Positions 1-64,000 of a stretch of DNA of 64,000 nt are shown one piece after another. Under the pieces are notes generated by a model. It searched no databases. It worked only from the letters and a program-made list of their open reading frames with translations, and was not told the DNA's origin. A program made the translations under genes and the position numbers. Where the stretch lies: positions 148,501 through 212,500 of the forward strand of contig CAUYUJ010019281.1 of the NCBI GenBank assembly GCA_963575745.1, in the 5' to 3' direction. The DNA is from Prorocentrum cordatum. Its lineage: Eukaryota; Sar; Dinophyceae; Prorocentrales; Prorocentraceae. Within the stretch, counting starts at the first letter, position 1. Every line of letters begins with the position of its first letter.

Positions 1-459
1 AGGGATGTCGAGGAACTGTCAGCACATTGCTACACGGGATAGCGCAGTGCGCCGCCTGATCCAGATCAACGCGAATCACGAGCTGCCGCAGACCACGCGG
101 CTAACGGGCAAGTGCTGCGCGCCTAAGGCTCGCCGCACCAGAGTCCCGCCCAAGCGGAAAATCGTCGAGGAGCAACAGATGCCAAACCTCGGGAAGTCGG
201 CGGCCCCGCGCCCCCGCGCGCGCCCAAGCTGGCAGGGCACACTGCGCGGCAAATGGAAAAGACTGGCCGCATCGGCTCGCGGGAGACTCGCGAGGGCCAG
301 GAACGAGTCAGCACAGTGATCGCAGTGACGAATCAGAGCTTGGCCACCGCGGCGCGCGATGAGAAGACTTTCTCTTCACCCGCGATCGCGTCACGATGAA
401 TAGAAAGTTCTTAGCCGTTCAGCGCACGGCGGACCGCCAGGCGTACAAAGAGCAAGTCT
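1..459. other. Left edge, no recognised gene
   Basis: GC-rich sequence at the window edge. An ATG at 5 opens a + strand frame to 319 (104 codons, very Arg-rich) that could be the tail of a gene or chance; its composition gives no family match. Nothing else is supported here. Confidence 0.3.
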
Positions 460-659
460 AGCTCTGGTCTGGTTGGTCTGGTTGGTCTGGTTTGAGCTTA
501 TTCTTGCAGCCTTAGCTTGGTGCAGGAATGGTGTTGGGGAGGTCCTGCGAGGCAGCACCAACCACCACCACCACCGAAATGCAGTTTTTTTGCATTGCAT
601 TGTTTTGCTTTGCAGTTTCTTTTGCATTGCATTTTCTGTTTTGCATCTTGTCTGGTTGG
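460..659 (+). repeat. Left fragment of ~190-bp tandem array
   Basis: One unit of the repeat that continues at 17110-17735. It opens with TCTGGTTGG-type 9-mers, then a TTTGAGCTT box, a GCAGCCTTAGCTT box, a GGCGAGGCAG/CCAACCACCACC box and a T-rich GCATTGCA tail. The same boxes occur in the same order at 17123, 17312, 17502 and 17694. The array is therefore interrupted by the transposon at 660-17109. Confidence 0.85.
653..659. repeat. Candidate left target-site duplication (TGGTTGG)
   Basis: TGGTTGG directly precedes the left inverted end and recurs at 17110-17116 directly after the right end. It may be a 7-bp target duplication. Because the target is a TCTGGTTGG microrepeat, the match could also pre-exist, with the real duplication being the TA at 660-661 and 17108-17109, as expected for pogo-type transposases. 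Confidence 0.5.
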
Positions 660-688
660 TAATCCAATAGCCCTTATAACGGCGACGA
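660..688 (+). repeat. Left terminal inverted repeat (29 bp)
   Basis: It begins TAATCC, ends GGCGACGA and contains CCCTTATAAC. Compared with the reverse complement of 17081-17109 it differs at two positions (7 and 9). The first two bases, TA, may belong to the target rather than the element. Confidence 0.9.
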
Positions 689-695
689 TGGAACA

Positions 696-762
696 CAGTG
701 CCGGGGAACTGCTTTGAACATCACCAGTCGTTCAAAGCAGTGCCCCGGCACTGCTTTGAACG
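696..762. repeat. Left subterminal palindrome pair
   Basis: A decayed copy (696-719, core CAGTGCCGGGGAACTGC) is followed by an intact 34-bp copy (729-762) with 16-bp arms around a CC centre. The right end has the mirror image pair at 17007-17069, at the same distance from the tip. These are probable transposase or host-factor binding sites, by analogy with subterminal repeats of other DNA transposons; that role is inferred. Confidence 0.85.
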
Positions 763-782
763 ATGCGGAAATGCGATCAGCA

Positions 783-1500
783 GGAGCCTTCGTCTGTTCC
801 TTCTCCTCTTCTCGTCGCTGTATGCTCTTCCTTGTCCTCCCTCCTCCCCCGTTCCCTCTCTAATTAATTACCTCGTTCTCCCAGTCTCACGCGCACTCTT
901 CCTCCCCCCTCTCCTCCTCCTCTTCCTGCTTCTCCTCCTCGTCCTCCTCCTCCTCCGCCTCCTCCCCCTCATTTGTTATATTTCTCCGTCCTTGTCCTCC
1001 TGTCCCCGTTCTCCTTCTCCCTCTCCTCCTCCTCCTCCTCCTCGTCGTCGTCGTCCTCCTCCTCTTCCTCCTCCTCCTCCTCCTCCTCCTCCTCTTCCTC
1101 CTCCTCCTCCTCCTCCTCCTCCTCCTCACCTTCTTCCTCCTCCTCCTCCTCCCCCTTTTCCTCTCCCTCCTCCTCCTCCTCCTCCTCCTCCCCCTTCCCC
1201 CTCTTCCTCCTCTGCTATCACTCCTCCATAATTCCTGTCCGCTCCTCCCCTTCACTGATCTTCCTCTTCGTCATCATCATCCCTTTCGTCGCACGCCTCT
1301 TAATCCTCAATCGGTTCCCAATCTTCTCGACTTTCTTGTCATCCGCGTCCTTGGCTGTTGGAGGGGCCTCAGGAATTCTCAGGGCTCTTGTGTTGCACGC
1401 GAAGGCACACCTCCCAGGAACGCATCATCCTCCTCACATTCACCCTCCTCCTCCTCATCCTCCTCCTCCATGCACGTTCGGCTCAAGCCCGCGCCGACGG
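783..1500 (+). promoter_or_regulatory. Long pyrimidine-rich leader before ORF1
   Basis: About 700 bp are dominated by C and T on the + strand, with a perfect or near-perfect TCC/CCT trinucleotide run at 1019-1200. Similar but shorter tracts precede ORFs 2 to 6. In dinoflagellates a pyrimidine tract followed by AG is the setting for spliced-leader addition, so this is the likely 5' leader or trans-splice region. Proline-, serine- and leucine-repeat open frames across it are by-products of the trinucleotide repeat. Confidence 0.5.
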
Positions 1501-1561
1501 TAGGTTTCACGGCGGTTGGGCGGGCTCGCGCCCGCCTCCGCGGCCTGCAGTCGGGGCAGAG

Positions 1562-2728
1562 ATGCGTGCAGGGTGGGATGACAAAGCGGAAGAGGAAACA
1601 CGGGCCGCAGTTGCGGATTCTTCAAAGAGCAGCGGCGGCGGTTGGGGAACAAGTGGGGGTTGGGGCGGCCGCAGTGGCGGATACGGCGGCGGAGGTGACC
1701 GCAGTGGCGGCTGGGGCGGCGGAGATTCTCTTGGCGGATGGAGAGGAAAAGCGCAGGATGGCGGCGACGGAAGTGACCGCAGTCGCGGATGGGAGGGCGG
1801 CGGATGGGGCGGCAACGGATGCGAGGGTTGGGGAATGGAGGGCGCCCGCTGGTGGGACGACGAGGGTGGCTGGTGGAATGCATGGGAAGGTGGCCGCTCG
1901 AGTGCCTCGGCAGGTTCTCCTGCCGCGGAGCCCGCGGCCGCAACAGCGGCGGGCAAAGGAGGCGGTCCCCTGCTTCCCCCAGGGCGCGAAGAACAAGGCG
2001 CAGTTGCGCTGTTTCAAATTGTGCGCAATGAGCCGCTGCCAATTTTCAAGTTGGAATTCTTCGAGAACTTCAGGGCGAACTGGAACGGCAATTATAAGCA
2101 GCACAACGCGGCCTTGAAGTGGTTCCGAGACGAGTACGAAGACCGAGAAAACCCTTTCGGCAGCCGCACGCCCGTCTTCGGAGGTACCGCAGTTGCGGAG
2201 GAAATTTCGAAGATCCTTAAGTACCGCGCAAAGGGGAAGGCGCAGGACAACAGGGATTGGGACTGGGACCACACTGTCAAAGTGCCGTGGTCTTGGCTGG
2301 AGATGGTCGCGCAGATGGATGGACCTACAATGCTGCGCGTCGTGTGCGGCCCTGACAATGACCGCAGTCGCGGGTTGGTCCGCTGCGAGTGCCGCCCGTG
2401 CCCTAGCAGTCTCGACAACATGAGGCACACGAAAGGGGTGGACAGAGGACAGGCGCAAAGAATCCCTCTGCCCCAGTGGGATTTCGTCCTCATCCGCGAC
2501 GACGGCTCGGGCATTCGCGTCCACCCATCCTGGTCTAGCCCGAAGTTCAACACGTATGAGGTGGAGCCGCACTCGCATCCCGTGCGGGGCCCGAGGGCAG
2601 GTCTCGGCAAGAGCGATGGCCACGGAACGTTCACGTTCTGGAAGATGCTGCACGCCCATCCGAATCCTGGGCGGTTCGACGCGAGCAAGGGGGCGCAGCT
2701 GCAACCGCGGTGGTCCGCGCAGCCTTGA
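1562..2728 (+). CDS. ORF1: Gly/Trp-rich N-terminus plus unknown domain
   Basis: 388 residues from the first ATG in a frame that is open from further upstream but has no earlier ATG. Residues about 20-120 are packed with GW and WG pairs (GGWGG, GWGG, RGWEGG, WWDDEGGWW), then an Ala-rich linker. Residues about 145-388 look like a folded domain with many Trp, Phe and His, and match no family I recognise. Several 12-mers are read as AAVAD, DRSGG, DRSRG and TAVAE. GW/WG-rich regions are known as Argonaute hooks in other proteins; that role here is only a hypothesis. ORF6 ends in a comparable Trp-rich tail. First gene of the one-way set. Confidence 0.6.
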   Translation: MRAGWDDKAEEETRAAVADSSKSSGGGWGTSGGWGGRSGGYGGGGDRSGGWGGGDSLGGWRGKAQDGGDGSDRSRGWEGGGWGGNGCEGWGMEGARWWDDEGGWWNAWEGGRSSASAGSPAAEPAAATAAGKGGGPLLPPGREEQGAVALFQIVRNEPLPIFKLEFFENFRANWNGNYKQHNAALKWFRDEYEDRENPFGSRTPVFGGTAVAEEISKILKYRAKGKAQDNRDWDWDHTVKVPWSWLEMVAQMDGPTMLRVVCGPDNDRSRGLVRCECRPCPSSLDNMRHTKGVDRGQAQRIPLPQWDFVLIRDDGSGIRVHPSWSSPKFNTYEVEPHSHPVRGPRAGLGKSDGHGTFTFWKMLHAHPNPGRFDASKGAQLQPRWSAQP

Positions 2729-3393
2729 CACCGCAGTTGCGGGATTGCGCAGCCATGGAACCGCAGTTGCGGGGACCGATCGCGTGACGCCGCGCTCGTT
2801 TGACTCACTATGCGCGCTTTCGGCCGCAGTTGCGGCGCTGCCTTCTAGCGACTTCATACAGCTTGGCCGCAGTTGCGGCGCTCCCACGACTGACCGCTGT
2901 AATTAGGTGCTTCGGGCGCGCATCACCTCCGTTGAAGCACTCGTGACGTTAATTAGCGCGGCCGCAGTTGCGGAGACAGGTACTTAAACAGATGGATCCG
3001 CAGTTGTTCGTCGTCCTCGTCGCCCCTTCCCCGTCGTCCTCGTCGCAGTCTCCTCCCTCCGCCTTTCCTCCTCGTCGCAGTTCCTTCCGTTGGCCGTAGC
3101 CCGCCTCCGTTGGCCGAGTCATTTCCCGTCGTCCTCGTCGCTTTCCCCCCCGAGGGCCGCAGTTGCGGACTTTGTTGATTCCTCCTCCTCCGTTTCTGCC
3201 CCGTCATCCTCGTCGCAGTCCCCTTGCTCCTTTCACCCTCGTCTGAGCTCTTCGCGCCATCCTCTTCCGTCGCGTCCTCTCCATCCTCCTCTTCGCCTTC
3301 CTCGTCCTCATCCCCGCCGTCTCCCTCGTTGCCCTTCCTCTCCCAAGCCGGCCGCAGTTCCCCCGTCGGACGGGGGCCGCGCGCGGCCACGCC
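2729..3393 (+). other. ORF1-ORF2 spacer with 12-mers and pyrimidine tract
   Basis: It holds six copies of CCGCAGTTGCGG (2731, 2761, 2824, 2867, 2962, 3157), AATTA motifs near 2900-2955, and a C/T-rich stretch from 3001 to 3355 that leads into ORF2. No separate gene is supported. Confidence 0.6.
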
Positions 3394-5220
3394 ATGGACC
3401 CAGGTCGCAAAGCCGAGGTCGACAAGCGGTTCGCCGAGCTGAAGCAGCAACTGCGGGAAAGGTTCGGCCTGCAAGGGGCTGCCGCGGATGCCGCAGTCGC
3501 GGAGCCGACGGAGGACCGCAGTAGCGGAAGCCCCGAGCGACCGCCGCGCGAGGCCTCCCCGCAGTCGTCTAGCTCCTCGCGGGAATATCGGCCGCCGCCG
3601 CCGATAAGCGCTGCGAGTGGGAGCTCTGCTGGTGGGAGGCGCGAAGAGGCGCAGTTGCGCAGGGCGCACTTGACCCCCAAGGCAAAATGGGGGCCTCGGG
3701 CGCAGACGCCGACGAAGCAGCAGGACCAACCAACAGTGACGGGAGCCGCCACCGAGACCGCAGTTGCGGGGGTGGCCGGCGAGCCAGGTGCCGCGCGCGG
3801 CTCATCTGGGAGCAGCGCGCCCTCGGCCGTGCTGCTCGCAGCCGAGTCCAAACGAGGCGCCCAACCCGAAGACGAGGCCGCCTCCCAGGAGAAAGCCGCC
3901 GAGACAACCGCCTCGGCCGATTCGCGGCCGAGGAAAAGGCCGCCTCCCACGGAAGACTCGCCGCTGTCAGAACCGCAGTCGCGGGGTCGCGCGGGGCCTC
4001 CGTCGGAACCGCAGTTGCGGGAAGATGCGGGAGCACCGCGGAAGAAGCAGCGGACCAGGTCCCCTCCAGGGATAAACTACTTTGGGGAACGCCCCAAGTG
4101 GAACGAAGGATTCCTTCGTACAGAAGACGGCAATCGGGTTCCGTCCACCATCGCTTTGGTGTTCAACGTGGTGGTCATCACGAAGGTGGCAACAAAGGAA
4201 GATGTCTTCAGGTGCATCTTGCACCAAACTGCGGCGGTCGTCTTCGTCGTATGGGGCCCCGAGCTGTTCCGCACGGGGAACGTCGAAGGCGCTTGCAGCT
4301 ACGACGTTCGCGTTGGACTCAGGACTGCCGTCGACGACGCTGTCACTTTGAAAAACGCCTCCGTGGAGCCTTACTGGACGACGGTTGCCCTGTTCAGAGA
4401 CACGGGCGTGGTGCTCGTGCGCCCGCACATCATCGCAGAGACCGCAGTTGCGGGTCATGTTGTTGGGGCCACCCACGCCGTCACGATCCTGAGCTTTCGC
4501 CTGAAGGGCTCCGAGATGAATCCTGCCGCGGTGATCCGTTTTGCCGTCGTGTCCAGACACGCAGTCACCGAACGTCTCCAACAGAAGATCACGCAAACAG
4601 AACAAACAGCGTGGCATCCAGCTTTCTTCAAGGACGCGGTTGCTTCCATCCATAAAAATGATGTGCGGTTCTTGTGCGGCCTGTTTGACATCCCGCCTGA
4701 GCAGCTCGCAGCATTTGGCCGCAGTTGCGGAGCCAGCTACACCTGCCCGGTGGGGGTGGTGTTCAGGGCTGGACCCGCCCTGTTCGGAGGCATTGTGGAG
4801 GGCACACGCGTCATGCATCCGAATTACGTCCTCCCCATTGGCCCGTGCGACGTGCGCATTGCGGACTACAACATTGATTTTGCAGGGAGGCCGTCGAAGA
4901 ACGATCCCCAGTGGCTCCCTGATTGGATGCATCGAACAAGCGACTCCATCATCTCTCGGCGCTGGGTCCCAGCGAAGTACATGCCCAAGTGGGAGGATGA
5001 CCCTGACCGCAGTAGCGGAGTCAGAGAAAAGCTCGGCTTGGCAGCGCTGCCCCCAATCGGCAAGGTCATTCAGAAGGAGCTCAACGAGAAGACCTTCAGC
5101 ACGCACTGGTGCGAGGGCATCCACCAAAACATCGTCTTCGTCGGCCACGGACGCGCAAGTCGGGCGAGCAAGCGGAAGCACGAAGAGGCGCGATCTGCCG
5201 CAGTTGCGGACGAGCGGTGA
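3394..5220 (+). CDS. ORF2: degenerate EEP-fold relative of ORF6
   Basis: 608 residues from ATG. Residues 1-225 are charged, Pro/Ser/Arg-rich and probably disordered. Residues about 226-585 can be aligned by eye to ORF6: an internal strand pair (VVFVVW where ORF6 has IIALCE), a loop before a helix, then GLFD at 429-432 where ORF6 has the catalytic GDFN, followed by a QL-containing helix, and a terminal HQNIVFVGH where ORF6 has HFPLVAFTH. The acidic residues expected for an endonuclease/exonuclease/phosphatase are missing, so it would be a pseudo-enzyme, perhaps a partner of ORF6 or a DNA/RNA binder. 12-mers are read as TAVAG, PQLR, RSCG and AAVAD. The gene is real by length and pattern; the homology is my inference. 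Confidence 0.7.
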   Translation: MDPGRKAEVDKRFAELKQQLRERFGLQGAAADAAVAEPTEDRSSGSPERPPREASPQSSSSSREYRPPPPISAASGSSAGGRREEAQLRRAHLTPKAKWGPRAQTPTKQQDQPTVTGAATETAVAGVAGEPGAARGSSGSSAPSAVLLAAESKRGAQPEDEAASQEKAAETTASADSRPRKRPPPTEDSPLSEPQSRGRAGPPSEPQLREDAGAPRKKQRTRSPPGINYFGERPKWNEGFLRTEDGNRVPSTIALVFNVVVITKVATKEDVFRCILHQTAAVVFVVWGPELFRTGNVEGACSYDVRVGLRTAVDDAVTLKNASVEPYWTTVALFRDTGVVLVRPHIIAETAVAGHVVGATHAVTILSFRLKGSEMNPAAVIRFAVVSRHAVTERLQQKITQTEQTAWHPAFFKDAVASIHKNDVRFLCGLFDIPPEQLAAFGRSCGASYTCPVGVVFRAGPALFGGIVEGTRVMHPNYVLPIGPCDVRIADYNIDFAGRPSKNDPQWLPDWMHRTSDSIISRRWVPAKYMPKWEDDPDRSSGVREKLGLAALPPIGKVIQKELNEKTFSTHWCEGIHQNIVFVGHGRASRASKRKHEEARSAAVADER

Positions 5221-5935
5221 GTGCGGCAAGACCGAGGAGCCGCAGTTGCGGAACAGAGCTCGGTACTACTGGGCGCCTGCTGCCTGCGTAGTGCATCCCA
5301 GTGTAGGATAGCCCGCAGTTGCGGTGTTGCGGTTGCGGTGTAGGATAGCCCGCAGTTGCGGGGTTGCGGTTGCGAAGCCGCAGTTGCGGTTGCGTATAAT
5401 AGGAGAGCACGCGGTTGCGAAGCCGCAGTTTGCAATAAGTGTGCGCGCGCTGGGTCATCATCATCGTCGTCGTCCGTCCTCGTCGTCGTCGCTGCCGTCG
5501 TCGTCGTCGCGTCTGTCGTCTGTCGTCAGCAGTCGTCGTCGGTCGTCGTCGTCGTCAAGTCTGTCGTCTGTCGTCAGCAGTCGTCGTCGTCGTCGTCCCT
5601 CCTCCCTCCTCCCTCCTCCCTCCTCCCTCCTCCCTCCTCCCTCCTCGTCCTCCTCCAGGCCGCATCCCCCCGCCACCTCCGTCCTAGCTGTCCTTCCCCT
5701 TCCCCTCCTCGTCCTCCTCCAGCTTGCACCCCCCTCCCTCCTCCAGCCTGCGCCCCCCCCAAGCTCTCGCCCGATATTTTGGATTAAAACTGAGCCTTCA
5801 GTCGTCCGCAGGCATTCGGCTCAGCAGGTCGTTGGGCTCCTGGCACACACGCCTCCACCCTGAGCGACGGACGTCGTGCCATAGTCCGCCATATCGGAGC
5901 TCCGGGCCGCAGTGGCGGACAGCGTCGGCACAGAT
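5221..5935 (+). other. ORF2-ORF3 spacer with 12-mers, TCG runs and pyrimidine tract
   Basis: Copies of CCGCAGTTGCGG lie at 5240, 5313, 5350 and 5378, with GGTTGCGGTTGCG variants between them. A GTCGTCGTC region (5460-5600) and a CCTCCCTCCT run (5596-5650) follow. A GTG-initiated frame begins at 5912, but the first ATG is at 5936. Confidence 0.55.
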
Positions 5936-8362
5936 ATGAACGACAGCGTCGGCACAGATAATGCCGCAGTGGCGGACAAGAAAGCCGCAGTGGCGGACGA
6001 GACAGCCGCAGTTCCAGGCGGAACGCAAGGGATCTTTCAGAGGGCCAACGCCTTGAGGTCTAGATTCAGGACAGGGGACAAGGTGCGCCTCCCTGTGCTC
6101 ATGCTCGCCCCGCACACGGGCAACCGAGGCGGGCACTACCCTCAGCAGGAAAGGGTTCGGGAACTCGCTGTGAAAATCTTCCTGGCTGGATTCACGCAAG
6201 CCGAAGCTGACCACGAAGGTGTCTGCGTTCAGATGTACCCAGCACAAGAGCTGGTGCTGAGAAAAAAGGAGGACCCGAAGTTCCAGACGTACACAGAGTA
6301 CAATCTGGAAAAAGCGACCGGCCACCTCGCTGCGTGCTTCGACCGCAGTTGCGGAACAGACGTTGCGTATGGGACGTGTTCGCACTCCCACTTGTGCCTC
6401 GTGTTGCGGGCGTGCGCCCTGGGAGCCAAGTGGCCCATCCCCCAAGGCATGGAGTTCACGGAGGACGAGAGCGCGAGGCTGAAGCGCGTGCTCGATAAGG
6501 ACGGCAATCTCGACATGGCCGCAGTGGCGGAACATGACCCTGTCGCTAAGAAACTCGTGCAGGGGGGTATGCTCATGGAAGTGCTTAGCTGGAAAATCAT
6601 GGACGAGGAACCCACTGGTGCTTCGCTCATCAGCCAGTCCCTCAATAAAGGAGCCGATTTTGCGTTGCGAACGACTGAACTCACCGCGCTCCGTGTTCTG
6701 TGCAAGGCTGTTGACGCGGAGCTGCACGCCGCAGTTGCGGATCAGGTTGCCTTTGAAAAGGTCAAGCTCTCCGTCATGCACGAACTCGATCGAGTCGTTC
6801 AGGACCCAGACTTCATTGAGCTGTTCTCGTTCGTTGTTGGGCTCGGGAGCACGAAAGCGCAGTTCATCCCCTTGCTGCTCCAGTTCTGCGAGGTCTACGT
6901 GAACTCCAGGAGAAGGGCCCTTCGGCTCGGTGCCTTCGGGGCAGCCAGCGAGCTTCCCGACGAAGTGCCGTGGGTCAAGGTTGCCGTGGTGATGCGATGC
7001 TACAGGAACGCGCCTGCGAGGAAGAGGGGCGTTGACACTCCTGTGTGGTGCCCTGACCCAGAACAATCGTGGAAGAAGAAGGAGTTCCGAGACTTCCTCA
7101 TCGACATGAACTCGGCTCTCCGTTTGTACTTGTTCACGCTGAGCAAGGCCATCGACGGCATGGGCCCTGAGAAGGCGATCGAGTTCAAGGCGAACCTGTG
7201 CATACTGACCGCAGACGGCTTCATGCAGTACCTGAAGGACACCCACGTCAAGGAACGAAGTATCCCAGGACATCGTCAGGCGCTCCTCCGCGCTTGCGCG
7301 GAGGCCACGGGGAAGGTGGAGCCGAAGTCCAATCGGGACGCCCTTGAGAAGGCCCTCGGCGAAGTGGGAGTCCGAGGCGGGAAGCCCGATTGGTTCGATT
7401 TCAACGCGTTGCCGCGCCCAGAACCGAATGAGCCCGCAGTGGCGGGGAAGACAAAGGCTTCCGCAGAGGAGCACGAGTTGATGCCGACGGTCATTTCCTT
7501 TGACCCCACGACGCAATTACCAACGAACCACCAGCGCAGCAGGGACACGACGGCCATTCCACGCGGATCCTTCCCTTTGCCAATCGCCGAATGGAGGCGT
7601 TCAGCGGCAGCGAAGGAGCTGGGGCGGGAGCCTGCTTTGGTCAGCGCAGTGTTGCTGTGCCTTTGGGCGCGCCACATGTCCGCAGTTGCGGAAGCGCAAG
7701 TAGAGGTGTTGCAAGACGCTGACACAGAGAAACGCACCGTCAAGGCAACCGCTGCAAACGACGAAAAATGCATCGAGTTGTGGCCGTGCGTCCCAAAGGC
7801 ATCCAAGGTGCACGCCGCAAGCACGCACCCCGAGAGGGTGGCCGTGCAAGTCTGGGTGAAAGGAGATCCAAATGGGGCCACGCCCACGACCTTCTACTTG
7901 CACCCCGAGTTCAAGCCGCCTGCGGACAAGACGCCCGCCGACGTGGCTGACCACGATGTGCGGTTGAGAGCATGGAAGTGGGATGCGCAAGAGACAATGC
8001 ACGTCTTCTGGGCAGTCAACAGAGTCACGGAACAGGAGATCCAGCAGAGAAACAGCCGTAATGAAAGCGCAGTTGCGCGCATCAACATGGAGCTGGAGAC
8101 GAAAGAATTGGCGGTGTGCGTGCCTGGGACAGGCGGGGTCGTGCTCGCCGTGAATGTCCCTGTGCTGGTGAATACCACGGCCGTGAAGAAAGGAGAAGAG
8201 CTCCTGTGGGAGGCGAGACCCAAAACCGCACCGAAGAAGAAGGCGGCCGAGGAGACGTGGAAGACGGACGCGGCCAAGAGGGCCAAAGGGAAGCCTTCGG
8301 GCCAGCCCGCGCCGAAGAAATCGAAGAAAGGGTTCGACGAAAGCGGGAAGATGTCGCTCTAA
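5936..8362 (+). CDS. ORF3: large unknown protein of the element
   Basis: 808 residues from the first ATG. The first 25 residues contain two tandem 12-mer-derived AAVAD peptides. A Cys/His cluster (CFDRSCG, GTCSHSHLC; residues about 134-160) could bind metal. The middle is helical-looking and unassigned. Near residues 745-760 the text NTTAVKKGEELLW resembles the end of a SET domain or its dinoflagellate relatives, but the catalytic NHS-type motif is not visible, so methyltransferase activity is not claimed. The last 50 residues are Lys-rich (PKKK, KKSKKG), a likely nuclear signal. The gene ends just before the central palindrome region. Confidence 0.75.
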   Translation: MNDSVGTDNAAVADKKAAVADETAAVPGGTQGIFQRANALRSRFRTGDKVRLPVLMLAPHTGNRGGHYPQQERVRELAVKIFLAGFTQAEADHEGVCVQMYPAQELVLRKKEDPKFQTYTEYNLEKATGHLAACFDRSCGTDVAYGTCSHSHLCLVLRACALGAKWPIPQGMEFTEDESARLKRVLDKDGNLDMAAVAEHDPVAKKLVQGGMLMEVLSWKIMDEEPTGASLISQSLNKGADFALRTTELTALRVLCKAVDAELHAAVADQVAFEKVKLSVMHELDRVVQDPDFIELFSFVVGLGSTKAQFIPLLLQFCEVYVNSRRRALRLGAFGAASELPDEVPWVKVAVVMRCYRNAPARKRGVDTPVWCPDPEQSWKKKEFRDFLIDMNSALRLYLFTLSKAIDGMGPEKAIEFKANLCILTADGFMQYLKDTHVKERSIPGHRQALLRACAEATGKVEPKSNRDALEKALGEVGVRGGKPDWFDFNALPRPEPNEPAVAGKTKASAEEHELMPTVISFDPTTQLPTNHQRSRDTTAIPRGSFPLPIAEWRRSAAAKELGREPALVSAVLLCLWARHMSAVAEAQVEVLQDADTEKRTVKATAANDEKCIELWPCVPKASKVHAASTHPERVAVQVWVKGDPNGATPTTFYLHPEFKPPADKTPADVADHDVRLRAWKWDAQETMHVFWAVNRVTEQEIQQRNSRNESAVARINMELETKELAVCVPGTGGVVLAVNVPVLVNTTAVKKGEELLWEARPKTAPKKKAAEETWKTDAAKRAKGKPSGQPAPKKSKKGFDESGKMSL

Positions 8363-8680
8363 TTAATTAAGAAGCCGCAGTGGCGGCAGTCAGGGCGGCT
8401 TGCTCGCGTGACCGCAGTTGCGGGCAACAGGCCGAAGGGGGGGGCGCACGCGTGACCGCTGTTGCGGAGCGCTCGTGTAGTTTGCAGTGTCACTGCTTCT
8501 GTTAGCTGATGCCGCAGTAGCGGACCGCTGACGATCGAGCACGGAGGTTCGAAACGGACCTCCTCCCTCCCTTCTCCCTCTCCTCCCTCGCCCTTCCTCC
8601 ACTTCCTCCCTCTCTCCTCCTCCTTTCTCCCCTTCCTCCCAAGTTGGAAGCCGAAACTACTCATTTCCTCACTCCCTCCC
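8363..8680 (+). other. ORF3-ORF4 spacer, first part
   Basis: TTAATTAA follows the ORF3 stop. 12-mers lie at 8375, 8412 and 8512. A C/T-rich tract occupies 8560-8640 and ends in CCCAAG. No gene is supported. Confidence 0.5.
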
Positions 8681-8682
8681 TC

Positions 8683-8845
8683 CCTCCCTGGAGGCCCTGG
8701 AGGGCCTCCGCCCTGGAGGGCCTGGAGGGCCCTGGAGGCCCTGGAGGGCCTCCCTGGAGGCCCTGGAGGGCCTCCCTGGAGGCCCTGGAGGGCCTGGAGG
8801 GCCCTGGGCTGAGGGCGGAGGCCCTGGAGGGCCTCCGCCCTCAGA
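8683..8845. repeat. GGAGGCCCTGGAGGGCC minisatellite
   Basis: Tandem, self-complementary units of CCCTGGAGGGCCTCC run up to the central palindrome, and related units continue to about 8994 on the other side. The tract is capable of many alternative hairpins. Confidence 0.8.
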
Positions 8846-8949
8846 ATGCTTCAAAGCAGTGCCGCGGCACTGCTTTGAAGCATCCAGATGCTTCAAAGCA
8901 GTGCCGCGGCACTGCTTTGAAGCATTCTGAGGGCGGAGGCCCTCCAGGG
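8822..8949. repeat. Central 128-bp palindrome
   Basis: Arms 8822-8883 and 8888-8949 are perfect inverted copies around CCAG. Each arm itself contains a perfect 38-bp palindrome with the core TTCAAAGCAGTGCC, the same core as the subterminal palindromes. The centre (8885.5) is within about 1 bp of the midpoint of 660-17109. It splits the element into two halves of about 8.2 kb, each with three genes. Confidence 0.88.
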
Positions 8950-9087
8950 AGGCGCGAGGATCGCAGGGACCGAGGGAGGCCCTCCAGGGAGGCGTTCAGC
9001 TCGCCATCTGGCTCAACCGCGCGCGGCCCCACTGCCCGCACCCCCGCCTTGCCCGCAGTTGCGGCTGTGTCCAGCGCAGTAGCACAC

Positions 9088-10086
9088 ATGCCGACTTCGA
9101 GCGAATGGAGCCCTGTGTGCGTTGAGAAGGTCTTGTGCATCCGTGGAGGTTGGCTTGCGCAGACCACCCCCATCCCCGAAAAGGATGTCAAGGTGCTCCA
9201 CGCATGGCCCCTCGGAGAGATAACTTTCGTGCACGTGAACATGCAAAAGGCTTGGCTGCTCAAGGTGTGCGCCAAAGGTAAACCGACCGCAGGGGCCTTG
9301 AAGGCCTCCAAGGCCTGGGACGCGCTGAAGAAAGAAGTCGCGAAGCAGGGCGGCGCCGCAGTTGCGGACGATGAGAGCGACGGCGACGCGGGGGACGAAG
9401 CAGATGACCCCATGTCGGCCCTGGTCAGCTCCACGGACGCCACGAAGAAGCAGGCAGCGACCCCGACCAGCGCCAAGAAGCAGAAGACTGGAACGCGTGC
9501 GGCGACTACTGGCCTGCCCAGGGGCGAGGCCGTGGAGTCGGCCATAGCCACTGTGCACTCTGTACAGATGCCCGCAAAGAGCCCCATGAAGTTTCCGCAC
9601 GACACGGCCGTTCGAAACGTGCGGGTGGCCAGCTTCAAGCGGAGGACGTTGTGGCTGGACGCTGCAGACCTTGGGTGGCTGATCGACATGATCGTGGACG
9701 ACGTGAGCCTCGGCGGTGTCCCCGACATCGGCGACGGCGACAAGGACGAGGCCGCAGTGGCGGACAGGGACTGGGCAACGGCGGTTGACCCTGCCACCCC
9801 GCTGGCGAAGCAAAAGGAGGTCGACCCCCCCGTGGCGCAGGGGAGCGGCTCTGGCTTCACCGTCGTTTGGGACTTCAAGGGCGCTTGGGTCGCGACCATC
9901 ACGCGAGAGTGTGCCAACAAGGGCAAAAGGATCGAGATGGATGTGAAGAAACTTACAAAGAAGAAGTGGCAGTCGGCGCAGTCGGTGAAGGGCTACGACT
10001 ACGAGTGGGAGGGCATGACGCAGCACCAGCGCAAGCAAGCGGCTCTGGATTACCTCGAGCTCCAAATCCCCAGTCTGTTCGACTGA
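9088..10086 (+). CDS. ORF4: unknown 332-aa protein
   Basis: The frame is open from 8644, but the first ATG is at 9088, after the palindromic repeats, so this start is chosen. Residues 1-85 look globular (Trp- and Val-rich, with VCVEKVLCIRGGW). An acidic stretch with AAVADDESDGD follows, then a Lys/Thr-rich linker (KKQ, KKQK) and a second folded part with FKRRTLWLD, VVWDFKGAW and a C-terminal KKLTKKKW basic patch. No known family. Two 12-mers fall in frame as AAVAD. The basic patches suggest nucleic-acid contact, by inference only. Confidence 0.65.
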   Translation: MPTSSEWSPVCVEKVLCIRGGWLAQTTPIPEKDVKVLHAWPLGEITFVHVNMQKAWLLKVCAKGKPTAGALKASKAWDALKKEVAKQGGAAVADDESDGDAGDEADDPMSALVSSTDATKKQAATPTSAKKQKTGTRAATTGLPRGEAVESAIATVHSVQMPAKSPMKFPHDTAVRNVRVASFKRRTLWLDAADLGWLIDMIVDDVSLGGVPDIGDGDKDEAAVADRDWATAVDPATPLAKQKEVDPPVAQGSGSGFTVVWDFKGAWVATITRECANKGKRIEMDVKKLTKKKWQSAQSVKGYDYEWEGMTQHQRKQAALDYLELQIPSLFD

Positions 10087-10461
10087 GGCCCGAAGCCGTA
10101 TGGGCCGCAGTTGCGGTGGGGCTACTGAGTGCCCGCAGTTGCGGGGTGGCTGGGTGCGCGTGAACACGCGGAGGGCGAGGCGGTGTGAGGAGGCAGGCGG
10201 AAGGTTTAGGGTGTTCCACGGGTGCACGCCTTAGTGCGCCAACTTGTGTGGGCGAGCGTTTTTCTTAGAGAAGCATGGAGTGAAGCATCGAAACCCTGTG
10301 CGCGCGATGATTGGGGCTTCCGCGCGGGCGTTGTTGAAAAGTACCTCCTTCTTCGCCCCTCCGCATCGTCTTCAGTTGCTCCTCCCTCCTCCCCTCCCTC
10401 TTCCTAGTTCTGTAGCCCGCAGCCGAGTGCCCGGCCCGAGTCGTTCGCCACGCGACCGCTC
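10087..10461 (+). promoter_or_regulatory. ORF4-ORF5 spacer with probable trans-splice acceptor
   Basis: Two 12-mers (10105, 10133) come just after ORF4. A pyrimidine tract at 10379-10407 ends in TTCCTAG, followed by TTCTGTAGCCCGCAG and the ORF5 ATG about 50 bp later. A C/T tract plus AG shortly upstream of a start codon is what spliced-leader addition needs; use of this AG is inferred. Confidence 0.45.
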
Positions 10462-13400
10462 ATGGATGTTCCCGTGGGGCGGACATGGTATGGCGAGGAG
10501 GACGGAACGCATTTCGAGGTGGAGTGGCTCCATTACGACAGCGGCTGCGCACCGAGGAAAACGAAGTATGGCACCACTGGGCTCGCCAACATCTTGGGCC
10601 GCAGTAGCGGCGTTCCGTGCCCCAAGAAGATAAAGGTGCACGCATGTGCGGATTTTCCGTGCCTAGCGAAGTGGCCCGCGTCGCAGTACGGCCTTGTTGA
10701 GCCGCCTCGCTTTCATTTGCGGCCGTCTGCTTGGCGACCGGGCGCGACGCCACCCCCCGCAGTTGCGGCTCCAGGCGGCACCGCAGTTGCGGCTCCCTCG
10801 GCCCCTGCACACATAGCACCAGCAACACCAGCAGAACTCGCAGCTCCTGCGCAAGAAGGACACGCAGCTCCAGCACCAGAAGCACCCGCAGAACCCAAAC
10901 CTCCAGCAGCCCCTGTGCCCGAAGCACCCGCAGCAGCAGTCCCTCCAGCTCCTCCAGCTCAAGTGCACGCAACACCAGACCCGCCTGCTGCGCAGGAGAC
11001 CGCAATTGCGGTTGAAGCTCCTGAGGGAGTGGAAGCGGACAAAGACACACCACTTCCAGCACGCTTGCCACCAGCGCGGCCGCTGCCAGAGAACTGGTCG
11101 AAGACGCAGGTCGCATTCTTCCCGTGCCCAGACCCAAAGGCTGCAGCACGAGTTGCGGCGCCTGTTGGCGACGCCTTGCGGCCACGAGTCGCGGCGCCAC
11201 CCCTGGCGCCAGAGAAAGGTGTACCTGTGGAAGACGCGCCAAAGATCCAGGCCGCAGTGGCGGCGACGGTGCCTGACGTCGTGATGGCTCTCCTGAGGCA
11301 GATTCTGTCCGAGAATTCCTACATAGGGTATTCAGCTTTCATGCTGTTTGCCTTGCGGTTCGGGCGTCGACCTTACGTGTGGGAAGGCGAGAACCGCAAG
11401 GACCTCCTTGACTTCTACATGCCTTGGGCAAAGGAGAAGTGCACTGAGCCATGCGCCGTCGACGGCGTGGCGTGCGTACTCGCCGCTGCTGAGGATCTGT
11501 TCGGGGAATGGACAACGGTGGAACTCAGGCCCGTGACTCCCGAGAACCCTCTCCATGAGGTGCGCCACTGGGTGGCCGCAGTTGCGGTGGGTGGCGTGTG
11601 CTCTGAGGGGGCGGACGCGTTGAACAGGTTCTACGGTCCTCTGGGACAATGGGTCCTAGGGACTGTTTGCGATGGAAACTGCGGCATTGACCTTATGGCG
11701 ATGATGTTGCAGAAACCGCAAAATGCCGAGACGCGCAAATGGCTTCGGGAGGAACTGTACGATTTCGGGGTGCGCCGCTGGGACGAACCGTGGTTGCACG
11801 ACATGCTCGTTGTCACGCAGGAACTAACCTTGGAGGAGGTGCGGGCGTACCGCAGTTGCGGGGCCAGCGGCCCTGCTGGACCCATGGTCCTGCACGACTC
11901 CGAGGGCGAGGGCGAACCAGCAGAGGCGCCGAGAGAGGCGAGCGCGCCACGCCCCGCTCTCATGGCGGCGTTAGAGTGGCAGACGGGCGTGCAGGACATG
12001 GGTATATTGCTTGCCATGGCTGAGGCTATGCCCGAGGCGTTGCAGGAGGAGCAGATCAGGGCGCACGCACTGGCCAGCGCACGCCCAAAACCCGAAGTTG
12101 CGGAACAGAAGCGGCGCGTGTGCCCGCACATGCTCAGAGACCGCGAACTGGTTTGCAAAGAACTGGAGGCGCACGCACGCAGTTGTGGTTGGATGGGCGA
12201 GGGCGTTCTGCCACGGAATTCAATCGCGTCTTTTTGCGGGCGGTTCACGTGGCCGAAGGGCATGGGGGTCGTCCAGCAGCGCCAGGCCGTCTCCAAGTGG
12301 TTTCAAAACTGGCGCACACAAGGTGGACATGGCACGGCGGGCGTGCATGGCCGACGCCGCGCGCGGGGCAACCAAGGGCGCCCGAACAAGGCTCCATGGC
12401 TGGAAGCCGCTCTGTACGAGTGGTGGTCCCACATGAGGTACTCCGTGGACTGGAAGGCGGTGGCCAAGCGAACCGCAGTTGCGGAGGAGAGGCCCAAGAT
12501 GTTGGCCAGGTTCTCCCAATCCCTGCTGGTTACGAAGGCGAAGCAACTCGTCGCGGACTACTGCGTGGAGACAATGAAGCGGGGAGGCAAACCGATGGTG
12601 CCGCAGTTGCGGCCTCGGTGGTGGGTGAAGTGGCGGCGCTCCTACGGCCTGAGCATGAAGAAGCCGAACCGCAAGTACAAGGTGCCAAAATGGTTGCTCC
12701 AATCTCGTTTTGAGACTATGATCTTGAACGTGGCCAGGGTCCGCGCAGCTGCAGAGGAGCTTCTGGGGTACGACCCGCACATCCTGAACTGGGACCAGTC
12801 GCCCTTTCACCACAACGAGTCGTCGTCGGCCTCGAAGCCGACCTTGGCTGTGAAGGGTGGCATTGTCCCGCTTGTCGAGGCGCATGACGACAGCAGGGCT
12901 CGGTGGACAGCGAACCTGACGGTGTCGAGCGACGCGGAGGACATCCGCAGTTGCGGACCACCGCCGGCGGAGCTAATGTTCAAGGGGGGATCTGTCATCG
13001 CTGAGGGCTTGGCCGCACATGCCCGCAGTCGCGGCTATCCGTCTTGGGTGAGCACGGCGACGTCCGAGAAGGGGTCCTACCGCGCAGACGACGTTGTATC
13101 ATTCTTGCAGCGGCACTTGCGGGCCTGGCCCGACGACCCGCAGTTGCGGGGAAAGTGGCGCATCCTCATGGCCGACGACCATTCCCCGCACAAAGCAGAC
13201 GCTGTGCGGAGACTCGCCTGGCAGCGCGGCTACGTGCTGATCATTCACGGCGGGGGGGCGACCGCAGTTGCGCAGCCCGTGGACACGGACTTGAACCAGC
13301 ACGTGAAGCGCCGGTACATTGCCCTCGAGACCAAAGCGCTGGTGCAGCAAATGGCGTTGGGGAAGCACGTGCCGCAGTTGCGGCGTTCCGATTGCGCCGA

Positions 13401-14577
13401 CTTGATGCTGTCAGTGTTGGAGAATGTGCAGTTGCACTTGGACGCCGCGAAAGGTTTCCTGAAAGTGGGAATTCGAGCGCCCTTCGACAAGTCAGGAGAT
13501 CTCGAGATTTGCCGAGAGGCGGCGGAACTCTGGGAAGCAGGGGGGCTGCGAGCAAAAGTGGACACCGCAGTCGCGGAGGTGAGGGAAGAATGCGAGCAGA
13601 AACGTTTGAAATGGTCCTACAATGACGTGCTGCGTCTCATACACGAATACGAGAAACACGACGCCACAGATTCCGTGTTGGAGAAGCTCGGCGACGAAGC
13701 GCTAGGCCAGGAGCCAGGCCACGAGGAGGGCGATGAGGAGGGCGGGGAGGAGGAGGAGGAGGAGGTGCACGAGGAGCACGAGGAGGACGAAGAGCAAGAG
13801 GAGGCCTCGTGGGCCGAGGCTCTTGCGGAACAGTGCGATGCCGCAGTTGCGGCACCTGGGCCTCAAGGATCCTCGGTATCCATGGACTGCGTGGTCGACG
13901 CAGAGGCGGCCGAGCAGGTGGCAGTGGCGACGTCCTTGGCAGAAACGCTCCGCGAGGCGGAAGATATGCTGCGCCAAGTGGGCATGGAGAAACTAGCGCA
14001 GGATTGCCGACAGCAACGACACAAACAAAAGAAGCGGTTGAGAGAGCTGGCGCGGGAGGACAACGAGGTCCTACGAGCGTTGACTGCCCAGCGAGACCAC
14101 GAAGCCGCAGTGGTGGCGAAAAAGCGGCGCCTGGCTCTGGAAGCGAACGACAGGACGAAGGCGTTGCACGATCTCAAGAAGCAGATTCGAGAGGCCGAGG
14201 CCGCCTTGAGGGCAAAGAAGGAGGCCGCAGTTGCGGTGGAAACGGCTTTGGCTAACAAACACGCCCTAGCGCAGTGGAATCCCGAGGAGTTCAAGATCAA
14301 GAAAAACAGGATGGCAGCTCTGGATCGCCTGGCTCGCGGAAAAGGCGTCCTCTCAGACGAGCAGAGGGGGGAGTGGGCATGGTTCAAGACGCATTGGGAC
14401 GAGGAGATGTGCAAGCAGCACAAGGAGCAATGGCCGCTCACGTTTGCTGGGTGGCTGCAAAAAGTCGCGAACGACGCGGCGTCTGGGAACCGTTCGGCGC
14501 TGTCGCAGTTCGTGCATTCGGAAACAGTGAGAACCCTGGGAGGGCAAATGGCGCTGGTAATCCCAGCCCTAGCGTGA
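10462..14577 (+). CDS. ORF5: pogo/CENP-B-like DDE transposase, multi-domain
   Basis: 1371 residues from ATG. Residues 1-88 are a small Cys/Trp domain; 90-250 are Pro/Ala-rich. Residues about 265-480 contain DGNC at 404-407, the nucleophile motif of OTU-type cysteine proteases, though the matching His was not located. Residues about 685-742 resemble a CENP-B/Tc5 HTH (LVTKAKQLV, RWWVKWRRSYGLS). The DDE core has NWDQSP (D778), ADDHSPH (D905) and QPVDTDLN (D941), a DD35D arrangement. After it come an acidic run (about 1085-1115), a long coiled coil (about 1160-1265) and a C-terminal domain. A 12-mer remnant (TAVAQ) lies immediately before the third Asp motif. It is the likely enzyme that moves 660-17109. 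The transposase call is firm; OTU is tentative. Confidence 0.85.
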   Translation: MDVPVGRTWYGEEDGTHFEVEWLHYDSGCAPRKTKYGTTGLANILGRSSGVPCPKKIKVHACADFPCLAKWPASQYGLVEPPRFHLRPSAWRPGATPPPAVAAPGGTAVAAPSAPAHIAPATPAELAAPAQEGHAAPAPEAPAEPKPPAAPVPEAPAAAVPPAPPAQVHATPDPPAAQETAIAVEAPEGVEADKDTPLPARLPPARPLPENWSKTQVAFFPCPDPKAAARVAAPVGDALRPRVAAPPLAPEKGVPVEDAPKIQAAVAATVPDVVMALLRQILSENSYIGYSAFMLFALRFGRRPYVWEGENRKDLLDFYMPWAKEKCTEPCAVDGVACVLAAAEDLFGEWTTVELRPVTPENPLHEVRHWVAAVAVGGVCSEGADALNRFYGPLGQWVLGTVCDGNCGIDLMAMMLQKPQNAETRKWLREELYDFGVRRWDEPWLHDMLVVTQELTLEEVRAYRSCGASGPAGPMVLHDSEGEGEPAEAPREASAPRPALMAALEWQTGVQDMGILLAMAEAMPEALQEEQIRAHALASARPKPEVAEQKRRVCPHMLRDRELVCKELEAHARSCGWMGEGVLPRNSIASFCGRFTWPKGMGVVQQRQAVSKWFQNWRTQGGHGTAGVHGRRRARGNQGRPNKAPWLEAALYEWWSHMRYSVDWKAVAKRTAVAEERPKMLARFSQSLLVTKAKQLVADYCVETMKRGGKPMVPQLRPRWWVKWRRSYGLSMKKPNRKYKVPKWLLQSRFETMILNVARVRAAAEELLGYDPHILNWDQSPFHHNESSSASKPTLAVKGGIVPLVEAHDDSRARWTANLTVSSDAEDIRSCGPPPAELMFKGGSVIAEGLAAHARSRGYPSWVSTATSEKGSYRADDVVSFLQRHLRAWPDDPQLRGKWRILMADDHSPHKADAVRRLAWQRGYVLIIHGGGATAVAQPVDTDLNQHVKRRYIALETKALVQQMALGKHVPQLRRSDCADLMLSVLENVQLHLDAAKGFLKVGIRAPFDKSGDLEICREAAELWEAGGLRAKVDTAVAEVREECEQKRLKWSYNDVLRLIHEYEKHDATDSVLEKLGDEALGQEPGHEEGDEEGGEEEEEEVHEEHEEDEEQEEASWAEALAEQCDAAVAAPGPQGSSVSMDCVVDAEAAEQVAVATSLAETLREAEDMLRQVGMEKLAQDCRQQRHKQKKRLRELAREDNEVLRALTAQRDHEAAVVAKKRRLALEANDRTKALHDLKKQIREAEAALRAKKEAAVAVETALANKHALAQWNPEEFKIKKNRMAALDRLARGKGVLSDEQRGEWAWFKTHWDEEMCKQHKEQWPLTFAGWLQKVANDAASGNRSALSQFVHSETVRTLGGQMALVIPALA

Positions 14578-14859
14578 TGCAGGCCGCAGTTGCGGACCCA
14601 CAGGAAGTCCAGAGGGAAGTTGTTTTTCCAAGCGGCTCCCGCGCGGGCAGGAGATGAGGCAAAACCGCAGTTGCGGTCTTCCTGCTGCTGTGAAAATAAT
14701 CCTTTCACAGTCCCTTGCAATCGTCGCCCTCCTTCTGCTTCTCCGCCAGTCCATTTGTTGTTCTTTCGGTTCCTTTGAGTCCTCGCCCTCCTTCTGCCAC
14801 TCCTCGAATCCTCTTTGTCTCCTCCCTCCATCCGACCCCATGCCCATTCACGATCCATT
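14578..14859 (+). other. ORF5-ORF6 spacer
   Basis: 12-mers lie at 14584 and 14665. A moderately C/T-rich stretch (14700-14830) leads into the spliced-leader-like sequence at 14860. No gene is supported. Confidence 0.5.
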
Positions 14860-14881
14860 TCCGTAGCCACCGTGGCTCGAG
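14860..14881 (+). promoter_or_regulatory. Spliced-leader relic upstream of ORF6
   Basis: TCCGTAGCCA, three mismatched bases, then TGGCTC, G for A, AG: 18 of 22 positions match the dinoflagellate spliced leader as I know it. It lies 24 bp before the ORF6 start codon, where a trans-spliced leader would sit in mRNA. The simplest reading is that this gene copy passed through a trans-spliced mRNA before entering the element. Confidence 0.65.
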
Positions 14882-14904
14882 GTGGCGCACGCGAAGACGC
14901 AAGC

Positions 14905-16890
14905 ATGTGGCCGCCCGCGCGCCCGAGCGCATCCTCAGGGAGTATGGACCGTGGACCTCGATTCGCCAGAACGGTGTTCATCCACAACGCTGAGGAGGAG
15001 GAGGGAGGCAAAGACGAGGAAGCCGCAGTTGCGGATGATGACGACGACCAGCGGACGCAAGATGGCGACAGCACCGTCGCGTCCTCGGCTGCCTCCGCTG
15101 ACGAGGCTGAGTCCCGGGGAGGTGCGGGAGCCGCAGTTGCGGCAGCACATGACTCCTACATGCCGAGAGTGTTGTCGTCGCGGAGACCCTGGAAACGGGT
15201 GCCCATCATCGAGACAAGCAATCTGTCGGAAAAACAAAGAGCTCTTGTCGACGCATGGGAGGAGAAAACGGAGTTCGAAGCGGGACGGGTCGGCTTCTAC
15301 GTGGCCAACTTCGGAGGGACTGCAGCTAGACCCACGCAACGCGCGGACGAGTGGGCGCAGCTCCGCGCGAACCCTGCCCAGATCATCGCCCTCTGCGAGT
15401 GCGACGACGAGACCTGCGCGGTACTCAGTGGGGAGCACGACGCGAGGGACAGTGCAGCCGCAGTTGCGGACGATAGGTTTCGGAGTCGGACTCAATACAA
15501 CTACCTGTGCGTTAAGGGCGGCGAGCCATCAGGGACCCTCCTTGTTGGCATGAGGGACCGCAGTGGCGGCCACATTGAACACGTAGACTTTGCGAGACTC
15601 TTCCACAAGCAGGAGAAGTCCAAAACGAAGAAGAAGAAGAAACAGTCCGCAGTTGCGGAGGCTCCTGCGCCAAAGCTGCACAACAAGTACTCCAGGGCGA
15701 TGGTGGTGCGCGTCCACCTGGACCAGGCCGTGACCCATTTGGGGGGCTCCTTCAACGTCATGGCGGTGCACGTCCACCACAGCTTGGCCAACCAAGACTG
15801 GGGCGTCACGAAGCTCCATGAGTTCTACAACTGGTTCGTCGCCTACGTCAGGGAATGGGACGTGAAGGTCTGCATGGGGGACTTCAACATGTGCATGTTC
15901 CAGCTTGTGTCCTGGTGCCGCAATTGCGGCCTGACTGTGGACGTCGCCGCGTGGACCCCCTGGAAGACAGCAGGCGGCCAGCCCAGGGCAGACAGCATGG
16001 CGATTTTGTTCATAAACTGTCCTGGGCAGTACAAGCTTCACCATGGCCTGAGTGTTCTGCACGACCGTGAGGGCGGATTCTTGACGACCCAGCATGATCC
16101 GTCTTTCCCTGTCTTCGACTACACGAATGGCCCTGGGAAGATGCTTCAGACTTACGTGCCCAAGGCTGAGCCCGTTGAAAACAAGATGCGCGCCTTCCTG
16201 ACGCCATCTGGCGAATCCTTGACCGCAGTTGCGGAGTTCGAGCAAAGGATGGCGCGCAGGGAACGCGACGATTGGGTGCGCCATCCCTTCAGAGTGAAGC
16301 AGGGCAACCTCGACGACAAGATATGGCATGGCGCCTTCGGCAGGGCGAGGCACGGAGCGCACTTCCCTCTGGTGGCTTTCACGCACAATACGTGCCGCAG
16401 GTCACCTGAAAGACTCGCCGCGAGGTTGGAACGCAGGAAGGGCGGCAGGAAGGGCGGCAAGAAGGGCGGCAAGAAGGGCAGCTACGCGGACACCGCAGTT
16501 GCGGGGAAGGGCGTCCGACCCCAGATGGGAACCGCAGTTGCGGGGAGAGACGCTGGGGCTGAGCGAGCTGGGAACACGCCACCGCCGCAAGCTGCCAACG
16601 GCGACGATGCGACCCCTTCTTGTGCCGCAGTGGCGGCTGGGTCCTGGGACGCCAGCGGCAGCGGCGCATGGGAGGCGCGCAGTCCCGCCACGAGATGGCA
16701 GGGCTGGTCCTGGTGGGACTGGAGCTCGAGCGAATGGGGCGCTGATGGCGCGCAGTGGTGGCCCTCTGATCATGCCGCAGTTGCGGACAATGCCCCTGAG
16801 GGCTCGCCTCCTCAGCGTGAAGTCGAGTGGGGCTCGAGCGGGCGACCTGCCGAGCGCCCTCCGTGGAGCTTCGAGGGGCAGCGTTGGTGA
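14905..16890 (+). CDS. ORF6: endonuclease/exonuclease/phosphatase-fold protein
   Basis: 661 residues from the first ATG in the frame, which directly follows the spliced-leader relic. EEP hallmarks in order: VANFGG, IIALCE (E165), FNVMAVHVHH, KVCMGDFNM (D326, N328), then a late AHFPLVAF that resembles the family's SDH motif but lacks the Asp. EEP enzymes cut or trim nucleic acids, or act as phosphatases, using a metal. As the second enzyme of the element it could nick DNA or process ends. After the domain come Lys/Gly repeats (KGGRKGGKKGG) and a Trp/Ser-rich tail (WQGWSWWDW, QWWPSD). 12-mers add AAVAD and TAVAG peptides, including inside the domain. Catalytic competence is uncertain because of the altered last motif. 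Confidence 0.8.
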   Translation: MWPPARPSASSGSMDRGPRFARTVFIHNAEEEEGGKDEEAAVADDDDDQRTQDGDSTVASSAASADEAESRGGAGAAVAAAHDSYMPRVLSSRRPWKRVPIIETSNLSEKQRALVDAWEEKTEFEAGRVGFYVANFGGTAARPTQRADEWAQLRANPAQIIALCECDDETCAVLSGEHDARDSAAAVADDRFRSRTQYNYLCVKGGEPSGTLLVGMRDRSGGHIEHVDFARLFHKQEKSKTKKKKKQSAVAEAPAPKLHNKYSRAMVVRVHLDQAVTHLGGSFNVMAVHVHHSLANQDWGVTKLHEFYNWFVAYVREWDVKVCMGDFNMCMFQLVSWCRNCGLTVDVAAWTPWKTAGGQPRADSMAILFINCPGQYKLHHGLSVLHDREGGFLTTQHDPSFPVFDYTNGPGKMLQTYVPKAEPVENKMRAFLTPSGESLTAVAEFEQRMARRERDDWVRHPFRVKQGNLDDKIWHGAFGRARHGAHFPLVAFTHNTCRRSPERLAARLERRKGGRKGGKKGGKKGSYADTAVAGKGVRPQMGTAVAGRDAGAERAGNTPPPQAANGDDATPSCAAVAAGSWDASGSGAWEARSPATRWQGWSWWDWSSSEWGADGAQWWPSDHAAVADNAPEGSPPQREVEWGSSGRPAERPPWSFEGQRW

Positions 16891-17006
16891 TGGCCGCAGT
16901 TGCGGGCAAGTGGAGCATGATGTTGATTGCCGCAGTTGCGGACAGTGTACGCTGGAAAAATCATCATCATCATCAATCATAATCATCATCATATCATCAT
17001 ATCATA
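16891..17006 (+). other. Right subterminal spacer
   Basis: Two final 12-mers (16894, 16930) are followed by an ATC/ATCAT-rich stretch at 16962-17006 just inside the right palindromes. Confidence 0.6.
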
Positions 17007-17069
17007 CGTTCAAAGCAGTGCCGGGGCACTGCTTTGAACGCGTTCAAAGCAGTGCCGGGGCACTGCTTT
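17007..17069. repeat. Right subterminal palindrome pair
   Basis: An intact 34-bp palindrome (17007-17040) with a GG centre is followed directly by a second copy missing its last few bases (17041-17069). This is the mirror image of the left pair. Confidence 0.85.
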
Positions 17070-17080
17070 CGATCGTCGCC

Positions 17081-17109
17081 TCGTCGCCGTTATAAGGGCT
17101 TTCGGATTA
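17081..17109 (-). repeat. Right terminal inverted repeat (29 bp)
   Basis: The reverse complement begins TAATCC and ends GGCGACGA, matching 660-688 at 27 of 29 positions. TGGTTGG follows at 17110-17116. Confidence 0.9.
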
Positions 17110-17735
17110 TGGTTGGTCTGACTTGAGCTTCGTCTTACAACCTTAGCTTAGGATTCGGGCGAGCGGGGTTTAGGGGAGGTCTGGCGAGGCAGTGCCAACC
17201 ACCACCACGACCGAAATGCAGTTTTTTGTAATGCATGTTTGTTTTGCTTTGCAGTTTTCTTTGCATTGCGGTTTTTTTTGCAGCTGGTCTGGCTGTTTTG
17301 GTTGATCTGGCTTGAGTTTCGTATTGCAGCCTTAGCTTGGGATCCAGGCGAGAATGGTTTAGGGGAGATCCGGCGAGGCAACGCCGACCACGACGACGAC
17401 CGAAGTGCAGTTGTTGTTGCATTTCATTTTTTGTGCGTTGCATTTTTTGTTTTGCACTGCAGTTTTTTTGCATCTGGTCTGGCTGGTCTGGTTGGTCTGG
17501 TTTGAGCTTCGTCTTGCAGCCTTAGCTTAGGATCCGGGCGAGCGTGGTTTAGGGGAGGTCCGGCGAGGGAGCGCCAACCACGACGACGATCGGAGTGCAT
17601 TTGTTGTGCCTTGCATTGTGTTAGCTCTGCAGTCCTTTTGCGTTGCATGGAACTGTGTTTTGCATCTGGTCTGCCTGGTCTGGTTGGTCCGGGGTGAGCT
17701 TCGTCTTGCAGCCTCAGCTCAGGTATGGCACGGTT
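17110..17735 (+). repeat. ~190-bp tandem array, right part
   Basis: Three full units and one partial, with TTGAG anchors at 17123, 17312, 17502 and a diverged one at 17694, so a period of 189-192 bp. Each has the T-rich GCATTGCA tail and CGACGACGACC box seen in the left fragment (460-659). This is the pre-existing target of the transposon. Confidence 0.85.
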
Positions 17736-18409
17736 GGTCTGCTCTCGACATGCACGGCGGCGGACACAGCGGGCCTCGGGGGCGAGCTGACATACAGGAC
17801 GTCGGACACAGCGGGCCTCGGGGGCGAGCTGACATGCGGTGGAGGCGTTTGCTCAGGAATAGTTCCAGGAGGCGCCAGACCCTGGAAGGATCCCTTATCC
17901 AATGAGGGCGGCGGTGACATCCATGCCCGATCCACGATTGGAGTTCCACCGGCTTCCGGACCCTTGATTCCTTATCTGAGGCTTCCTTATCCACCGCACA
18001 GGACGGCGGACACAGGGGGGCCCAGGGGCAAACGGACACACAGGGCGGCGGCCTCTCAGGGGGCCTCCAGGGGCGAAGTGGAACACGGGACGGCGGCCCC
18101 AGGGAGCGTTGGGGGCGAGCTGGAATGCAGGACGGGGGGCGGCCGTTTTCAGGCCGATGGCGGCAGCGCAGGTGAGGCAGATAAAACGAATAGAGGGAAC
18201 ATAGAGGCAGATACAACAATAGAGGCAGATACATAAAATTGACGCAATTGAGGCAGAAACAGAACAAGAGAGAACATGCTGTACTGTTAATTCTGGTGGT
18301 CTCAGGTCGTTAAGTCGGAGCGGTCCAGCGTATACTGGAGTCAGACGTGTTTCCCTTAGCAGTCGTTCATTCCATCATTTTGCTGCGTGGTTCAATATTG
18401 CCTTCGAGC
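17736..18409 (+). other. Unassigned, with short duplications
   Basis: A 42-bp block with GGACACAGCGGGCCTCGG is repeated at 17762 and 17804. A block from about 17885 to 18000 (GATGAGGG-like, CCGGCTTCC, CCTTATCC) has a diverged relative at about 38255-38380. AGGCAGATA repeats occur at 18175-18250. No gene recognised. Confidence 0.4.
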
Positions 18410-19370
18410 GTCTGTTTCGTAGCTGGTCTGGCTGGTCTGGCTGACTGTCAGCCTCGTTCTCCAGCGGAAGTTGAGTACCTGCCTCGTCTGTTTGGTCTGG
18501 TTGGTCTGGCTGGTCCTATTGATTGTTGCCTCGTTCTCCAGCGGAAATTGAATACCTGCTTCGTCTGGTTGGTCTGGTTGGTCTCGCTGGGCTGGCTGGC
18601 TGACTCGCCTGTTGGTCTGGTTGCTCTGGCTGGTCTGGCTGCTCTTGTAGACTGCTGCTTTGTTCTCCAGCGGAAGTTGAATTCCTGCATCACCTGGTTG
18701 GTCTGGCTGGGCTGGCTGGGCTGACTGGTCTGAGGCGTCTAGTTGGTCTGGTGAGTCTGGCTCGCCTGCCTTGTCTCGTGCGTATGCTTGGTGTCGTTGG
18801 TCTGGTCTGGCGTTCTTCCTGTGCCCCCACCACGACACAGACCGACCAGACCAGCCAGACCAACGAGACTAGCGCACGGCGAGACGCCAAGCTTCAACAG
18901 CGCATACTTAAAGCTTGGGACTTCTTAAGACTTCAGCTGGTCTGGTTGGTCGACCTGGCCGATCTGCCTGGCTGGTCTGAGTGGCCAGGTCCAGTCTGGT
19001 TGGTCCTGCCAGGTTGGTCTGCTTGGTCTGGCTAGGTTGATCTGCTTAGTCTGGTCTGGGTTTCGCTGATCTGAACGGCTCGCTGGTTTGCTTGGTCTGT
19101 TTGGTCTACCTGACTAGTTGGGCAAGCTGGTCTGCTTGGTCCAGGCAGGTTGGTCCGTTTGGTCCGGGCAGGTTGGTGCGCTTGGTCCGGGCAGGTTGGT
19201 CCGGTCTATCTGAACGGCTCGCTGGTCTGCTTGGTCCGGGCAGGTTGGTCTGCTTAGTCTGATTAATATACCTGGCTGGTCTGGTTGGTCTGACTAATAT
19301 ACCTGGCTGGTCTGGTTGATCGACCTGGCCGGTCTGACTGGGCCGGCTGGCCAGTCTGCTTGGTCATCGC
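18410..19370 (+). repeat. TGGTCTGG satellite
   Basis: Dense, imperfect 9-10-bp units of TGGTCTGGTTGG and TGGTCTGGCTGG. In the first part they are spaced by a conserved box, TTCTCCAGCGGAA, near 18455, 18535 and 18665, giving a looser period of roughly 80-130 bp. The same 9-mer opens each unit of the 190-bp array, so the two arrays are related. Confidence 0.8.
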
Positions 19371-19390
19371 CGTCGTTCTCTTCCTCGCCC

Positions 19391-19398
19391 TCGACTTC

Positions 19399-19444
<46 letters not shown>

Positions 19445-19445
19445 T
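19391..19445 (+). repeat. (TCG)n microsatellite
   Basis: An almost pure TCG/GTC trinucleotide run. Poly-Asp, poly-Arg and poly-Val frames here are artefacts of the repeat. Confidence 0.9.
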
Positions 19446-20950
19446 CGTCCTGCTCCTTGCATCGCCGCAGCCGGAGCAGGGACCGAAAGCGCTGGTGCGT
19501 CAAGTCAGGCTGCGGCGGAAAGGGGGGTGGGGAGCGAGGGAACCTCATCAGCCATATCAGTTCTTATGCCCCAAAGCAGAGTAAGGCGCTGGGGCATCAG
19601 CACTTTTTGCTTCGAGCGGCTTAGAATAGATCTGAGGGCTTCGCCGGCCCAGATCCAGGCCCGAATGATTGGCGAACCGAAGCAGCTGGGCGGCAAGCCG
19701 AACAGGGGAACGCCCTCCCCCCCCCCGCCCCTCCCCAATGACCACCGCGAGGGAGACACGCGGCTGTTTCGCAACTCCATTCGCGCAGGGGTGTGCCGCC
19801 GACTGCCGCGCCGCCGACGATGCGGCGCGCGCCCTGTGACGAGAGACGCTGGGCCTTAGGGGCCCAGGGGCGCTGCCGCGGCTCGCACGCAGGTCCCATG
19901 ATGGGCGCTTCGGCCCCCGATCCAATCCCACGGCAGTGTTCAGGAGGGGAAAAAACACACAGACATAATTAATCGTCCACTCCCAGGAAAATAGGGGAAA
20001 ATATGGGAAGTGGGGGGGAAGACAAGAAACCCAGAAAATATGCGAAAATATGGGGCATCTTTTTATTTGTGTGTATTTATTTGTGTGTCCTGGGGCCCCT
20101 TCAAGTGTGTGTTTCAAGTGTTTTTGCCCCGCTGGTTCTGCGCTGCTGCCCGCCTGCTCGACGGAGCAACCTGCCAGCTCTGTGCGCGCGGGCTCCGGCG
20201 CCGTCCACCCCGCGGGGCCCCGCCGAGCCGGGCGCGGGGCGCGGCGGGGCGGACGTCTCCCTCCACCGCCCCGCGCGCATTTGCTCTTCATTCGGAGGTG
20301 GACAGACCTCCCACCCGATTGAGGAATTGGCCGTTTTCGGTTCGCGAAAGGGCGTCGCGGCCGTCGTTTTTGCGGGTCCAGGTCAGTCGGTTTCGGTCCC
20401 AGGCCGTTTTCACGAAGGGGAGGTCTACAAAAGGGAGGTTTGTCCACCGCCGATTCATCCGGCGATGTGGCACCACGGTCGCGATGTCACGGCAACGGGG
20501 CACGTCCGTTTTCACTGCGCCCTGGCGCTGTCGATGAGGAGGTCGGAGCAGGGGCGTTGCCGACGCCGCGGGTGCGCCAGCTTGCCTGGAGGCGGCGAAG
20601 ACAAGGGGGGCCCTTTCCCGCGCGTTGGGGAGGCTCGTCGGCGCAGCTGTGACCGCGCGCGCGCAGAGGTGCAGCCCGATTGTGTAACCGCAAGCGGCAG
20701 GCGCGCGTGCGGAACAATATGCACACGCCCCTGCAGGAGCAATGCGCTGCATTGCGATGTTTGAAATTTGAAGTTTTTGCTTGGCTACTCGTTGCTGCCC
20801 CTTTCCCGCTCCGCCCTCAGCCCTCACCTTCTTCTCCCGAACTCCCACCCTCCAAACAGGGATTTGGACCCTTCCAGGCAGTCCGCCAGTGCCACGTTAT
20901 TGCCATGCAGTGATCATAAAAGATCGATGCTCTTGTCGTGATAATGTTGC
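19446..20950. other. No recognised gene
   Basis: Mixed unique sequence. An A/T-richer pocket at 19940-20070 contains GGGGAAAATA and TTTATTTGTGTGT motifs, and 20100-20760 is GC-rich. Several overlapping open frames of 70-250 codons in different frames give no recognisable protein and no consistent coding pattern. Confidence 0.3.
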
Positions 20951-22317
20951 CATGCAGGCGCATGCATGTCAACACTCCTCCCGCCCAGCCCTCCTCCTCC
21001 GTCCCCGCCGCCGTATTTGTTGAGGGGGTGCTGGCGGTGCGCGCCCTCGCGCGCCGCGGGGCGCCCTGGCGCCTCTGTTGGCGGGGCGGCGCTGTCGGAA
21101 GTGGTCGGCCGTGCCTCCGACGTGCGCCACGTTTGATTTTTCCAGCCCAGATGTTGGCTGGCGTTTCCCCCCTCCCGGAGGGTGGCGTGCTCGTTTTGGA
21201 AAGAGGTGCACGAAGCCGTGAGCCAGGGCACTTGACGTGCAACGACTCCATGATGGCCTGCGTGTGGAGACATTGGTCGTTTTGTCAGTTCAAGCATTCG
21301 TCGGCGAACGGCACGTGGCCTCTCGTATCTACTATTTGCACTAGTCGCTTGCAGTATTTGGGCTTTCGGATTCTGGTCCAGCGAAACCCTGGCTCGCTAT
21401 TGATGGGCTTACCTTCTCTCCCTCCCCTCTGCTGGTCACTCTAGCGCTTCTTGCCGCCGTCTGGTGTCGCGTCACCCTCCTGGAACCCCATGGCTTCCAT
21501 TAGTACTGGAAGCTTTGCACCTTGGTCGTTTGGATCTGCAGTTATTTGGTTTGCGCACTTCAATTCGAGCTGGGATCCCTCAGCATGATCTGGCCTGAAG
21601 GTCGCTATGCTGGACTGCTTTGCCGAAACAGTATCGCCAGTTTGTTTCTTGGTCGGTGGCTCTTTACCTCTTCACGGATAGTGGCACCCGTGCGGTACGA
21701 CCAAACACATGGCCGTATGTTGCCGTTGTCTATTGTTGTCCTTCTTACATGCTCGTTCCTGCTTCCTCTCCCCGCTTGTTCCATCTAACTAACTTTGTCC
21801 ACTCCTTCTCCCTTCCTCTCTCGTTCCCCCTGTGAAATCTCTCCTCCTTTTTTCCCTGCTCCTCGCCTGCTCCTCGCTCTTCCCTCCTCCTCGCCCTCCC
21901 TTCTCTTTTTTTCCGAATCCTCTCCTGGAGGGTGAAGAGCATCTTGGCAAACGGTCAACGCTGGGGGTGGGGGGGCAGTATCGCTTTCGCCGCTCGCAGG
22001 CTTTTCCTCAAGAACCAGAAGCGGTTCCCGGGATACGCCGTCCTCTCGCCCAACAGTTGCCTTGTTAATGTTGCTTGTCCTCATCCGTTCCGTCCCTCTC
22101 CTCCGCTCCCTCCTTATCGGGTGCACGATCGTTGCGGCTGCGGGCAGTCGAGCTTTCCTGATGAATCCTTCTTTCGGGGTACGAGCGCCACCCCCCCGCA
22201 TGGATGATGCGCAAGGGTTTCCACAGAGGGCCTCGCCATCGTGGCAGCTCGCTTTCAGCGGAAGGTGGGCCAGCGGAAGGCGGCGGAAGTTGTACGATGG
22301 TTGAAGTGTTGGTTCGT
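20951..22317. other. No recognised gene
   Basis: Unique sequence with a lower-GC middle (21250-21830), then pyrimidine-rich 21780-21930. The longest + frame (20938-21444) has no family resemblance. Confidence 0.3.
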
Positions 22318-22372
22318 GTTGACGGTCTCGCTCGGGTAATTTGGTGTTGACAGTCTCGCTCGGGTAATTTGG
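22318..22372 (+). repeat. Direct repeat (2 x ~28 bp)
   Basis: TTGACNGTCTCGCTCGGGTA followed by ATTTGG occurs twice in a row with one substitution. Confidence 0.75.
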
Positions 22373-22914
22373 ATAGGGTATAGGTATCCAGCGCACGCGC
22401 CCCCAATCCCGAAGCTCAACAGCATACGCTTGGTCGGGATGTGGCGCAGCATTCGACGTGAAGTGATGCACGATCTTGTTCGCTTCCACCGCTCTGCCGA
22501 GGGGGCCTCGCTCTCAAGATGCTACGCCCTGCTTGCCCAAACCAGTCATCCAGTGCTTTTCTTGTCAGTTGTTTCGCCTGTGCCATGTTGCCCACACCAG
22601 TCATGTTGTCCTTCTCTCACCTGGTGCTTCGTCATTCAATGATCGTTGCCACTTTCGAGCCTGAGTGAGTGGGTACCGAATCCTGGATTTACACACGACG
22701 CGAGGTACGATGTGGCGGTGATGGTGACGGTGTCGTGATGCGATTGCTCCCCAACTTGTGGTTGCACCTTGGGCCTCTCACTGCTCTTCTACAGCGCTGG
22801 GCCCGCCTGCGGGCCCAGCAACCCCGTCGGCACATTTTCTCCCAATAAAAAGGCCCGTCTGCGGGCCTGGCGGCCCCGCTTCCGTCCGTCGCCGCTGGTC
22901 CGTGGCACCCCCCG
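22373..22914. other. No recognised gene
   Basis: Mixed unique sequence with a CCTGCGGGCC duplication near 22806 and 22868 (CGCCTGCGGGCCCAG and CGTCTGCGGGCCTGG). Nothing else stands out. Confidence 0.3.
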
Positions 22915-23230
22915 CTGCACTGCAATCGCAGAGCATCGCATTCGCACTGCATTGCAGTCGCAATGCAATCGCATTGCATCCCACTGCAATCGCATCGCAT
23001 TGCATTGCATTGCATTGCATTGCCTCGGAATCGCATTGCATCGCAACCGCATTGCATTACTCTGCGGTGCCTTGCCTCGCTCTGCATTGCTGTTGATTGT
23101 TTCGATTTGCCTGGAAAGCCTCGCATGGCACTGCATTGCTTTGCTTTGCATCGCATGCCATGGCTTTGCATTGCGCAGCACTGCTCTGCATTGCCTGGCA
23201 TTGCTTTACACCACGCAGGTTGCACCACAT
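22915..23230 (+). repeat. GCATTGCA-type simple repeat
   Basis: Imperfect tandem TTGCA/ATTGCA/ATCGCA units over about 300 bp, with a near-perfect ATTGC run at 22998-23025. This gives Cys/His/Ala-rich shadow frames on both strands. Confidence 0.85.
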
Positions 23231-23957
23231 GGATTGCACCACGTGGACTGCACCGCACATGCTGCAAGAGCTCACCGGTTGGGGCCCACGCTGGCTGGCA
23301 TCTTGTGATGATTGTGATGCCGCTCGTGACGGAGGTGGTCGTTCGTGGTGAGGGGATGGGCATGGTGATACAGCCAGGGCCCTGAAGGAGGAACCCTATT
23401 CGTTGGGGAGGGGCTCCGCGTTCCTTAAGTGTTTCACAGCTTGCCTCAGGCTTTCCTTCTGTCTTCGACAGGAAATCGAAGGTTAACCTATGGGAAGGAG
23501 GGGCCTCGTTCCTTGTTTTGGGTTCCTTAGGTCAAGGCCCCGACTGTAACGGGGCTGCATGGGGGAGATGGGTAAAGCAGGGCGGGGAGATGGGGGAGGA
23601 TGGGGGGAGGATAGGGGGAGAATGGGGGAGGGCGGGGTTGCATGGCGATGACGGGGTTGCACGGTGATGACGGGGTTGCGGGGAGGAAGGGGGAGAAGCA
23701 GCAGCGGGACGATGGGGCGATGGATAAAGAGGGCGGGGACATCAAGATGGATGAGCAAGCAGGAGCAGGCGAAGTGGACGAATTGCGGAGGACCAGGAGG
23801 AGAGGCGTAAAAGTAGTTCGTCGAGAGTGCTTTCAGACGCGATGGGTCTTGTATCCGGCGCCAGGTCAGTGCGAAGTAGGAGGAGGAATGGACGTGGGCG
23901 CCCGCGGGACAGATTTCCACCATGCTCGGGATGAGGATTGTATGAATACGCAAGATT
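23231..23957. other. Mostly unassigned, G-rich middle
   Basis: 23560-23700 is a run of GGGGGAGATGG and GATGACGGGGTTGC units. The flanks are unique and unassigned. Confidence 0.35.
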
Positions 23958-24340
23958 CGGCCAGATGTGGGGCCTCGGAGGGCCTAAAGCTTTCGCGTTC
24001 CCCGCTCTCGCCCCCTGCACACCGACGACGTCGAGCGTTTGTTTCTGCGCGAGCAAGCGTCGCTTTCGGCCAGATGTGGGGTCTCCGCGGGGCCAAGACC
24101 TTGGTGTGTCTCCCGCCCTCGCCGCTGCGAGCGCCGCCGAACGTCTAGCTGATTGCTGCGCGCGTGCGCGCGCGGGAAAGGTGTTCTCAACGTCGACTGT
24201 GCTCAGTGTTTGCCGGGGGGGGGGGGGGGAGCGACCGGATCTGGGGCCCTGGGAGCCAGGATGGGCCGCAAAGCCTCGCGTTCCCCCACCCCCTCGTCCC
24301 CCCGAGCACCGCCGACGCCGAGAACGTGAACTAAACGAAC
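23958..24340 (+). repeat. Diverged tandem repeat (about 3 units)
   Basis: GGCCAGATGTGGGGCCTC at 23959, GGCCAGATGTGGGGTCTC at 24070 and CCGGATCTGGGGCCCTG near 24235 begin blocks that each continue into CGCGTTCCCC or CTCGCCC text and then CGACG/GCCG text. A poly-G run (24215-24228) lies in the last unit. Confidence 0.55.
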
Positions 24341-24605
24341 GACGTCGGTGGCGCTCGCAGCGGCGAGGGGGGGGGGGGGCAACACACGATGGTCATAGGG
24401 CAGTCGCGGAGCGCGGCTTTGTCGCCGCGGTGCTGGCGGAGGTCAGAGGGTGGCAACTGGCGGCTGTTTGCACCGACCGTTGCGACAGCCTCTCGGGTCA
24501 CAGGGCCCCGCCTGGGCGTCAGGGCCTGCCTAGCATCGGCGCGCCCCGCTGCGGTGCTCCAGTGCGACATCCTGGCCGACCGAGATTTCCGCCTGCCCGC
24601 CCACG

Positions 24606-24800
24606 TGGAACCCGGGTGGGAGGAGAAGGAGAAGGGGGAGGAGGAGGAGGAGGAGGAGGAGGAGGAGGAGGAAGAGGAGGAGGAGCAGGAGGAGCAGGAG
24701 GAGGAGGAGCACGCCGACAACGACGACGACGACGATTATGGCGGCGGCGGAGACGACAACGGAGATCCGGCGGACGAGGAGAAGGAGGAGGATGAGGCCA
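24606..24800 (+). repeat. (GAG)n / (GAC)n low-complexity block
   Basis: A GGAGGAGGA run (about 24630-24715) is followed by GACGACGACGA and GGAGGAGGATG. It is part of a longer acidic frame (24389-25174) that is not convincing as a gene. Confidence 0.75.
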
Positions 24801-25529
24801 CGCGGGCGCCTCGGCGTGGCACCCCGAGAGCCTGGCTACCGTGGGCAACCCGTCGGTGCGGTGACCACACCGCGCGGGGTGAGCCTGTGGGGGCTCCGGG
24901 TGGGCGCACGGTTCTGGGGCGTGGGCCGCTCTCCGATCGGGCGTCTCGGGGTGCCTGGGGCCTCCGAGGTCCCGGAACGACCGAGCGGCGACGGACCGTT
25001 CGGCGAGCTCGTTGGGCATTCATTCCAAGGTCACCGCGCGGTCTGCCCGCGCATCGCGTCGGGATCTCCGAGCACAGACCCCCGGCGTCATGTGCTTCTT
25101 CCGCACGTCGACGCCCAGAGACCACTGTCGACCCCTTCCTCGGGGCCGGCCGTTTCGTCCTGGGCCGCTCTTGACAGCCCTGCGGGGCCCGACGAAGGCC
25201 TCCGGAGGCCGAACTTGCCAGCAACGCGCCCGTGGTGCTTTTTCCCCTCGCGGCGCGAGGGCGCTCAGGTTCCACCCCACCTACCGCACGGAGATCGCGA
25301 AGAAGTTCGTGGCCGTCTCGCTCAGCCGGGCCACCGACCGCCCCGACGAGGCCGCCCCGGCGCGGCGCCCCGGCCAGCAGGCCGGCGCCCCCGAGCCCGC
25401 GGCGGCCGCCAGAGCAGCGGCCCGCGGCGCGGCCGCGGCGGCCTCCGGGGACTCCGACGAGGACGACGACGAGGCCCGGAGGCCAAGCACAACACTTCGT
25501 GCCCCAGTGGAGGGCGAGTGGAGACGATC
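24801..25529 (+). other. GC-rich, possible exon-like segment at ~25255-25500
   Basis: Within an open frame, 25255-25500 reads HPTYRTEIAKKFVAVSLSRA followed by Ala/Arg-rich and SGDSDEDDDEA text. This resembles the end of a real protein more than its surroundings do, and CTCAG precedes it. It could be an exon of an intron-rich host gene. No family is claimed. Confidence 0.2.
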
Positions 25530-25609
25530 GGGGGCCACATGCGAACCCTACCCCTACCCCCCACGATTTCTCAGGGGGAGGGCGGGGGTAGGGTTCGCAT
25601 GTGGCCCCC
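25530..25609. mobile_element. 80-bp inverted-repeat element (MITE-like)
   Basis: Perfect 25-bp inverted repeats at 25530-25554 and 25585-25609 (begin GGGGGCCACATGCG) surround a 30-bp loop with CCCCCCACGATTTC. AGACGA lies 2 bp outside the left end and 1 bp outside the right end and may be a target duplication. No coding capacity. Confidence 0.75.
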
Positions 25610-26611
25610 TAGACGACGGGGAGTGGCACTCGGGCGGCCCCCCCGGTCGCCACGGCTGGGCGCAGCTCGGGGAGCCGGTGCGCCCGGGCCCCGGGAGGCG
25701 GTTGTGAGCTGCCGATGTGTTCGCCCTGCGCAGAGTTCAGGGGCCCTCCCGTCGGATCTGCTAGACTCAGGTCAGTTTTGCCTTCAGTTTTCGAGTTCGG
25801 TTTGAGTTCGACTCAAGTTCGACCAGAGTTTGACTCAAGCCGGCGGACGGTCGACGCAGCATCGGCAGAAGAGTGGAGCGAGTGACTCCAGGAAGGTCCC
25901 CAGACCGAGATGACGAGCATCTGGCTTCGTGCCCAGGCTGCTTTCAGCTAGGCACCAATCGGCCAAGCGTGCCTGGGCACGATGATCCGTGCGCCGCTTG
26001 CTCTCGTACTTGCGATTGCGCCTCGGACGCCAAGGCCTGTCACGGGAGGGGGCTCGCAGCCGTCGGGACCCAGAGCCGCAGGCATGGGTTTTGGATCTGC
26101 GCTGAGCCCCGTGCCCCGCGCGCGCGCTGGGGTCTGGCGTCAGAGGCGCCGCCGTCGGTGCAGGGGGGGCGGTTCCAGCGCAGGCCCCAGGAGTTCGCGC
26201 GGACCTCCCAGAGCTTGCTACCACTGCGCTGTCTGATGTTTCCTTATAGCTGCCTTGATACTCGCATGTTGAAGCACAACACGTGCCGTGTTCAATACGT
26301 CTCCCGCATTTGTTGGCCCACGTTTTGGCGAACGTATCTCGCCAGGGCTACGTTTTCAGTCTACGTGCTGAGCTCCATGTCAACACGCTACGTGTTGCGT
26401 GTATCGGGGCAGCTAAGCGCTTGTTTCTTCCTGGGTCGAGGGAGGAAACGCCATCCCGATCCCGATACAACAGCGTTTGATGAGCAGCCCTGGGCGTCTA
26501 CCACGAAGCCCCGCCCTGCCCGATCCATTCCATGGGGTACGTTTGCTGCACGCCTCGCTTGTATGGGGTGCGTATCATGAGTGTGGTTATTCTGCCCTCT
26601 ACCGGGTGTCC
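25610..26611. other. No recognised gene
   Basis: At 25655-25710 it carries GGCTGGGCGCAGCTCG, a short block seen again near 39988 and 60797. A GAGTTCG/TTGAGTTCGAC repeat lies at 25790-25840. The remainder is unique and unassigned. Confidence 0.35.
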
Positions 26612-26663
26612 CCCGACCTCCGACGAAGTTTTTTTTGTTTTTTGTTTACTGTCGGAGGTCGGG
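26612..26663. repeat. Hairpin with 13-bp stem
   Basis: CCCGACCTCCGAC at 26612-26624 pairs with GTCGGAGGTCGGG at 26651-26663 across a T-rich loop. A related CCCCGACGTCCGAC follows at about 26683. Confidence 0.7.
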
Positions 26664-26964
26664 CGAGATGCCCCCCGACGTCCGACGTAGCGTTTTCCTT
26701 GTTTTGTTGCAATGCTCCGCTGGAGACGACACCCGCGCCTGCGTCCTCCGGCGCTGTCGATTACAACAACTGTTTTTACAGCAGGGGCCCTAGCTCCGCC
26801 ACAATAGTTTTATCAAAATAGGCTTGTCCTATAGGAGTCCTAGCTCAAACCTTACTATTTGGTCCGTTGCCCCCCCCTACTTCCTCTGGCCCCCGTAATT
26901 CCTATGGCTGTGCCTAATTATGCGTATGCCTACCCCCCCTTTTTCCAGTGGCACTCCCCCTAAT

Positions 26965-27095
26965 GTATGCTTGCTCGCTTGCTTGCTTGCGCGCTTGCTT
27001 GCTTGCTTGCTTGCACGCTTGCACGCTTGCTTGCGTGCTCGCTTGCTTGCTTGCTTGCTTGCTTGCCTGCACGCTTGCTTGCTTGCTGAGTTGCG
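26965..27095 (+). repeat. (GCTT)n microsatellite
   Basis: GCTTGCTTGC repeats with occasional GCACGCTTGC and GCGCGCTTGC variants over 130 bp. Confidence 0.9.
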
Positions 27096-27625
27096 GATTC
27101 CAAGCATGCTCGATTTCTCTGATTCCTTGATTTGAGTCGTCTGATCTATTTGGAGTCAACGCCGGCTGATATTTCACAGTCACCCTCCAATGGAATGTTC
27201 CTGGGCTTCGGGGGAGGGCGGCGGTGTACAAATCGCTTTGATAGCCAGCTACTTCAAGGCACAGGCAAAGTTCAAGGGAGGGTGCCTGTGTGGCATATTC
27301 TCGTGGCGTACTAGGGGATCTCCTCCACCCCTTCCCCAGGGCCGGCTGTTCATCCCGAGCGATTTGTTTGACGGCCCCGGGGCCTGGCGTAGACCCGCAG
27401 AGGCCGAAGACGCCAAGAAGCGTCCACGACGAGGCAGGTCGCATTGGCACTGGAGAATCCGCGGTCGAGAGCTAGCTTGATCCCGCATAGTCCCGCTTAA
27501 TTCCATTCGCTTCTGCTTGACCCGGCTTGGTTCGGCATCCACGGCTTAATCAGGGCTAATATGGCTTAGTGGCCCCCTAATCGGGCGTGGTAGCCGCAGC
27601 CCTTAATCGTTCTTGCGAAGACCTC
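27096..27625. other. No recognised gene
   Basis: Unique sequence. Short + frames (60-96 codons) at 27132-27480 are unconvincing. A run of GGCTTAAT/GCTTAAT motifs lies at 27490-27610. Confidence 0.3.
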
Positions 27626-27805
27626 CCAGAAGTGGCTTCCTGACTTGTCGAAGACGTCTACTGCGAATCACCGACGCCTTCAGCCTTTTTAGAAGGACCT
27701 GCGTGGCCGAAAGTTGGGCTAGAGCTGTCGGACCATGTGTTCCCCTTGTTGCCGTTGAAACCTTTCGGGGAACACGAAGAGAATGAGGAGAAGAAGGAAA
27801 AGGCA

Positions 27806-27893
27806 GTAGGTTGAGGAGGAGGAGGAAGAGGAGGAGGAGGAGGAGGAGGAGGAGGAGGAGGAGGAGGAGGAGGAGGAGGAGGAGGAGAAGTGG
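27806..27893 (+). repeat. (GGA)n microsatellite
   Basis: An almost pure GGA run inside the satellite block. Confidence 0.9.
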
Positions 27894-29068
27894 GAGGGGG
27901 CATCTTGGGAGCCTCTGGGGACACTCTTGGGGCCTCCTGGGAGCTTCCTGGGAGCCTCTTGGAGGCATCTTGCGGGCCTCCTTGGGCCTCTTGAGGGCCT
28001 TTAGAGGCGTCTCGGGGTCCTCTTTGGCCGTCTTGGTGGGCTCCTAGTCCGTCTGACGCCGTCGGAAGCCGTCTTGGGGGCCTCTCTGGGCCTACTCGGG
28101 GCCGTCTTGGAGGCCATCTTGGACGTCTTGGAGGCCTCTTGGGCCCTCTTGGGGCCGTCTTAGGGGCCTCTTGGGCCGCTCTGGGCCATCCTGGAGGCCT
28201 CTTGGGCGATCTTGGGGCGATCTTTGGGGGCTCTTTGGCCGTCCGGGCCGTCGGTAGGCCGAAAAGAAGCACATGCGAACAGGATCTAAGCAACTACGGA
28301 CAACCAATGGGTTTTTGGCCTCTTAGGGCCTTCTGGAGGCCCTCTTGGAGGCCTCTTTGGCCGTCTTGGGCCATCTTAGTGCCATCTTCGGCCGTCTTGG
28401 TGGGCTCCTGGCCCGTCTGACACCGTCGGAAGCAGTTTGGGGGGCCTCTCTGGGCCGACTTGGGGCCCTCTTGGAATGCTCCAGGGCAGTCTTGGAGGCT
28501 TTCTTGGGCGTGTTGGAGGCCTCTTGGGACGTCTTCGGGGGCGTCTTATAGGCCTCTTGGGCCGTCTTTGGGGGCCTCTTGGGGCCGTCTTGGGGGCCTC
28601 TTGGGCAGTCCTGAAGCCATCTTGGAGGCCTCTTGGGCGATCTTGGGGGCCTCTTAGACCGAGTCTTGGGCCGTCGGAAAGCTGGAAAAGAGCAAATACT
28701 AAATTAGTTCAAAAGCCTAAGCACGATTAATTAGTTTGGCCTTTTCGGGCCCTCCTGGAGGACCTCTCGGAGGCCTCGTGGGCCGTATTGGACGCCTCTT
28801 GGGCATCTCTTGGGCAGTTTTGGGCCGTCTTGGAGGCTTCTTGGGCGGACTTGGAAGTCTCTTGGATCCTCTTGAGCCGTCTTGGAGGCCATCTTGGAGG
28901 CCAGCTTGGGCCATCTCGGAGCCGTCTGGAGCAGGAGCAACCTTGGCAACAGGGTCTTCTGGGTGGCCGGCGGGCTGGTCCAGAGCCCCAGGGGGGGTTC
29001 TCTTTGGAAAAAGAACCAAAACCAAAATCGGAAGAACCAGCACGCCAGGCACCCCTGTGGCAAGCCAA

Positions 29069-29223
29069 CAGGGGGCGGCGGCTCGAAGACGCCTACGGCG
29101 AATCACCGCCGCCCCCTGCCTTTGTGGCAGCGCCTCTGTGGCCGAGTGTTGAGGCCAGACCTGCCAAGCTATCGGACCACGTGTTCCCCGAATCGGTTTG
29201 GAAAGCCTTCGGGGAACACGTGG
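29069..29223 (+). repeat. Two-hairpin module (best copy)
   Basis: The first hairpin has CAGGGGGCGGCGG (29069-29081) pairing with CCGCCGCCCCCTG (29106-29118). The second has CCACGTGTTCCCCGAA (29177-29192) pairing with TTCGGGGAACACGTGG (29208-29223). Upstream it is preceded by GGAAAAAGAACCAAAACC and GGCACCCC. Related copies lie at about 34770-34960, 36060-36285, 37030-37120 (second hairpin only) and 37965-38055 (truncated). Confidence 0.8.
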
Positions 29224-29989
29224 GCATCTTGAAGGCCATCTTGGCACTGGAGGCCATTTTGACCCTTTCGGGCCTTCTTGGAGGACGTGTGGGGGGAGCT
29301 CTTGGGCCGTCTTGGAGGCCATCTTGAGCGTCTTGGAGGCCTCTTCGGTCGTCTTGGGGGCCTCTGGGGGCCGTCTTGGGCCTCTTGGGCGATCTTTGGG
29401 GGCACTCGGGCCGTCTCGGGCCGTCGGAAGGCTGAAAAACGCCAAGTTAGGCCACAATCCTTCCAAAAACTCATTGGAAGTAAATGATTTGGGCCTTTTC
29501 GGGCCTTCCTGGAGGCCCTCTTGGAGGCCCTTTGGGCCGCCTTGGGCCATCTTGGTGCCATCTTCGGCCGTTCGCTGCCGCCCCGGCCCCCCTACGCGTG
29601 GGAGCCGGCCGCGTCGCTGCGCCGAGGGGCGTCAGGGATCTCTTCCCCTTTCCACGTGAGGAGAAGCCCGAGCGCCCCGTTGGCCGTGGAGGGCGCAGGC
29701 TGCAGAGAGGTGGCGTCGCCGCCGCCGAGAGGGTGAGCTGGTGGACAGCGCCGCGTCGGCGCGAAATCGGACGCACGGCTCCGCCGTCGGACACGTCGCC
29801 CAGGGGTGGCCCGATGACATGCAGCAGGACGTGTTTGAGCACGCGCATGGGCTGGCCCAGGGCGAGCAGCGTGCCCGCCGACATCTTAATGTACTTTCAA
29901 CGCAAGTGGCCCTGCGGGAGTTGCTGCGAGGCCGATCCCTGTACGGTGCGGGGGCGGCCAACGACTCACTGGCGCCCTTCCAGCAAGGC

Positions 29990-31107
29990 CGACTGTCGCT
30001 GCCAGAGTCCGTGGAGGGCCCCCCTCACATTGGCGATGTCTGCGGCAGGCGTGGCCACTACTTCCTGGAGCGGGAGGGCGAGCGCATGCTTAAGCCAGTT
30101 GTCGAGGTCATGGCCGATCTCGAGCGCGAGGGCACTCGTTGCTACTGCGAGCCCGCCTTGGTGATACACAGGACTGTGTACGTGACTTTTTTGAAGGACT
30201 TGATGTGCCGCGGGCTGCTCGATTTCACGTCGGCATCTTCTGCGTGCGGAAGAAGGGCCGTGAACGACAGCGGCTTATTCTAGACGCGAGGCGGTCCAAT
30301 CAGTAGTTCAGGCGGCCGCCTAGCGTGGACCTGATCACCGAAGAGGGCCTCAGCAGCATCGAGTTCGATGTGGGCCCAAGCGAAGAGCTCGACGACGAGC
30401 TGGTGACGTCCTTGGCCGAGCGGCTCTCGGTGACGGTGGGCTTGGCCGACGTGAAGGACGCGTTCCACAGGCTGAGGATGCCGCTCTTCTTGCGGCGCTA
30501 CTTCTGCTTCCCCTCGGTGCGCAGCGGCGCCGTGGGCTTGGCTGGCCGAGCCGTGGAGGGCGTCGTGCTGACGGACAATGAGCAGGTGTGGCCTTGTCCC
30601 GTCGCTTTCCGCATGGGCTTCTCCTGGAGTCTGTTCTTCTGCCAGGTGTCGGGGGAGGAGCTGGCCTGCGCTGCGCCGCCGCTAAGCCCCGACAGCCTCC
30701 TGCGAGATCGTGGGCGGCCGTTGGTGCTGGGATGCGAGCGCGGAGGGGCTCTTTGCCACTACATCTATGTGGACAACATGGGGATCGTGGGGACGGAGTC
30801 GCAGCGCGTCAGGTCGACGCTTGACGGAGTGACCTCGGCCTTCATGCAGAGGGGGCTGCCGGTGCACGAGCAGGCCGTGACGTCGGGCGTGTCCGAAGTG
30901 CTGGGCGTCGAGATCGACGGGCAGCTGATGCAGAACCGAGCCTCGGGGAAGCGGCGGCTGCGGGCGCGGCGGGCCATCGCGGGGCTGCTGCAGCGCGGCC
31001 GGTGTTCAGGGAGCGCTCTGGAGGTCCTGCTGGGGCACCTAACGTTCCTTGCGATGATTCGGCGACCTGTCCTCTCCTGCTTCCATTCCTGCTATTCTTT
31101 CGCGTAG
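29990..31107 (+). pseudogene. Reverse transcriptase, broken
   Basis: The N-terminal part (frame of 29741-30283) reads GPPHIGDVC, LKPVVEVMADLE, CYCEPALV and CRGLLDF. A shift near 30230 then leads into GIFCVRKKG, RLILDARRSNQ, a TAG at 30304, and FRRPPSVDL. Motif A is ADVKDAFHRL, the hydrophobic motif B is VAFRMGFSWS, and the catalytic motif C is YIYVDN at about 30759-30776, with VDN in place of the usual DD pair. The frame ends at TAG 31105. It would copy element RNA to DNA; the two breaks make this copy non-functional unless stops are bypassed. Confidence 0.8.
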
Positions 31108-31810
31108 AAAAACTACTTCATCAGTGCCCGACTGTGGCAAAGCGTGGTCGAAGAACTCCAGGTGTTTGCCGGCTTAATAATCTTCTTGTGCAGCGGCTGG
31201 GCCCGACCATGGAATCAGCTCGTCGTCGCTTCGGATGCCTCCGAGTTCGGACGCGGAGGGGCTGATGCTTGCTGGCCGTTGAGGCTTGCGCAGCAGGCAA
31301 GTAGGAGTCGCGAGAGAGATAAGTTTCTAGTCCCCGAGGCCGTGAACGCCCGCGCGTCGGCTTTGGGCCTCGAGGAAGTTTGCGATCAGTTGTCTAGGGA
31401 TCTGCTTGGTAGTGACGGGGCCACGGGGCTCCGAGCGGCGCGCCCCCCTGCCATGCAGGACGTGGACCCCGAGTTTTTGAAGGTGCCCAGGGTCGGTTTG
31501 GACCTTGCTCTGGCGCCTGACCTTTTGGGGCCCCTGGCGCTGGAAACAGGGGATTGTGCATCTCGAGGCTCGGGCCCTCGCGATGAACATCCGTAGGGTC
31601 GCTCTTGTGTCTTTCGGCCGTAACTTACGACAGCTTCTCCCAGTAGACAACATGGCTGTGTGTCTTGCCTTCGATAGATGCCGCGCCCGTGATTTTCTCC
31701 TTCTGAACCCTGTGCGTCGGTGTTGTAGTTGCTGCCGTGCCGAGAATCTGTATGCAGTGGTGCGCTGTATACCGTCGGAGCTAAACCGTGCTGATGGTCC
31801 TTCCCGCATT
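31108..31810 (+). pseudogene. RNase H domain of the retroelement, broken
   Basis: It continues in the RT frame after the TAG at 31105. VASDASEFGRGG (about 31222) is the first Asp motif. A frame change near 31520 leads to HLEARAL (Glu motif), PVDNMAVCLAF (second Asp) and IPSELNRADGPSR (about 31772-31805, last Asp). The order matches RNase H of YR retroelements. The split over two frames indicates decay. Confidence 0.75.
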
Positions 31811-31959
31811 TACGGCCCGAAACAGGGGTGGAATGCAAGTCCAGGGGGCAGGGCAGTTTCAAGGTTGATCGAGCCGGGGCGGGCTCCCAAGAGTTGCGCC
31901 CGAAAGAGGCCGGGGCCCCCCATCCCGCTTTGCCGCCGAATCGCCCGTCACCACCTGGT

Positions 31960-31981
31960 CGCGTAGCCGTCTTGGCTCGAG
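31960..31981 (+). other. Spliced-leader-like sequence inside retroelement
   Basis: GCGTAGCCGTCTTGGCTCGAG matches the spliced leader at about 17 of 22 positions and shares the GGCTCGA ending with the copies at 14860 and 54847. It lies between RNase H and recombinase, after a stretch that may be a boundary between two units of the element. Confidence 0.45.
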
Positions 31982-32485
31982 CCGGCGGGGCCCTAGCCCC
32001 CTCTGGCTGCCTGCGTGATTCCGTTTCGATCCATTCCGAGATCCCTCGAGCAGTTCGATGGCCGCTGGCGGGCGCCCAGGCGCCTGATGAAGTGCCGGTT
32101 GCTGACGGCGCCGTCGGCGGGCGAGCGCCCCGTGGGCGCGGCGGCCGTCGCCCGCGAGCGCGCGTTGGAGCCCTCCGCGAAGGCGGGCGAAGAGCAGAAG
32201 CCAAGGCGGCGTCGGCTGTTGCCTGGCGCTCCCCTGCCGGGAGGTTGGGCGACGACGGCCGCGCAGGCCCCGCCGGCAGCGTGGGAGACGCTCGTGGGGC
32301 ACGGGCAGACGTTCCGCGCCACCCGAGCCGCCGGGCGGTGGCGCTTGGGCGCTGCGGCGTCGAGCAGCTCGAGCAGCACTGGCACCGCGTCCGCGGGCGC
32401 CGCGCCGCAGGCGGGAGGTCGCGAGAGGGTGCCCTGGAGGCGCCGCAAGCGGCGGGTGCTGGCCCACGCGGAAGAGGTCGGGACA

Positions 32486-33441
32486 TCCTGAGCGCGGGCG
32501 CGAGCCTCTTCGAGCAGAAGGCGGCGCAGCAGCAGACCCGCAAGCAGTGCCGGGCGGAATTGGACCGCCGGCAGGAATTCGCAAATCTCGGAGACCCCCA
32601 GCTCGTGAGCGACGAGAATGTGGAAGAAATGCTAGTGCGCTACTTCGAGCGGGACTGCTTCCTGGGAGAACAGGCTCATCGTGGGGCCAAGCTGCTCGCC
32701 GCGCTGATGCATGCGGAGCCGAGGTTTGGCCGGCGCGGCAGCCGCCGGGTGCCGCGAGCAAGGCGCGCCCTAAAGGGGTGGAGGCGGCTGGCTCCAGGAC
32801 GGTCACGCTGGCCCGAGCCGCTCTGTCTGTGGGCGGGGGTGGTCAACGAGATGATGTCCCGAGGCGAGCCCGGCATGGCGCTGTTCGTCTTGCTCTCAGT
32901 GAGTACCTACCTGAGGCAGAGCAGTTTGCTGGCCCTGGGGCCAGAGAGCTTCCCGGCGCCAAAGCGGCCCGACGGCCATTGGAGCCGACTGGCGCACCCC
33001 GCGGAGCGCGGGTTGCCAGACAATATCGGGGAGTTCGACCACCCGATGCTGCTGGGCAGCAGTTGGCTCCAGTTCATATCCCCTCTCCTGCTTACCTTGT
33101 CAAGGCAGGCGGAGGGGAAGGCGGTCTGGGGATTCGCGTATTACGACTATCTGAAGGTGTTCACGATGTGCGCGAAGTCCCTGGGCGTCAATGTGGTTCC
33201 GTACCAGACCAGGCATTCGGGGGCGTCGATCGATCGGGAGTCTCGAGCGAGAACATTGGGCGAGGTCAAACAGAGAGGGGGCTGGAAAGCAGACAGCATC
33301 GTGATGAAATACGAGAAGCACGCTCGGCTTCGTCACAGCGAGCTGCGCCACAACAGAGACCTCAGCGAGCATCTCCAGGCACGCGAGCGACACTTAGAGG
33401 ACATTCTCCTGTGGGGCAAGGTGGTAACTCGCTGCGCCTGA
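32486..33441 (+). CDS. Tyrosine recombinase of the retroelement
   Basis: The frame is open from before 31828, but the recognisable protein starts near 32486 (SLFEQKAAQQQTRKQC), so the true start is uncertain. A core-binding-like N-terminal half ends in PRARRALKGWRRLAP. Catalytic motifs are STYLRQSSLLAL (first Arg), PYQTRHSGASID (Arg/His box), RGGWKADSIVMKYEKH (Trp and the nucleophile Tyr). Such enzymes integrate circular cDNA by strand exchange. No internal stop is present. It is followed 5 bp later by the methyltransferase ATG. Confidence 0.78.
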
Positions 33442-33446
33442 AGGTA

Positions 33447-34169
33447 ATGGGAGACCGCTGGTTCATCGACCTCTTCTCGGGGACTGGCGGCGTCTCCAAG
33501 AGCCTCTGGAATGAAGGATACCCGTGTAGAGAGCTAGAGATCAACAAAGGTTTTGATGTCTTGGATAGAATGTCACGACTGAGACTTCTAACCGACGTTA
33601 GGTCGGGAAGAGTGGCCGGTGCGATGATAGCCCTGCCCTGTACTAGCTTCTCAATCGCTCAGAATTGCTGGCTGCGTTCGGACGCGTATCCACTAGGGCT
33701 CCCTGGTTTGGCTACCGAGCTGCAGTCTAAAGTCGATCACGGGAACGCTCTGTTACAAGCTAGCTTGCAGTTGATTGGAGCGTGCGTAACGCAACGAACC
33801 CCGTGGATTTGGGGAAATCCTGGGAGTTCTTATGTTTGTAAGACGCCTGCCGTTCGAGAGCTCCTAGATCTCGGCTGGTGTTTTGGAATCGTATGTGACC
33901 AATGTCAATATGGAACTCGCTGGAGGAAGCGCACACAATATTTGATAAGAAATATCCGTCGCGAGGATTGTTCGCGACTTGAGAGACAGTGCCGTTATAG
34001 ACGGGGCCTGTGCTCTCGCACTGGAAAAGCGCATTGGCATCTCCAAGGTAGAATCGGCTCGGGGGCGCGCTGGACCGCTATCGCGGCCGAGTGCCCCAGG
34101 CCTCTTGCCCGTGCTTTGGCTTTCTCCCTCCTCTCCCCTGTCCGCTCTCAACTGCAATCGTGCTATTGA
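33447..34169 (+). CDS. C5-cytosine methyltransferase-like protein of the retroelement
   Basis: 240 residues from ATG. FIDLFSGTGGVSKSL is the cofactor-binding motif I of C5-methyltransferases; ALPCTSFSIAQ is motif IV with the catalytic PC; IWGNPGSSY resembles the ENP/ENV motif VI with Gly for Glu; a terminal CSRTGKAHWHLQG block follows. It is shorter than typical C5-methyltransferases, with no clear target-recognition region, so it may be a specialised or inactive relative. It lies in a separate frame from the recombinase, 5 bp downstream of its stop. Confidence 0.7.
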   Translation: MGDRWFIDLFSGTGGVSKSLWNEGYPCRELEINKGFDVLDRMSRLRLLTDVRSGRVAGAMIALPCTSFSIAQNCWLRSDAYPLGLPGLATELQSKVDHGNALLQASLQLIGACVTQRTPWIWGNPGSSYVCKTPAVRELLDLGWCFGIVCDQCQYGTRWRKRTQYLIRNIRREDCSRLERQCRYRRGLCSRTGKAHWHLQGRIGSGARWTAIAAECPRPLARALAFSLLSPVRSQLQSCY

Positions 34170-34228
34170 TTCCTGCCAACGCTGTCCCATACCAGTGCCC
34201 GTGAGCTCGCTTTTCGTCGTTAAGTGAA

Positions 34229-37200
34229 CATCCGTACTTGGGCTGTTTGGGGCGTTTCGGGGCCGTCTTGGAGGCCATCTTGGGCGTGTTGGAGGCCATC
34301 TTGGGCGTGTTGGAAGCCTCTTGGGCTTTGGGGGCCCTCTTGGGGCCGTCTTGGAGGCCACTTGGGCCGTCATGGGGCCCTCTTGGGGGCCTCTTGGTTG
34401 ATCTTGGGGGCCTCTTGGGCCGTCTTGAGCCGTCGGAATGCCGAGAAGAAGCACATTCCACAATCCTCCAAAATCCCAAAGGAAAATTAATGATTTTGGC
34501 CTCTTCGGGCCCTCCTGGAGGACCTCTTGGAGGCCTCTTGGGCCGTCCGGGAGGCCTCTGGGGGGCCTCTTGGGCCGTCTTGGACTCTCTTGGGCCATCT
34601 TGGAGGCCGTCTTGGACCATCTTGGGCGGACTTGGAGGCCATCTTGGACCATCGTGGAGGTCATCTTGGGCCAACGTGGTCATCTTGGAGGCCATCTTGA
34701 CCCGTCTAGGAGGATTTTTCCGGGAATCGGGCGATCTACGGGTGGCCGGCGGATCGGGCCATTGGGAGAGCTCTTTTGGAAAAAAAACCAAAACCAAAAC
34801 CCATATAGTCTGGCACGCCAGGCACCCCTTTGCTAAAGCAAAAGGGGGCGGCGGATCGAAGGCGCCTACGGCGAATCACCGCCGCCCCCTGCCTTTGTGG
34901 AAGCGCCTATGTGGCCGAACGTTGAGGCCAGACCTGCAAAGCCATCGGACCATGTGTTCCCACATTCTTTCAACAACCTAAGGAAAATCAGTTGGCCTCT
35001 TCGGGCCTTCCAGGTGGAGCTCTTGGAGGCTTCTTGGGCCGTCTTGGGGGCCTCTTGGGCCGTCTTGGGCCATCTTGACGCCATCTACGGCCGTCTTGGG
35101 TGCATCTTGGGCCGTCTTGGCGGCATCCTGGGGCCATCTGAGCCGTCTTGGAGGCCATCTTGGAGACCATCTTCGGTGTCTTGGAGGCATGTTGTGCCGT
35201 CGTGGGGCTCTCTTGGGGGCCTCTTGGGAGGCCCTTGGGCCGTCACGGGGCCATCTTGGAGGCCTCGTGGGCGGTCTTGGGGCGATCTTCAGGGCCTTTT
35301 GGGCCGTCTTGGGCCGTCGGAAGGCCGAAAAGGCGCAAACGCCAAAATCTTTCAAAAACCTAAGGGAAATCAATGGTTTTGGCCTCTTCGGGCCTTCCTG
35401 GAGGAGCTCTTGGAGGCCTCTTGGGCCGTCTTGGGGGCCTCTGGGGGGCCTCTTGGGCCGTCTTCGGCCATCTTGACGCCATCTTGGGCCGTCTTGGGTG
35501 CATCTTCGGCGTCTTGGCGGCATCTTGGGGCCATCTGAGCCGTCTTGGAGGCCATCTTGGAGACCATCTTCGGCGTCTTGGAGGCCTCTTGGGCCGTCTT
35601 GGGGCCGTCTTGGGCGCCTCTTGGGCCGTCACGGGGTCATCTTGGAGGCCTCTTGGGCGATCTTGGGGCGATCTTGGGGACTTCTTGGGCCACCTGAGGC
35701 CGTCGGAAGGCCGAAAAGGTGTAAGTACCAAAATCTGTCAAAAACCTTTGGAAAATCAATGATTTTGGCCTCGGCGAGCCTTCCTGGAGGAGCTCTTGGA
35801 GGCCTCTTGGGCCGTCTTCGGGGCCTCTGGGGGGACTCTAGGGCAGTCGTGGGCCATCTTGACACCATCTACGGCCGTCTTGGGTGCGTCTTGGGCCGTC
35901 TTGGCGGCATCTTGGGGACATCTGAGCCGTCTTGGAGGTCATCTTGGCTGTCCGTCGGGGAGGCCATCTCGAGCCATCTTGGAGGATTGTTGCGGTCGTT
36001 GAGCTCGTTTCCGGGCCTTCCGCGGCCCCGGCGGGACGCTCCAGAGCCCATTGGGAGAGATCTTTTGGAAAAAAAACAAAACCAAACCCGATAGGGTTTG
36101 GCACGCCGGGCACCCCTGCGATGAATCGACAGGGGGCGGCGGATTTAAGACGCCTACGGCGAATCACCGCCGCCCCCTGCCTTTTTGGAAGCGCCTATGT
36201 GGCCGAACGTTGAGGCCAGACCTGCCAAGCCATCGGACCATGTGTTCCCCGAATCGGGTTGGAAAGCCTTCGGGGAACACGTGGGCGTCTTGAAGGTCAT
36301 CGTGGCCGTCTTGGAGGCCTCTTGGGCGATCTTTCGGCGATCTTTGGGGGCTCTTGGGCCGTCTCGGGCCGTCGGAAGGCCGAAAAGAAGGAAATGTCAC
36401 AATCCGTCAACCACCTAAGGAAAATCCATGTTTCTGACCTCTTCTGGCCTTCCTGGAGGCCCTCTTGGGGGCCTCTTGGGCGCTTTTGGGCCAGCTTAGA
36501 GCCAACTTCGGCCATCTTGGTGGGTTCCTGGCACGTCTGACGCCGTCGGGAGCCGTCTTGGAGGCCTCTCTGGGCCACCGGGGGACCCTCTTGGGGCGCT
36601 TCGGGGCCGTCTTGGAGGCCATCTTGGGCGTCTTGGAGGTCATCTTGGGCGTGTTGGAGGCCTCTTGGGCCGTCTTGGGGCCCTCTTGGGGCCATCTTGG
36701 AGGCCACTTGGGCCGTCATGGGGCCCTCTTGGGGGCCTCTTGGTTGATCTTGGGGGCCTCTTGGGCCGTCTTGAGCCGTCGGAATGCCGAGAAGAAGCAC
36801 ATTCCACAATCCTTCAAAAACCCTAAGGAAAATTAATGATTTTGGCCTCTTCGGGCCCTCCTGGAGGACCTCTTGGAGGCCTCTTGGGCCGTCCGGGAGG
36901 CCTCTGGGGGGCCTCTTGGGCCGCCTTGGGCCCCTTGAACTCTCTGAAGCCGTCTTGGAGGTCGTCTTGGACCATCTTGGGCGGACTTCGAGGCCATCTG
37001 GGGCCGTCTTGGAGGTCACCCTGGCCGTCTTGTGTGGCCGAACGTTGAGGCCAGACCTGCCAAGCCATCGGACCATGTGTTCCCCGAATCGGTTTGGAAA
37101 GCCTTCGGGGAACACGTGGGCGTCTTTAAGGTCATCTCGGCCGTCTTGGAGGCCTCTTGGGCGACCTTTCGGCGATCTTTGGGGGCTCTTGGGCCGTCTC

Positions 37201-38060
37201 GGGCCGTCGGAAGGCCGAAAAGAAGGAACTGTCACAATCCATCAAACACCTAAGGAAAATCCATGTTTCTGACCTCTTCTGGCCTTCCTGGAGGCCCTCT
37301 TGGGGGCCTCTTGGGCGCTTTTGGGCCAGCTTAGAGCCAACTTCGGCCATCTTGGCGGGATCCTGGCACGTCTGACGCCGTCGGGAGCCGTCTTGGGGGC
37401 CTCTCTGGGCCAACGGGGGACCCTCTTGGGGCGCTTCGGGGCCGTCTTGGAGGCCATCTTGGGCGTCTTGGAGGCCATCTTGGGCGTGTTGGAGGCCTCT
37501 TGGGCCGTCATGGGGCCCTCTTGGGGCCATCTTGGAGCCCACTTGGGCCGTCATGGGGCCCTCTTGGGGGCCTCTTGGGCGATCTTGGGGGCCTCTTGGG
37601 CCGTCTTGAGCCGTCGGAATGCCGAGAAGAAACACATTCCACAATCCTTCAAAACCCCTAAGGAAAATTAATGATTTTGGCCTCTTCGGGCCCTCCTGGA
37701 GGACCTCTTGGAGGCCTCTTGGGCCGTCCGGGAGGCCTCTGGGGGGCCTCTTGGGCCGTCTTGGGCCCCTTGAACTCTCTGAAGCCGTCTTGGAGGCCGC
37801 CTCGGACCCTTTTGGGCGGCCTGGAGGCGATCTTGGATCCTCGTGGAGGCCATCATGGGCCATCTTGGCCATCTTGGAACCGTCTGGGGCAGAAAATTGG
37901 GGAAGCGAGGTCCGTGGAAAAAATCCCGGGCCCCGGCGGGACGGGCCGAAACCCATTGGGAGAGTTCTTTTGGAAGAATAACCAAAACCAAAACCGATAG
38001 CATCTGGCACGCCGGGCACCCCTTTGCTGAAGCAGAAGGGGGCGGCGGATCTCATGGCTT
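34229..38060 (+). repeat. CTTGGAGGCC satellite, right block
   Basis: Same short units as the left block. Higher-order units begin with TTTGGCCTCTTCGGGCC-like text near 34492, 34990, 35374, 35762, 36428, 36838, 37266 and 37674, and end with GGGCCGTCGGAA and an A-rich CCTAAGGAAAAT spacer. Neighbouring units are about 384-430 bp apart. An ~835-bp tandem duplication (36199-37033 and 37034-about 37870) contains two units plus part of the hairpin module. Long minus-strand frames (up to 312 codons) are repeat artefacts. Confidence 0.88.
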
Positions 38061-38680
38061 TCGGCCCATCCCGCCACCGTGCCTGGGTTGTGGGCCGCAG
38101 GCCTCTCGGGGCCCTCTTGGCCCGTCTCGTGAGGGATACGCGGGAGGCACCCCTGGAGAATGGAAGGATTCAAAATCCGCCCACGTAACATTCGATCCTG
38201 AGGGCTGAAGTCTGAGGACTCTGGCGTGGGCGTTCGGTGCGGAATGTGCCCAGGATGCTCCAGGGAGGGTTTCGTATCTGATGAGGGTGGTGGTGATATC
38301 CGTGGCCAAGCCTCCCTTGGTGATCCACCCGCTTCCAGGCCCTGGGCGCCTCACCCAGTGGTTCCTTATCCGATGCCCTTCACCGTGCAAGTGACCCGAG
38401 GGCTCCCCAACTCTGTGCCTCGCGGCACGGTGTCGCCGCCCACCAAACCGCCCCAACCCAACCCGAAGGCCCCGATCCGCCCTCCATTCCCAGCGGGGGG
38501 GCATCGGGGAACGTTGACAAGACACGTGTGGAACCCGTACCCCCCAGCCCGAAATCCGGATCTTCGGGCCAGGTTGGGGTGCTCTGGTCAAACGACGCGA
38601 AGATCGGGACAAAATCGGATCGGGATAACTCGAAATCTCTGAGAATCGGCGGGTTTGGAGGATGTATTGGGCGCCGCGGC
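38061..38680. other. Unassigned, with a block related to 17.9 kb
   Basis: The block near 38255-38380 (GATGAGGGTGGTGGTGATATC, CCGCTTCCAGGCCC, CCTTATCCGATG) matches 17895-18000 in order with divergence. This suggests a dispersed element of about 110 bp. No gene seen. Confidence 0.4.
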
Positions 38681-38733
38681 CGCTCCAGAGCGTTCCGGAA
38701 CGCTCTGAGAGCGCTCCGGAACGCTCTGGAGCG
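38681..38733. repeat. Nested palindromes (cruciform-prone)
   Basis: CGCTCCAGAGCGTTCCGGA at 38681-38699 pairs with its exact reverse complement at 38715-38733. The left arm region also contains the perfect palindrome AGAGCGTTCCGGAACGCTCT at 38687-38706, so two alternative folds are possible. Confidence 0.8.
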
Positions 38734-38769
38734 ATTTATCCCGATCCTAGCCCTGTTTTATCCAGTGGC

Positions 38770-38935
38770 GGGTCACCGGAGGCGCTGGAGGCGATGCTGG
38801 CGGCGGAGGCGGACACGGGCGAGGTCCTGTTCCACGACGACTTCGACCTGCTCGAGGGGCCCGGCGAGGGCGGCGGCCTCCGCGCGGGCGGCGCGCGGAA
38901 GGCGGCGGGCAAGAGGAGACCTCCTCCAGGCCTCC
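38770..38935 (+). other. Possible exon-like segment
   Basis: An open stretch reads SPEALEAMLAAEADTGEVLF, then HDDFDLLEGPGEGGG and basic RKAAGKRR text. It has the acidic/Ala pattern of a genuine protein piece, follows TATCCAG and is bounded by non-coding text. It may be a host exon; no family is claimed. Confidence 0.2.
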
Positions 38936-39390
38936 CAGATTTCAGTCGGGCGTGTGCCTCTACAGGAGGAGTATTCAAAAATAGTAGAATCATAGTCCGG
39001 GGACGATGTTTCGACTATTTTTTCACTATTTGCAGCAGCACGACAGAAGATATGTCTTTGCCCTTTCATATAAAAAGGAACAGGCATCATCCTGAGAGCA
39101 CAGCCCTGCGCTAATGCTTGCGTAACGCCGCGTAAGAATCGCGTAAGGTCCGGCCACACGGCCGCTCCTGAGGAGTCGTAGCCCTACCACTAACTACGGG
39201 CACAGTCGTCCTGAGAACGGCACCCTGCGTAAATGCCCGCGTAGTGCCGCGTAAAAAACGCGTAAGGTCAAGCCACGCGGCCCCTCTCCGCAAGATTCAA
39301 TTTTTAATTTTTGTCCAACGTCTCCCTGTAGGGGGACATGCCCGACCTAATCCTGTATGGGGTCCTGGCAGATGGGGTCGGAGGATCGCG
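38936..39390. other. No recognised gene; short duplication
   Basis: CGTAACGCCGCGTAAGAATCGCGTAAGGTC (39121-39150) recurs with changes at 39241-39270, each followed by a CC(A)CACGCGGCC-type text. The rest is unassigned. Confidence 0.4.
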
Positions 39391-39394
39391 CCGC

Positions 39395-39530
39395 ATCGAC
39401 GATGCATCGGCGATGCATCATCGCCGATGCATCAGCGATGCGGCTCGATGTGGGGTCAATTTTCTCCACGCAGACATCGCCGATGCATCGCCGACGTCGC
39501 CAGTGCATGCCCGATGCATCGCCGATGCAT
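39395..39530. repeat. GATGCATC palindrome cluster
   Basis: Seven or more GATGCATC or close variants, spaced by CGCC or GGC, over about 135 bp. Confidence 0.8.
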
Positions 39531-39637
39531 CAGCGAAGGCCTCTACCTCCGCCGCAGGGCAGGGGGCGCGGAAGAGGCAGAAAGGGGCGAGTGGAGGCAT
39601 CGGTAGTTGACCATCGGGCCCTCTCGGCCACGCGCAG

Positions 39638-39777
39638 AGGGGGGTAGGGGGAGGGGAAGGCTTCTTAGAAGTACCCCTGCTTCTTAGAAGGCGCGGGCCT
39701 TCGCTATACATGGAAGGCCGGTGCCTTCTAAGAAGCAGCCTCCTTCTAAGAACCCTTCCCCCCTCCCCCTACCCCCC
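39638..39777. mobile_element. Fold-back element, copy 1
   Basis: The left arm (GGGGGTAGGGGGAGGGG, CTTCTTAGAAG, CTTCTTAGAAGGC) and the right arm (GCCTTCTAAGAAG, CCTTCTAAGAA, CCCCTCCCCCTACCCCC) are imperfect inverted copies around a GGCCTTCGC...GGAAGGCC core. A related element lies at 47346-47503. Non-coding; movement would need an enzyme from elsewhere. Confidence 0.75.
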
Positions 39778-40015
39778 TATGCTCGCCACCAACCCTCGTC
39801 GCCGCAGCGGGATCCTCGGCATTCTTCACTCCTGGGCTCTTGCCAGCTGGGTGGCGGCCCTCTGGTGGGCTGTTATGCGCTTGCAGAAGGCCGCTAAGCC
39901 TTAGCCGTCCCGAGTCAAACTCGCAACCCCAGATACAAGCCCCCCGTTTTGGGTTCACGGCGGCAGGTGTGATGCGGACATGCCACCGCTGGGCGCAGCT
40001 CGCACAGCTGGTGCG
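39778..40015. other. Unassigned, contains a GCTGGGCGCAGCTCG block
   Basis: The block at about 39988-40015 is shared with about 25655 and 60797. No gene seen. Confidence 0.35.
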
Positions 40016-40251
40016 TTTGGCCCCCGAGAGGGGTCTGGGGGGCGATTTTGAGCTGCCGTTGTCTCAGCTCTCCCTGCGCCGAAAGAAAGGGGGAGAGGCC
40101 CTCCGCCGCGGGACATCAGGTGGCGGCAGGGCATTTGGCCCCCGAGAGGGGTCTGGGGGGCGATTTTGAGCTGCCGCTGTCTCAGCTCTCCCTGCGCCGA
40201 AAGACAGGGGTGAGAGGACCTCCGCCGCGGGACATCAGGTGGCGGCAGGGT
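40016..40251 (+). repeat. 118-bp tandem duplication
   Basis: Two copies (40016-40133, 40134-40251) beginning TTTGGCCCCCGAGAGGGG and ending GGTGGCGGCAGGG, differing at a handful of positions. Confidence 0.88.
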
Positions 40252-40504
40252 GCAGGAAGCGGGAGGGGCAGCGAGCGCGCGCCTGTCTCGAGCCATGCTC
40301 AGAGGGGGCGGCGGAGGAATCGCTCCGCTCCGCGCCCACGGGCGATGGGGGCGGGGACGGTGCGTGCTCGCGGGGGGCTGGGCAGAGGCCAGCCGGGGCT
40401 GCCTCGGGTGGCTGCCCGTGCACTGATGCGCGCGCCCCCCTCCGCGCCAGCCAGGGCGCCGCCTCGAGCTCGAGTCCAGCCCAGTGGCCGAGACGGCGAA
40501 TGCC

Positions 40505-40960
40505 TGGAGAAGCGCCCGCAAAGGTCGTCAACTCGGCCCTGACACTTCAACTTCAGATGTCAGCTCGGCCCCAAGACTTGCGCAGGCGAGAGCAATCGTC
40601 AATTCAGCTCCAGCACTTCGTTCGTCAAGACGAGAGGAGCCGTCAACTCGGCCCCGACACTTTGTCCGTTAAAACCGAAGTTGTTTTTAACCATCAGCTC
40701 GGCCCCGATGCTTTGTTCGTCAAGACGGAGGGTACGGCGAGGGGGGGCCGCCAAGGGGGCTCATCAACTCGAGGAGAAACCATCGCGGGGGTTCGTCACC
40801 CCAGAGGGAGGTCGTCAAAGGGGCTCGGTTGGTCACCTTGCCGGGAGGCCGTCAAAGGCGTTCGTCAATTCGGAAAGAGGCCGTCAAAAGGGGGTTCGTC
40901 AACTCGGAAGGAGACCGTCAAGGGGGTTCGTCAACTCGGAGAGTCGACGGCCAAATCCTT
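40505..40960 (+). repeat. CGTCAACTCGG dispersed tandem repeat
   Basis: About ten imperfect units, CGTCAACTCGGCCCCGACAC in the first half and CGTCAAAGGGGTTCGTCAA-type in the second. Confidence 0.7.
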
Positions 40961-41549
40961 TCACTGAGACGGGTTGGCGGCACAAGCGCCAGATAAGAGT
41001 ATACATGGTCATCCGTCGTGACGTCGAGGCCCACCTCCAGACCTGCCGCCCGCGACAGACTCAACCTCGAGCGGCGCCCCCGGGGCGCCCCGCGCCCCGG
41101 TGTTGTCCCGCACTGCTCGCGGGGGGCCTGCCGAGGCCAGCCCGGACCACTTCGGGGGGCTGCCATTGCGTTTGACCAGCGCGCCCGACCCCTCCGCGCC
41201 CCAGCAGGGCCAGCTGCGGAAGTCTGTGCTCCACCCTTCGCCCGAGGATGCCCCCGATGGCTTCACGCGACCACGGCGGCCAGCACGCCGAGGTGCACCG
41301 CGTCGTGCAGGAAGGGGGGGGGACGGCGGGACAGCGCGCCAAGCGACAGGACCACCACGCGAGCCCTTCCCTGCGCTGGAGCCGTGTCCCGCGCCCGAGC
41401 CACCGGTCGCCGCCGTCACGCTCTCGAGGCCGGTGATCGTCACGACAGCTTGTCGCGGTCGTGGGGGCCAGGCCTCCGCGCCGGGCATCCCCAAGCTCTC
41501 GGCTGCCTGGGCTGGCGGCCGTCGCCCCTGACCTCGGCGACTTGGATCC
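40961..41549. other. GC-rich, no recognised gene
   Basis: Several overlapping frames on both strands (up to 206 codons) exist because stops are rare at this GC. None shows a domain. Confidence 0.35.
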
Positions 41550-41639
41550 GTCACGTGATGCGAATCGGAGGAGGAGGGTATAATGAGGAGGAAGAGGAGG
41601 GGGATTCGGTGTGGAGGGGGGAACTTCGCATCACGTGAC
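41550..41639. mobile_element. 90-bp inverted-repeat element (MITE-like)
   Basis: Perfect 15-bp ends, GTCACGTGATGCGAA at 41550-41564 and its reverse complement at 41625-41639, enclose a purine-rich GGAGGAGG core. No target duplication is clear. Confidence 0.75.
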
Positions 41640-41917
41640 TAAATCCCTCTGCCCATGACCATGTTCTTGCCCATGCCCCCTCGAGCAGGCCCTGTGCCGC
41701 CCGCTGGGCGCCCGGGCCGCGCCACGGGCAGCGCGCCCGCGCAGCCGTCGGGTGGCAGCCGGCGCCACGCCCCCGCCGGGCCCACTCTCGTCGGCCAGGA
41801 GCACGTCCGCGATGGCGTTGCCCGCCCGCGCGCCCGGGGCCGCCGCGCGCACGGAGCCACGCGCCTCTCCGAGTGGGCAGCTCACGACGACGGCCCGTGC
41901 TGGCCGGCGGACGCGGC
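41640..41917. other. GC-rich, no recognised gene
   Basis: Open frames on both strands, none convincing. Confidence 0.3.
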
Positions 41918-42235
41918 AGCGCCCAGCAGCTCCGCCCAACGAGCGCTCTGCCGCAGCCGCCATGAAGCAAGCGGGTCCTTCAGGGTTTTTCGCAGTTTTT
42001 GATGTTGTCTTTCATCCTCTGGCGCGTAGCGGGCGCAACCCGAGCCAAACCCCTCCTCCGGGCAACGGTGACGATCGTGCGTAAGGGGGGGGCGGGCCTG
42101 GACCCCCCAGACATGCTTGCGCTCGTGAAAGTACTGTGGCGATCGCAGCAGCAACCCCGCCCACCGAGCCCTCTGCCGCAGCCGCCATGAAGCAAGCGGG
42201 TCCCTGAGGATTTTCGCCGTTTCCGGGCTCTTAGA
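41918..42235 (+). repeat. Direct duplication (~80 bp, ~228 bp apart)
   Basis: CTCTGCCGCAGCCGCCATGA, followed by AGCAAGCGGGTCC and TTTTCGC text, occurs at about 41948 and 42170, with related GCAGCTCCGCCCA/GCAACCCCGCCCA upstream of each. Confidence 0.75.
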
Positions 42236-43395
42236 GCGCTTGTCGGGCGCGGGGGCTGTCAAAAAGCAACCTGCAGGAGGAAGAACTGGTCCGGGGACGG
42301 CTCCGGGGTCCAGGACCCCCGTTTCCGTCAGGACCCCTTCGCGGTAACGCATGGACCGCGTGTGTGCTCGGCATCCTCCTGGTGGCCGGTGTCCACCTCT
42401 GCAGGGCTCCTGACAGACTGGGCCCAGCGCGAGGCTGGTGGCGCCAGACATCTCCCCCCCCATCTCCCCTCCGCTCGTCTGGGGGGCGGCTCTCTGTGCT
42501 CCCTGGGTTTGGGGCCCCGCTTCGGGGTGAGGCTGCTCGTGGCGGCACGCGTTCGCTGCCTGCGCCCGGCGGCGCCACACCTGGGGCCGCGCGGGGAGCG
42601 CCCCTTCCCCCCCCCCCCCCCCCCGACCCGACGGGACCCAGCCCTGCAGCTCTCGGGCCGGACGAAAGGGGGGGATTGGGAAAGGGGGGGTTACGAAATT
42701 TGCTGCACGCAGCTGATTTCGGCCTCCCCGAGGGGCCCATTCCTCGGTACATGGCCGCCTCCGGCGCCGGGAGGCGCCGGGAAAATCAGCCACGTGAGCT
42801 GATTCTCAACCCCCCCCCCTTTGCTATCCCCCCCCTTTCGCCCGACCCGAAGCTCTGTGACGGCACGTTTCGCCACCGCCTCCACGTCGGCGCCGAGCGC
42901 CCCCCCACGGGGGCGCCACGGGCGGGGAGGCGCAGCGTGGCGCCTCCGTGGCTCTGGCCTCCGCCGCGCGGCGGCGTGGGGCACGCGCGCCCTCCGCATC
43001 GGCGGTCGGCCGAAGTCCCTCCGCGGTCGGTCGTGGGCGTAGACATCTCGGCGTGCCAGAGTGTTGCCGTGCCCCTGGCCGCGAGAGCCGAGGACGCCGC
43101 GGGCGAGCACCGACGGCCCTCCGACGTGCGTTGTCGGCATCTTGCCGCCTCCATCCTGCCTGCCGGCCTCCCCGTCCGCCCCTCACTCCTGCCTGTCCCC
43201 TTCCTGCCTCCTCCCTCTTCCCCCCCCCTCCGCCCGTCCTTCGCCGTCGCCCTCCCTCGGTCCTCCCTCCGCCTCCGAGGGGTGGTCCACGACATGCACG
43301 TTCATCCAGCCGTTGCAGAGTGCTCGTGGCCAAGAAGGTCAGTAGACAATGAGAACACATAACAGCATAACAAGTAGAACAAAAGGTCAGTGGTC
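42236..43395. other. GC-rich, no recognised gene
   Basis: Contains poly-C (42608-42624) and poly-G/C runs and overlapping frames up to 332 codons on both strands. GAAATTTGCTGC and AAAATCAGC motifs near 42700-42790 flank a GGCGCCGGGAGGCGCC palindrome. Coding is not supported. Confidence 0.3.
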
Positions 43396-44010
43396 AAGGC
43401 AGATGCTGTTTGATGGAGGGCAGCGTTCTCCCTCCCTTCCCTTCCCTTCCCTTCCCGTCCTTCCCTTCCCCTCGCTCACCTCGTCTCCGTCTCCCCATCC
43501 GTCCTCCCTCCCGCTCCACCTCCCCGGATCTCCGTCCCCAGGGCCTGTTATTCATCCCGGGCAGTTTCCTCCACGAGCTTGCAAGGCCCAGTAAGGGAGC
43601 CCAGTGGCAAGGGACTACCACAAATCTGCCACCGGGATGTTTTTTTTCTTCCGCACGACCACAGGAGGTCTGGGCATCCCCCCCCCACACCCCTCCCTGA
43701 CTCCTTTCTCTCTCCCCCCCGTGCTTCGCCGTCTCCCTCCCTCTGTCCTCCCTCCTTCCCTCCCTGTTCCTCCCTGCCTTCCTCTCCCTCACCTTCTGGA
43801 AAGACGGGACGGACGATCAATGCAGAAGTGAGGACAAAGACTTCGAAGACGAACGAAGTTTCTGTTGCCAAGACCTGCAGGTGCCACCCCACTCGGGACC
43901 CCACTCGAGTGTAAGTGCCTCCCCCTCCGTCCCTCCTTTTCTTTCCGTCCTTTCCTCCCGTCCTCCCTTCCCTCCCTTCCACCTCTCCCATTATTTTCTT
44001 CCCCCCCCCC
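43396..44010 (+). repeat. Pyrimidine-rich low-complexity region
   Basis: CCTTCCCTTCCC, TCCGTCCTCCCTCC and CTTCCCTCCC tracts, interrupted by unique text at 43540-43670 and 43800-43900. A poly-C run lies at about 43999-44013. Confidence 0.75.
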
Positions 44011-44169
44011 CCGGCCGTCGCTGCACCCCCCCGCGACCGCCCCCCGAGGAGGCGCGCCGCGAGCGGCACCGCGGCGCCCCCGCGGCGCAAGAAGGCGCGG
44101 GGGGCCCTCCCGGGGGAGGTACAGGGAGATTCCAGAGCAGGCCCAACACGCTATGATCCCGATCGCCTC

Positions 44170-45290
44170 TTCCAGCTAAGGCTTTTTTTGTATCCGGCAT
44201 AGTATGTAAGCGTTGTGCTAGATGCATTTTTATCCGATCTACTTTTTGAGCGTTGCGCGACATGGTCAAGTATCCGACTTGACGCAGCCTAATGGTGCGC
44301 GGGGCATCTATTTATATCGTAGTAAAACACTTGTCATACCAACGTACAGTGTCCCTTGCCAGAGTAGCATATCTACCGCCAGCCCATCGGTTCATCGATT
44401 CACCCCCTGGAGCAAGGCGCCTTTCCATCGTTGGCATTGCTTGACAGTTTGCATCCTTCCCGTTGGTTTTGAGTGCGGTTGCCTTCAGCCCCTGCACCTC
44501 CGCCGTCTGACACCGTATGTCGGACACGAAGCAAGCAACCGTGTTGCATATGATATCTAAGTGCTCCCTGATTCCCAACGACACATTTCATTTAAGACAA
44601 CGGACGGCTCGGTTGCTTGCTCATTCAATAAGATGCACAGTGTGGGTGGTAAAATTTTCAGACAGTCAGGAAGCCGTATCCTCTTCCGCGCACGTTGGAT
44701 GCGGTTGCTCCCTGGCATGGACCGGGTCATTTTGCAAGGTTGGCAGTTTGTCGCCATCTGGATGCATGGACCTCATGGTAGTAGCTGTGCGGAAGCTGGT
44801 GGCTTCTGAAAACCAGTGACACCATCCAAGACACATGCCAAGTTTTCCGCTCGCCGTAACACAAAGGCGCCATGCAAAAAAAACATTGGTGGTGTCAAAG
44901 GCAAATGTCAGCAGGGGACAAGATTACAGCATGTAGCTTTGAAACGGGCGTTCAGAAAACTACAGAAGAAATTGGCCAGGGCGGAGCTAGTTGCCAGTTT
45001 CACTCGGAGTACAATGGGTTGTATTAAGAAGAAGGGTGCCTCGTATACGTCCAAGGTTCCAGCAAAGGTGGGCTACGCAATCGCGTTGTCGCGCAATGCT
45101 TCCCACATCGGCACGCTGGGCCTTGCTCGAACGATGGGCGTGGTCATATCTCGGCAGTTGTGGAACGATGGGAGTTTATATCATCAGCAAACGTATGGTT
45201 TCAATCGCACTGTTTCTTTCAGCCGTGCTTGCAGCTCACGCGAGGATCAGACGGTGAGCCAGGAGTGTTGTCATGAAGTATAGCTGCAAT
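44170..45290 (+). pseudogene. Lower-GC eroded coding-like region
   Basis: GC falls clearly relative to both sides. One forward frame is almost fully open from 44222 to 45283, broken only by stops at 44558 and 44807. The last piece (44816-45283, 155 codons) is basic at the start (RRNTKAPCKK, KRAFRKLQKKLA), then VGYAIALSRNASHIG and RQLWNDGSLYHQQ. It reads like the remains of a protein gene of foreign or older origin. No family recognised. Confidence 0.35.
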
Positions 45291-45463
45291 CAGAGGGGAC
45301 GCGGCAAATTCTACGGTTGGCGAACAATGTGCGTAGTATAAAATACACGTCGGTGCAGTCGGTGCGTGCCCCAGGGATGTTGTCGGAAACAGGTCAGATC
45401 ATCGTGTTGACATTCCATGCGTTAGCGAGCCTGTCGTGCACTTCGCTGGCCACGCCGCCACGA

Positions 45464-45612
45464 CATTATATATATATATATATATATACATATGTGTGTA
45501 TATATATATATATATGCACATTATGTATGCCAGTGTTTGCTCTATCTGTATACATACATGTATATGTATGTATATATACACATATCTGTATATATATATA
45601 TATATATATGCC
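45464..45612. repeat. (TA)n microsatellite
   Basis: TATATATA runs broken by TACATATGTGTG, TGTATACATACATG and similar text. The most AT-rich stretch of the window. Confidence 0.92.
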
Positions 45613-45989
45613 ACGGAACAGCGCCTGGCGGGGGCCCACTCGGGCGCCCCCCCGGCTTCTTTTAGGGGGGAGGAGGAGAAGGAGGAGGAAGAGACAGAGG
45701 AGACGGAGGAGGAGGAGTGCAAATTCAAGAGCCATCAACGATGCTGGAATAACCCCCCCAAGTTCCGTCTTCATAGGCCCCTACAACAGTTCATTTTCAT
45801 CGAGGGAACTGCCTCGTGGGAAGACAACATTTCGAAGACCCTGGAGCATGCCGAAACATTATTCTCGGGATTCCAACGCCACCGATCAACCTGACTGGTG
45901 CGTGTTGACAGTTCTGAATCGTGCCAGAAAGCCAGTCTTGGGACTCCAACATCGCGAGTCAAGGTAACTGTTGCGCCCGCAAAACTTTT
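45613..45989. other. No recognised gene
   Basis: Contains a GGAGGA/GAC run at 45665-45720 and otherwise mixed, unassigned sequence. Confidence 0.3.
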
Positions 45990-46480
45990 AACCCGTTCAA
46001 AGCACCAGTTTTTATATTTCGATCCTGGGAACCCGGGGGAATCATCGAACTTTCACAGCAAGTGCGCGCGGCGCTAATGCGAAAACCACATGTTAACAAA
46101 TAGCCGCCCTCAATCCGTGAAACGATTGCAATGTTTTAAACGAATGTGCGCGGCGCTACAGCGAGAGCCACATTTTGAACACGGGTCGCCTGCAACGAGT
46201 GACACTCTTGCGAATTTTCAACGAATTCACGCGGCGTTCGGGTGATACTCGCATTTTGAAAACGGGTCGCCTCCAATCCTTGAAGCACGTTCAAGTTTGT
46301 AGAACGGATGTGCGCGGCGCTGGGGCGAGAGCCGCACTTTGGAAACCACCCGATCTCAATCTGCTAAGTTGTTTGAGAATGTTAAGAACGAGTGTACGCG
46401 GCGCTAAGGCGAGAGCCACATTTTGAAAACGACCCGCCCTCCATCTGTGAAGCGATTGCCGTGTTTGAAACTGCAGGGTC
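45990..46480 (+). repeat. ~82-bp minisatellite, about 5 units
   Basis: The GCGCGGCGCT box recurs with anchors at 46071, 46153, 46234, 46317 and 46401. Each unit continues with a CGAGAGCCACATTTTGAAAAC box and an AATC-GTGAA-CG box. Units are 65-85 percent alike by eye. Confidence 0.85.
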
Positions 46481-47015
46481 ATACGTGGTGAGGATGCCTC
46501 AGGCGAGACGCCCGACACGCCCTAAAAACTGTCCTCGGGGTGCGACAGGGAAAGTTATTCAGAAGGAAAAACGGGTGAGGAGGAGGAGGAGGAGGAGGAG
46601 GAGCGTGAGGAGGATGTGGCGGGGGAGGAGGAGGAGGAACAGGAGGAGGAGGAGGAGGAGGAGAGGAGGACCGGGAGATGAAGCTGAAGCTGGAGCTGGA
46701 GTTGGAGGAGGAGATGACGGGGGGAGGAAGGGAGGGAGGGGTGAAAGGAGGAAGGGAGGGAGCGAGGGCAGTGAGGGTAGGAGGGGGAGGGAGGAGCGGA
46801 GGGATGGGTGGATGGATGGATGGATGGAGGAAGGGAGGGAGGGAGGGAGCAGGGAGAGGAGGAGGAGGAGGAGGAGGAGGACGAGGAGGAGGAGGAGGAA
46901 GAGGAGGAGGAGCATGAGGAGGAGCATCAGGAGGAATGGGAGAGAGAGAGAGAGAGCGAGGGAGAGAGCTGTAGGAGGAGGTGGAGGTGGAGGTGGAGGT
47001 GGAGGAGGAGGGTGG
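46481..47015 (+). repeat. Purine-rich (GGA)n region
   Basis: GGAGGA and GGGAGG runs with a GGATGGATGGATGG patch at 46806-46828 and AGAGAGAGAG at 46941-46952. It yields poly-Arg/Glu/Gly frames. Confidence 0.85.
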
Positions 47016-47345
47016 AGGAGGCGGACGAATTCAAGGAGAAGCTGGAGGATCCCCCGCCGCTCACCGCCCAGGCCGCCCGCCGCCGGCCGCCCGAGGCCGA
47101 GGCGGTCGCGGCGGGGGCGCCCCGCGGGGCGCGGGCGCGGCGCCTCTGAAATCTTCCGCCGATCGTCGTCGTCGTTTCGGCCGCGCGCAGAGCCTCGTCG
47201 TCGTCGCCGTCGTCGTACAAGGTTTTCCAACACCGACAGCGGCCATTGTTGGGCAGGCGGCCTTCTGTCTCAAATGAACAAGACCCGCGGCACCAACAGC
47301 AACATTCCTGTTTAAAGAGAACAGGAACTGCTGTCGGTGTTTTCA
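47016..47345 (+). other. Possible terminal exon-like segment
   Basis: 47016-47149 reads EEADEFKEKLEDPPPLTAQA and then Arg/Ala-rich text to a TGA. The composition resembles the exon-like pieces at 25.3 and 38.8 kb. After it are CGTCGTCGTC text and CACCGACAGC/GCTGTCGGTG inverted repeats (47231-47240, 47331-47340). Confidence 0.2.
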
Positions 47346-47503
47346 GAGGGGGGCAGGGGGAGGGGGTCGGGGGAGCGGGGAAGGCTTCTTAGAAAAGGGC
47401 TGCTTCTCAGAGGGCGCGGGCCTCGTCTGTAGATGTACGCTGGCGCCTTCTAAGAAGCAGCCTCCTTCTAGGAAGCCTTCCCTCCTCTCCCATACCCCTT
47501 CTG
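47346..47503. mobile_element. Fold-back element, copy 2
   Basis: Related to 39638-39777: left arm GGCAGGGGGAGGGG and GGCTTCTTAGAAAAGG, right arm GCGCCTTCTAAGAAGCAGCC and CTTCTAGGAAGCC. It has diverged more than copy 1, especially in the loop. Confidence 0.72.
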
Positions 47504-47519
47504 TACGCGCCGCCAAGTC

Positions 47520-47554
47520 ATCGTCGGCGTCGGCGGCGTCGGTGTCGTCGTCGA

Positions 47555-47604
<50 letters not shown>

Positions 47605-47610
47605 GCGTGC
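47520..47610 (+). repeat. (GTC)n microsatellite
   Basis: A near-pure GTC run at 47553-47602 with GGCGTC variants before it. Confidence 0.9.
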
Positions 47611-47869
47611 ACCCGCACAGGCGCGCGGGAGCGCGTGCATGGGGGGAAAGACAGGAGAGGGAGGGGAAGTAGGAGGGGGAGGGGGAGGAGGGGGAGGGGG
47701 AAGAGAGGAGGAAGGAGGGGAGGACGGGGAGGGAGGAGGGAGGTGGGGGAGGAGAGGGGGGAGGGAGGGGACCCAATGTCATTCTCTGGTTTGGTGGGCG
47801 ATTCCCCGGTTGGACGGGCTATTCCCCATCAAAGTTGGGTTATTCCCTGGTTGGTGCCTCAACAACTCC
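47611..47869 (+). repeat. G-rich simple sequence
   Basis: GGGGAGGAGGGGGAGG text to about 47775, then GGTTGG/CCCCGGTTGG units. Confidence 0.7.
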
Positions 47870-48425
47870 AAACAACCACACAACCAAACAAGCAAGCACC
47901 AATCAACAAATCCCAAACATCAATTTACAAAGACCTAACACCACCAAAACAAAACCCCAACCCCCAAAAACCAGTCACCAAACCCCACACCCGAAGCACC
48001 AAATACGATACACCAAACACCGTACATCAAACACTGAGCACCAAACACCAGCACCCAAACCCGAACACTAAACACCAAACCCTAACCTTCCCCAACATGC
48101 AAACATCTAACCCCAATCCACCATACGCCCAAAACCATGCACCATACGCCACACGCCACAACCCCACACCCACACCCCAAACACCAATCATAAAGCACAA
48201 CACACCGACCCCAACACACCACCACCCCAGAAACAAAGCCCAAACACCGAACACCAAGCCCCAAATGCCAAACTCCAAACAACAGACCCTCAAACACCAA
48301 ATGCCAAACACCACCCCCCAAACAGCAACCCCCATGCTCCAAGCGCCAAACACCAAACACCATACACCGTACACCAAACACCGTGCACCATACACCAAAC
48401 ACCATACACCAAACACCGTGTCTCC
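47870..48425 (+). repeat. CACCAAACAC simple repeat
   Basis: Over 550 bp of A/C-only-like text with units CCAAACACC, CATACACC, CCCAAAC. It is purest at 48250-48420, where about 7-14-bp units are stacked. Confidence 0.88.
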
Positions 48426-49139
48426 GTATTCATCTTCCACCCCACCCACCTCCATCCTCCAGCTATTTCTTCCCGTCCTCCTCCCCCCACACCTCCATAT
48501 TCTTCCCCCCCTCCTCGTCTCCCCCCGACCTCCATATTCGTCCTCCCCCTTCGCATCCCCTCCCACACCTCCTTAATGTGGGCTTCTTGGGATGTTTCTC
48601 CGGGTGCTCCGAGACCACTGGGAGCCGTCTTGTGGCCCTCTTTGGTGCATTTTGGGGGAGCTTGCTTGGAGCAATGTCGAGCGAGCCTGCGCCATCTCGG
48701 GCCATGTTGGTGGAGTCCAGCTTCGAGCATCGGCGGTCCACTTGGAGTCATCGCGGGCGAACCCTCACTCTCTGACACCTCGCCTCCCCGAACAATCAGG
48801 AGGGGGGTGCGCCTCCCCTTCCCGCAGAGAAGAGGGGCGTTGGGAGAGTGCAGAGGACCATCGTCAGACCACCTGCGCCCACAGGGCTGGTGGGAGATGC
48901 TGCCAAGAGGGCCATATACAGCTGGCACGGATATTCATATCGACCTTGTCTTTGGAGGCTTACCTTGCTGTTTGAGTCAGACACGGCGAGTTGCAATGAG
49001 CATCTTTATCCTTCAGGCGCTCAGCACGGTTGTCTAGAAGCTCGCGGGGAAGAGGAATAGGAGGCGCGAGGGAGGAATGAATACGGGAGGCAGGTGGCAG
49101 GGAGCAAAGATGAGAAGGGGGAGGGATGTTGACGATGGG
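48426..49139. other. No recognised gene; satellite-like segment
   Basis: 48590-48770 contains CTTGGGATG, CCGTCTTGTGGCC and TTTTGGGGGAGC units related to the 27.6-38 kb satellite. The rest is unique. Confidence 0.4.
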
Positions 49140-49510
49140 CTCCGCTCGTCTGGATCGTTCTGGTGGTCGTGGTCTTGATCGGGTTGGTGGGTGTGGCGGT
49201 CGTGTTGATGGTCGCGTTGGTGACCGTCGTGGTAATGCTCGTGCTTGCGGTTGTTGCTGGTGGTCGTGTTCCTAGTCGCGTTGGTGGTCGTCCTGGTGCT
49301 TTGCGATGGCGGCCGCGACTTCTGGTAGCCCCGCTCTGCCTGGCTTGTGCAGGTGATCGTGCGACTGTACTTTCGGGTGGTCGCGTCGGTGGTTCGTGCT
49401 GCTGGTCGTTTTCCTGGTCGTCCTGGCGCGTCCTGGCGGTGGTCGTGTTGGTGGTCGCGGTGATGGTCCTGCTGGTGGTCGTGATGGTGGGCTTGTTCGC
49501 GTGGTCTTCA
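49140..49510 (+). repeat. GGTCGTGTTGGTGGTCGCG repeat
   Basis: Imperfect 9-18-bp units, GGTCGTG and TTGGTGGTC, over about 370 bp; highly hydrophobic Val-rich frames result. Confidence 0.8.
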
Positions 49511-50060
49511 TATTTGGAACGTGTGGTTTGCTTGTGATAAACGTTTCAATATTCCCTAGGGGCGCATGGTCTGCAGCAGTGAAGTTTACAGCTTCCTTCT
49601 GCGAATCATGGGGTTCTCAAGCAAGAAGCGAGCCTGGTGTTCATATGAGACAGATCAGAAGTTCATATGCACAACGTATGTGTTGCAGATGAGAGGCGCA
49701 CGTGCCTCATACGAGAAACGGATGTACCTCAAACGGTACTACTACTGTCCTATCAAAGAAACAGATGATCCAGAAAAAGGTAGCTCTCCGGGTAACCAGA
49801 GCGAGATCCTCTGCGGCTGTTGCCTAGCGTACCGAGCAATATTCACGCACGCGCATAGGCGCGAACGCACAGAGCAAGCCAGCGTCCTTTCAGAATAGCA
49901 TTGCTGCGGATTGATGTTTCCCCGGTTGTGTTTCCCAGGGTACCATGTGGGCCCCTTATTAAAGGCACATCGCTGGCGCTGCAGACTTTCTAAAGATGGC
50001 AAATACTCGAAATCAATTGAGGAAGGTCTTCTCCTATATTGTATATGTGGAGGAAGCAGG
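49511..50060 (+). other. Lower-GC stretch with a short open frame
   Basis: A frame at 49566-49898 (110 codons) with FLLRIMGFSSKKRAWC, FICTTYVLQM and KRYYYCPIKE looks less biased than its surroundings and could be a fragment of a real protein. No family recognised. Confidence 0.25.
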
Positions 50061-50400
50061 GGGCAGAGGCAGGGAACGACGGGGGAGAGGGGGAGGGTCC
50101 TCCTCCCTCCTCCCCCTTCTTCTCCCTCCACTCCACCCCCTCCCCTCCCCTCATCCCGCGCCCCCTCCCCCTCCCTCTCCCTCCCCTTCTCCCCCCTCCC
50201 CGCTCCCCCTCTCGCGCGCGCGGGAGCGCGCGCGGTGGGAAGGGGGAGGAGGAGGGGGAGGGGAAGGGGGAAGGGGGAATGGGAGCGGGATGAGGAGGGG
50301 AGGGGGAGGGGGAGCGGGTGAAGAGTGGAAGAGAATAGGAGGGAGGATGGAGGAGGAGAGCTCTCCCCTTCTTCCCCTCCCTCTCCTGTCCCTCCCTCTT
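50061..50400. repeat. Mirror pyrimidine/purine block
   Basis: C/T-rich text (50098-50205) turns into G/A-rich text (50235-50350) around CTCGCGCGCGCGGGAG, so the region can fold back loosely. Confidence 0.7.
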
Positions 50401-50640
50401 CCTTCACAATTCCACAATAGCGAATCAACCACCCTTTTGGTGATCACGAGATTGCGGGGTGGTAACGTCATCTTTGGTTTGCATGAGACGCTCAATTCAA
50501 GTCACGAGTTGACATACGTCCAGACATCAAGACTGGCTTTTATTGATCCAGCTGCGCATCTATTTGCTGATCACGTACTGCTTTTATCCTACTACAAGTT
50601 GGTACCTCGATATCGATTGCTGGAACGACCATCGGGAAAC
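50401..50640. other. No recognised gene
   Basis: Moderate-GC unique text. Confidence 0.25.
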
Positions 50641-50900
50641 GGAACGGGACAACCACCAGAACAACCATTGTATACGCAGTTATCTACATATCGCCTCCCA
50701 TACCCATCGGTTTCATTATCTATGTACTGGCTTTGTCATTATCACAGCTGTCGATCTCACACGGGGCAACCATCGGGACAACAAACGGGACAACAGTTCG
50801 ATCAATCGAATGGCCTTTCGGCCCATCCCGCTACCGCGCCTGCGCTGCGGTTCAAAGGCCTGGGATCAGGCGGGAGAGACGGCTGGCGCCATGGTGGAGG
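50641..50900 (+). repeat. ATCGGGACAACC repeat, outlying copies
   Basis: Scattered CGGGACAACCA and CATCGGGACAAC units at about 50630-50665 and 50765-50800. Confidence 0.6.
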
Positions 50901-51440
50901 CGTGGGGGTCCTATTGGGGCGTCTTTGGAGCGGCTTGGGGTCCTCTTGGAGCTCTGCTGGAGAGTCTTGGAGCCCTTTGGGGGGCCTCTTGGGAGCCCTG
51001 GAGGGCCCCGTGGGGCCATTTTGGAGGGTATCGATCAGTGGACGAGGGGTCCCATTGGTTAGCCCCCCCCCCCCCGTGGGGCTCCGAACGTCGCATCTTG
51101 GGGCCCTCTTGGTGCGCGTGTTTGGCAATCGTCTGCGCTCTTTGGGCGATCTTGAGGGCCTCTTGGGCGCCTCTTCGGACTCTCTTGGGCCATCTTGGGG
51201 CCACCATTAGGCCTCTGAAGCCCATCTGAAGCGAAAAGGCAAGACGACACACGTCGATTTCCTCGCGGGCTTGGAAGAATTTGGGCCTCTTGGGGGGAAT
51301 CCTTGGAGGGTTCCGAGAGCACTTGGAGCCGTCTTGTGGTTCTCTTAAAGCCTCTTGGAGAGCATCGTCGTGAGTCTTGGGGCCTTTTGGGATTGTTTTG
51401 GGCCGCTCTTGGACTTTCCTGGGCGCTTCTGAGGAGATCA
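50901..51440 (+). repeat. Satellite block of the CTTGGGGCC type
   Basis: Units such as GGGGTCCTCTTGGAG, CTTGGGAGCCC and GGGCCATCTTGGGGCC are clearly related to the 27.6-38 kb satellite, at a second site. Confidence 0.75.
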
Positions 51441-51814
51441 TGTGGCTTTTCGGATCGCTGCGGGCGGGGCACCACCTTGAAGGCCCAAGCGAGAAACCCC
51501 AGCAGCGCCCAAGAGCGCCTGGGAAACGGGAAGTCTGGACCATTGAGAATTTATGAACCTTTTCCTCTCAGGGCTGCAGGAGCCCTGGGGCACTCCACAA
51601 CGTACTGAAGGCACGGTGGCGAATCCATGCATATATCAAGCAGTCTTACCGTGTGCCTATATGTATCACGGCCAACCTATCTGCCAACCTCAGTAGCAAT
51701 ATAGAAGAGCAGCCGTCGGGGCAATCATGATACGATCTATCGTCTACCCGTGCTAGTATTTATCGCGACCACTATTTTTTATCGATATCACGATGAATCA
51801 ATTTGTCGTAACAG
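51441..51814. other. No recognised gene
   Basis: Unique text with low coding potential. Confidence 0.25.
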
Positions 51815-52400
51815 CCATCGGGACAACCATCGGGAAACCCATCGGGACAACCATCGGGACAACAGTCGGGACAAAAACCGTGACACCCATCGGGACAACC
51901 ATCGGGACAACCATCGGGACACACCTCGGGAAAACAATCGGGACATCAATCTGGACAGATATCGGGACCACCATCGGGACTACCGTCGGGGCAACCATCG
52001 GGACAACCATCGGCACAACCATCGGCACAACCATCGGGAAATCCATCGGGACAACAATCGGAACAATCATCGGGACAAGCATCGGGACAACCATCGGGAC
52101 AACTATCGGGACAACAATTGGCACATGAATCGGGACAACGATCGGGACAACCATCGGCACAACCATCGGGACAACCATCGGCACAACCATCGGGACAACC
52201 ATCGGGGCAGCGATCGGGACAACTATCGGGACAACCGTCGGGACAACCATCGAGACAACCATCGAGAAAACCAACATGATCGGTATAACCATCGGGACAA
52301 CCGTCGGACGATCCATTGGGACAACCATCGGGACAACCATCGGGACAACTATCGAGACAACCCTTGGGACAACCACCGGGACAACCATCTTGACAAGCAT
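51815..52400 (+). repeat. ATCGGGACAACC 12-bp satellite, main block
   Basis: About 45 tandem 12-mers (ATCGGGACAACC with CC/CA changes), many identical, encoding Ile-Gly-Thr-Thr on the + strand and Val/Pro/Met frames on the minus strand. Confidence 0.95.
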
Positions 52401-52687
52401 TAGGACAACAGGTCGATGTGCCAATATGTGTATCGCTTTCGCTGTCAATCAATTGTATTCACGGGTGTAGATATACATCGTCTTATTCATTTTCCTATGT
52501 AACTATGGCCAGTCTTTTCGCTTCAATCCATACATCAGCCAATCCATTTGTCTACTAGCTATCATGTTGTTTGCAATGCTTATTCCGCAGGTCGTGTTTT
52601 GGTTTGCTTTACGTTATTGCTCCGCGTGGCGTTTCGTACGTGGTTGCCCCGCAGGGTGCATTTAGTGGTATCCTGGCCTCGGAGAGC
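52401..52687. other. Unique spacer between 12-bp satellite blocks
   Basis: AT-richer text with TCAATCAATTG and CAATCCAT motifs. No gene. Confidence 0.3.
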
Positions 52688-52835
52688 GCAACTATCGGGA
52701 CAAGCATCGGGACCACCATCTGGACAGCCATCAGGACATCAATCGGGGCAGCAATCGAGGCAACCACTGGAACTACCATCGGGAAAACCCTTGGGAAAAC
52801 CATCGGGACAACCATCGGGGCAACCATCGGGATAA
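52688..52835 (+). repeat. ATCGGGACAACC satellite, second block
   Basis: About twelve further 12-mers, more diverged. Confidence 0.88.
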
Positions 52836-53208
52836 CCCGCATCCACCGTTCCGGCCGGGGCGGTTCATGTTGGCCTGACTTGGCCTCTAATAGAGCAGGA
52901 ATTCGCGCAGCTTTGCCTCGCCTCGCCCGCACGCACGACAGGGCACGACAGGGCACGACACCGACATCGTTTCCGTTTCATGTCGATCTTATGCCCTAGT
53001 ATCCGATACATGTTCTTTTTGTTTAGTTGCTCTTCACCAATCAGCATACACTGTCTGACGCGCAGGATTGTCCCGAGTTGGCTTTGGAAGCTTTTTTCCC
53101 CAAACGGTCCTGTGTGAGGTGGGTCCTCGTTTTGGATCCGCAGCTCCCCGCGTCTCCTTTCCTCCCGGTCCCTCCTCCATCCTTCCTCCTAGGTCGACCA
53201 AAAAACAT
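52836..53208. other. No recognised gene
   Basis: Contains three tandem CACGACAGGG units (52932-52958). The rest is unique. Confidence 0.3.
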
Positions 53209-53340
53209 GACACTACCCCACCTACGGCCCTCCACGTTGCGCTACGGCCCATCGGGCGCGGTAGCGTATACCGCGCAAGCACCCACGCCAGATTTCCTGG
53301 TATATGCTGAGCCCCCTTGGGCCGTAGGTGGGGTGGTGTC
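53209..53340. mobile_element. 132-bp inverted-repeat element (MITE-like)
   Basis: 22-bp ends with one mismatch, containing CCCCACCTACGGCCC at 53216-53230 and its reverse complement at 53319-53333. An inner palindromic GCGGTAGCGTATACCGC lies at 53257-53273. No target duplication is obvious. Confidence 0.75.
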
Positions 53341-53394
53341 GTTTGTTTTCTGGTCCGCCTCCTGCCCAGAGCATGTCCTGGTCATGTCGGCACA

Positions 53395-53785
53395 CTCCTC
53401 TCACGTGCAGCGGCCCTCTGCCCCAGCGGGCGGGGCCGCACTGGCTCCCCCCGCCCCTCTCGGCGCGCCGCTCTCTCGACTAGTGGCCCCACACGGGGCC
53501 CCACCTGCGCTCTCAGCAGGCGCGACCGCATGGGGATCCCCCCCCCAATGTCGGCGCACCCTTCACACGCTTCGTGGCCTCACGGGGAGCTCCACCACAG
53601 TGGGCGCGGCCGCACGGGGCCTCTCCGTTCGCTTCGCCGCACCCCTCGCACGTTCCGCGGCCCCATGGGGAGCTCCACCTACGACCGCAGTGGGCGCAAC
53701 CGAAGGGATCCCTCCGCCAACTTCGTCGCACACCTTGCGCGCATCATGGCTCATTGAGGGGGTCCACCTACGTCCTCAGTAGAAG
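53395..53785 (+). repeat. ~85-93-bp tandem repeat, 4 units
   Basis: A GTGGCCCCACACGGGGCCCC-type box recurs at about 53482, 53575, 53659 and 53744, followed each time by CCACC, a GCGCGACCGCA-type box and a CGCAC box. Confidence 0.75.
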
Positions 53786-53819
53786 GAGGCTCCCAGAGAT
53801 TTCCAGCGAATTCGGGATC

Positions 53820-54050
53820 AGTATGAGGAGGATCAGGATGAGGAGGAAGATGAGAAGGAAGGGGAAAAAGGAGCAGGAGGAGGAGGAGGCGGAGGAGGAG
53901 GAGGAGGAGGACCGAGAAGAGAACGACAAGTACGAGGTTGAGGTGGATGAGGATAAGGCTGAGTGGGACGATCAGGTGGAGCACAAGGAGCAGGAGGATG
54001 AGGATGAGGCTCAGGAGGACGAGGAACTCCCGGTCGATCTGCCTAGTTAT
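53820..54050 (+). repeat. GAGGA-rich low complexity
   Basis: GAGGAGGAGG and GATGAGGA units give acidic frames. Confidence 0.7.
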
Positions 54051-54846
54051 CTTCGCCACCTTTGCCCTACCTGCCTCGATTCGCATTCTTCTTTCCCGTC
54101 CACGTCCTAGTCCTTTTGCTCAATTTCTTCGTTCTTCGCATATGCCTTGCGGTACTAGTACCTGCATTGGGTTAGGCTTGTCACCAGGCCATTTTCCAAT
54201 CAGAACGTTCTCCGCGTTTCAAAAGTGATCCCGCTTCAGCGTTGAACGCATTACAGGATCGGCGATGTGTTGCCCACGTCGTTCAGAATGGCGCTCTCGC
54301 CCCAGCACTGGCCACATTTGTGGTCCGATGTCTTCCGCGTCGTTGCCCCCTTCTTTTCCCTCTTCCACCCTTCCCTCGTCTTCCTGCTTGTCCCGCTGCC
54401 CCTCCTCCTGCACTTGCTGATGTTGCTCGTTCTTCTCCTCATCCGCCTCATCGTCCCTCGTCATCCCCATCTGTCTCTTGCCCATCATCCTGCTCATCCG
54501 CCACATCCTTCTCCCCCTCTTCCGATAAGCCCAACTTTCCCGTTGCGCATCGCCTGATGGGGTAATCTGGGATATCAAGGGTATCAAGGTCCTCTAGGAC
54601 ACACAAGTCGGCGGATGATTAAAACATCATCCCAATGCGAAGGGATGCGTGGGAGCCGTGGGATGTCTCATGTGGCGCGAGCGCAATGCTTGACTTCCTC
54701 CCCTCTCCCTTCTCCTCCTTGCCCTGTCCCTTCCCCTTCTCCCCCTGCTCCTTACCATCCCACTGTTCCTCCTCTTCCTCCTCTTCCTCCTCCTCCTCCT
54801 CCTTCCCCCCTCTCTTCCTCCTCCTGCTATTCCTTCCCCGCCCCCC
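54051..54846 (+). other. Unassigned, ending in a pyrimidine tract
   Basis: 54315-54550 and 54690-54846 are C/T-rich. The latter (CCTCTTCCTCCTCC) runs straight into the spliced-leader-like sequence. Confidence 0.4.
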
Positions 54847-54868
54847 TCGATAGCCATGTTGGCTCGAA
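54847..54868 (+). promoter_or_regulatory. Spliced-leader relic before 54993 gene
   Basis: TCGATAGCCATGTTGGCTCGAA matches the spliced leader at about 17 of 22 positions (TAGCCAT, TTGGCTC). It lies after a long pyrimidine tract and 125 bp before the first in-frame ATG. Confidence 0.55.
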
Positions 54869-54992
54869 GGGGCCACATTGTCAGGCGTCAGCTCAGTCGA
54901 ACTTTTTAGCGTGCCAGACTTGTAGGTTTTCCCTGATCGTGCATCTATATTTCATCGTTACCGCTGTTGCCGCGAATACCATTGGTGGGGCA

Positions 54993-56864
54993 ATGACATT
55001 GGATTCTGCTTGCTGGAATTGCAGCAGTGAAGTTCCTGCCTTGAAAGATGGCGATGTGCTCAGCATCCTTTTCGACGCCGGTTCAGATGGTTTCGAGGTG
55101 GTGGCTTGCTCGGCGGAGCTCGAGGATGTTTGGTTCATCGGTTGTGATCGTCTTGACTTGATTTCACACGCCTCGTACACGAGCACCTTGGAACGATTAG
55201 TGCGCGATGAGGTGCAGCAAGCGCCAGTGGGAGAGCAATGGACGTCCAAGGTGATACCGGAGAGCTTAATGCTACATGTACCAGGGATGTGCGGAATGAA
55301 AGTCCAAGCTCAGGAGGCTCGGCTTGTCATAAATCCAGAGATGGCATTTTCTAACAACAGAAGCCCTGTAGCGCTGCATTTGGTGGCAGCGCGTATATCA
55401 AGAAGGCGATCGACAGGAGAGGATTCACTCACAAGGAGCATCGGGAGCGATGCGTCGCAAGCACCAGGAACCACTCCCGAGCAGGGCACCGATCGTACCA
55501 AGTTTGGCGACGACATCGGTGACACCGATCAGTGGGACGCGAGCAGCTGCCACAGCACAGACATGATGCCAGACCATTTCGCAAGCCAGTTCGGGTCCCG
55601 CGGCGCCTCGGCGGGCCTCGCCGCCCCTGCGCCCGCGAAGCCGCGGCGCGGCGGTCACTGCCGGCTCACGCCGCCGACGCGGCGCGAGCCGTGTGCCAGC
55701 GGCGGGGGCGCGGCCACGGCAGCCAAGGCGGCGGCTGGTCTGCGCCCGCGCCCCCTCGAGCTGCGGCGCCTCGAGGAGGTCAGGGATGCGCCTGGCGACG
55801 CCTCTCCGCGGCTGCATGCGGCCCTTCGCGGCGGTGCTGACTGGGGGCACGAGCCTCGTGCTGTCGACGTGGAGGTGAAGGCGCGCGCTGAGTACGGCTG
55901 CGTTGCGCCTGGAGGTGGAGAGTGTCGTGAGCCCGCGCATCATGATTCGGCACTTTGCGGGCGCACGTGTGTCCATGTCACCATAGGCGACGCAGGCCGA
56001 GTACTTCGACAAGGGTTCACTGACGGAGTTCCCCCCGACGCTCCAGCGGCCCCAGCGCCAGTCAGGGCCCGGCGCGAGTACTGCCATTTGGCCATGCTGC
56101 CGCCGGGGCCCGTGCCGGGCACCAACAAGGAGGACGCGGCGGCCCTGGCAGCCCGGCCACCGCACGCTGCCAGCGTAGAGGGCGCAGAGAGGCCCAGCGC
56201 CGGCGCAGATGGCGCAGCAGCCCCCGCAGCCCGGCCACCGCACGCCATCAGCGGAGAGGGTGCGGCGCCCCGCTCGGGCGTCGGGGCGGCTGCGCCGGTG
56301 CCAGTGCCGCTGCCGGCCACGCCGCCAGGGGCGTGGGGGCCGTCGGCAGCGCGGCGGCCGTCGCCGCGCGCGGGGTGCTCTTCCCGCGCAGATGGCGGGG
56401 TAGCGGCCGCAGTGCGCACAGGCAGGGGCGGGGAGCTGCAGCAGGGCGGGGCGGGCGTCGAGGTGTCGGTCGACGCGGGCACTGAGGTGCAGCAGGTCGG
56501 CCGGGGCACTGGGGCGTGGGCCGCCGCGGGCGGGGGCACAGAGGTGCAGTTGGGCGGTCTGGAGGTGGCGCGCGTGGAGACGTTTGGCCGCCGGCTCCGT
56601 GTTCGCGGGCGCGACCGCCGCCATCGCAACCGCCCTGCAGTCCGCTTTTTCAGCCACGATGGAGGACAGAGCGGGTCCGTGTCGGTGGCCAGCGGTTCGA
56701 GCGGGGCGGCGCGACCGCGGTGGGCCGACCAGGACTTCGGCGAAGACGGGTTCGTCGTGGAGGACTTCGAGCAGGAGGAGGCGATGCTCGGCGAGATCGG
56801 CGACACAAGTGGTGCCAGAGTGTGCATGCGGGAGGCGTTGGACGCGGGCTTGCACGGTGCCTGA
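54993..56864 (+). CDS. Possible gene, unknown protein
   Basis: The frame is open from 54615, but text before about 54870 is a pyrimidine tract, so the first ATG after the spliced-leader relic is chosen (623 residues). Residues 1-130 look like a folded protein (LDSACWNCSSEVP, FDAGSDGFEVVACS, VWFIGCDRLDL, GEQWTSKVI). Residues beyond about 170 become very Ala/Pro/Gly/Arg-rich with EVQQVG/EVQLGG and a late acidic FVVEDFEQEEAMLGE. A long minus-strand frame overlaps (55425-56975), so part of the openness is a GC effect. No family recognised. Confidence 0.4.
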   Translation: MTLDSACWNCSSEVPALKDGDVLSILFDAGSDGFEVVACSAELEDVWFIGCDRLDLISHASYTSTLERLVRDEVQQAPVGEQWTSKVIPESLMLHVPGMCGMKVQAQEARLVINPEMAFSNNRSPVALHLVAARISRRRSTGEDSLTRSIGSDASQAPGTTPEQGTDRTKFGDDIGDTDQWDASSCHSTDMMPDHFASQFGSRGASAGLAAPAPAKPRRGGHCRLTPPTRREPCASGGGAATAAKAAAGLRPRPLELRRLEEVRDAPGDASPRLHAALRGGADWGHEPRAVDVEVKARAEYGCVAPGGGECREPAHHDSALCGRTCVHVTIGDAGRVLRQGFTDGVPPDAPAAPAPVRARREYCHLAMLPPGPVPGTNKEDAAALAARPPHAASVEGAERPSAGADGAAAPAARPPHAISGEGAAPRSGVGAAAPVPVPLPATPPGAWGPSAARRPSPRAGCSSRADGGVAAAVRTGRGGELQQGGAGVEVSVDAGTEVQQVGRGTGAWAAAGGGTEVQLGGLEVARVETFGRRLRVRGRDRRHRNRPAVRFFSHDGGQSGSVSVASGSSGAARPRWADQDFGEDGFVVEDFEQEEAMLGEIGDTSGARVCMREALDAGLHGA

Positions 56865-57505
56865 CGGCAGAAGTGACTGCAATCGTCGTCTGTTCGGCGG
56901 CGTTGTCGTGTCCCACACATCCGTGTCAGAGGCGCTGGCTGCATGCGCAGGAAGCTGGCGTGGCGGGAGCCCCATAATGCGGGCTTTGAGAGGGCTTCGG
57001 CGGGGTCGTGGACAGCTTCAGACTGGCGCTTGTGGCGCCCCGTCGGATGATGGCGCCCAACCTCATGTTGTGCCTTTGATGTTTTCCTTTTGCGTGTAAG
57101 TTGCTTGGCCAAGCGCATCCGCAGCCGCTGACTTGTCTTGATGCATGCTTGCATGCTGCAACCGTTACCTTAATGTACAAACTATTGCTTGTTCGTTGCT
57201 CCTCTTGCCCCCTGGTCCTCCAAGCTCCGCAGAGGTCCACAAGACAGTGAGCCAGTGGCCTTCGCGGGGGGTGCTGGGATTGAGCCGTGTTTTTTGCCGT
57301 AGCCAGGCCCAGCTCTCCCCCTCGGGTCCTGTGCCTGGGCGGCCACCCGCCCTCAGGACTCTGGGCGGGTCCCGCCCCCATCGGGCGCCCGAACTCCTTT
57401 GGCCACCCGCCGGATAGCCCAAAGGGCTGCCGCAGGCGCTGGCTTCTCGTCGGCCCGCGCTGAGGGCACAATGCCCAATGGGGGCGACAAACACATGGAT
57501 GGGCT
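56865..57505. other. No recognised gene
   Basis: Unique sequence with moderate GC. No domain in any frame. Confidence 0.3.
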
Positions 57506-57605
57506 GGGGCTGGGGAGGAGGAGGAGGAGGAGGAGGAGGAGGAGGAGGAAAAGGATGAAGAGGAGGAGGAGGAGGCAGAGGAGGAGGAGGAGGAGGAGGA
57601 GGGTG
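57506..57605 (+). repeat. (GGA)n microsatellite
   Basis: GGAGGAGGA with AAGGATGAAG interruption. Confidence 0.9.
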
Positions 57606-58204
57606 AGATGCCTCTCCAGTCCACCGCTTGGCCCGTGTGCTCTTGTATATCGAGGCCGGCGCACCCAGACTCGTCGCACCTCCCTGGCGGGCAAGGGCAC
57701 CAGGCCGCCTCGGCAGACATGTGAGAGTGTGTGGAGGAGGCGCCGGCACCGAGGGACGGGAGGGGGAGCTTGCTCTCGCTGCTCGGTGCGGGCAAGGCTG
57801 TGCGCTCGCCTCCGTGGGTCCCTGAGGGCGGAGCTCAACGGGAGAACCCGGGAGGAGGGGGGCAGCAAGCTCAGCAGCAAAACGGCCAGGGCCAAACGGC
57901 CGCCGTAGCTGCTTGGACATGCTGGGTGGCGATGCGCAGATAAAGAGGAGGGAGGGGGGTGGGATGTCTGGGTGTCGGCTTGAGCGGAGGGTCGGTTTTC
58001 CTATCAGGCCAGCTCGATTGCACCTCTGCTGCGTTGAAAACGTTGAGAGAAGGGAAGCGAGGAGGGCAGGAGGGTGGCACGGTCTGGGCCATCCTCGAGC
58101 CACATGCGGCATCTTGAACTTTCCGACGCCCGGGCCATGGGTGGCATGGCCGGCTGCTCTTTTCGTCTCGGGGGGAGGGCCCCCCCCCCTGGCGCGGGTC
58201 CGAT
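57606..58204. other. No recognised gene
   Basis: GC-rich unique text. GGCGGGCAAGGGCACCAGGC (57687) is a distant relative of the repeat at 58.2-59.8 kb. Confidence 0.3.
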
Positions 58205-58950
58205 CCATCCCCGCGACTCGCGGCACGCGTGCCTACCTGGCGGCAATCGGCAGACACACCAGGCTGCGCTGCTGGCCGGAAGTACGAAGGAGGCGCTGAC
58301 GCGAGGGCGGGGAAGGGAGGAGAAGAACGCCAGCTGAGCACAAGCGTCGCTCCTGGCCGAGCCCGCCCCGAGGTCTGGCTCGGCTGGTGTGCATGCCCTA
58401 CCGGGCCGGCGCAGACGGAGAGGTCGGTGCACCCTGGCTCCTCCTCCTCCTCCTCCTCCTTCTCCTCCTCCTCCTCCTCCTCCTCCTCCTGTCCTCCTCC
58501 TCCTCCTCCTCCTCCTCCTCCTCCTCCTCCTGGAGGGGCCTCGTCCTGGATTCGCTGGTGCTCCAGCTTCCCAGCGCACGCGCCCTGCCGGGCAGCAGGC
58601 GGCAGACACACAAGGTTGCGGCGCTGGCCTGGATCGTGGAGGAGGCGTGCCAATAGCCCTCCGACCCGCGCGCCTCCCTGGCGGCAGCCGGCAGGCACAC
58701 ACGGCTGCGGTGCTGGTCAGGATCATAGGTGAGGCGCTGACATGAGGGGGACGGGACGGGGGCTCGGGAGCAGGACGGGGGAGCGAACAGACCTCAAGCA
58801 AGCGTTGCGTTTTTTTTGCAAGTAGCGACAGCCTTGATGGTTCTGGCGTCTGGGGCACGTGCAGCTGCGCCAGACTGCAGTCTGACAGCGCTGTTCTCTT
58901 AGCCAGCCTTACGGCACGCGCGCTTCCCTGGCAGCAGCCGGCAGGCACAC
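58205..58950 (+). repeat. CTGGCGGCAGCCGGCAGGCACAC dispersed repeat
   Basis: Copies near 58210, 58580, 58675 and 58915. Each has GCGCGC/CACGCG, CCCTGGCGGCAG, GGCAGGCACACA, GGCTGCGGCGCTGG and, where intact, GAGGCGCTGACG. A CTC trinucleotide run (58437-58535) interrupts the series. The fourth copy is split by the expansion at 58947-59690, and a fifth lies at 59745-59815. Confidence 0.75.
58437..58535 (+). repeat. (CTC)n microsatellite
   Basis: A near-pure CTC run with one TGTCC break. Confidence 0.92.
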
Positions 58951-59570
58951 ACGCACACGCACACGCACACGCACACGCACACGCACACGCACACGCACAC
59001 GCACACGCACACGCACACGCACACACACACACACCCGCACACACACACACACACCACACACACACACACACACACACGCCACACGCCACACGCCACACGC
59101 CACACGCCACACGCCACACGCCACACGCCACACGCCACACGCCACACGCCACACGCCACACGCCACACGCCACACGCCACACGCCACACGCCACACGCCA
59201 CACGCCACACGCCACACGCCACACGCCACACGCCACACGCCACACGCCACACGCCACACGCCACACGCCACACGCCACACGCCACACGCCACACGCCACA
59301 CGCCACACGCCACACGCCACACGCCACACGCCACACGCCACACGCCACACGCCACACGCCACACGCCACACCACACACGCCACACGCACACACACGGCAC
59401 GCGCACGCGCACGCGCACGCACGCGCACGCGCACGCGCACGCGCACGCGCACGCGCACGCGCACGCGCACGCGCACGCGCACGCGCACGCGCACGCGCAC
59501 GCGCACGCGCACGCGCACGCGCACGCGCACGCACGCGCACACACGCGCGCGCACGCATGCACGCGCGCGC

Positions 59571-59611
<41 letters not shown>

Positions 59612-59690
59612 CCCCCCCACACACACACAAACCGACACACACACACACATACATACACACGTACACACATACACACCACACACACACGGC
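58947..59690. repeat. CA/CG-rich compound microsatellite (~740 bp)
   Basis: Successive blocks: ACACGC hexamers to about 59025; CA dinucleotides to about 59078; CACACGC heptamers, about 40 units, to about 59369; GCGCAC hexamers, about 20 units, 59400-59532; ACGC tetramers 59570-59610; CA/CATA text to 59690. Most of it alternates purine and pyrimidine. Long VACGVWR frames on the minus strand are artefacts. Confidence 0.95.
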
Positions 59691-60469
59691 TGCGGCGCTG
59701 GTCTGAGCTATGAAGGGCCATGCCAGGTTCCCGATTGCCGGCAGTGTGGTCGCGCCTTCCTTGCAGCAGATGGCAGGCATATATACGGCTGCGGTTTCGG
59801 GATGAGGCGCTGGCGTGAAGGATGGGGAGGGGTGAGAGTAGGGGCGAGAGACTGGGAGGCCGTGGCTTCGGAGTAATGGGGTGTATGCGTCCCCTTTTCT
59901 CTCTGGGGGTGACCTGTCGCGTCGCGCAGCGCAAGCCACTGACCGTCCTTGGGTTTTCCGCGATATTACCTTTACCACCTTCGAGGGCTGGCGGCCGCGT
60001 GCCCTCCAGGGCCGGCGGCCGCGGGACCACGACGTGCCGCGCACGTTTCTGTTGCCCTTCCTGCCACTGTCTGGCTCGTCCTCACAGTCGGAGTTTGCGG
60101 GGGGTGAGATCGAAGGCCAGACATGATCGCGTCGTTAAACAATCAGGACGGGAGGTTTTGGGCTATGTTCGGACCCGCGGGGGCCCTCGCCGGGCCTCGG
60201 GGCCGTCAAAACGAAGAACCGGTCCCGGGGAAAGGGTCGGGACTTCCAGGGACGCCGTCCTGCTAACAATTCGAACGCCGCATGTCTTGGGGGGTGAGAT
60301 CGAAGTGGAACGGAGAGCCCCCCCACCAGGAGATCGACTTCGGTTCCGGGCTCGCGTCGTGCGTGCGGGCGGGGCGAAGCTCCGTGTGCGGTAGAGAGGA
60401 GCGGCTCCGCTGTGGCCAGGGCGGGTCAAGACAAAAGACCGCACCTCCGGTGGGCCCGCGAGGCCGGGA
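59691..60469. other. Mostly unassigned
   Basis: It begins with the right half of the split repeat (CACACGGCTGCGGCGCTGG), then a fifth copy at 59745-59815. The remainder has a GGGGTGAGATCGAAG box twice (60101, 60290). Confidence 0.4.
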
Positions 60470-60640
60470 GTGTCCCGCCGTGGTGTCCCGCCGTGGTGTC
60501 CCGTCGGTGTCCCGTCGGTGCCCGCGGGCGGTGGCAGGGGGTGTCCCGCCGTGGTGTCCCGCCGTGGTGTCCCGCCGTGGTGTCCCGCCGTGGTGTCCCG
60601 CCGTGGTGTCCCGTCGGTGCCCGGTCGATGCCCCATCCCC
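60470..60640 (+). repeat. 13-bp minisatellite (TGTCCCGCCGTGG)
   Basis: Two runs (60473-60512 and 60541-60620) with about ten units in total, separated by CCCGTCGGTG variants. Confidence 0.92.
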
Positions 60641-61744
60641 GATCAGCCAGGCGACCGCACGCGAGAGCGGCTGCCAGTAAGAGTGACCATTCGCCGGGGT
60701 GGCCTTTTTTACGCGGGCCCACCGCGGCCCCCCCTGAGCAGAGGGAGGATGGACAGATGAGGCAAGGGTCGCCTCGGGGGGACCCGTCGCCTCGGCTGGG
60801 CGCAGCTCGGGAAGCTGGTGCGTTTGGGCCATGGTAGGAGTCCGGGGGCCGACTTTGAGCGATTTGGGGCCGGGCGGCAGGGCCGCCGCTGTCTCACCGC
60901 CATCATCTCAACTGGCTCTCCTCCGACCCCAGCATTGGTTTGCGCGCTTCGGTCTGGCCCCCAGCGGCTCCCTGAATCCGCCCAACACAGGGTCATTCTT
61001 GCCAAGGGCCACTCCTCCCGTGCAGCCGACGAGAGCGGCCCCTCCCGGGGTGGCCTCTGGTGCGGGCCACTCTCTCTATCGGGGTTCCCGAGCTGTCTCG
61101 GGCGTTGTCGTGGCTCCTCGGAGTCTCCCTCGCCCTGGGAAGCCGTCCAGCAGCTGCGCCTCGCCGAGAGCTTGCCTGGGGCGCCCGAGTCGTCCCGAAT
61201 GGCCTTCGGTTGCCGCCCCTCTCTCTGTCGCCTTCGCGGATGATCTGCCCTTCGTTGGAGTGGCTTTTGGTGCGGGCCCATTGGGCCCCCCCGATCGCGG
61301 AGTGCGATGCGACAGCAGCGGCTTGCCCGCTTGGGTTTTGCCCCCTCCCGCGCCACGCTCAAGCCGCGCACCAAAGGTAAATCGTGTTTTGGGTCGCTCT
61401 TGCGTGTAGTAGGAGCAGGCAAACAGCGGCAGGTGGGGTGAGGCGGGGCTCGAGGGTGCCGGCGGAGGAGGGAGGGGTTGCGAGGAGAAGGCAGGAGAGA
61501 GGGGGAGGAGGACGAGCTAGGTGCGCTAGCGTCACATCTGACGTCCTACCCCTCCCTTCCATCCCTTAGCATCGCGTAGGTCTCTTATCTATTCGCACAC
61601 TCGGGTGTCGAGCAGGGCAATGATCCCAAGAGGGTACGCGATACATTAATTACCCTGGCGACGTACCCAACCCCTGCGCAAACGCGGGGCGAGGCCGCCG
61701 CGGAGCCGCCAGGGGAGCAGCCCGTCGGCCACGGGGCGACGACG
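60641..61744. other. No recognised gene; contains GGCTGGGCGCAGCTCG block
   Basis: The block at 60797-60875 resembles 25655 and 39988 and continues into TGGTGCGTTTGG and a later GACTTTGAGC. The rest has overlapping GC-driven frames up to 192 codons on both strands without domains. Confidence 0.35.
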
Positions 61745-62060
61745 GCGTTGACAACGACGACGGCGATGACGACGACGACGACAACATCGGCGACGAGGAT
61801 GACGACGGCGATGGCGACGACGACGACAACGGAGACGATGACAACGGTGACGACGACGATGACTACGACGATGATGACGACGACGGTGACGACGACTCAA
61901 CGACGACGACGGCGACGGCGACGACGTCGGCGACCCGGCGGTGACGAGAATGACGACGCCGACGACGATGACGACGCCGACGGCGACAACGACGACGACG
62001 ATGACGACGACGACGGCGGCGACGACGCCGACGACGTCCCAGGCAAGCGGCGAACGTCCT
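61745..62060 (+). repeat. (GAC)n / (GACGAT)n low complexity
   Basis: GACGACGACG, GATGACGAC and GGCGACGAC units over about 315 bp. Confidence 0.9.
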
Positions 62061-62164
62061 GCTCCTCATTCGCCTCCTCCTCCTCCTCCTCCGACTCCGC
62101 CGCCTCCTCCTGACCCGCAGCCCCTTCCCCCAAGGATACGGAGGTCTATTGTGGATCCGCGTAG

Positions 62165-63048
62165 CGCGTCACTGTGCTGGGCCCCCCAGCAGACCTCGAA
62201 AGTGGCGACAGTTTCACAGATCGCAGCCCCCCAGGGATGGCGAGATCTAATTTGGGTCTGCGTGTGGCCTCCCTGTGCTGGGCCCCCCAGCAGGCCTCGA
62301 AAGCGGCGACTGTTTCACAGATCGCAGCCCCCCCAGGGATGGCGAGGTCTAACTTGAATCTGCGTGTGGCGTCACTGTGCTGGGCCCCCCAGCAGACCTC
62401 GAAAGTGGCGACTGTTTCACAGATCGCAGCCCCCCAGGGATGGCGAGGTCTAATTTGGGTCCGCGCGTGGCGTCACTGTGCTGGGCCCCCCAGCGGGCCT
62501 CGAAAGCGGCGACTGTTTCACAGATCGCAGCCCCCCAGGGATTGCGAGGTCTAATTTGGGTCCGCGCGTGGCGTCACTGTGCTGGGCCCCCCAGCAGGCC
62601 TCGAAAGTGGCGACAGTTTCACAGATCGCAGCCCCCCAGGGATGGCGAGGTCTAATTTGGGTCCGCGCGTGGCGTCACTGTGCTGGGCCCCCCAGCAGGC
62701 CTCGAAAGTGGCGACAGTTTCACAGATCGCAGCCCCCCAGGGATGGCGAGGTCTAATTTGGGTCCGCGCGTGGCGTCACTGTGCTGGGCCCCCCAGCAGG
62801 CCTCGAAAGTGGCGACAGTTTCACAGATCGCAGCCCCCCAGGGATGGCGAGGTCTAATTTGGGTCCGCGCGTGGCGTCACTGTGCTGGGCCCCCCAGCAG
62901 GCCTCGAAAGTGGCGACAGTTTCACAGATCGCAGCCTCCCAGGGATGGCGAGGTCTAATTTGGGTCCGCGCGTGGCGTCACTGTGCTGGGCCCCCCAGCA
63001 GGCCTTGAATGTAGCGACTGTCTCACAGATCGCAGCCCCCCGCAGGCA
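62165..63048 (+). repeat. 101-bp satellite, 9 units
   Basis: CTGTGCTGGGCCCCCCAGCA anchors at 62172, 62273, 62375, 62476, 62577, 62678, 62779, 62880 and 62981. Units 5 to 8 are nearly identical; the first, second and last differ most. The period is not a multiple of 3, so the many 92-codon frames are artefacts. Confidence 0.96.
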
Positions 63049-64000
63049 AGACAGGAGGAGGCAGGAGGGAGGCGGAAGGAGACGCGCGAGCAGTGCTCTA
63101 TTCAAAACGAATACCCAACCAAGGAGGTTTAGGAATAAAGCAGGAAGCAGGACGCAGGAGGAGGGAGGGAGGCGGGAGGAAGGAAGGTGGAGACCACAGT
63201 CCCTTACTCAAAACGAATACCCAACCAAGGAGGGTTGGGAAAAAGCATGGCGTAGAAGAGCACGGCAGAGCATAGCATGTCATAGGATGGCGTGGCATTG
63301 CATAGTGAGTGAAGCATTGCATCTAAAGCGTAGCAACACACAGCATGGTATCGCACAGCGATGCACAATACAGCATCGCATTGCATGCCGTGGCATGGCG
63401 CCGGATGACTGGGAGGGTAAGTGGCCCATCTACGAGAGGGCAGGGCCTGTCCGGAACGCCGGCCCCATGTCCTCCGCAACCGTGCCTGCCCGATGTGGGC
63501 GCTTTCGATTGCCAAGTGCCGTCCAGAGGGGTGGGAAGGAGGCCAGCGCTACAGCGGGGGCACGATTTTGAATGACCGAAGCTCGGAAATGAGGGCGGCG
63601 CTGCAGCGGGAACACCATTTTGGAAGAACCAGAAACGACAGGATTGCAAAAAAAGCAAATTGGAAAAAACAAATATTGAAATCTTGTGTGTAAGGAACAT
63701 TGCGCGGAGAGGATGGGACACTCTCCGGACAATTTCAGGGGAGAGTGGAGAGAAGTATTCATACTGTACAGTTGTAGGGGAACAAGCCAACCGAGAAGAC
63801 CCTCAAGCAATTGAGGGAGGGGGATCCGTCTGGTGGCTGACGCCTCGGATGGAGCTTCCTCGAGCCCAGCAGTGGAGCACGTAGCGTGCCCATCATATTG
63901 TGAACATACATTTCTTTTAAATTGGCTTGCGCCGTGTCGCATTTCGCATCTCTAGCTGGGTTCACTTACAATCGTAGCATGCAGGAGTCGAGCTGATGGC
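63049..64000. other. Right edge, no recognised gene
   Basis: CAAAACGAATACCCAACCAA followed by GGAGG occurs at 63105 and 63208. Between and after are GGAGGAGG text and GCATGGC/GCATTGC units (63245-63400). The remainder is unique and moderate in GC. Confidence 0.45.

Follow-up and report, generated by a model that had tools for sequence, protein, structure and literature searches.

A one-strand 12-mer dispersed through a large mariner-fold transposon of Prorocentrum cordatum, a possible self-tag with lineage dialects

What maintains a 12-nucleotide word, always in the same orientation, throughout one mobile element of Prorocentrum cordatum, and what could read it? In the window, i.e., the whole 64,000-bp stretch of DNA analysed, CCGCAGTNGCGG occurs in 70 exact copies at 1605–16941, the first at 1605–1616 and the last at 16930–16941, whereas chance yields a mean of 0.03 copies (100 dinucleotide shuffles).

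Copies, strand and confinement of the word

All 70 exact copies are situated on the plus strand, with no inverted exact copy and no copy elsewhere in the window, and the mean gap is 222 bp; the first-pass annotation, which described a word confined to the element, in one orientation and spaced by about 220 bp, is correct in these respects. Only six single-mismatch sites exist on the plus strand of the element; hence, the word is nearly all-or-none. The minus strand holds only single-mismatch sites, at 1938 and 3445, together with two self-symmetric CCGCAATTGCGG at 11000 and 15918. Position 8 of the word is not free, as had been supposed: of the 20 copies in spacers, 17 carry T there. Outside the element, a similar tag density would point to a feature of the whole genome; the 47 kb of flanking sequence show no such density. 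Base composition as the source of the word is ruled out by the shuffles and by the forbidden-residue test given below.

The carrier element

The carrier of CCGCAGTNGCGG is a 16.4-kb mariner-fold transposon with a TA site, inverted ends, and six co-directional ORFs. The extent first assigned to it was too short, as the inverted ends and the flanking TA give about 662–17107. The left terminal inverted repeat, TAATCCAATAGCCCTTATAACGGCGACGA, is located at 660–689 on the plus strand (TA at 660–661), and the right one at 17081–17109 on the minus strand (TA at 17108–17109). The inverted ends and the TA target duplication are those of Tc1/mariner-pogo elements, and the joined flanks align to the neighboring repeat units.

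All six ORFs are encoded on the plus strand. ORF1 (1358–2728, first in-frame ATG at 1562) contains six tags and has an N-terminal part that is Gly/Trp-rich by inspection, and ORF2 (3394–5220) contains nine. ORF3 (5912–8362, first in-frame ATG at 5936) contains seven tags and has 15 database matches, including two short ones in Prorocentrum cordatum proteins; its predicted fold has a mean pLDDT of 61 and no structure match with E <= 0.001. A SET-domain identity for ORF3, suggested by weak rows only, was set aside. ORF4 (8644–10086, first in-frame ATG at 9088) contains three tags in its long form and two counted from the ATG. ORF5 (10462–14577, 15 tags) is the transposase, a DDE/D enzyme with a mariner-like catalytic fold, and its alignment against PDB sequences gave no match. 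ORF6 (14815–16890, first in-frame ATG at 14905, 10 tags) is perhaps an endonuclease/exonuclease/phosphatase-type protein, on the strength of a single homologue that falls below the curated cut-off. None of the ORFs showed a recognisable RNA-binding domain (ORF1, ORF2, and ORF4 as single-sequence searches only), and neither an elongation-factor-like protein nor a coat protein was recognised among the ORFs of the element.

Placement of the tags relative to genes

Genes and spacers both carry the word, as originally noted, and the spacers are denser. With in-frame ATG starts, 49 copies fall within coding sequence (12,522 bp), 19 within the internal spacers (2,807 bp in total), and two past the last ORF; the spacer figures vary with the ORF starts, for which two sets were used. 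At all six ORFs, the first tag past the stop codon is found at an offset of 2–19 nt on the plus strand: 2731–2742 for ORF1 (2 nt), 5240–5251 for ORF2 (19 nt), 8375–8386 for ORF3 (12 nt), 10105–10116 for ORF4 (18 nt), 14584–14595 for ORF5 (6 nt), and 16894–16905 for ORF6 (3 nt). One orthologue reads through at the tag past the ORF5 stop, encoding RSCG. Furthermore, 15 of 18 internal-spacer tags are situated in the first half of their own spacer (mean position, p 6e-5). Most tags avoid the pyrimidine-rich zones upstream of genes, the ORFs and the post-stop stretches being filled. The tags at 2962 and 3157 are situated deep within a spacer.

En/Spm contains subterminal repeated 12-mers, and the tag resembles these in that it, too, is a 12-mer repeated within a DNA transposon. 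However, the tag is not subterminal at the left end, where the 943 bp of 662–1604 (80% C+T over 662–1357) are tag-free; in addition, it keeps one orientation and fills genes, so the En/Spm-like subterminal binding sites proposed initially do not describe it.

Selection on nucleotides and turnover of tags

Homologues of ORF5 were analysed as the 120 listed among 153, one of which (P0001), nearly identical to the window, was omitted where n = 119. Tags in the homologues were deduced from protein, and those of two distant relatives, L043 and L044, were seen as DNA. Among the 120 listed homologues, sense tag peptides in the three frames number 653, 255, and 49 against 13.7, 9.9, and 3.4, an enrichment of 14–48 fold, compared with 2–3 fold for antisense peptides; PQLR reads the same in sense and antisense, and its antisense count (27) therefore contains sense tags. 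The tag word thus appears, at the level of deduced sequence, to be common to the whole transposase family. K, Q, E, M, or W, the residues forbidden by the DNA word, precede RS[CRGS]G in 2 of 251 cases, against 78 of 384 in controls (p 3.7e-22). The residues adjoining tag peptides obey the DNA word; hence, selection acts on nucleotides. In the ORFs of the window, 50 of 51 tag peptides correspond to the exact 12-mer. Orthologues keep the tag at 24 of 27 alignable sites, with residue identity of 77/84 in tags versus 271/366 in flanks.

Tag turnover proceeds mostly by substitution, and 12-bp insertion is rare. Tagged sites that have an untagged partner number 431; of these, 355 are gap-free, which argues against 12-bp insertion as the source of tags, and only five show a gap of 4–5 residues in the untagged partner. 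Copies of Rickettsia-type inserted palindromic elements arise by insertion, a pattern that the tags do not follow.

Dialects in distant relatives and the possible hairpin

L043 and L044 possess their own sense-only words, CCGCAATNACGG in 21/21 copies and CCRCGGTTGYGG in 5/5; these words were picked from the enriched words in the same DNA, so their shuffle tests are post hoc. CCGCAGTNGCGG, CCGCAATNACGG, and CCRCGGTTGYGG are dialects of an overall word, CCRCRRTNRYGG, and the existence of own word versions in distant relatives suggests a self-recognition tag. L043 also contains a terminus with 18/20 matches. ORF4 and ORF6 show only weak similarity to other ORFs of L043; therefore, a conserved gene order is not claimed. 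A further dialect was considered for P0005 from three RNCG peptides and dropped, as one of them follows Met and is a misfit.

The proposal of an RNA hairpin tag, already made in the first-pass annotation, fits the restriction to the sense strand, the placement within ORFs and after stops, and the covariation of the stem in L043, but gains nothing from RNA folding in context. The covariation score of the L043 stem is 0.206 versus 0.102, with 1 of 500 shuffles as high (15 distinct sequences), suggesting that this tag forms a hairpin. Wobbles in the sense reading comprise five G-T versus one A-C, and the pair C4-A9 in the L043 12-mer is not standard. The tag word folds in isolation, and a hairpin is also possible in single-stranded DNA. 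In context, RNA folding gives no support for a stable hairpin: the stem value is 0.369 in the window versus 0.40 with shuffled 50-nt flanks, and 0.229 versus 0.399 for the 21 non-coding window tags, while in L043 real and shuffled flanks are similar, likewise with 25-nt flanks. In the window, the bases beside the tag do not lengthen the stem, the first position being paired in 22 of 70 tags versus 17.2 expected, and Rfam 15 gave no match at gathering score in 600–17200. Iron-responsive and AGNN loops were rejected as an identity, as the loops of the dialects differ.

Proposed function and alternatives

The 12-mer may act as a lineage-specific self-tag on the transcripts of the element, nucleotide-selected, sense-read, and hairpin-bound, a reading given a probability of about 0.45. 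The word would be a local dialect of CCRCRRTNRYGG, maintained by nucleotide selection in large mariner-fold DNA transposons of protists, and would be read in one polarity within the transcribed part of genes, including the coding sequence and the post-stop stretch. The sense strand of the transcript would most likely expose a short hairpin whose loop is of the R-R-U-N type. An element-encoded protein would bind many tag copies and mark the RNA as its own, and the marked RNA would thereby be protected, exported, or built into a particle. RNA as the substrate, the element-encoded reader, and the effect of the mark are the parts that we infer. Because all genes of the window are co-directional, the polarity of the element and that of transcription coincide, which counts against the RNA reading, as do the two tags deep within a spacer.

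The strict polarity, the nearly all-or-none word, the near-palindromic half-sites, and the missing folding signal in RNA context would also suit a duplex DNA word that is read in a single orientation, as Chi and KOPS are, for recombination, repair, or segregation, with tags then spreading through the advantage of tagged copies. Such a site is considered unlikely, since the tags track gene units, hug stops, and mostly miss pre-gene zones, none of which a whole-element DNA site would need, and since the stem covaries in L043. Somewhat less likely again is a hairpin acting co-transcriptionally, which requires no stable RNA folding, could form in single-stranded DNA, and agrees with the L043 covariation and with sense-only tags confined to the presumed transcribed region; however, ops acts once or a few times per operon, unlike a copy about every 220 bp, and no elongation-factor-like protein was recognised.

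A functionless micro-repeat that overwrites 12-nt blocks by conversion or templated copying would account for the few single-mismatch sites and for some pairs at 80–95% identity that differ by several residues within one tag, but it is improbable in view of the conservation of tags over flanks in orthologues, with 24 of 27 alignable tags kept, their placement after stops, and the rarity of 12-bp insertions. The word as a genome-wide host feature is very improbable, given that the 47 kb of flanking DNA contain no copy and that tag peptides follow the protein families of the element. The recurrence of the peptides AVA[DE] and RSCG might suggest selection at the protein level, a possibility that is practically negligible and is rejected because three frames and spacers all carry the word; the adjoining residues, too, follow the DNA word rather than the peptide.

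The self-tag on transcripts, if true, could explain how a multi-gene element, in a host with a huge genome, sets its own transcripts apart from the host's, and words exchanged between lineages should then break or redirect recognition. A wider and slightly more tentative proposal is that one family of giant transposons in eukaryotes marks its mRNAs with dozens of copies of a lineage-dialect hairpin and has matching readers, a self/non-self code written by tolerated substitutions, with the RNA protected, exported, or packaged. No earlier report of a self-recognition code in a eukaryotic transposon was found in the literature covered, which took in little of the subscription journals. Whatever the mechanism, the word is strong enough to shape amino-acid sequence across entire protein families, with nucleotide selection writing into proteins.

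Comparison with known systems

An uptake-sequence-like self-recognition mark appears to be the closest analogy for the tag, now with lineage dialects. The DNA uptake sequences of Neisseriaceae, as described in PMC3630211, are 10–12-nt words with dialects across lineages. Similar to the words described there, the tag is an enriched short word with many copies in genes and spacers, is kept by substitution, and has related variants in related lineages; unlike them, it is located in a eukaryote mobile element, keeps a single strand relative to genes, and is tied to transcription units. DNA uptake sequences are used in both orientations, whereas the tags occupy one strand in 70/70, 21/21, and 5/5 copies.

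The dispersed packaging signals of RNA viruses (PMC6281560 and PMC7793301) are numerous short stem-loops that share one loop. The tag is similar to these signals in being spread along coding sequence on the sense strand, but differs in its DNA transposon carrier, its nearly invariant word, and the unsupported RNA hairpin in context. The ops/RfaH system (PMC5995543), like the tag, has a hairpin word on the sense strand of transcribed DNA; the tag differs from it in how many copies there are and how they are distributed. Mariner elements are about 1.2–1.3 kb long and have one ORF (PMC7325037). The present element shares the transposase fold, three invariant aspartates, and the TA at both ends with Tc1/mariner and pogo, but extends over 16.4 kb with six ORFs and dispersed tags.

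The tag word also provides a simple signature for spotting such elements in plankton data. No relative of the element was confirmed in viral contigs. Separately, 42 viral loci contain two close word copies, mostly as one pair with a 21-bp spacing, and a 24-bp array is present in two pieces of a single contig; both the loci and the array were judged to be coding repeats.

Selection on the nucleotides of the tag

Selection on the tag acts at the nucleotide level. Across the six ORFs, the reading frames contain 5, 32, and 13 copies, and the exact 12-mer underlies 50 of the 51 tag-encodable peptides in the window ORFs. Among the 120 of 153 ORF5 homologues listed, the sense tag peptides occur 653, 255, and 49 times, versus 13.7, 9.9, and 3.4 in shuffled proteins, and the antisense peptides 17, 7, and 27 times, versus 8.2, 2.1, and 12.1. 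In the RSxG peptides of the listed homologues, counted without P0001 (near-identical to the window), x is a residue with an NGC codon (C, R, G, or S) in 251/294, with 22% predicted from composition, and in 65/98 when each alignment column and residue is counted once. Because the codon preceding the tag must end in C, residues K, Q, E, M, and W are expected to be avoided there; they precede 2/251 RSxG tags versus 78/384 other RSx (p = 3.7e-22). The xAVAy peptides of the homologues have T, A, S, or P at x in 690/851 cases and D, E, A, G, or V at y in 754/851; eight control triplets give 0.19–0.63 at x and 0.29–0.81 at y, the top ones, VAV and AAV, overlapping the tag itself. The ORF3 and ORF6 families (15 proteins) follow the same residue trend.

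The tag is mostly retained in the orthologues of ORF3, ORF5, and ORF6 (79%, 81%, and 66% identity), which probably share one contig, since the longest contig given for each has 11,273 bp. All full codons are kept at 24 of the 27 alignable tags; identical residues number 77/84 in tags, 271/366 in the flanks (eight residues to either side), and 1598/2041 in the remainder. The ORF5 orthologue extends beyond the stop of the window ORF5 and has RSCG close to its C-terminus, an ending that fits a conserved post-stop tag.

Within 1042 homologue pairs of 50–97% identity, 431 distinct tagged sites lie opposite an untagged partner: 355 are gap-free, 44 are gapped in the tagged protein, and 32 in the partner, five of these by 4–5 residues. 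Tags are therefore gained and lost mainly via substitution, in which they differ from inserted palindromes. Some pairs at 80–95% identity show several residue differences within one tag, not well explained by single-step changes.

Placement relative to genes

When the longest ORFs are taken, coding sequence amounts to 13,284 bp and contains 50 tags, the other 20 being noncoding; the first-pass annotation was right to place the tag in spacers and genes alike. With genes counted from their ATG, the coding part (12,522 bp) has 49 tags, the internal spacers (2,807 bp) have 19, and two lie past ORF6. The first tag follows the stops of ORF1–ORF6 by 2, 19, 12, 18, 6, and 3 nt, and the first half of the spacer holds 15 of 18 internal-spacer tags (mean relative position, p = 6e-5 under uniform placement). 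Tags 2962 and 3157 sit deeper in a spacer, and an ATG follows the ends of tags 5907 and 9053 after 17 and 23 nt. The second halves of the spacers contain 62–76% C+T and appear to resemble trans-splicing acceptor zones.

Dialects in distant relatives

A scan of genome contigs yielded 34 stretches, two of which were confirmed as ORF5 relatives: L043 (NHDG01000044.1; 7,733 bp; 36% identity to ORF5 in the best segment) and L044 (JAIXPV010000615.1; 3,246 bp; 26% identity). Both are filed under bacterial MAGs and are probably misbinned eukaryotic DNA. L043 contains the window word once and CCGCAATNACGG in 21 copies, all sense, including three (442, 481, and 504) downstream of the stop at 435 and four (5889, 6061, 6081, and 6112) downstream of the stop at 5832; peptides of this word are also carried by the protein P0051. 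L044 contains five copies of CCRCGGTTGYGG, all sense, and none of the window word. Neither CCGCAATNACGG nor CCRCGGTTGYGG occurs in the 64,000-bp window, and CCGCAATNACGG is absent from 42 viral loci (378,769 bp). The common pattern CCRCRRTNRYGG covers all three words; beyond the tag, it occurs in the window at only three + sites (11000, 14105, and 15918, two of them self-symmetric) and at one minus-strand site outside the element.

A transposon end is matched in L043 at 18/20 positions, the best among 41 shuffles being 16/20. At 6376–6410 this end is directly followed by TCCAATGAG, resembling the start of another end, and the dialect tags go on beyond it; two elements may meet here head to tail.

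Possible hairpin structure and proposed function of the tag

In isolation, the words fold into hairpins on either strand. Of the cells for the five stem pairs of the L043 word, 94.6% are paired; two of these pairs vary on both sides, and the stem covariation score is 0.206 versus 0.102 (15 distinct sequences; 1/500 shuffles equally high). In the window, the outermost stem pair is C-G in 70 cases, G-C in three, and C-C in one, the remaining pairs being nearly invariant. The tallied pairs of L043 and L044 include five G-T and one A-C wobbles and four other mismatches, the wobbles leaning slightly to the sense strand. In context, the hairpin probability in the window is 0.369 versus 0.40 with shuffled flanks (antisense, 0.407 versus 0.48), and for the 21 non-coding window tags 0.229 versus 0.399 (antisense, 0.339 versus 0.508); with 25-nt flanks it is 0.523 versus 0.513, and in L043 0.633 versus 0.617. 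Flanking bases extend no stem in the window. These values thus fall short of demonstrating a stable local hairpin in the RNA, and the hairpin may instead be held by a protein or form on the non-template strand.

Tentatively, with a probability of about 0.45, the tag is a lineage-specific mark that the sense strand of element transcripts would carry and that an element-encoded protein would bind in hairpin form; the effect that the tag achieves, we infer. The RNA hairpin tag proposed in the first-pass annotation stands in part, favored by the L043 covariation and the message-like layout but not by in-context folding in the window and L043. A hairpin acting co-transcriptionally is one of the two main rivals, and a rather improbable one. 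Polar sites in the DNA, the other main rival, are somewhat more plausible yet unlikely: the tags share one orientation, but their layout matches message anatomy better than element anatomy. The leftmost 943 bp of the element are tag-free, and on testing, the tag proved unlike the En/Spm sites with which it had been compared. The sole hint at RNA biology comes, by inspection, from Gly/Trp-rich stretches in ORF1 (about 1640–1900) and ORF6 (about 16620–16880), a composition known from Argonaute-binding proteins.

The ORF5 transposase has a mariner-like fold, shared with Tc1/mariner and pogo transposons (PMC7325037). The tag differs from Rfam families as tested. Closest in working are the uptake-sequence dialects (PMC3630211); unlike these, the tag lies on one strand only and in a eukaryotic element. 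Passages from the genome paper on P. cordatum (PMC10666404) mention introner elements and contain no such word, and a literature search, most subscription papers being outside its reach, found no report of the tag.

Other features in the window

Palindromes with the half TTCAAAGCAGTGCC lie just inside both element ends (690–765 and 17009–17070) and at 8822–8949, within a perfect 63-bp inverted repeat upstream of the ORF4 ATG. At 30325–34169, ORFs resemble by eye a reverse transcriptase, a tyrosine recombinase, and a DNA methyltransferase, conceivably a DIRS-like element; they have no Pfam match at E <= 0.1, and the region contains no tag. In addition, an ORF3 piece of ~30 residues (about 7200–7330) is common to the unrelated Prorocentrum cordatum proteins P0138 and P0139.
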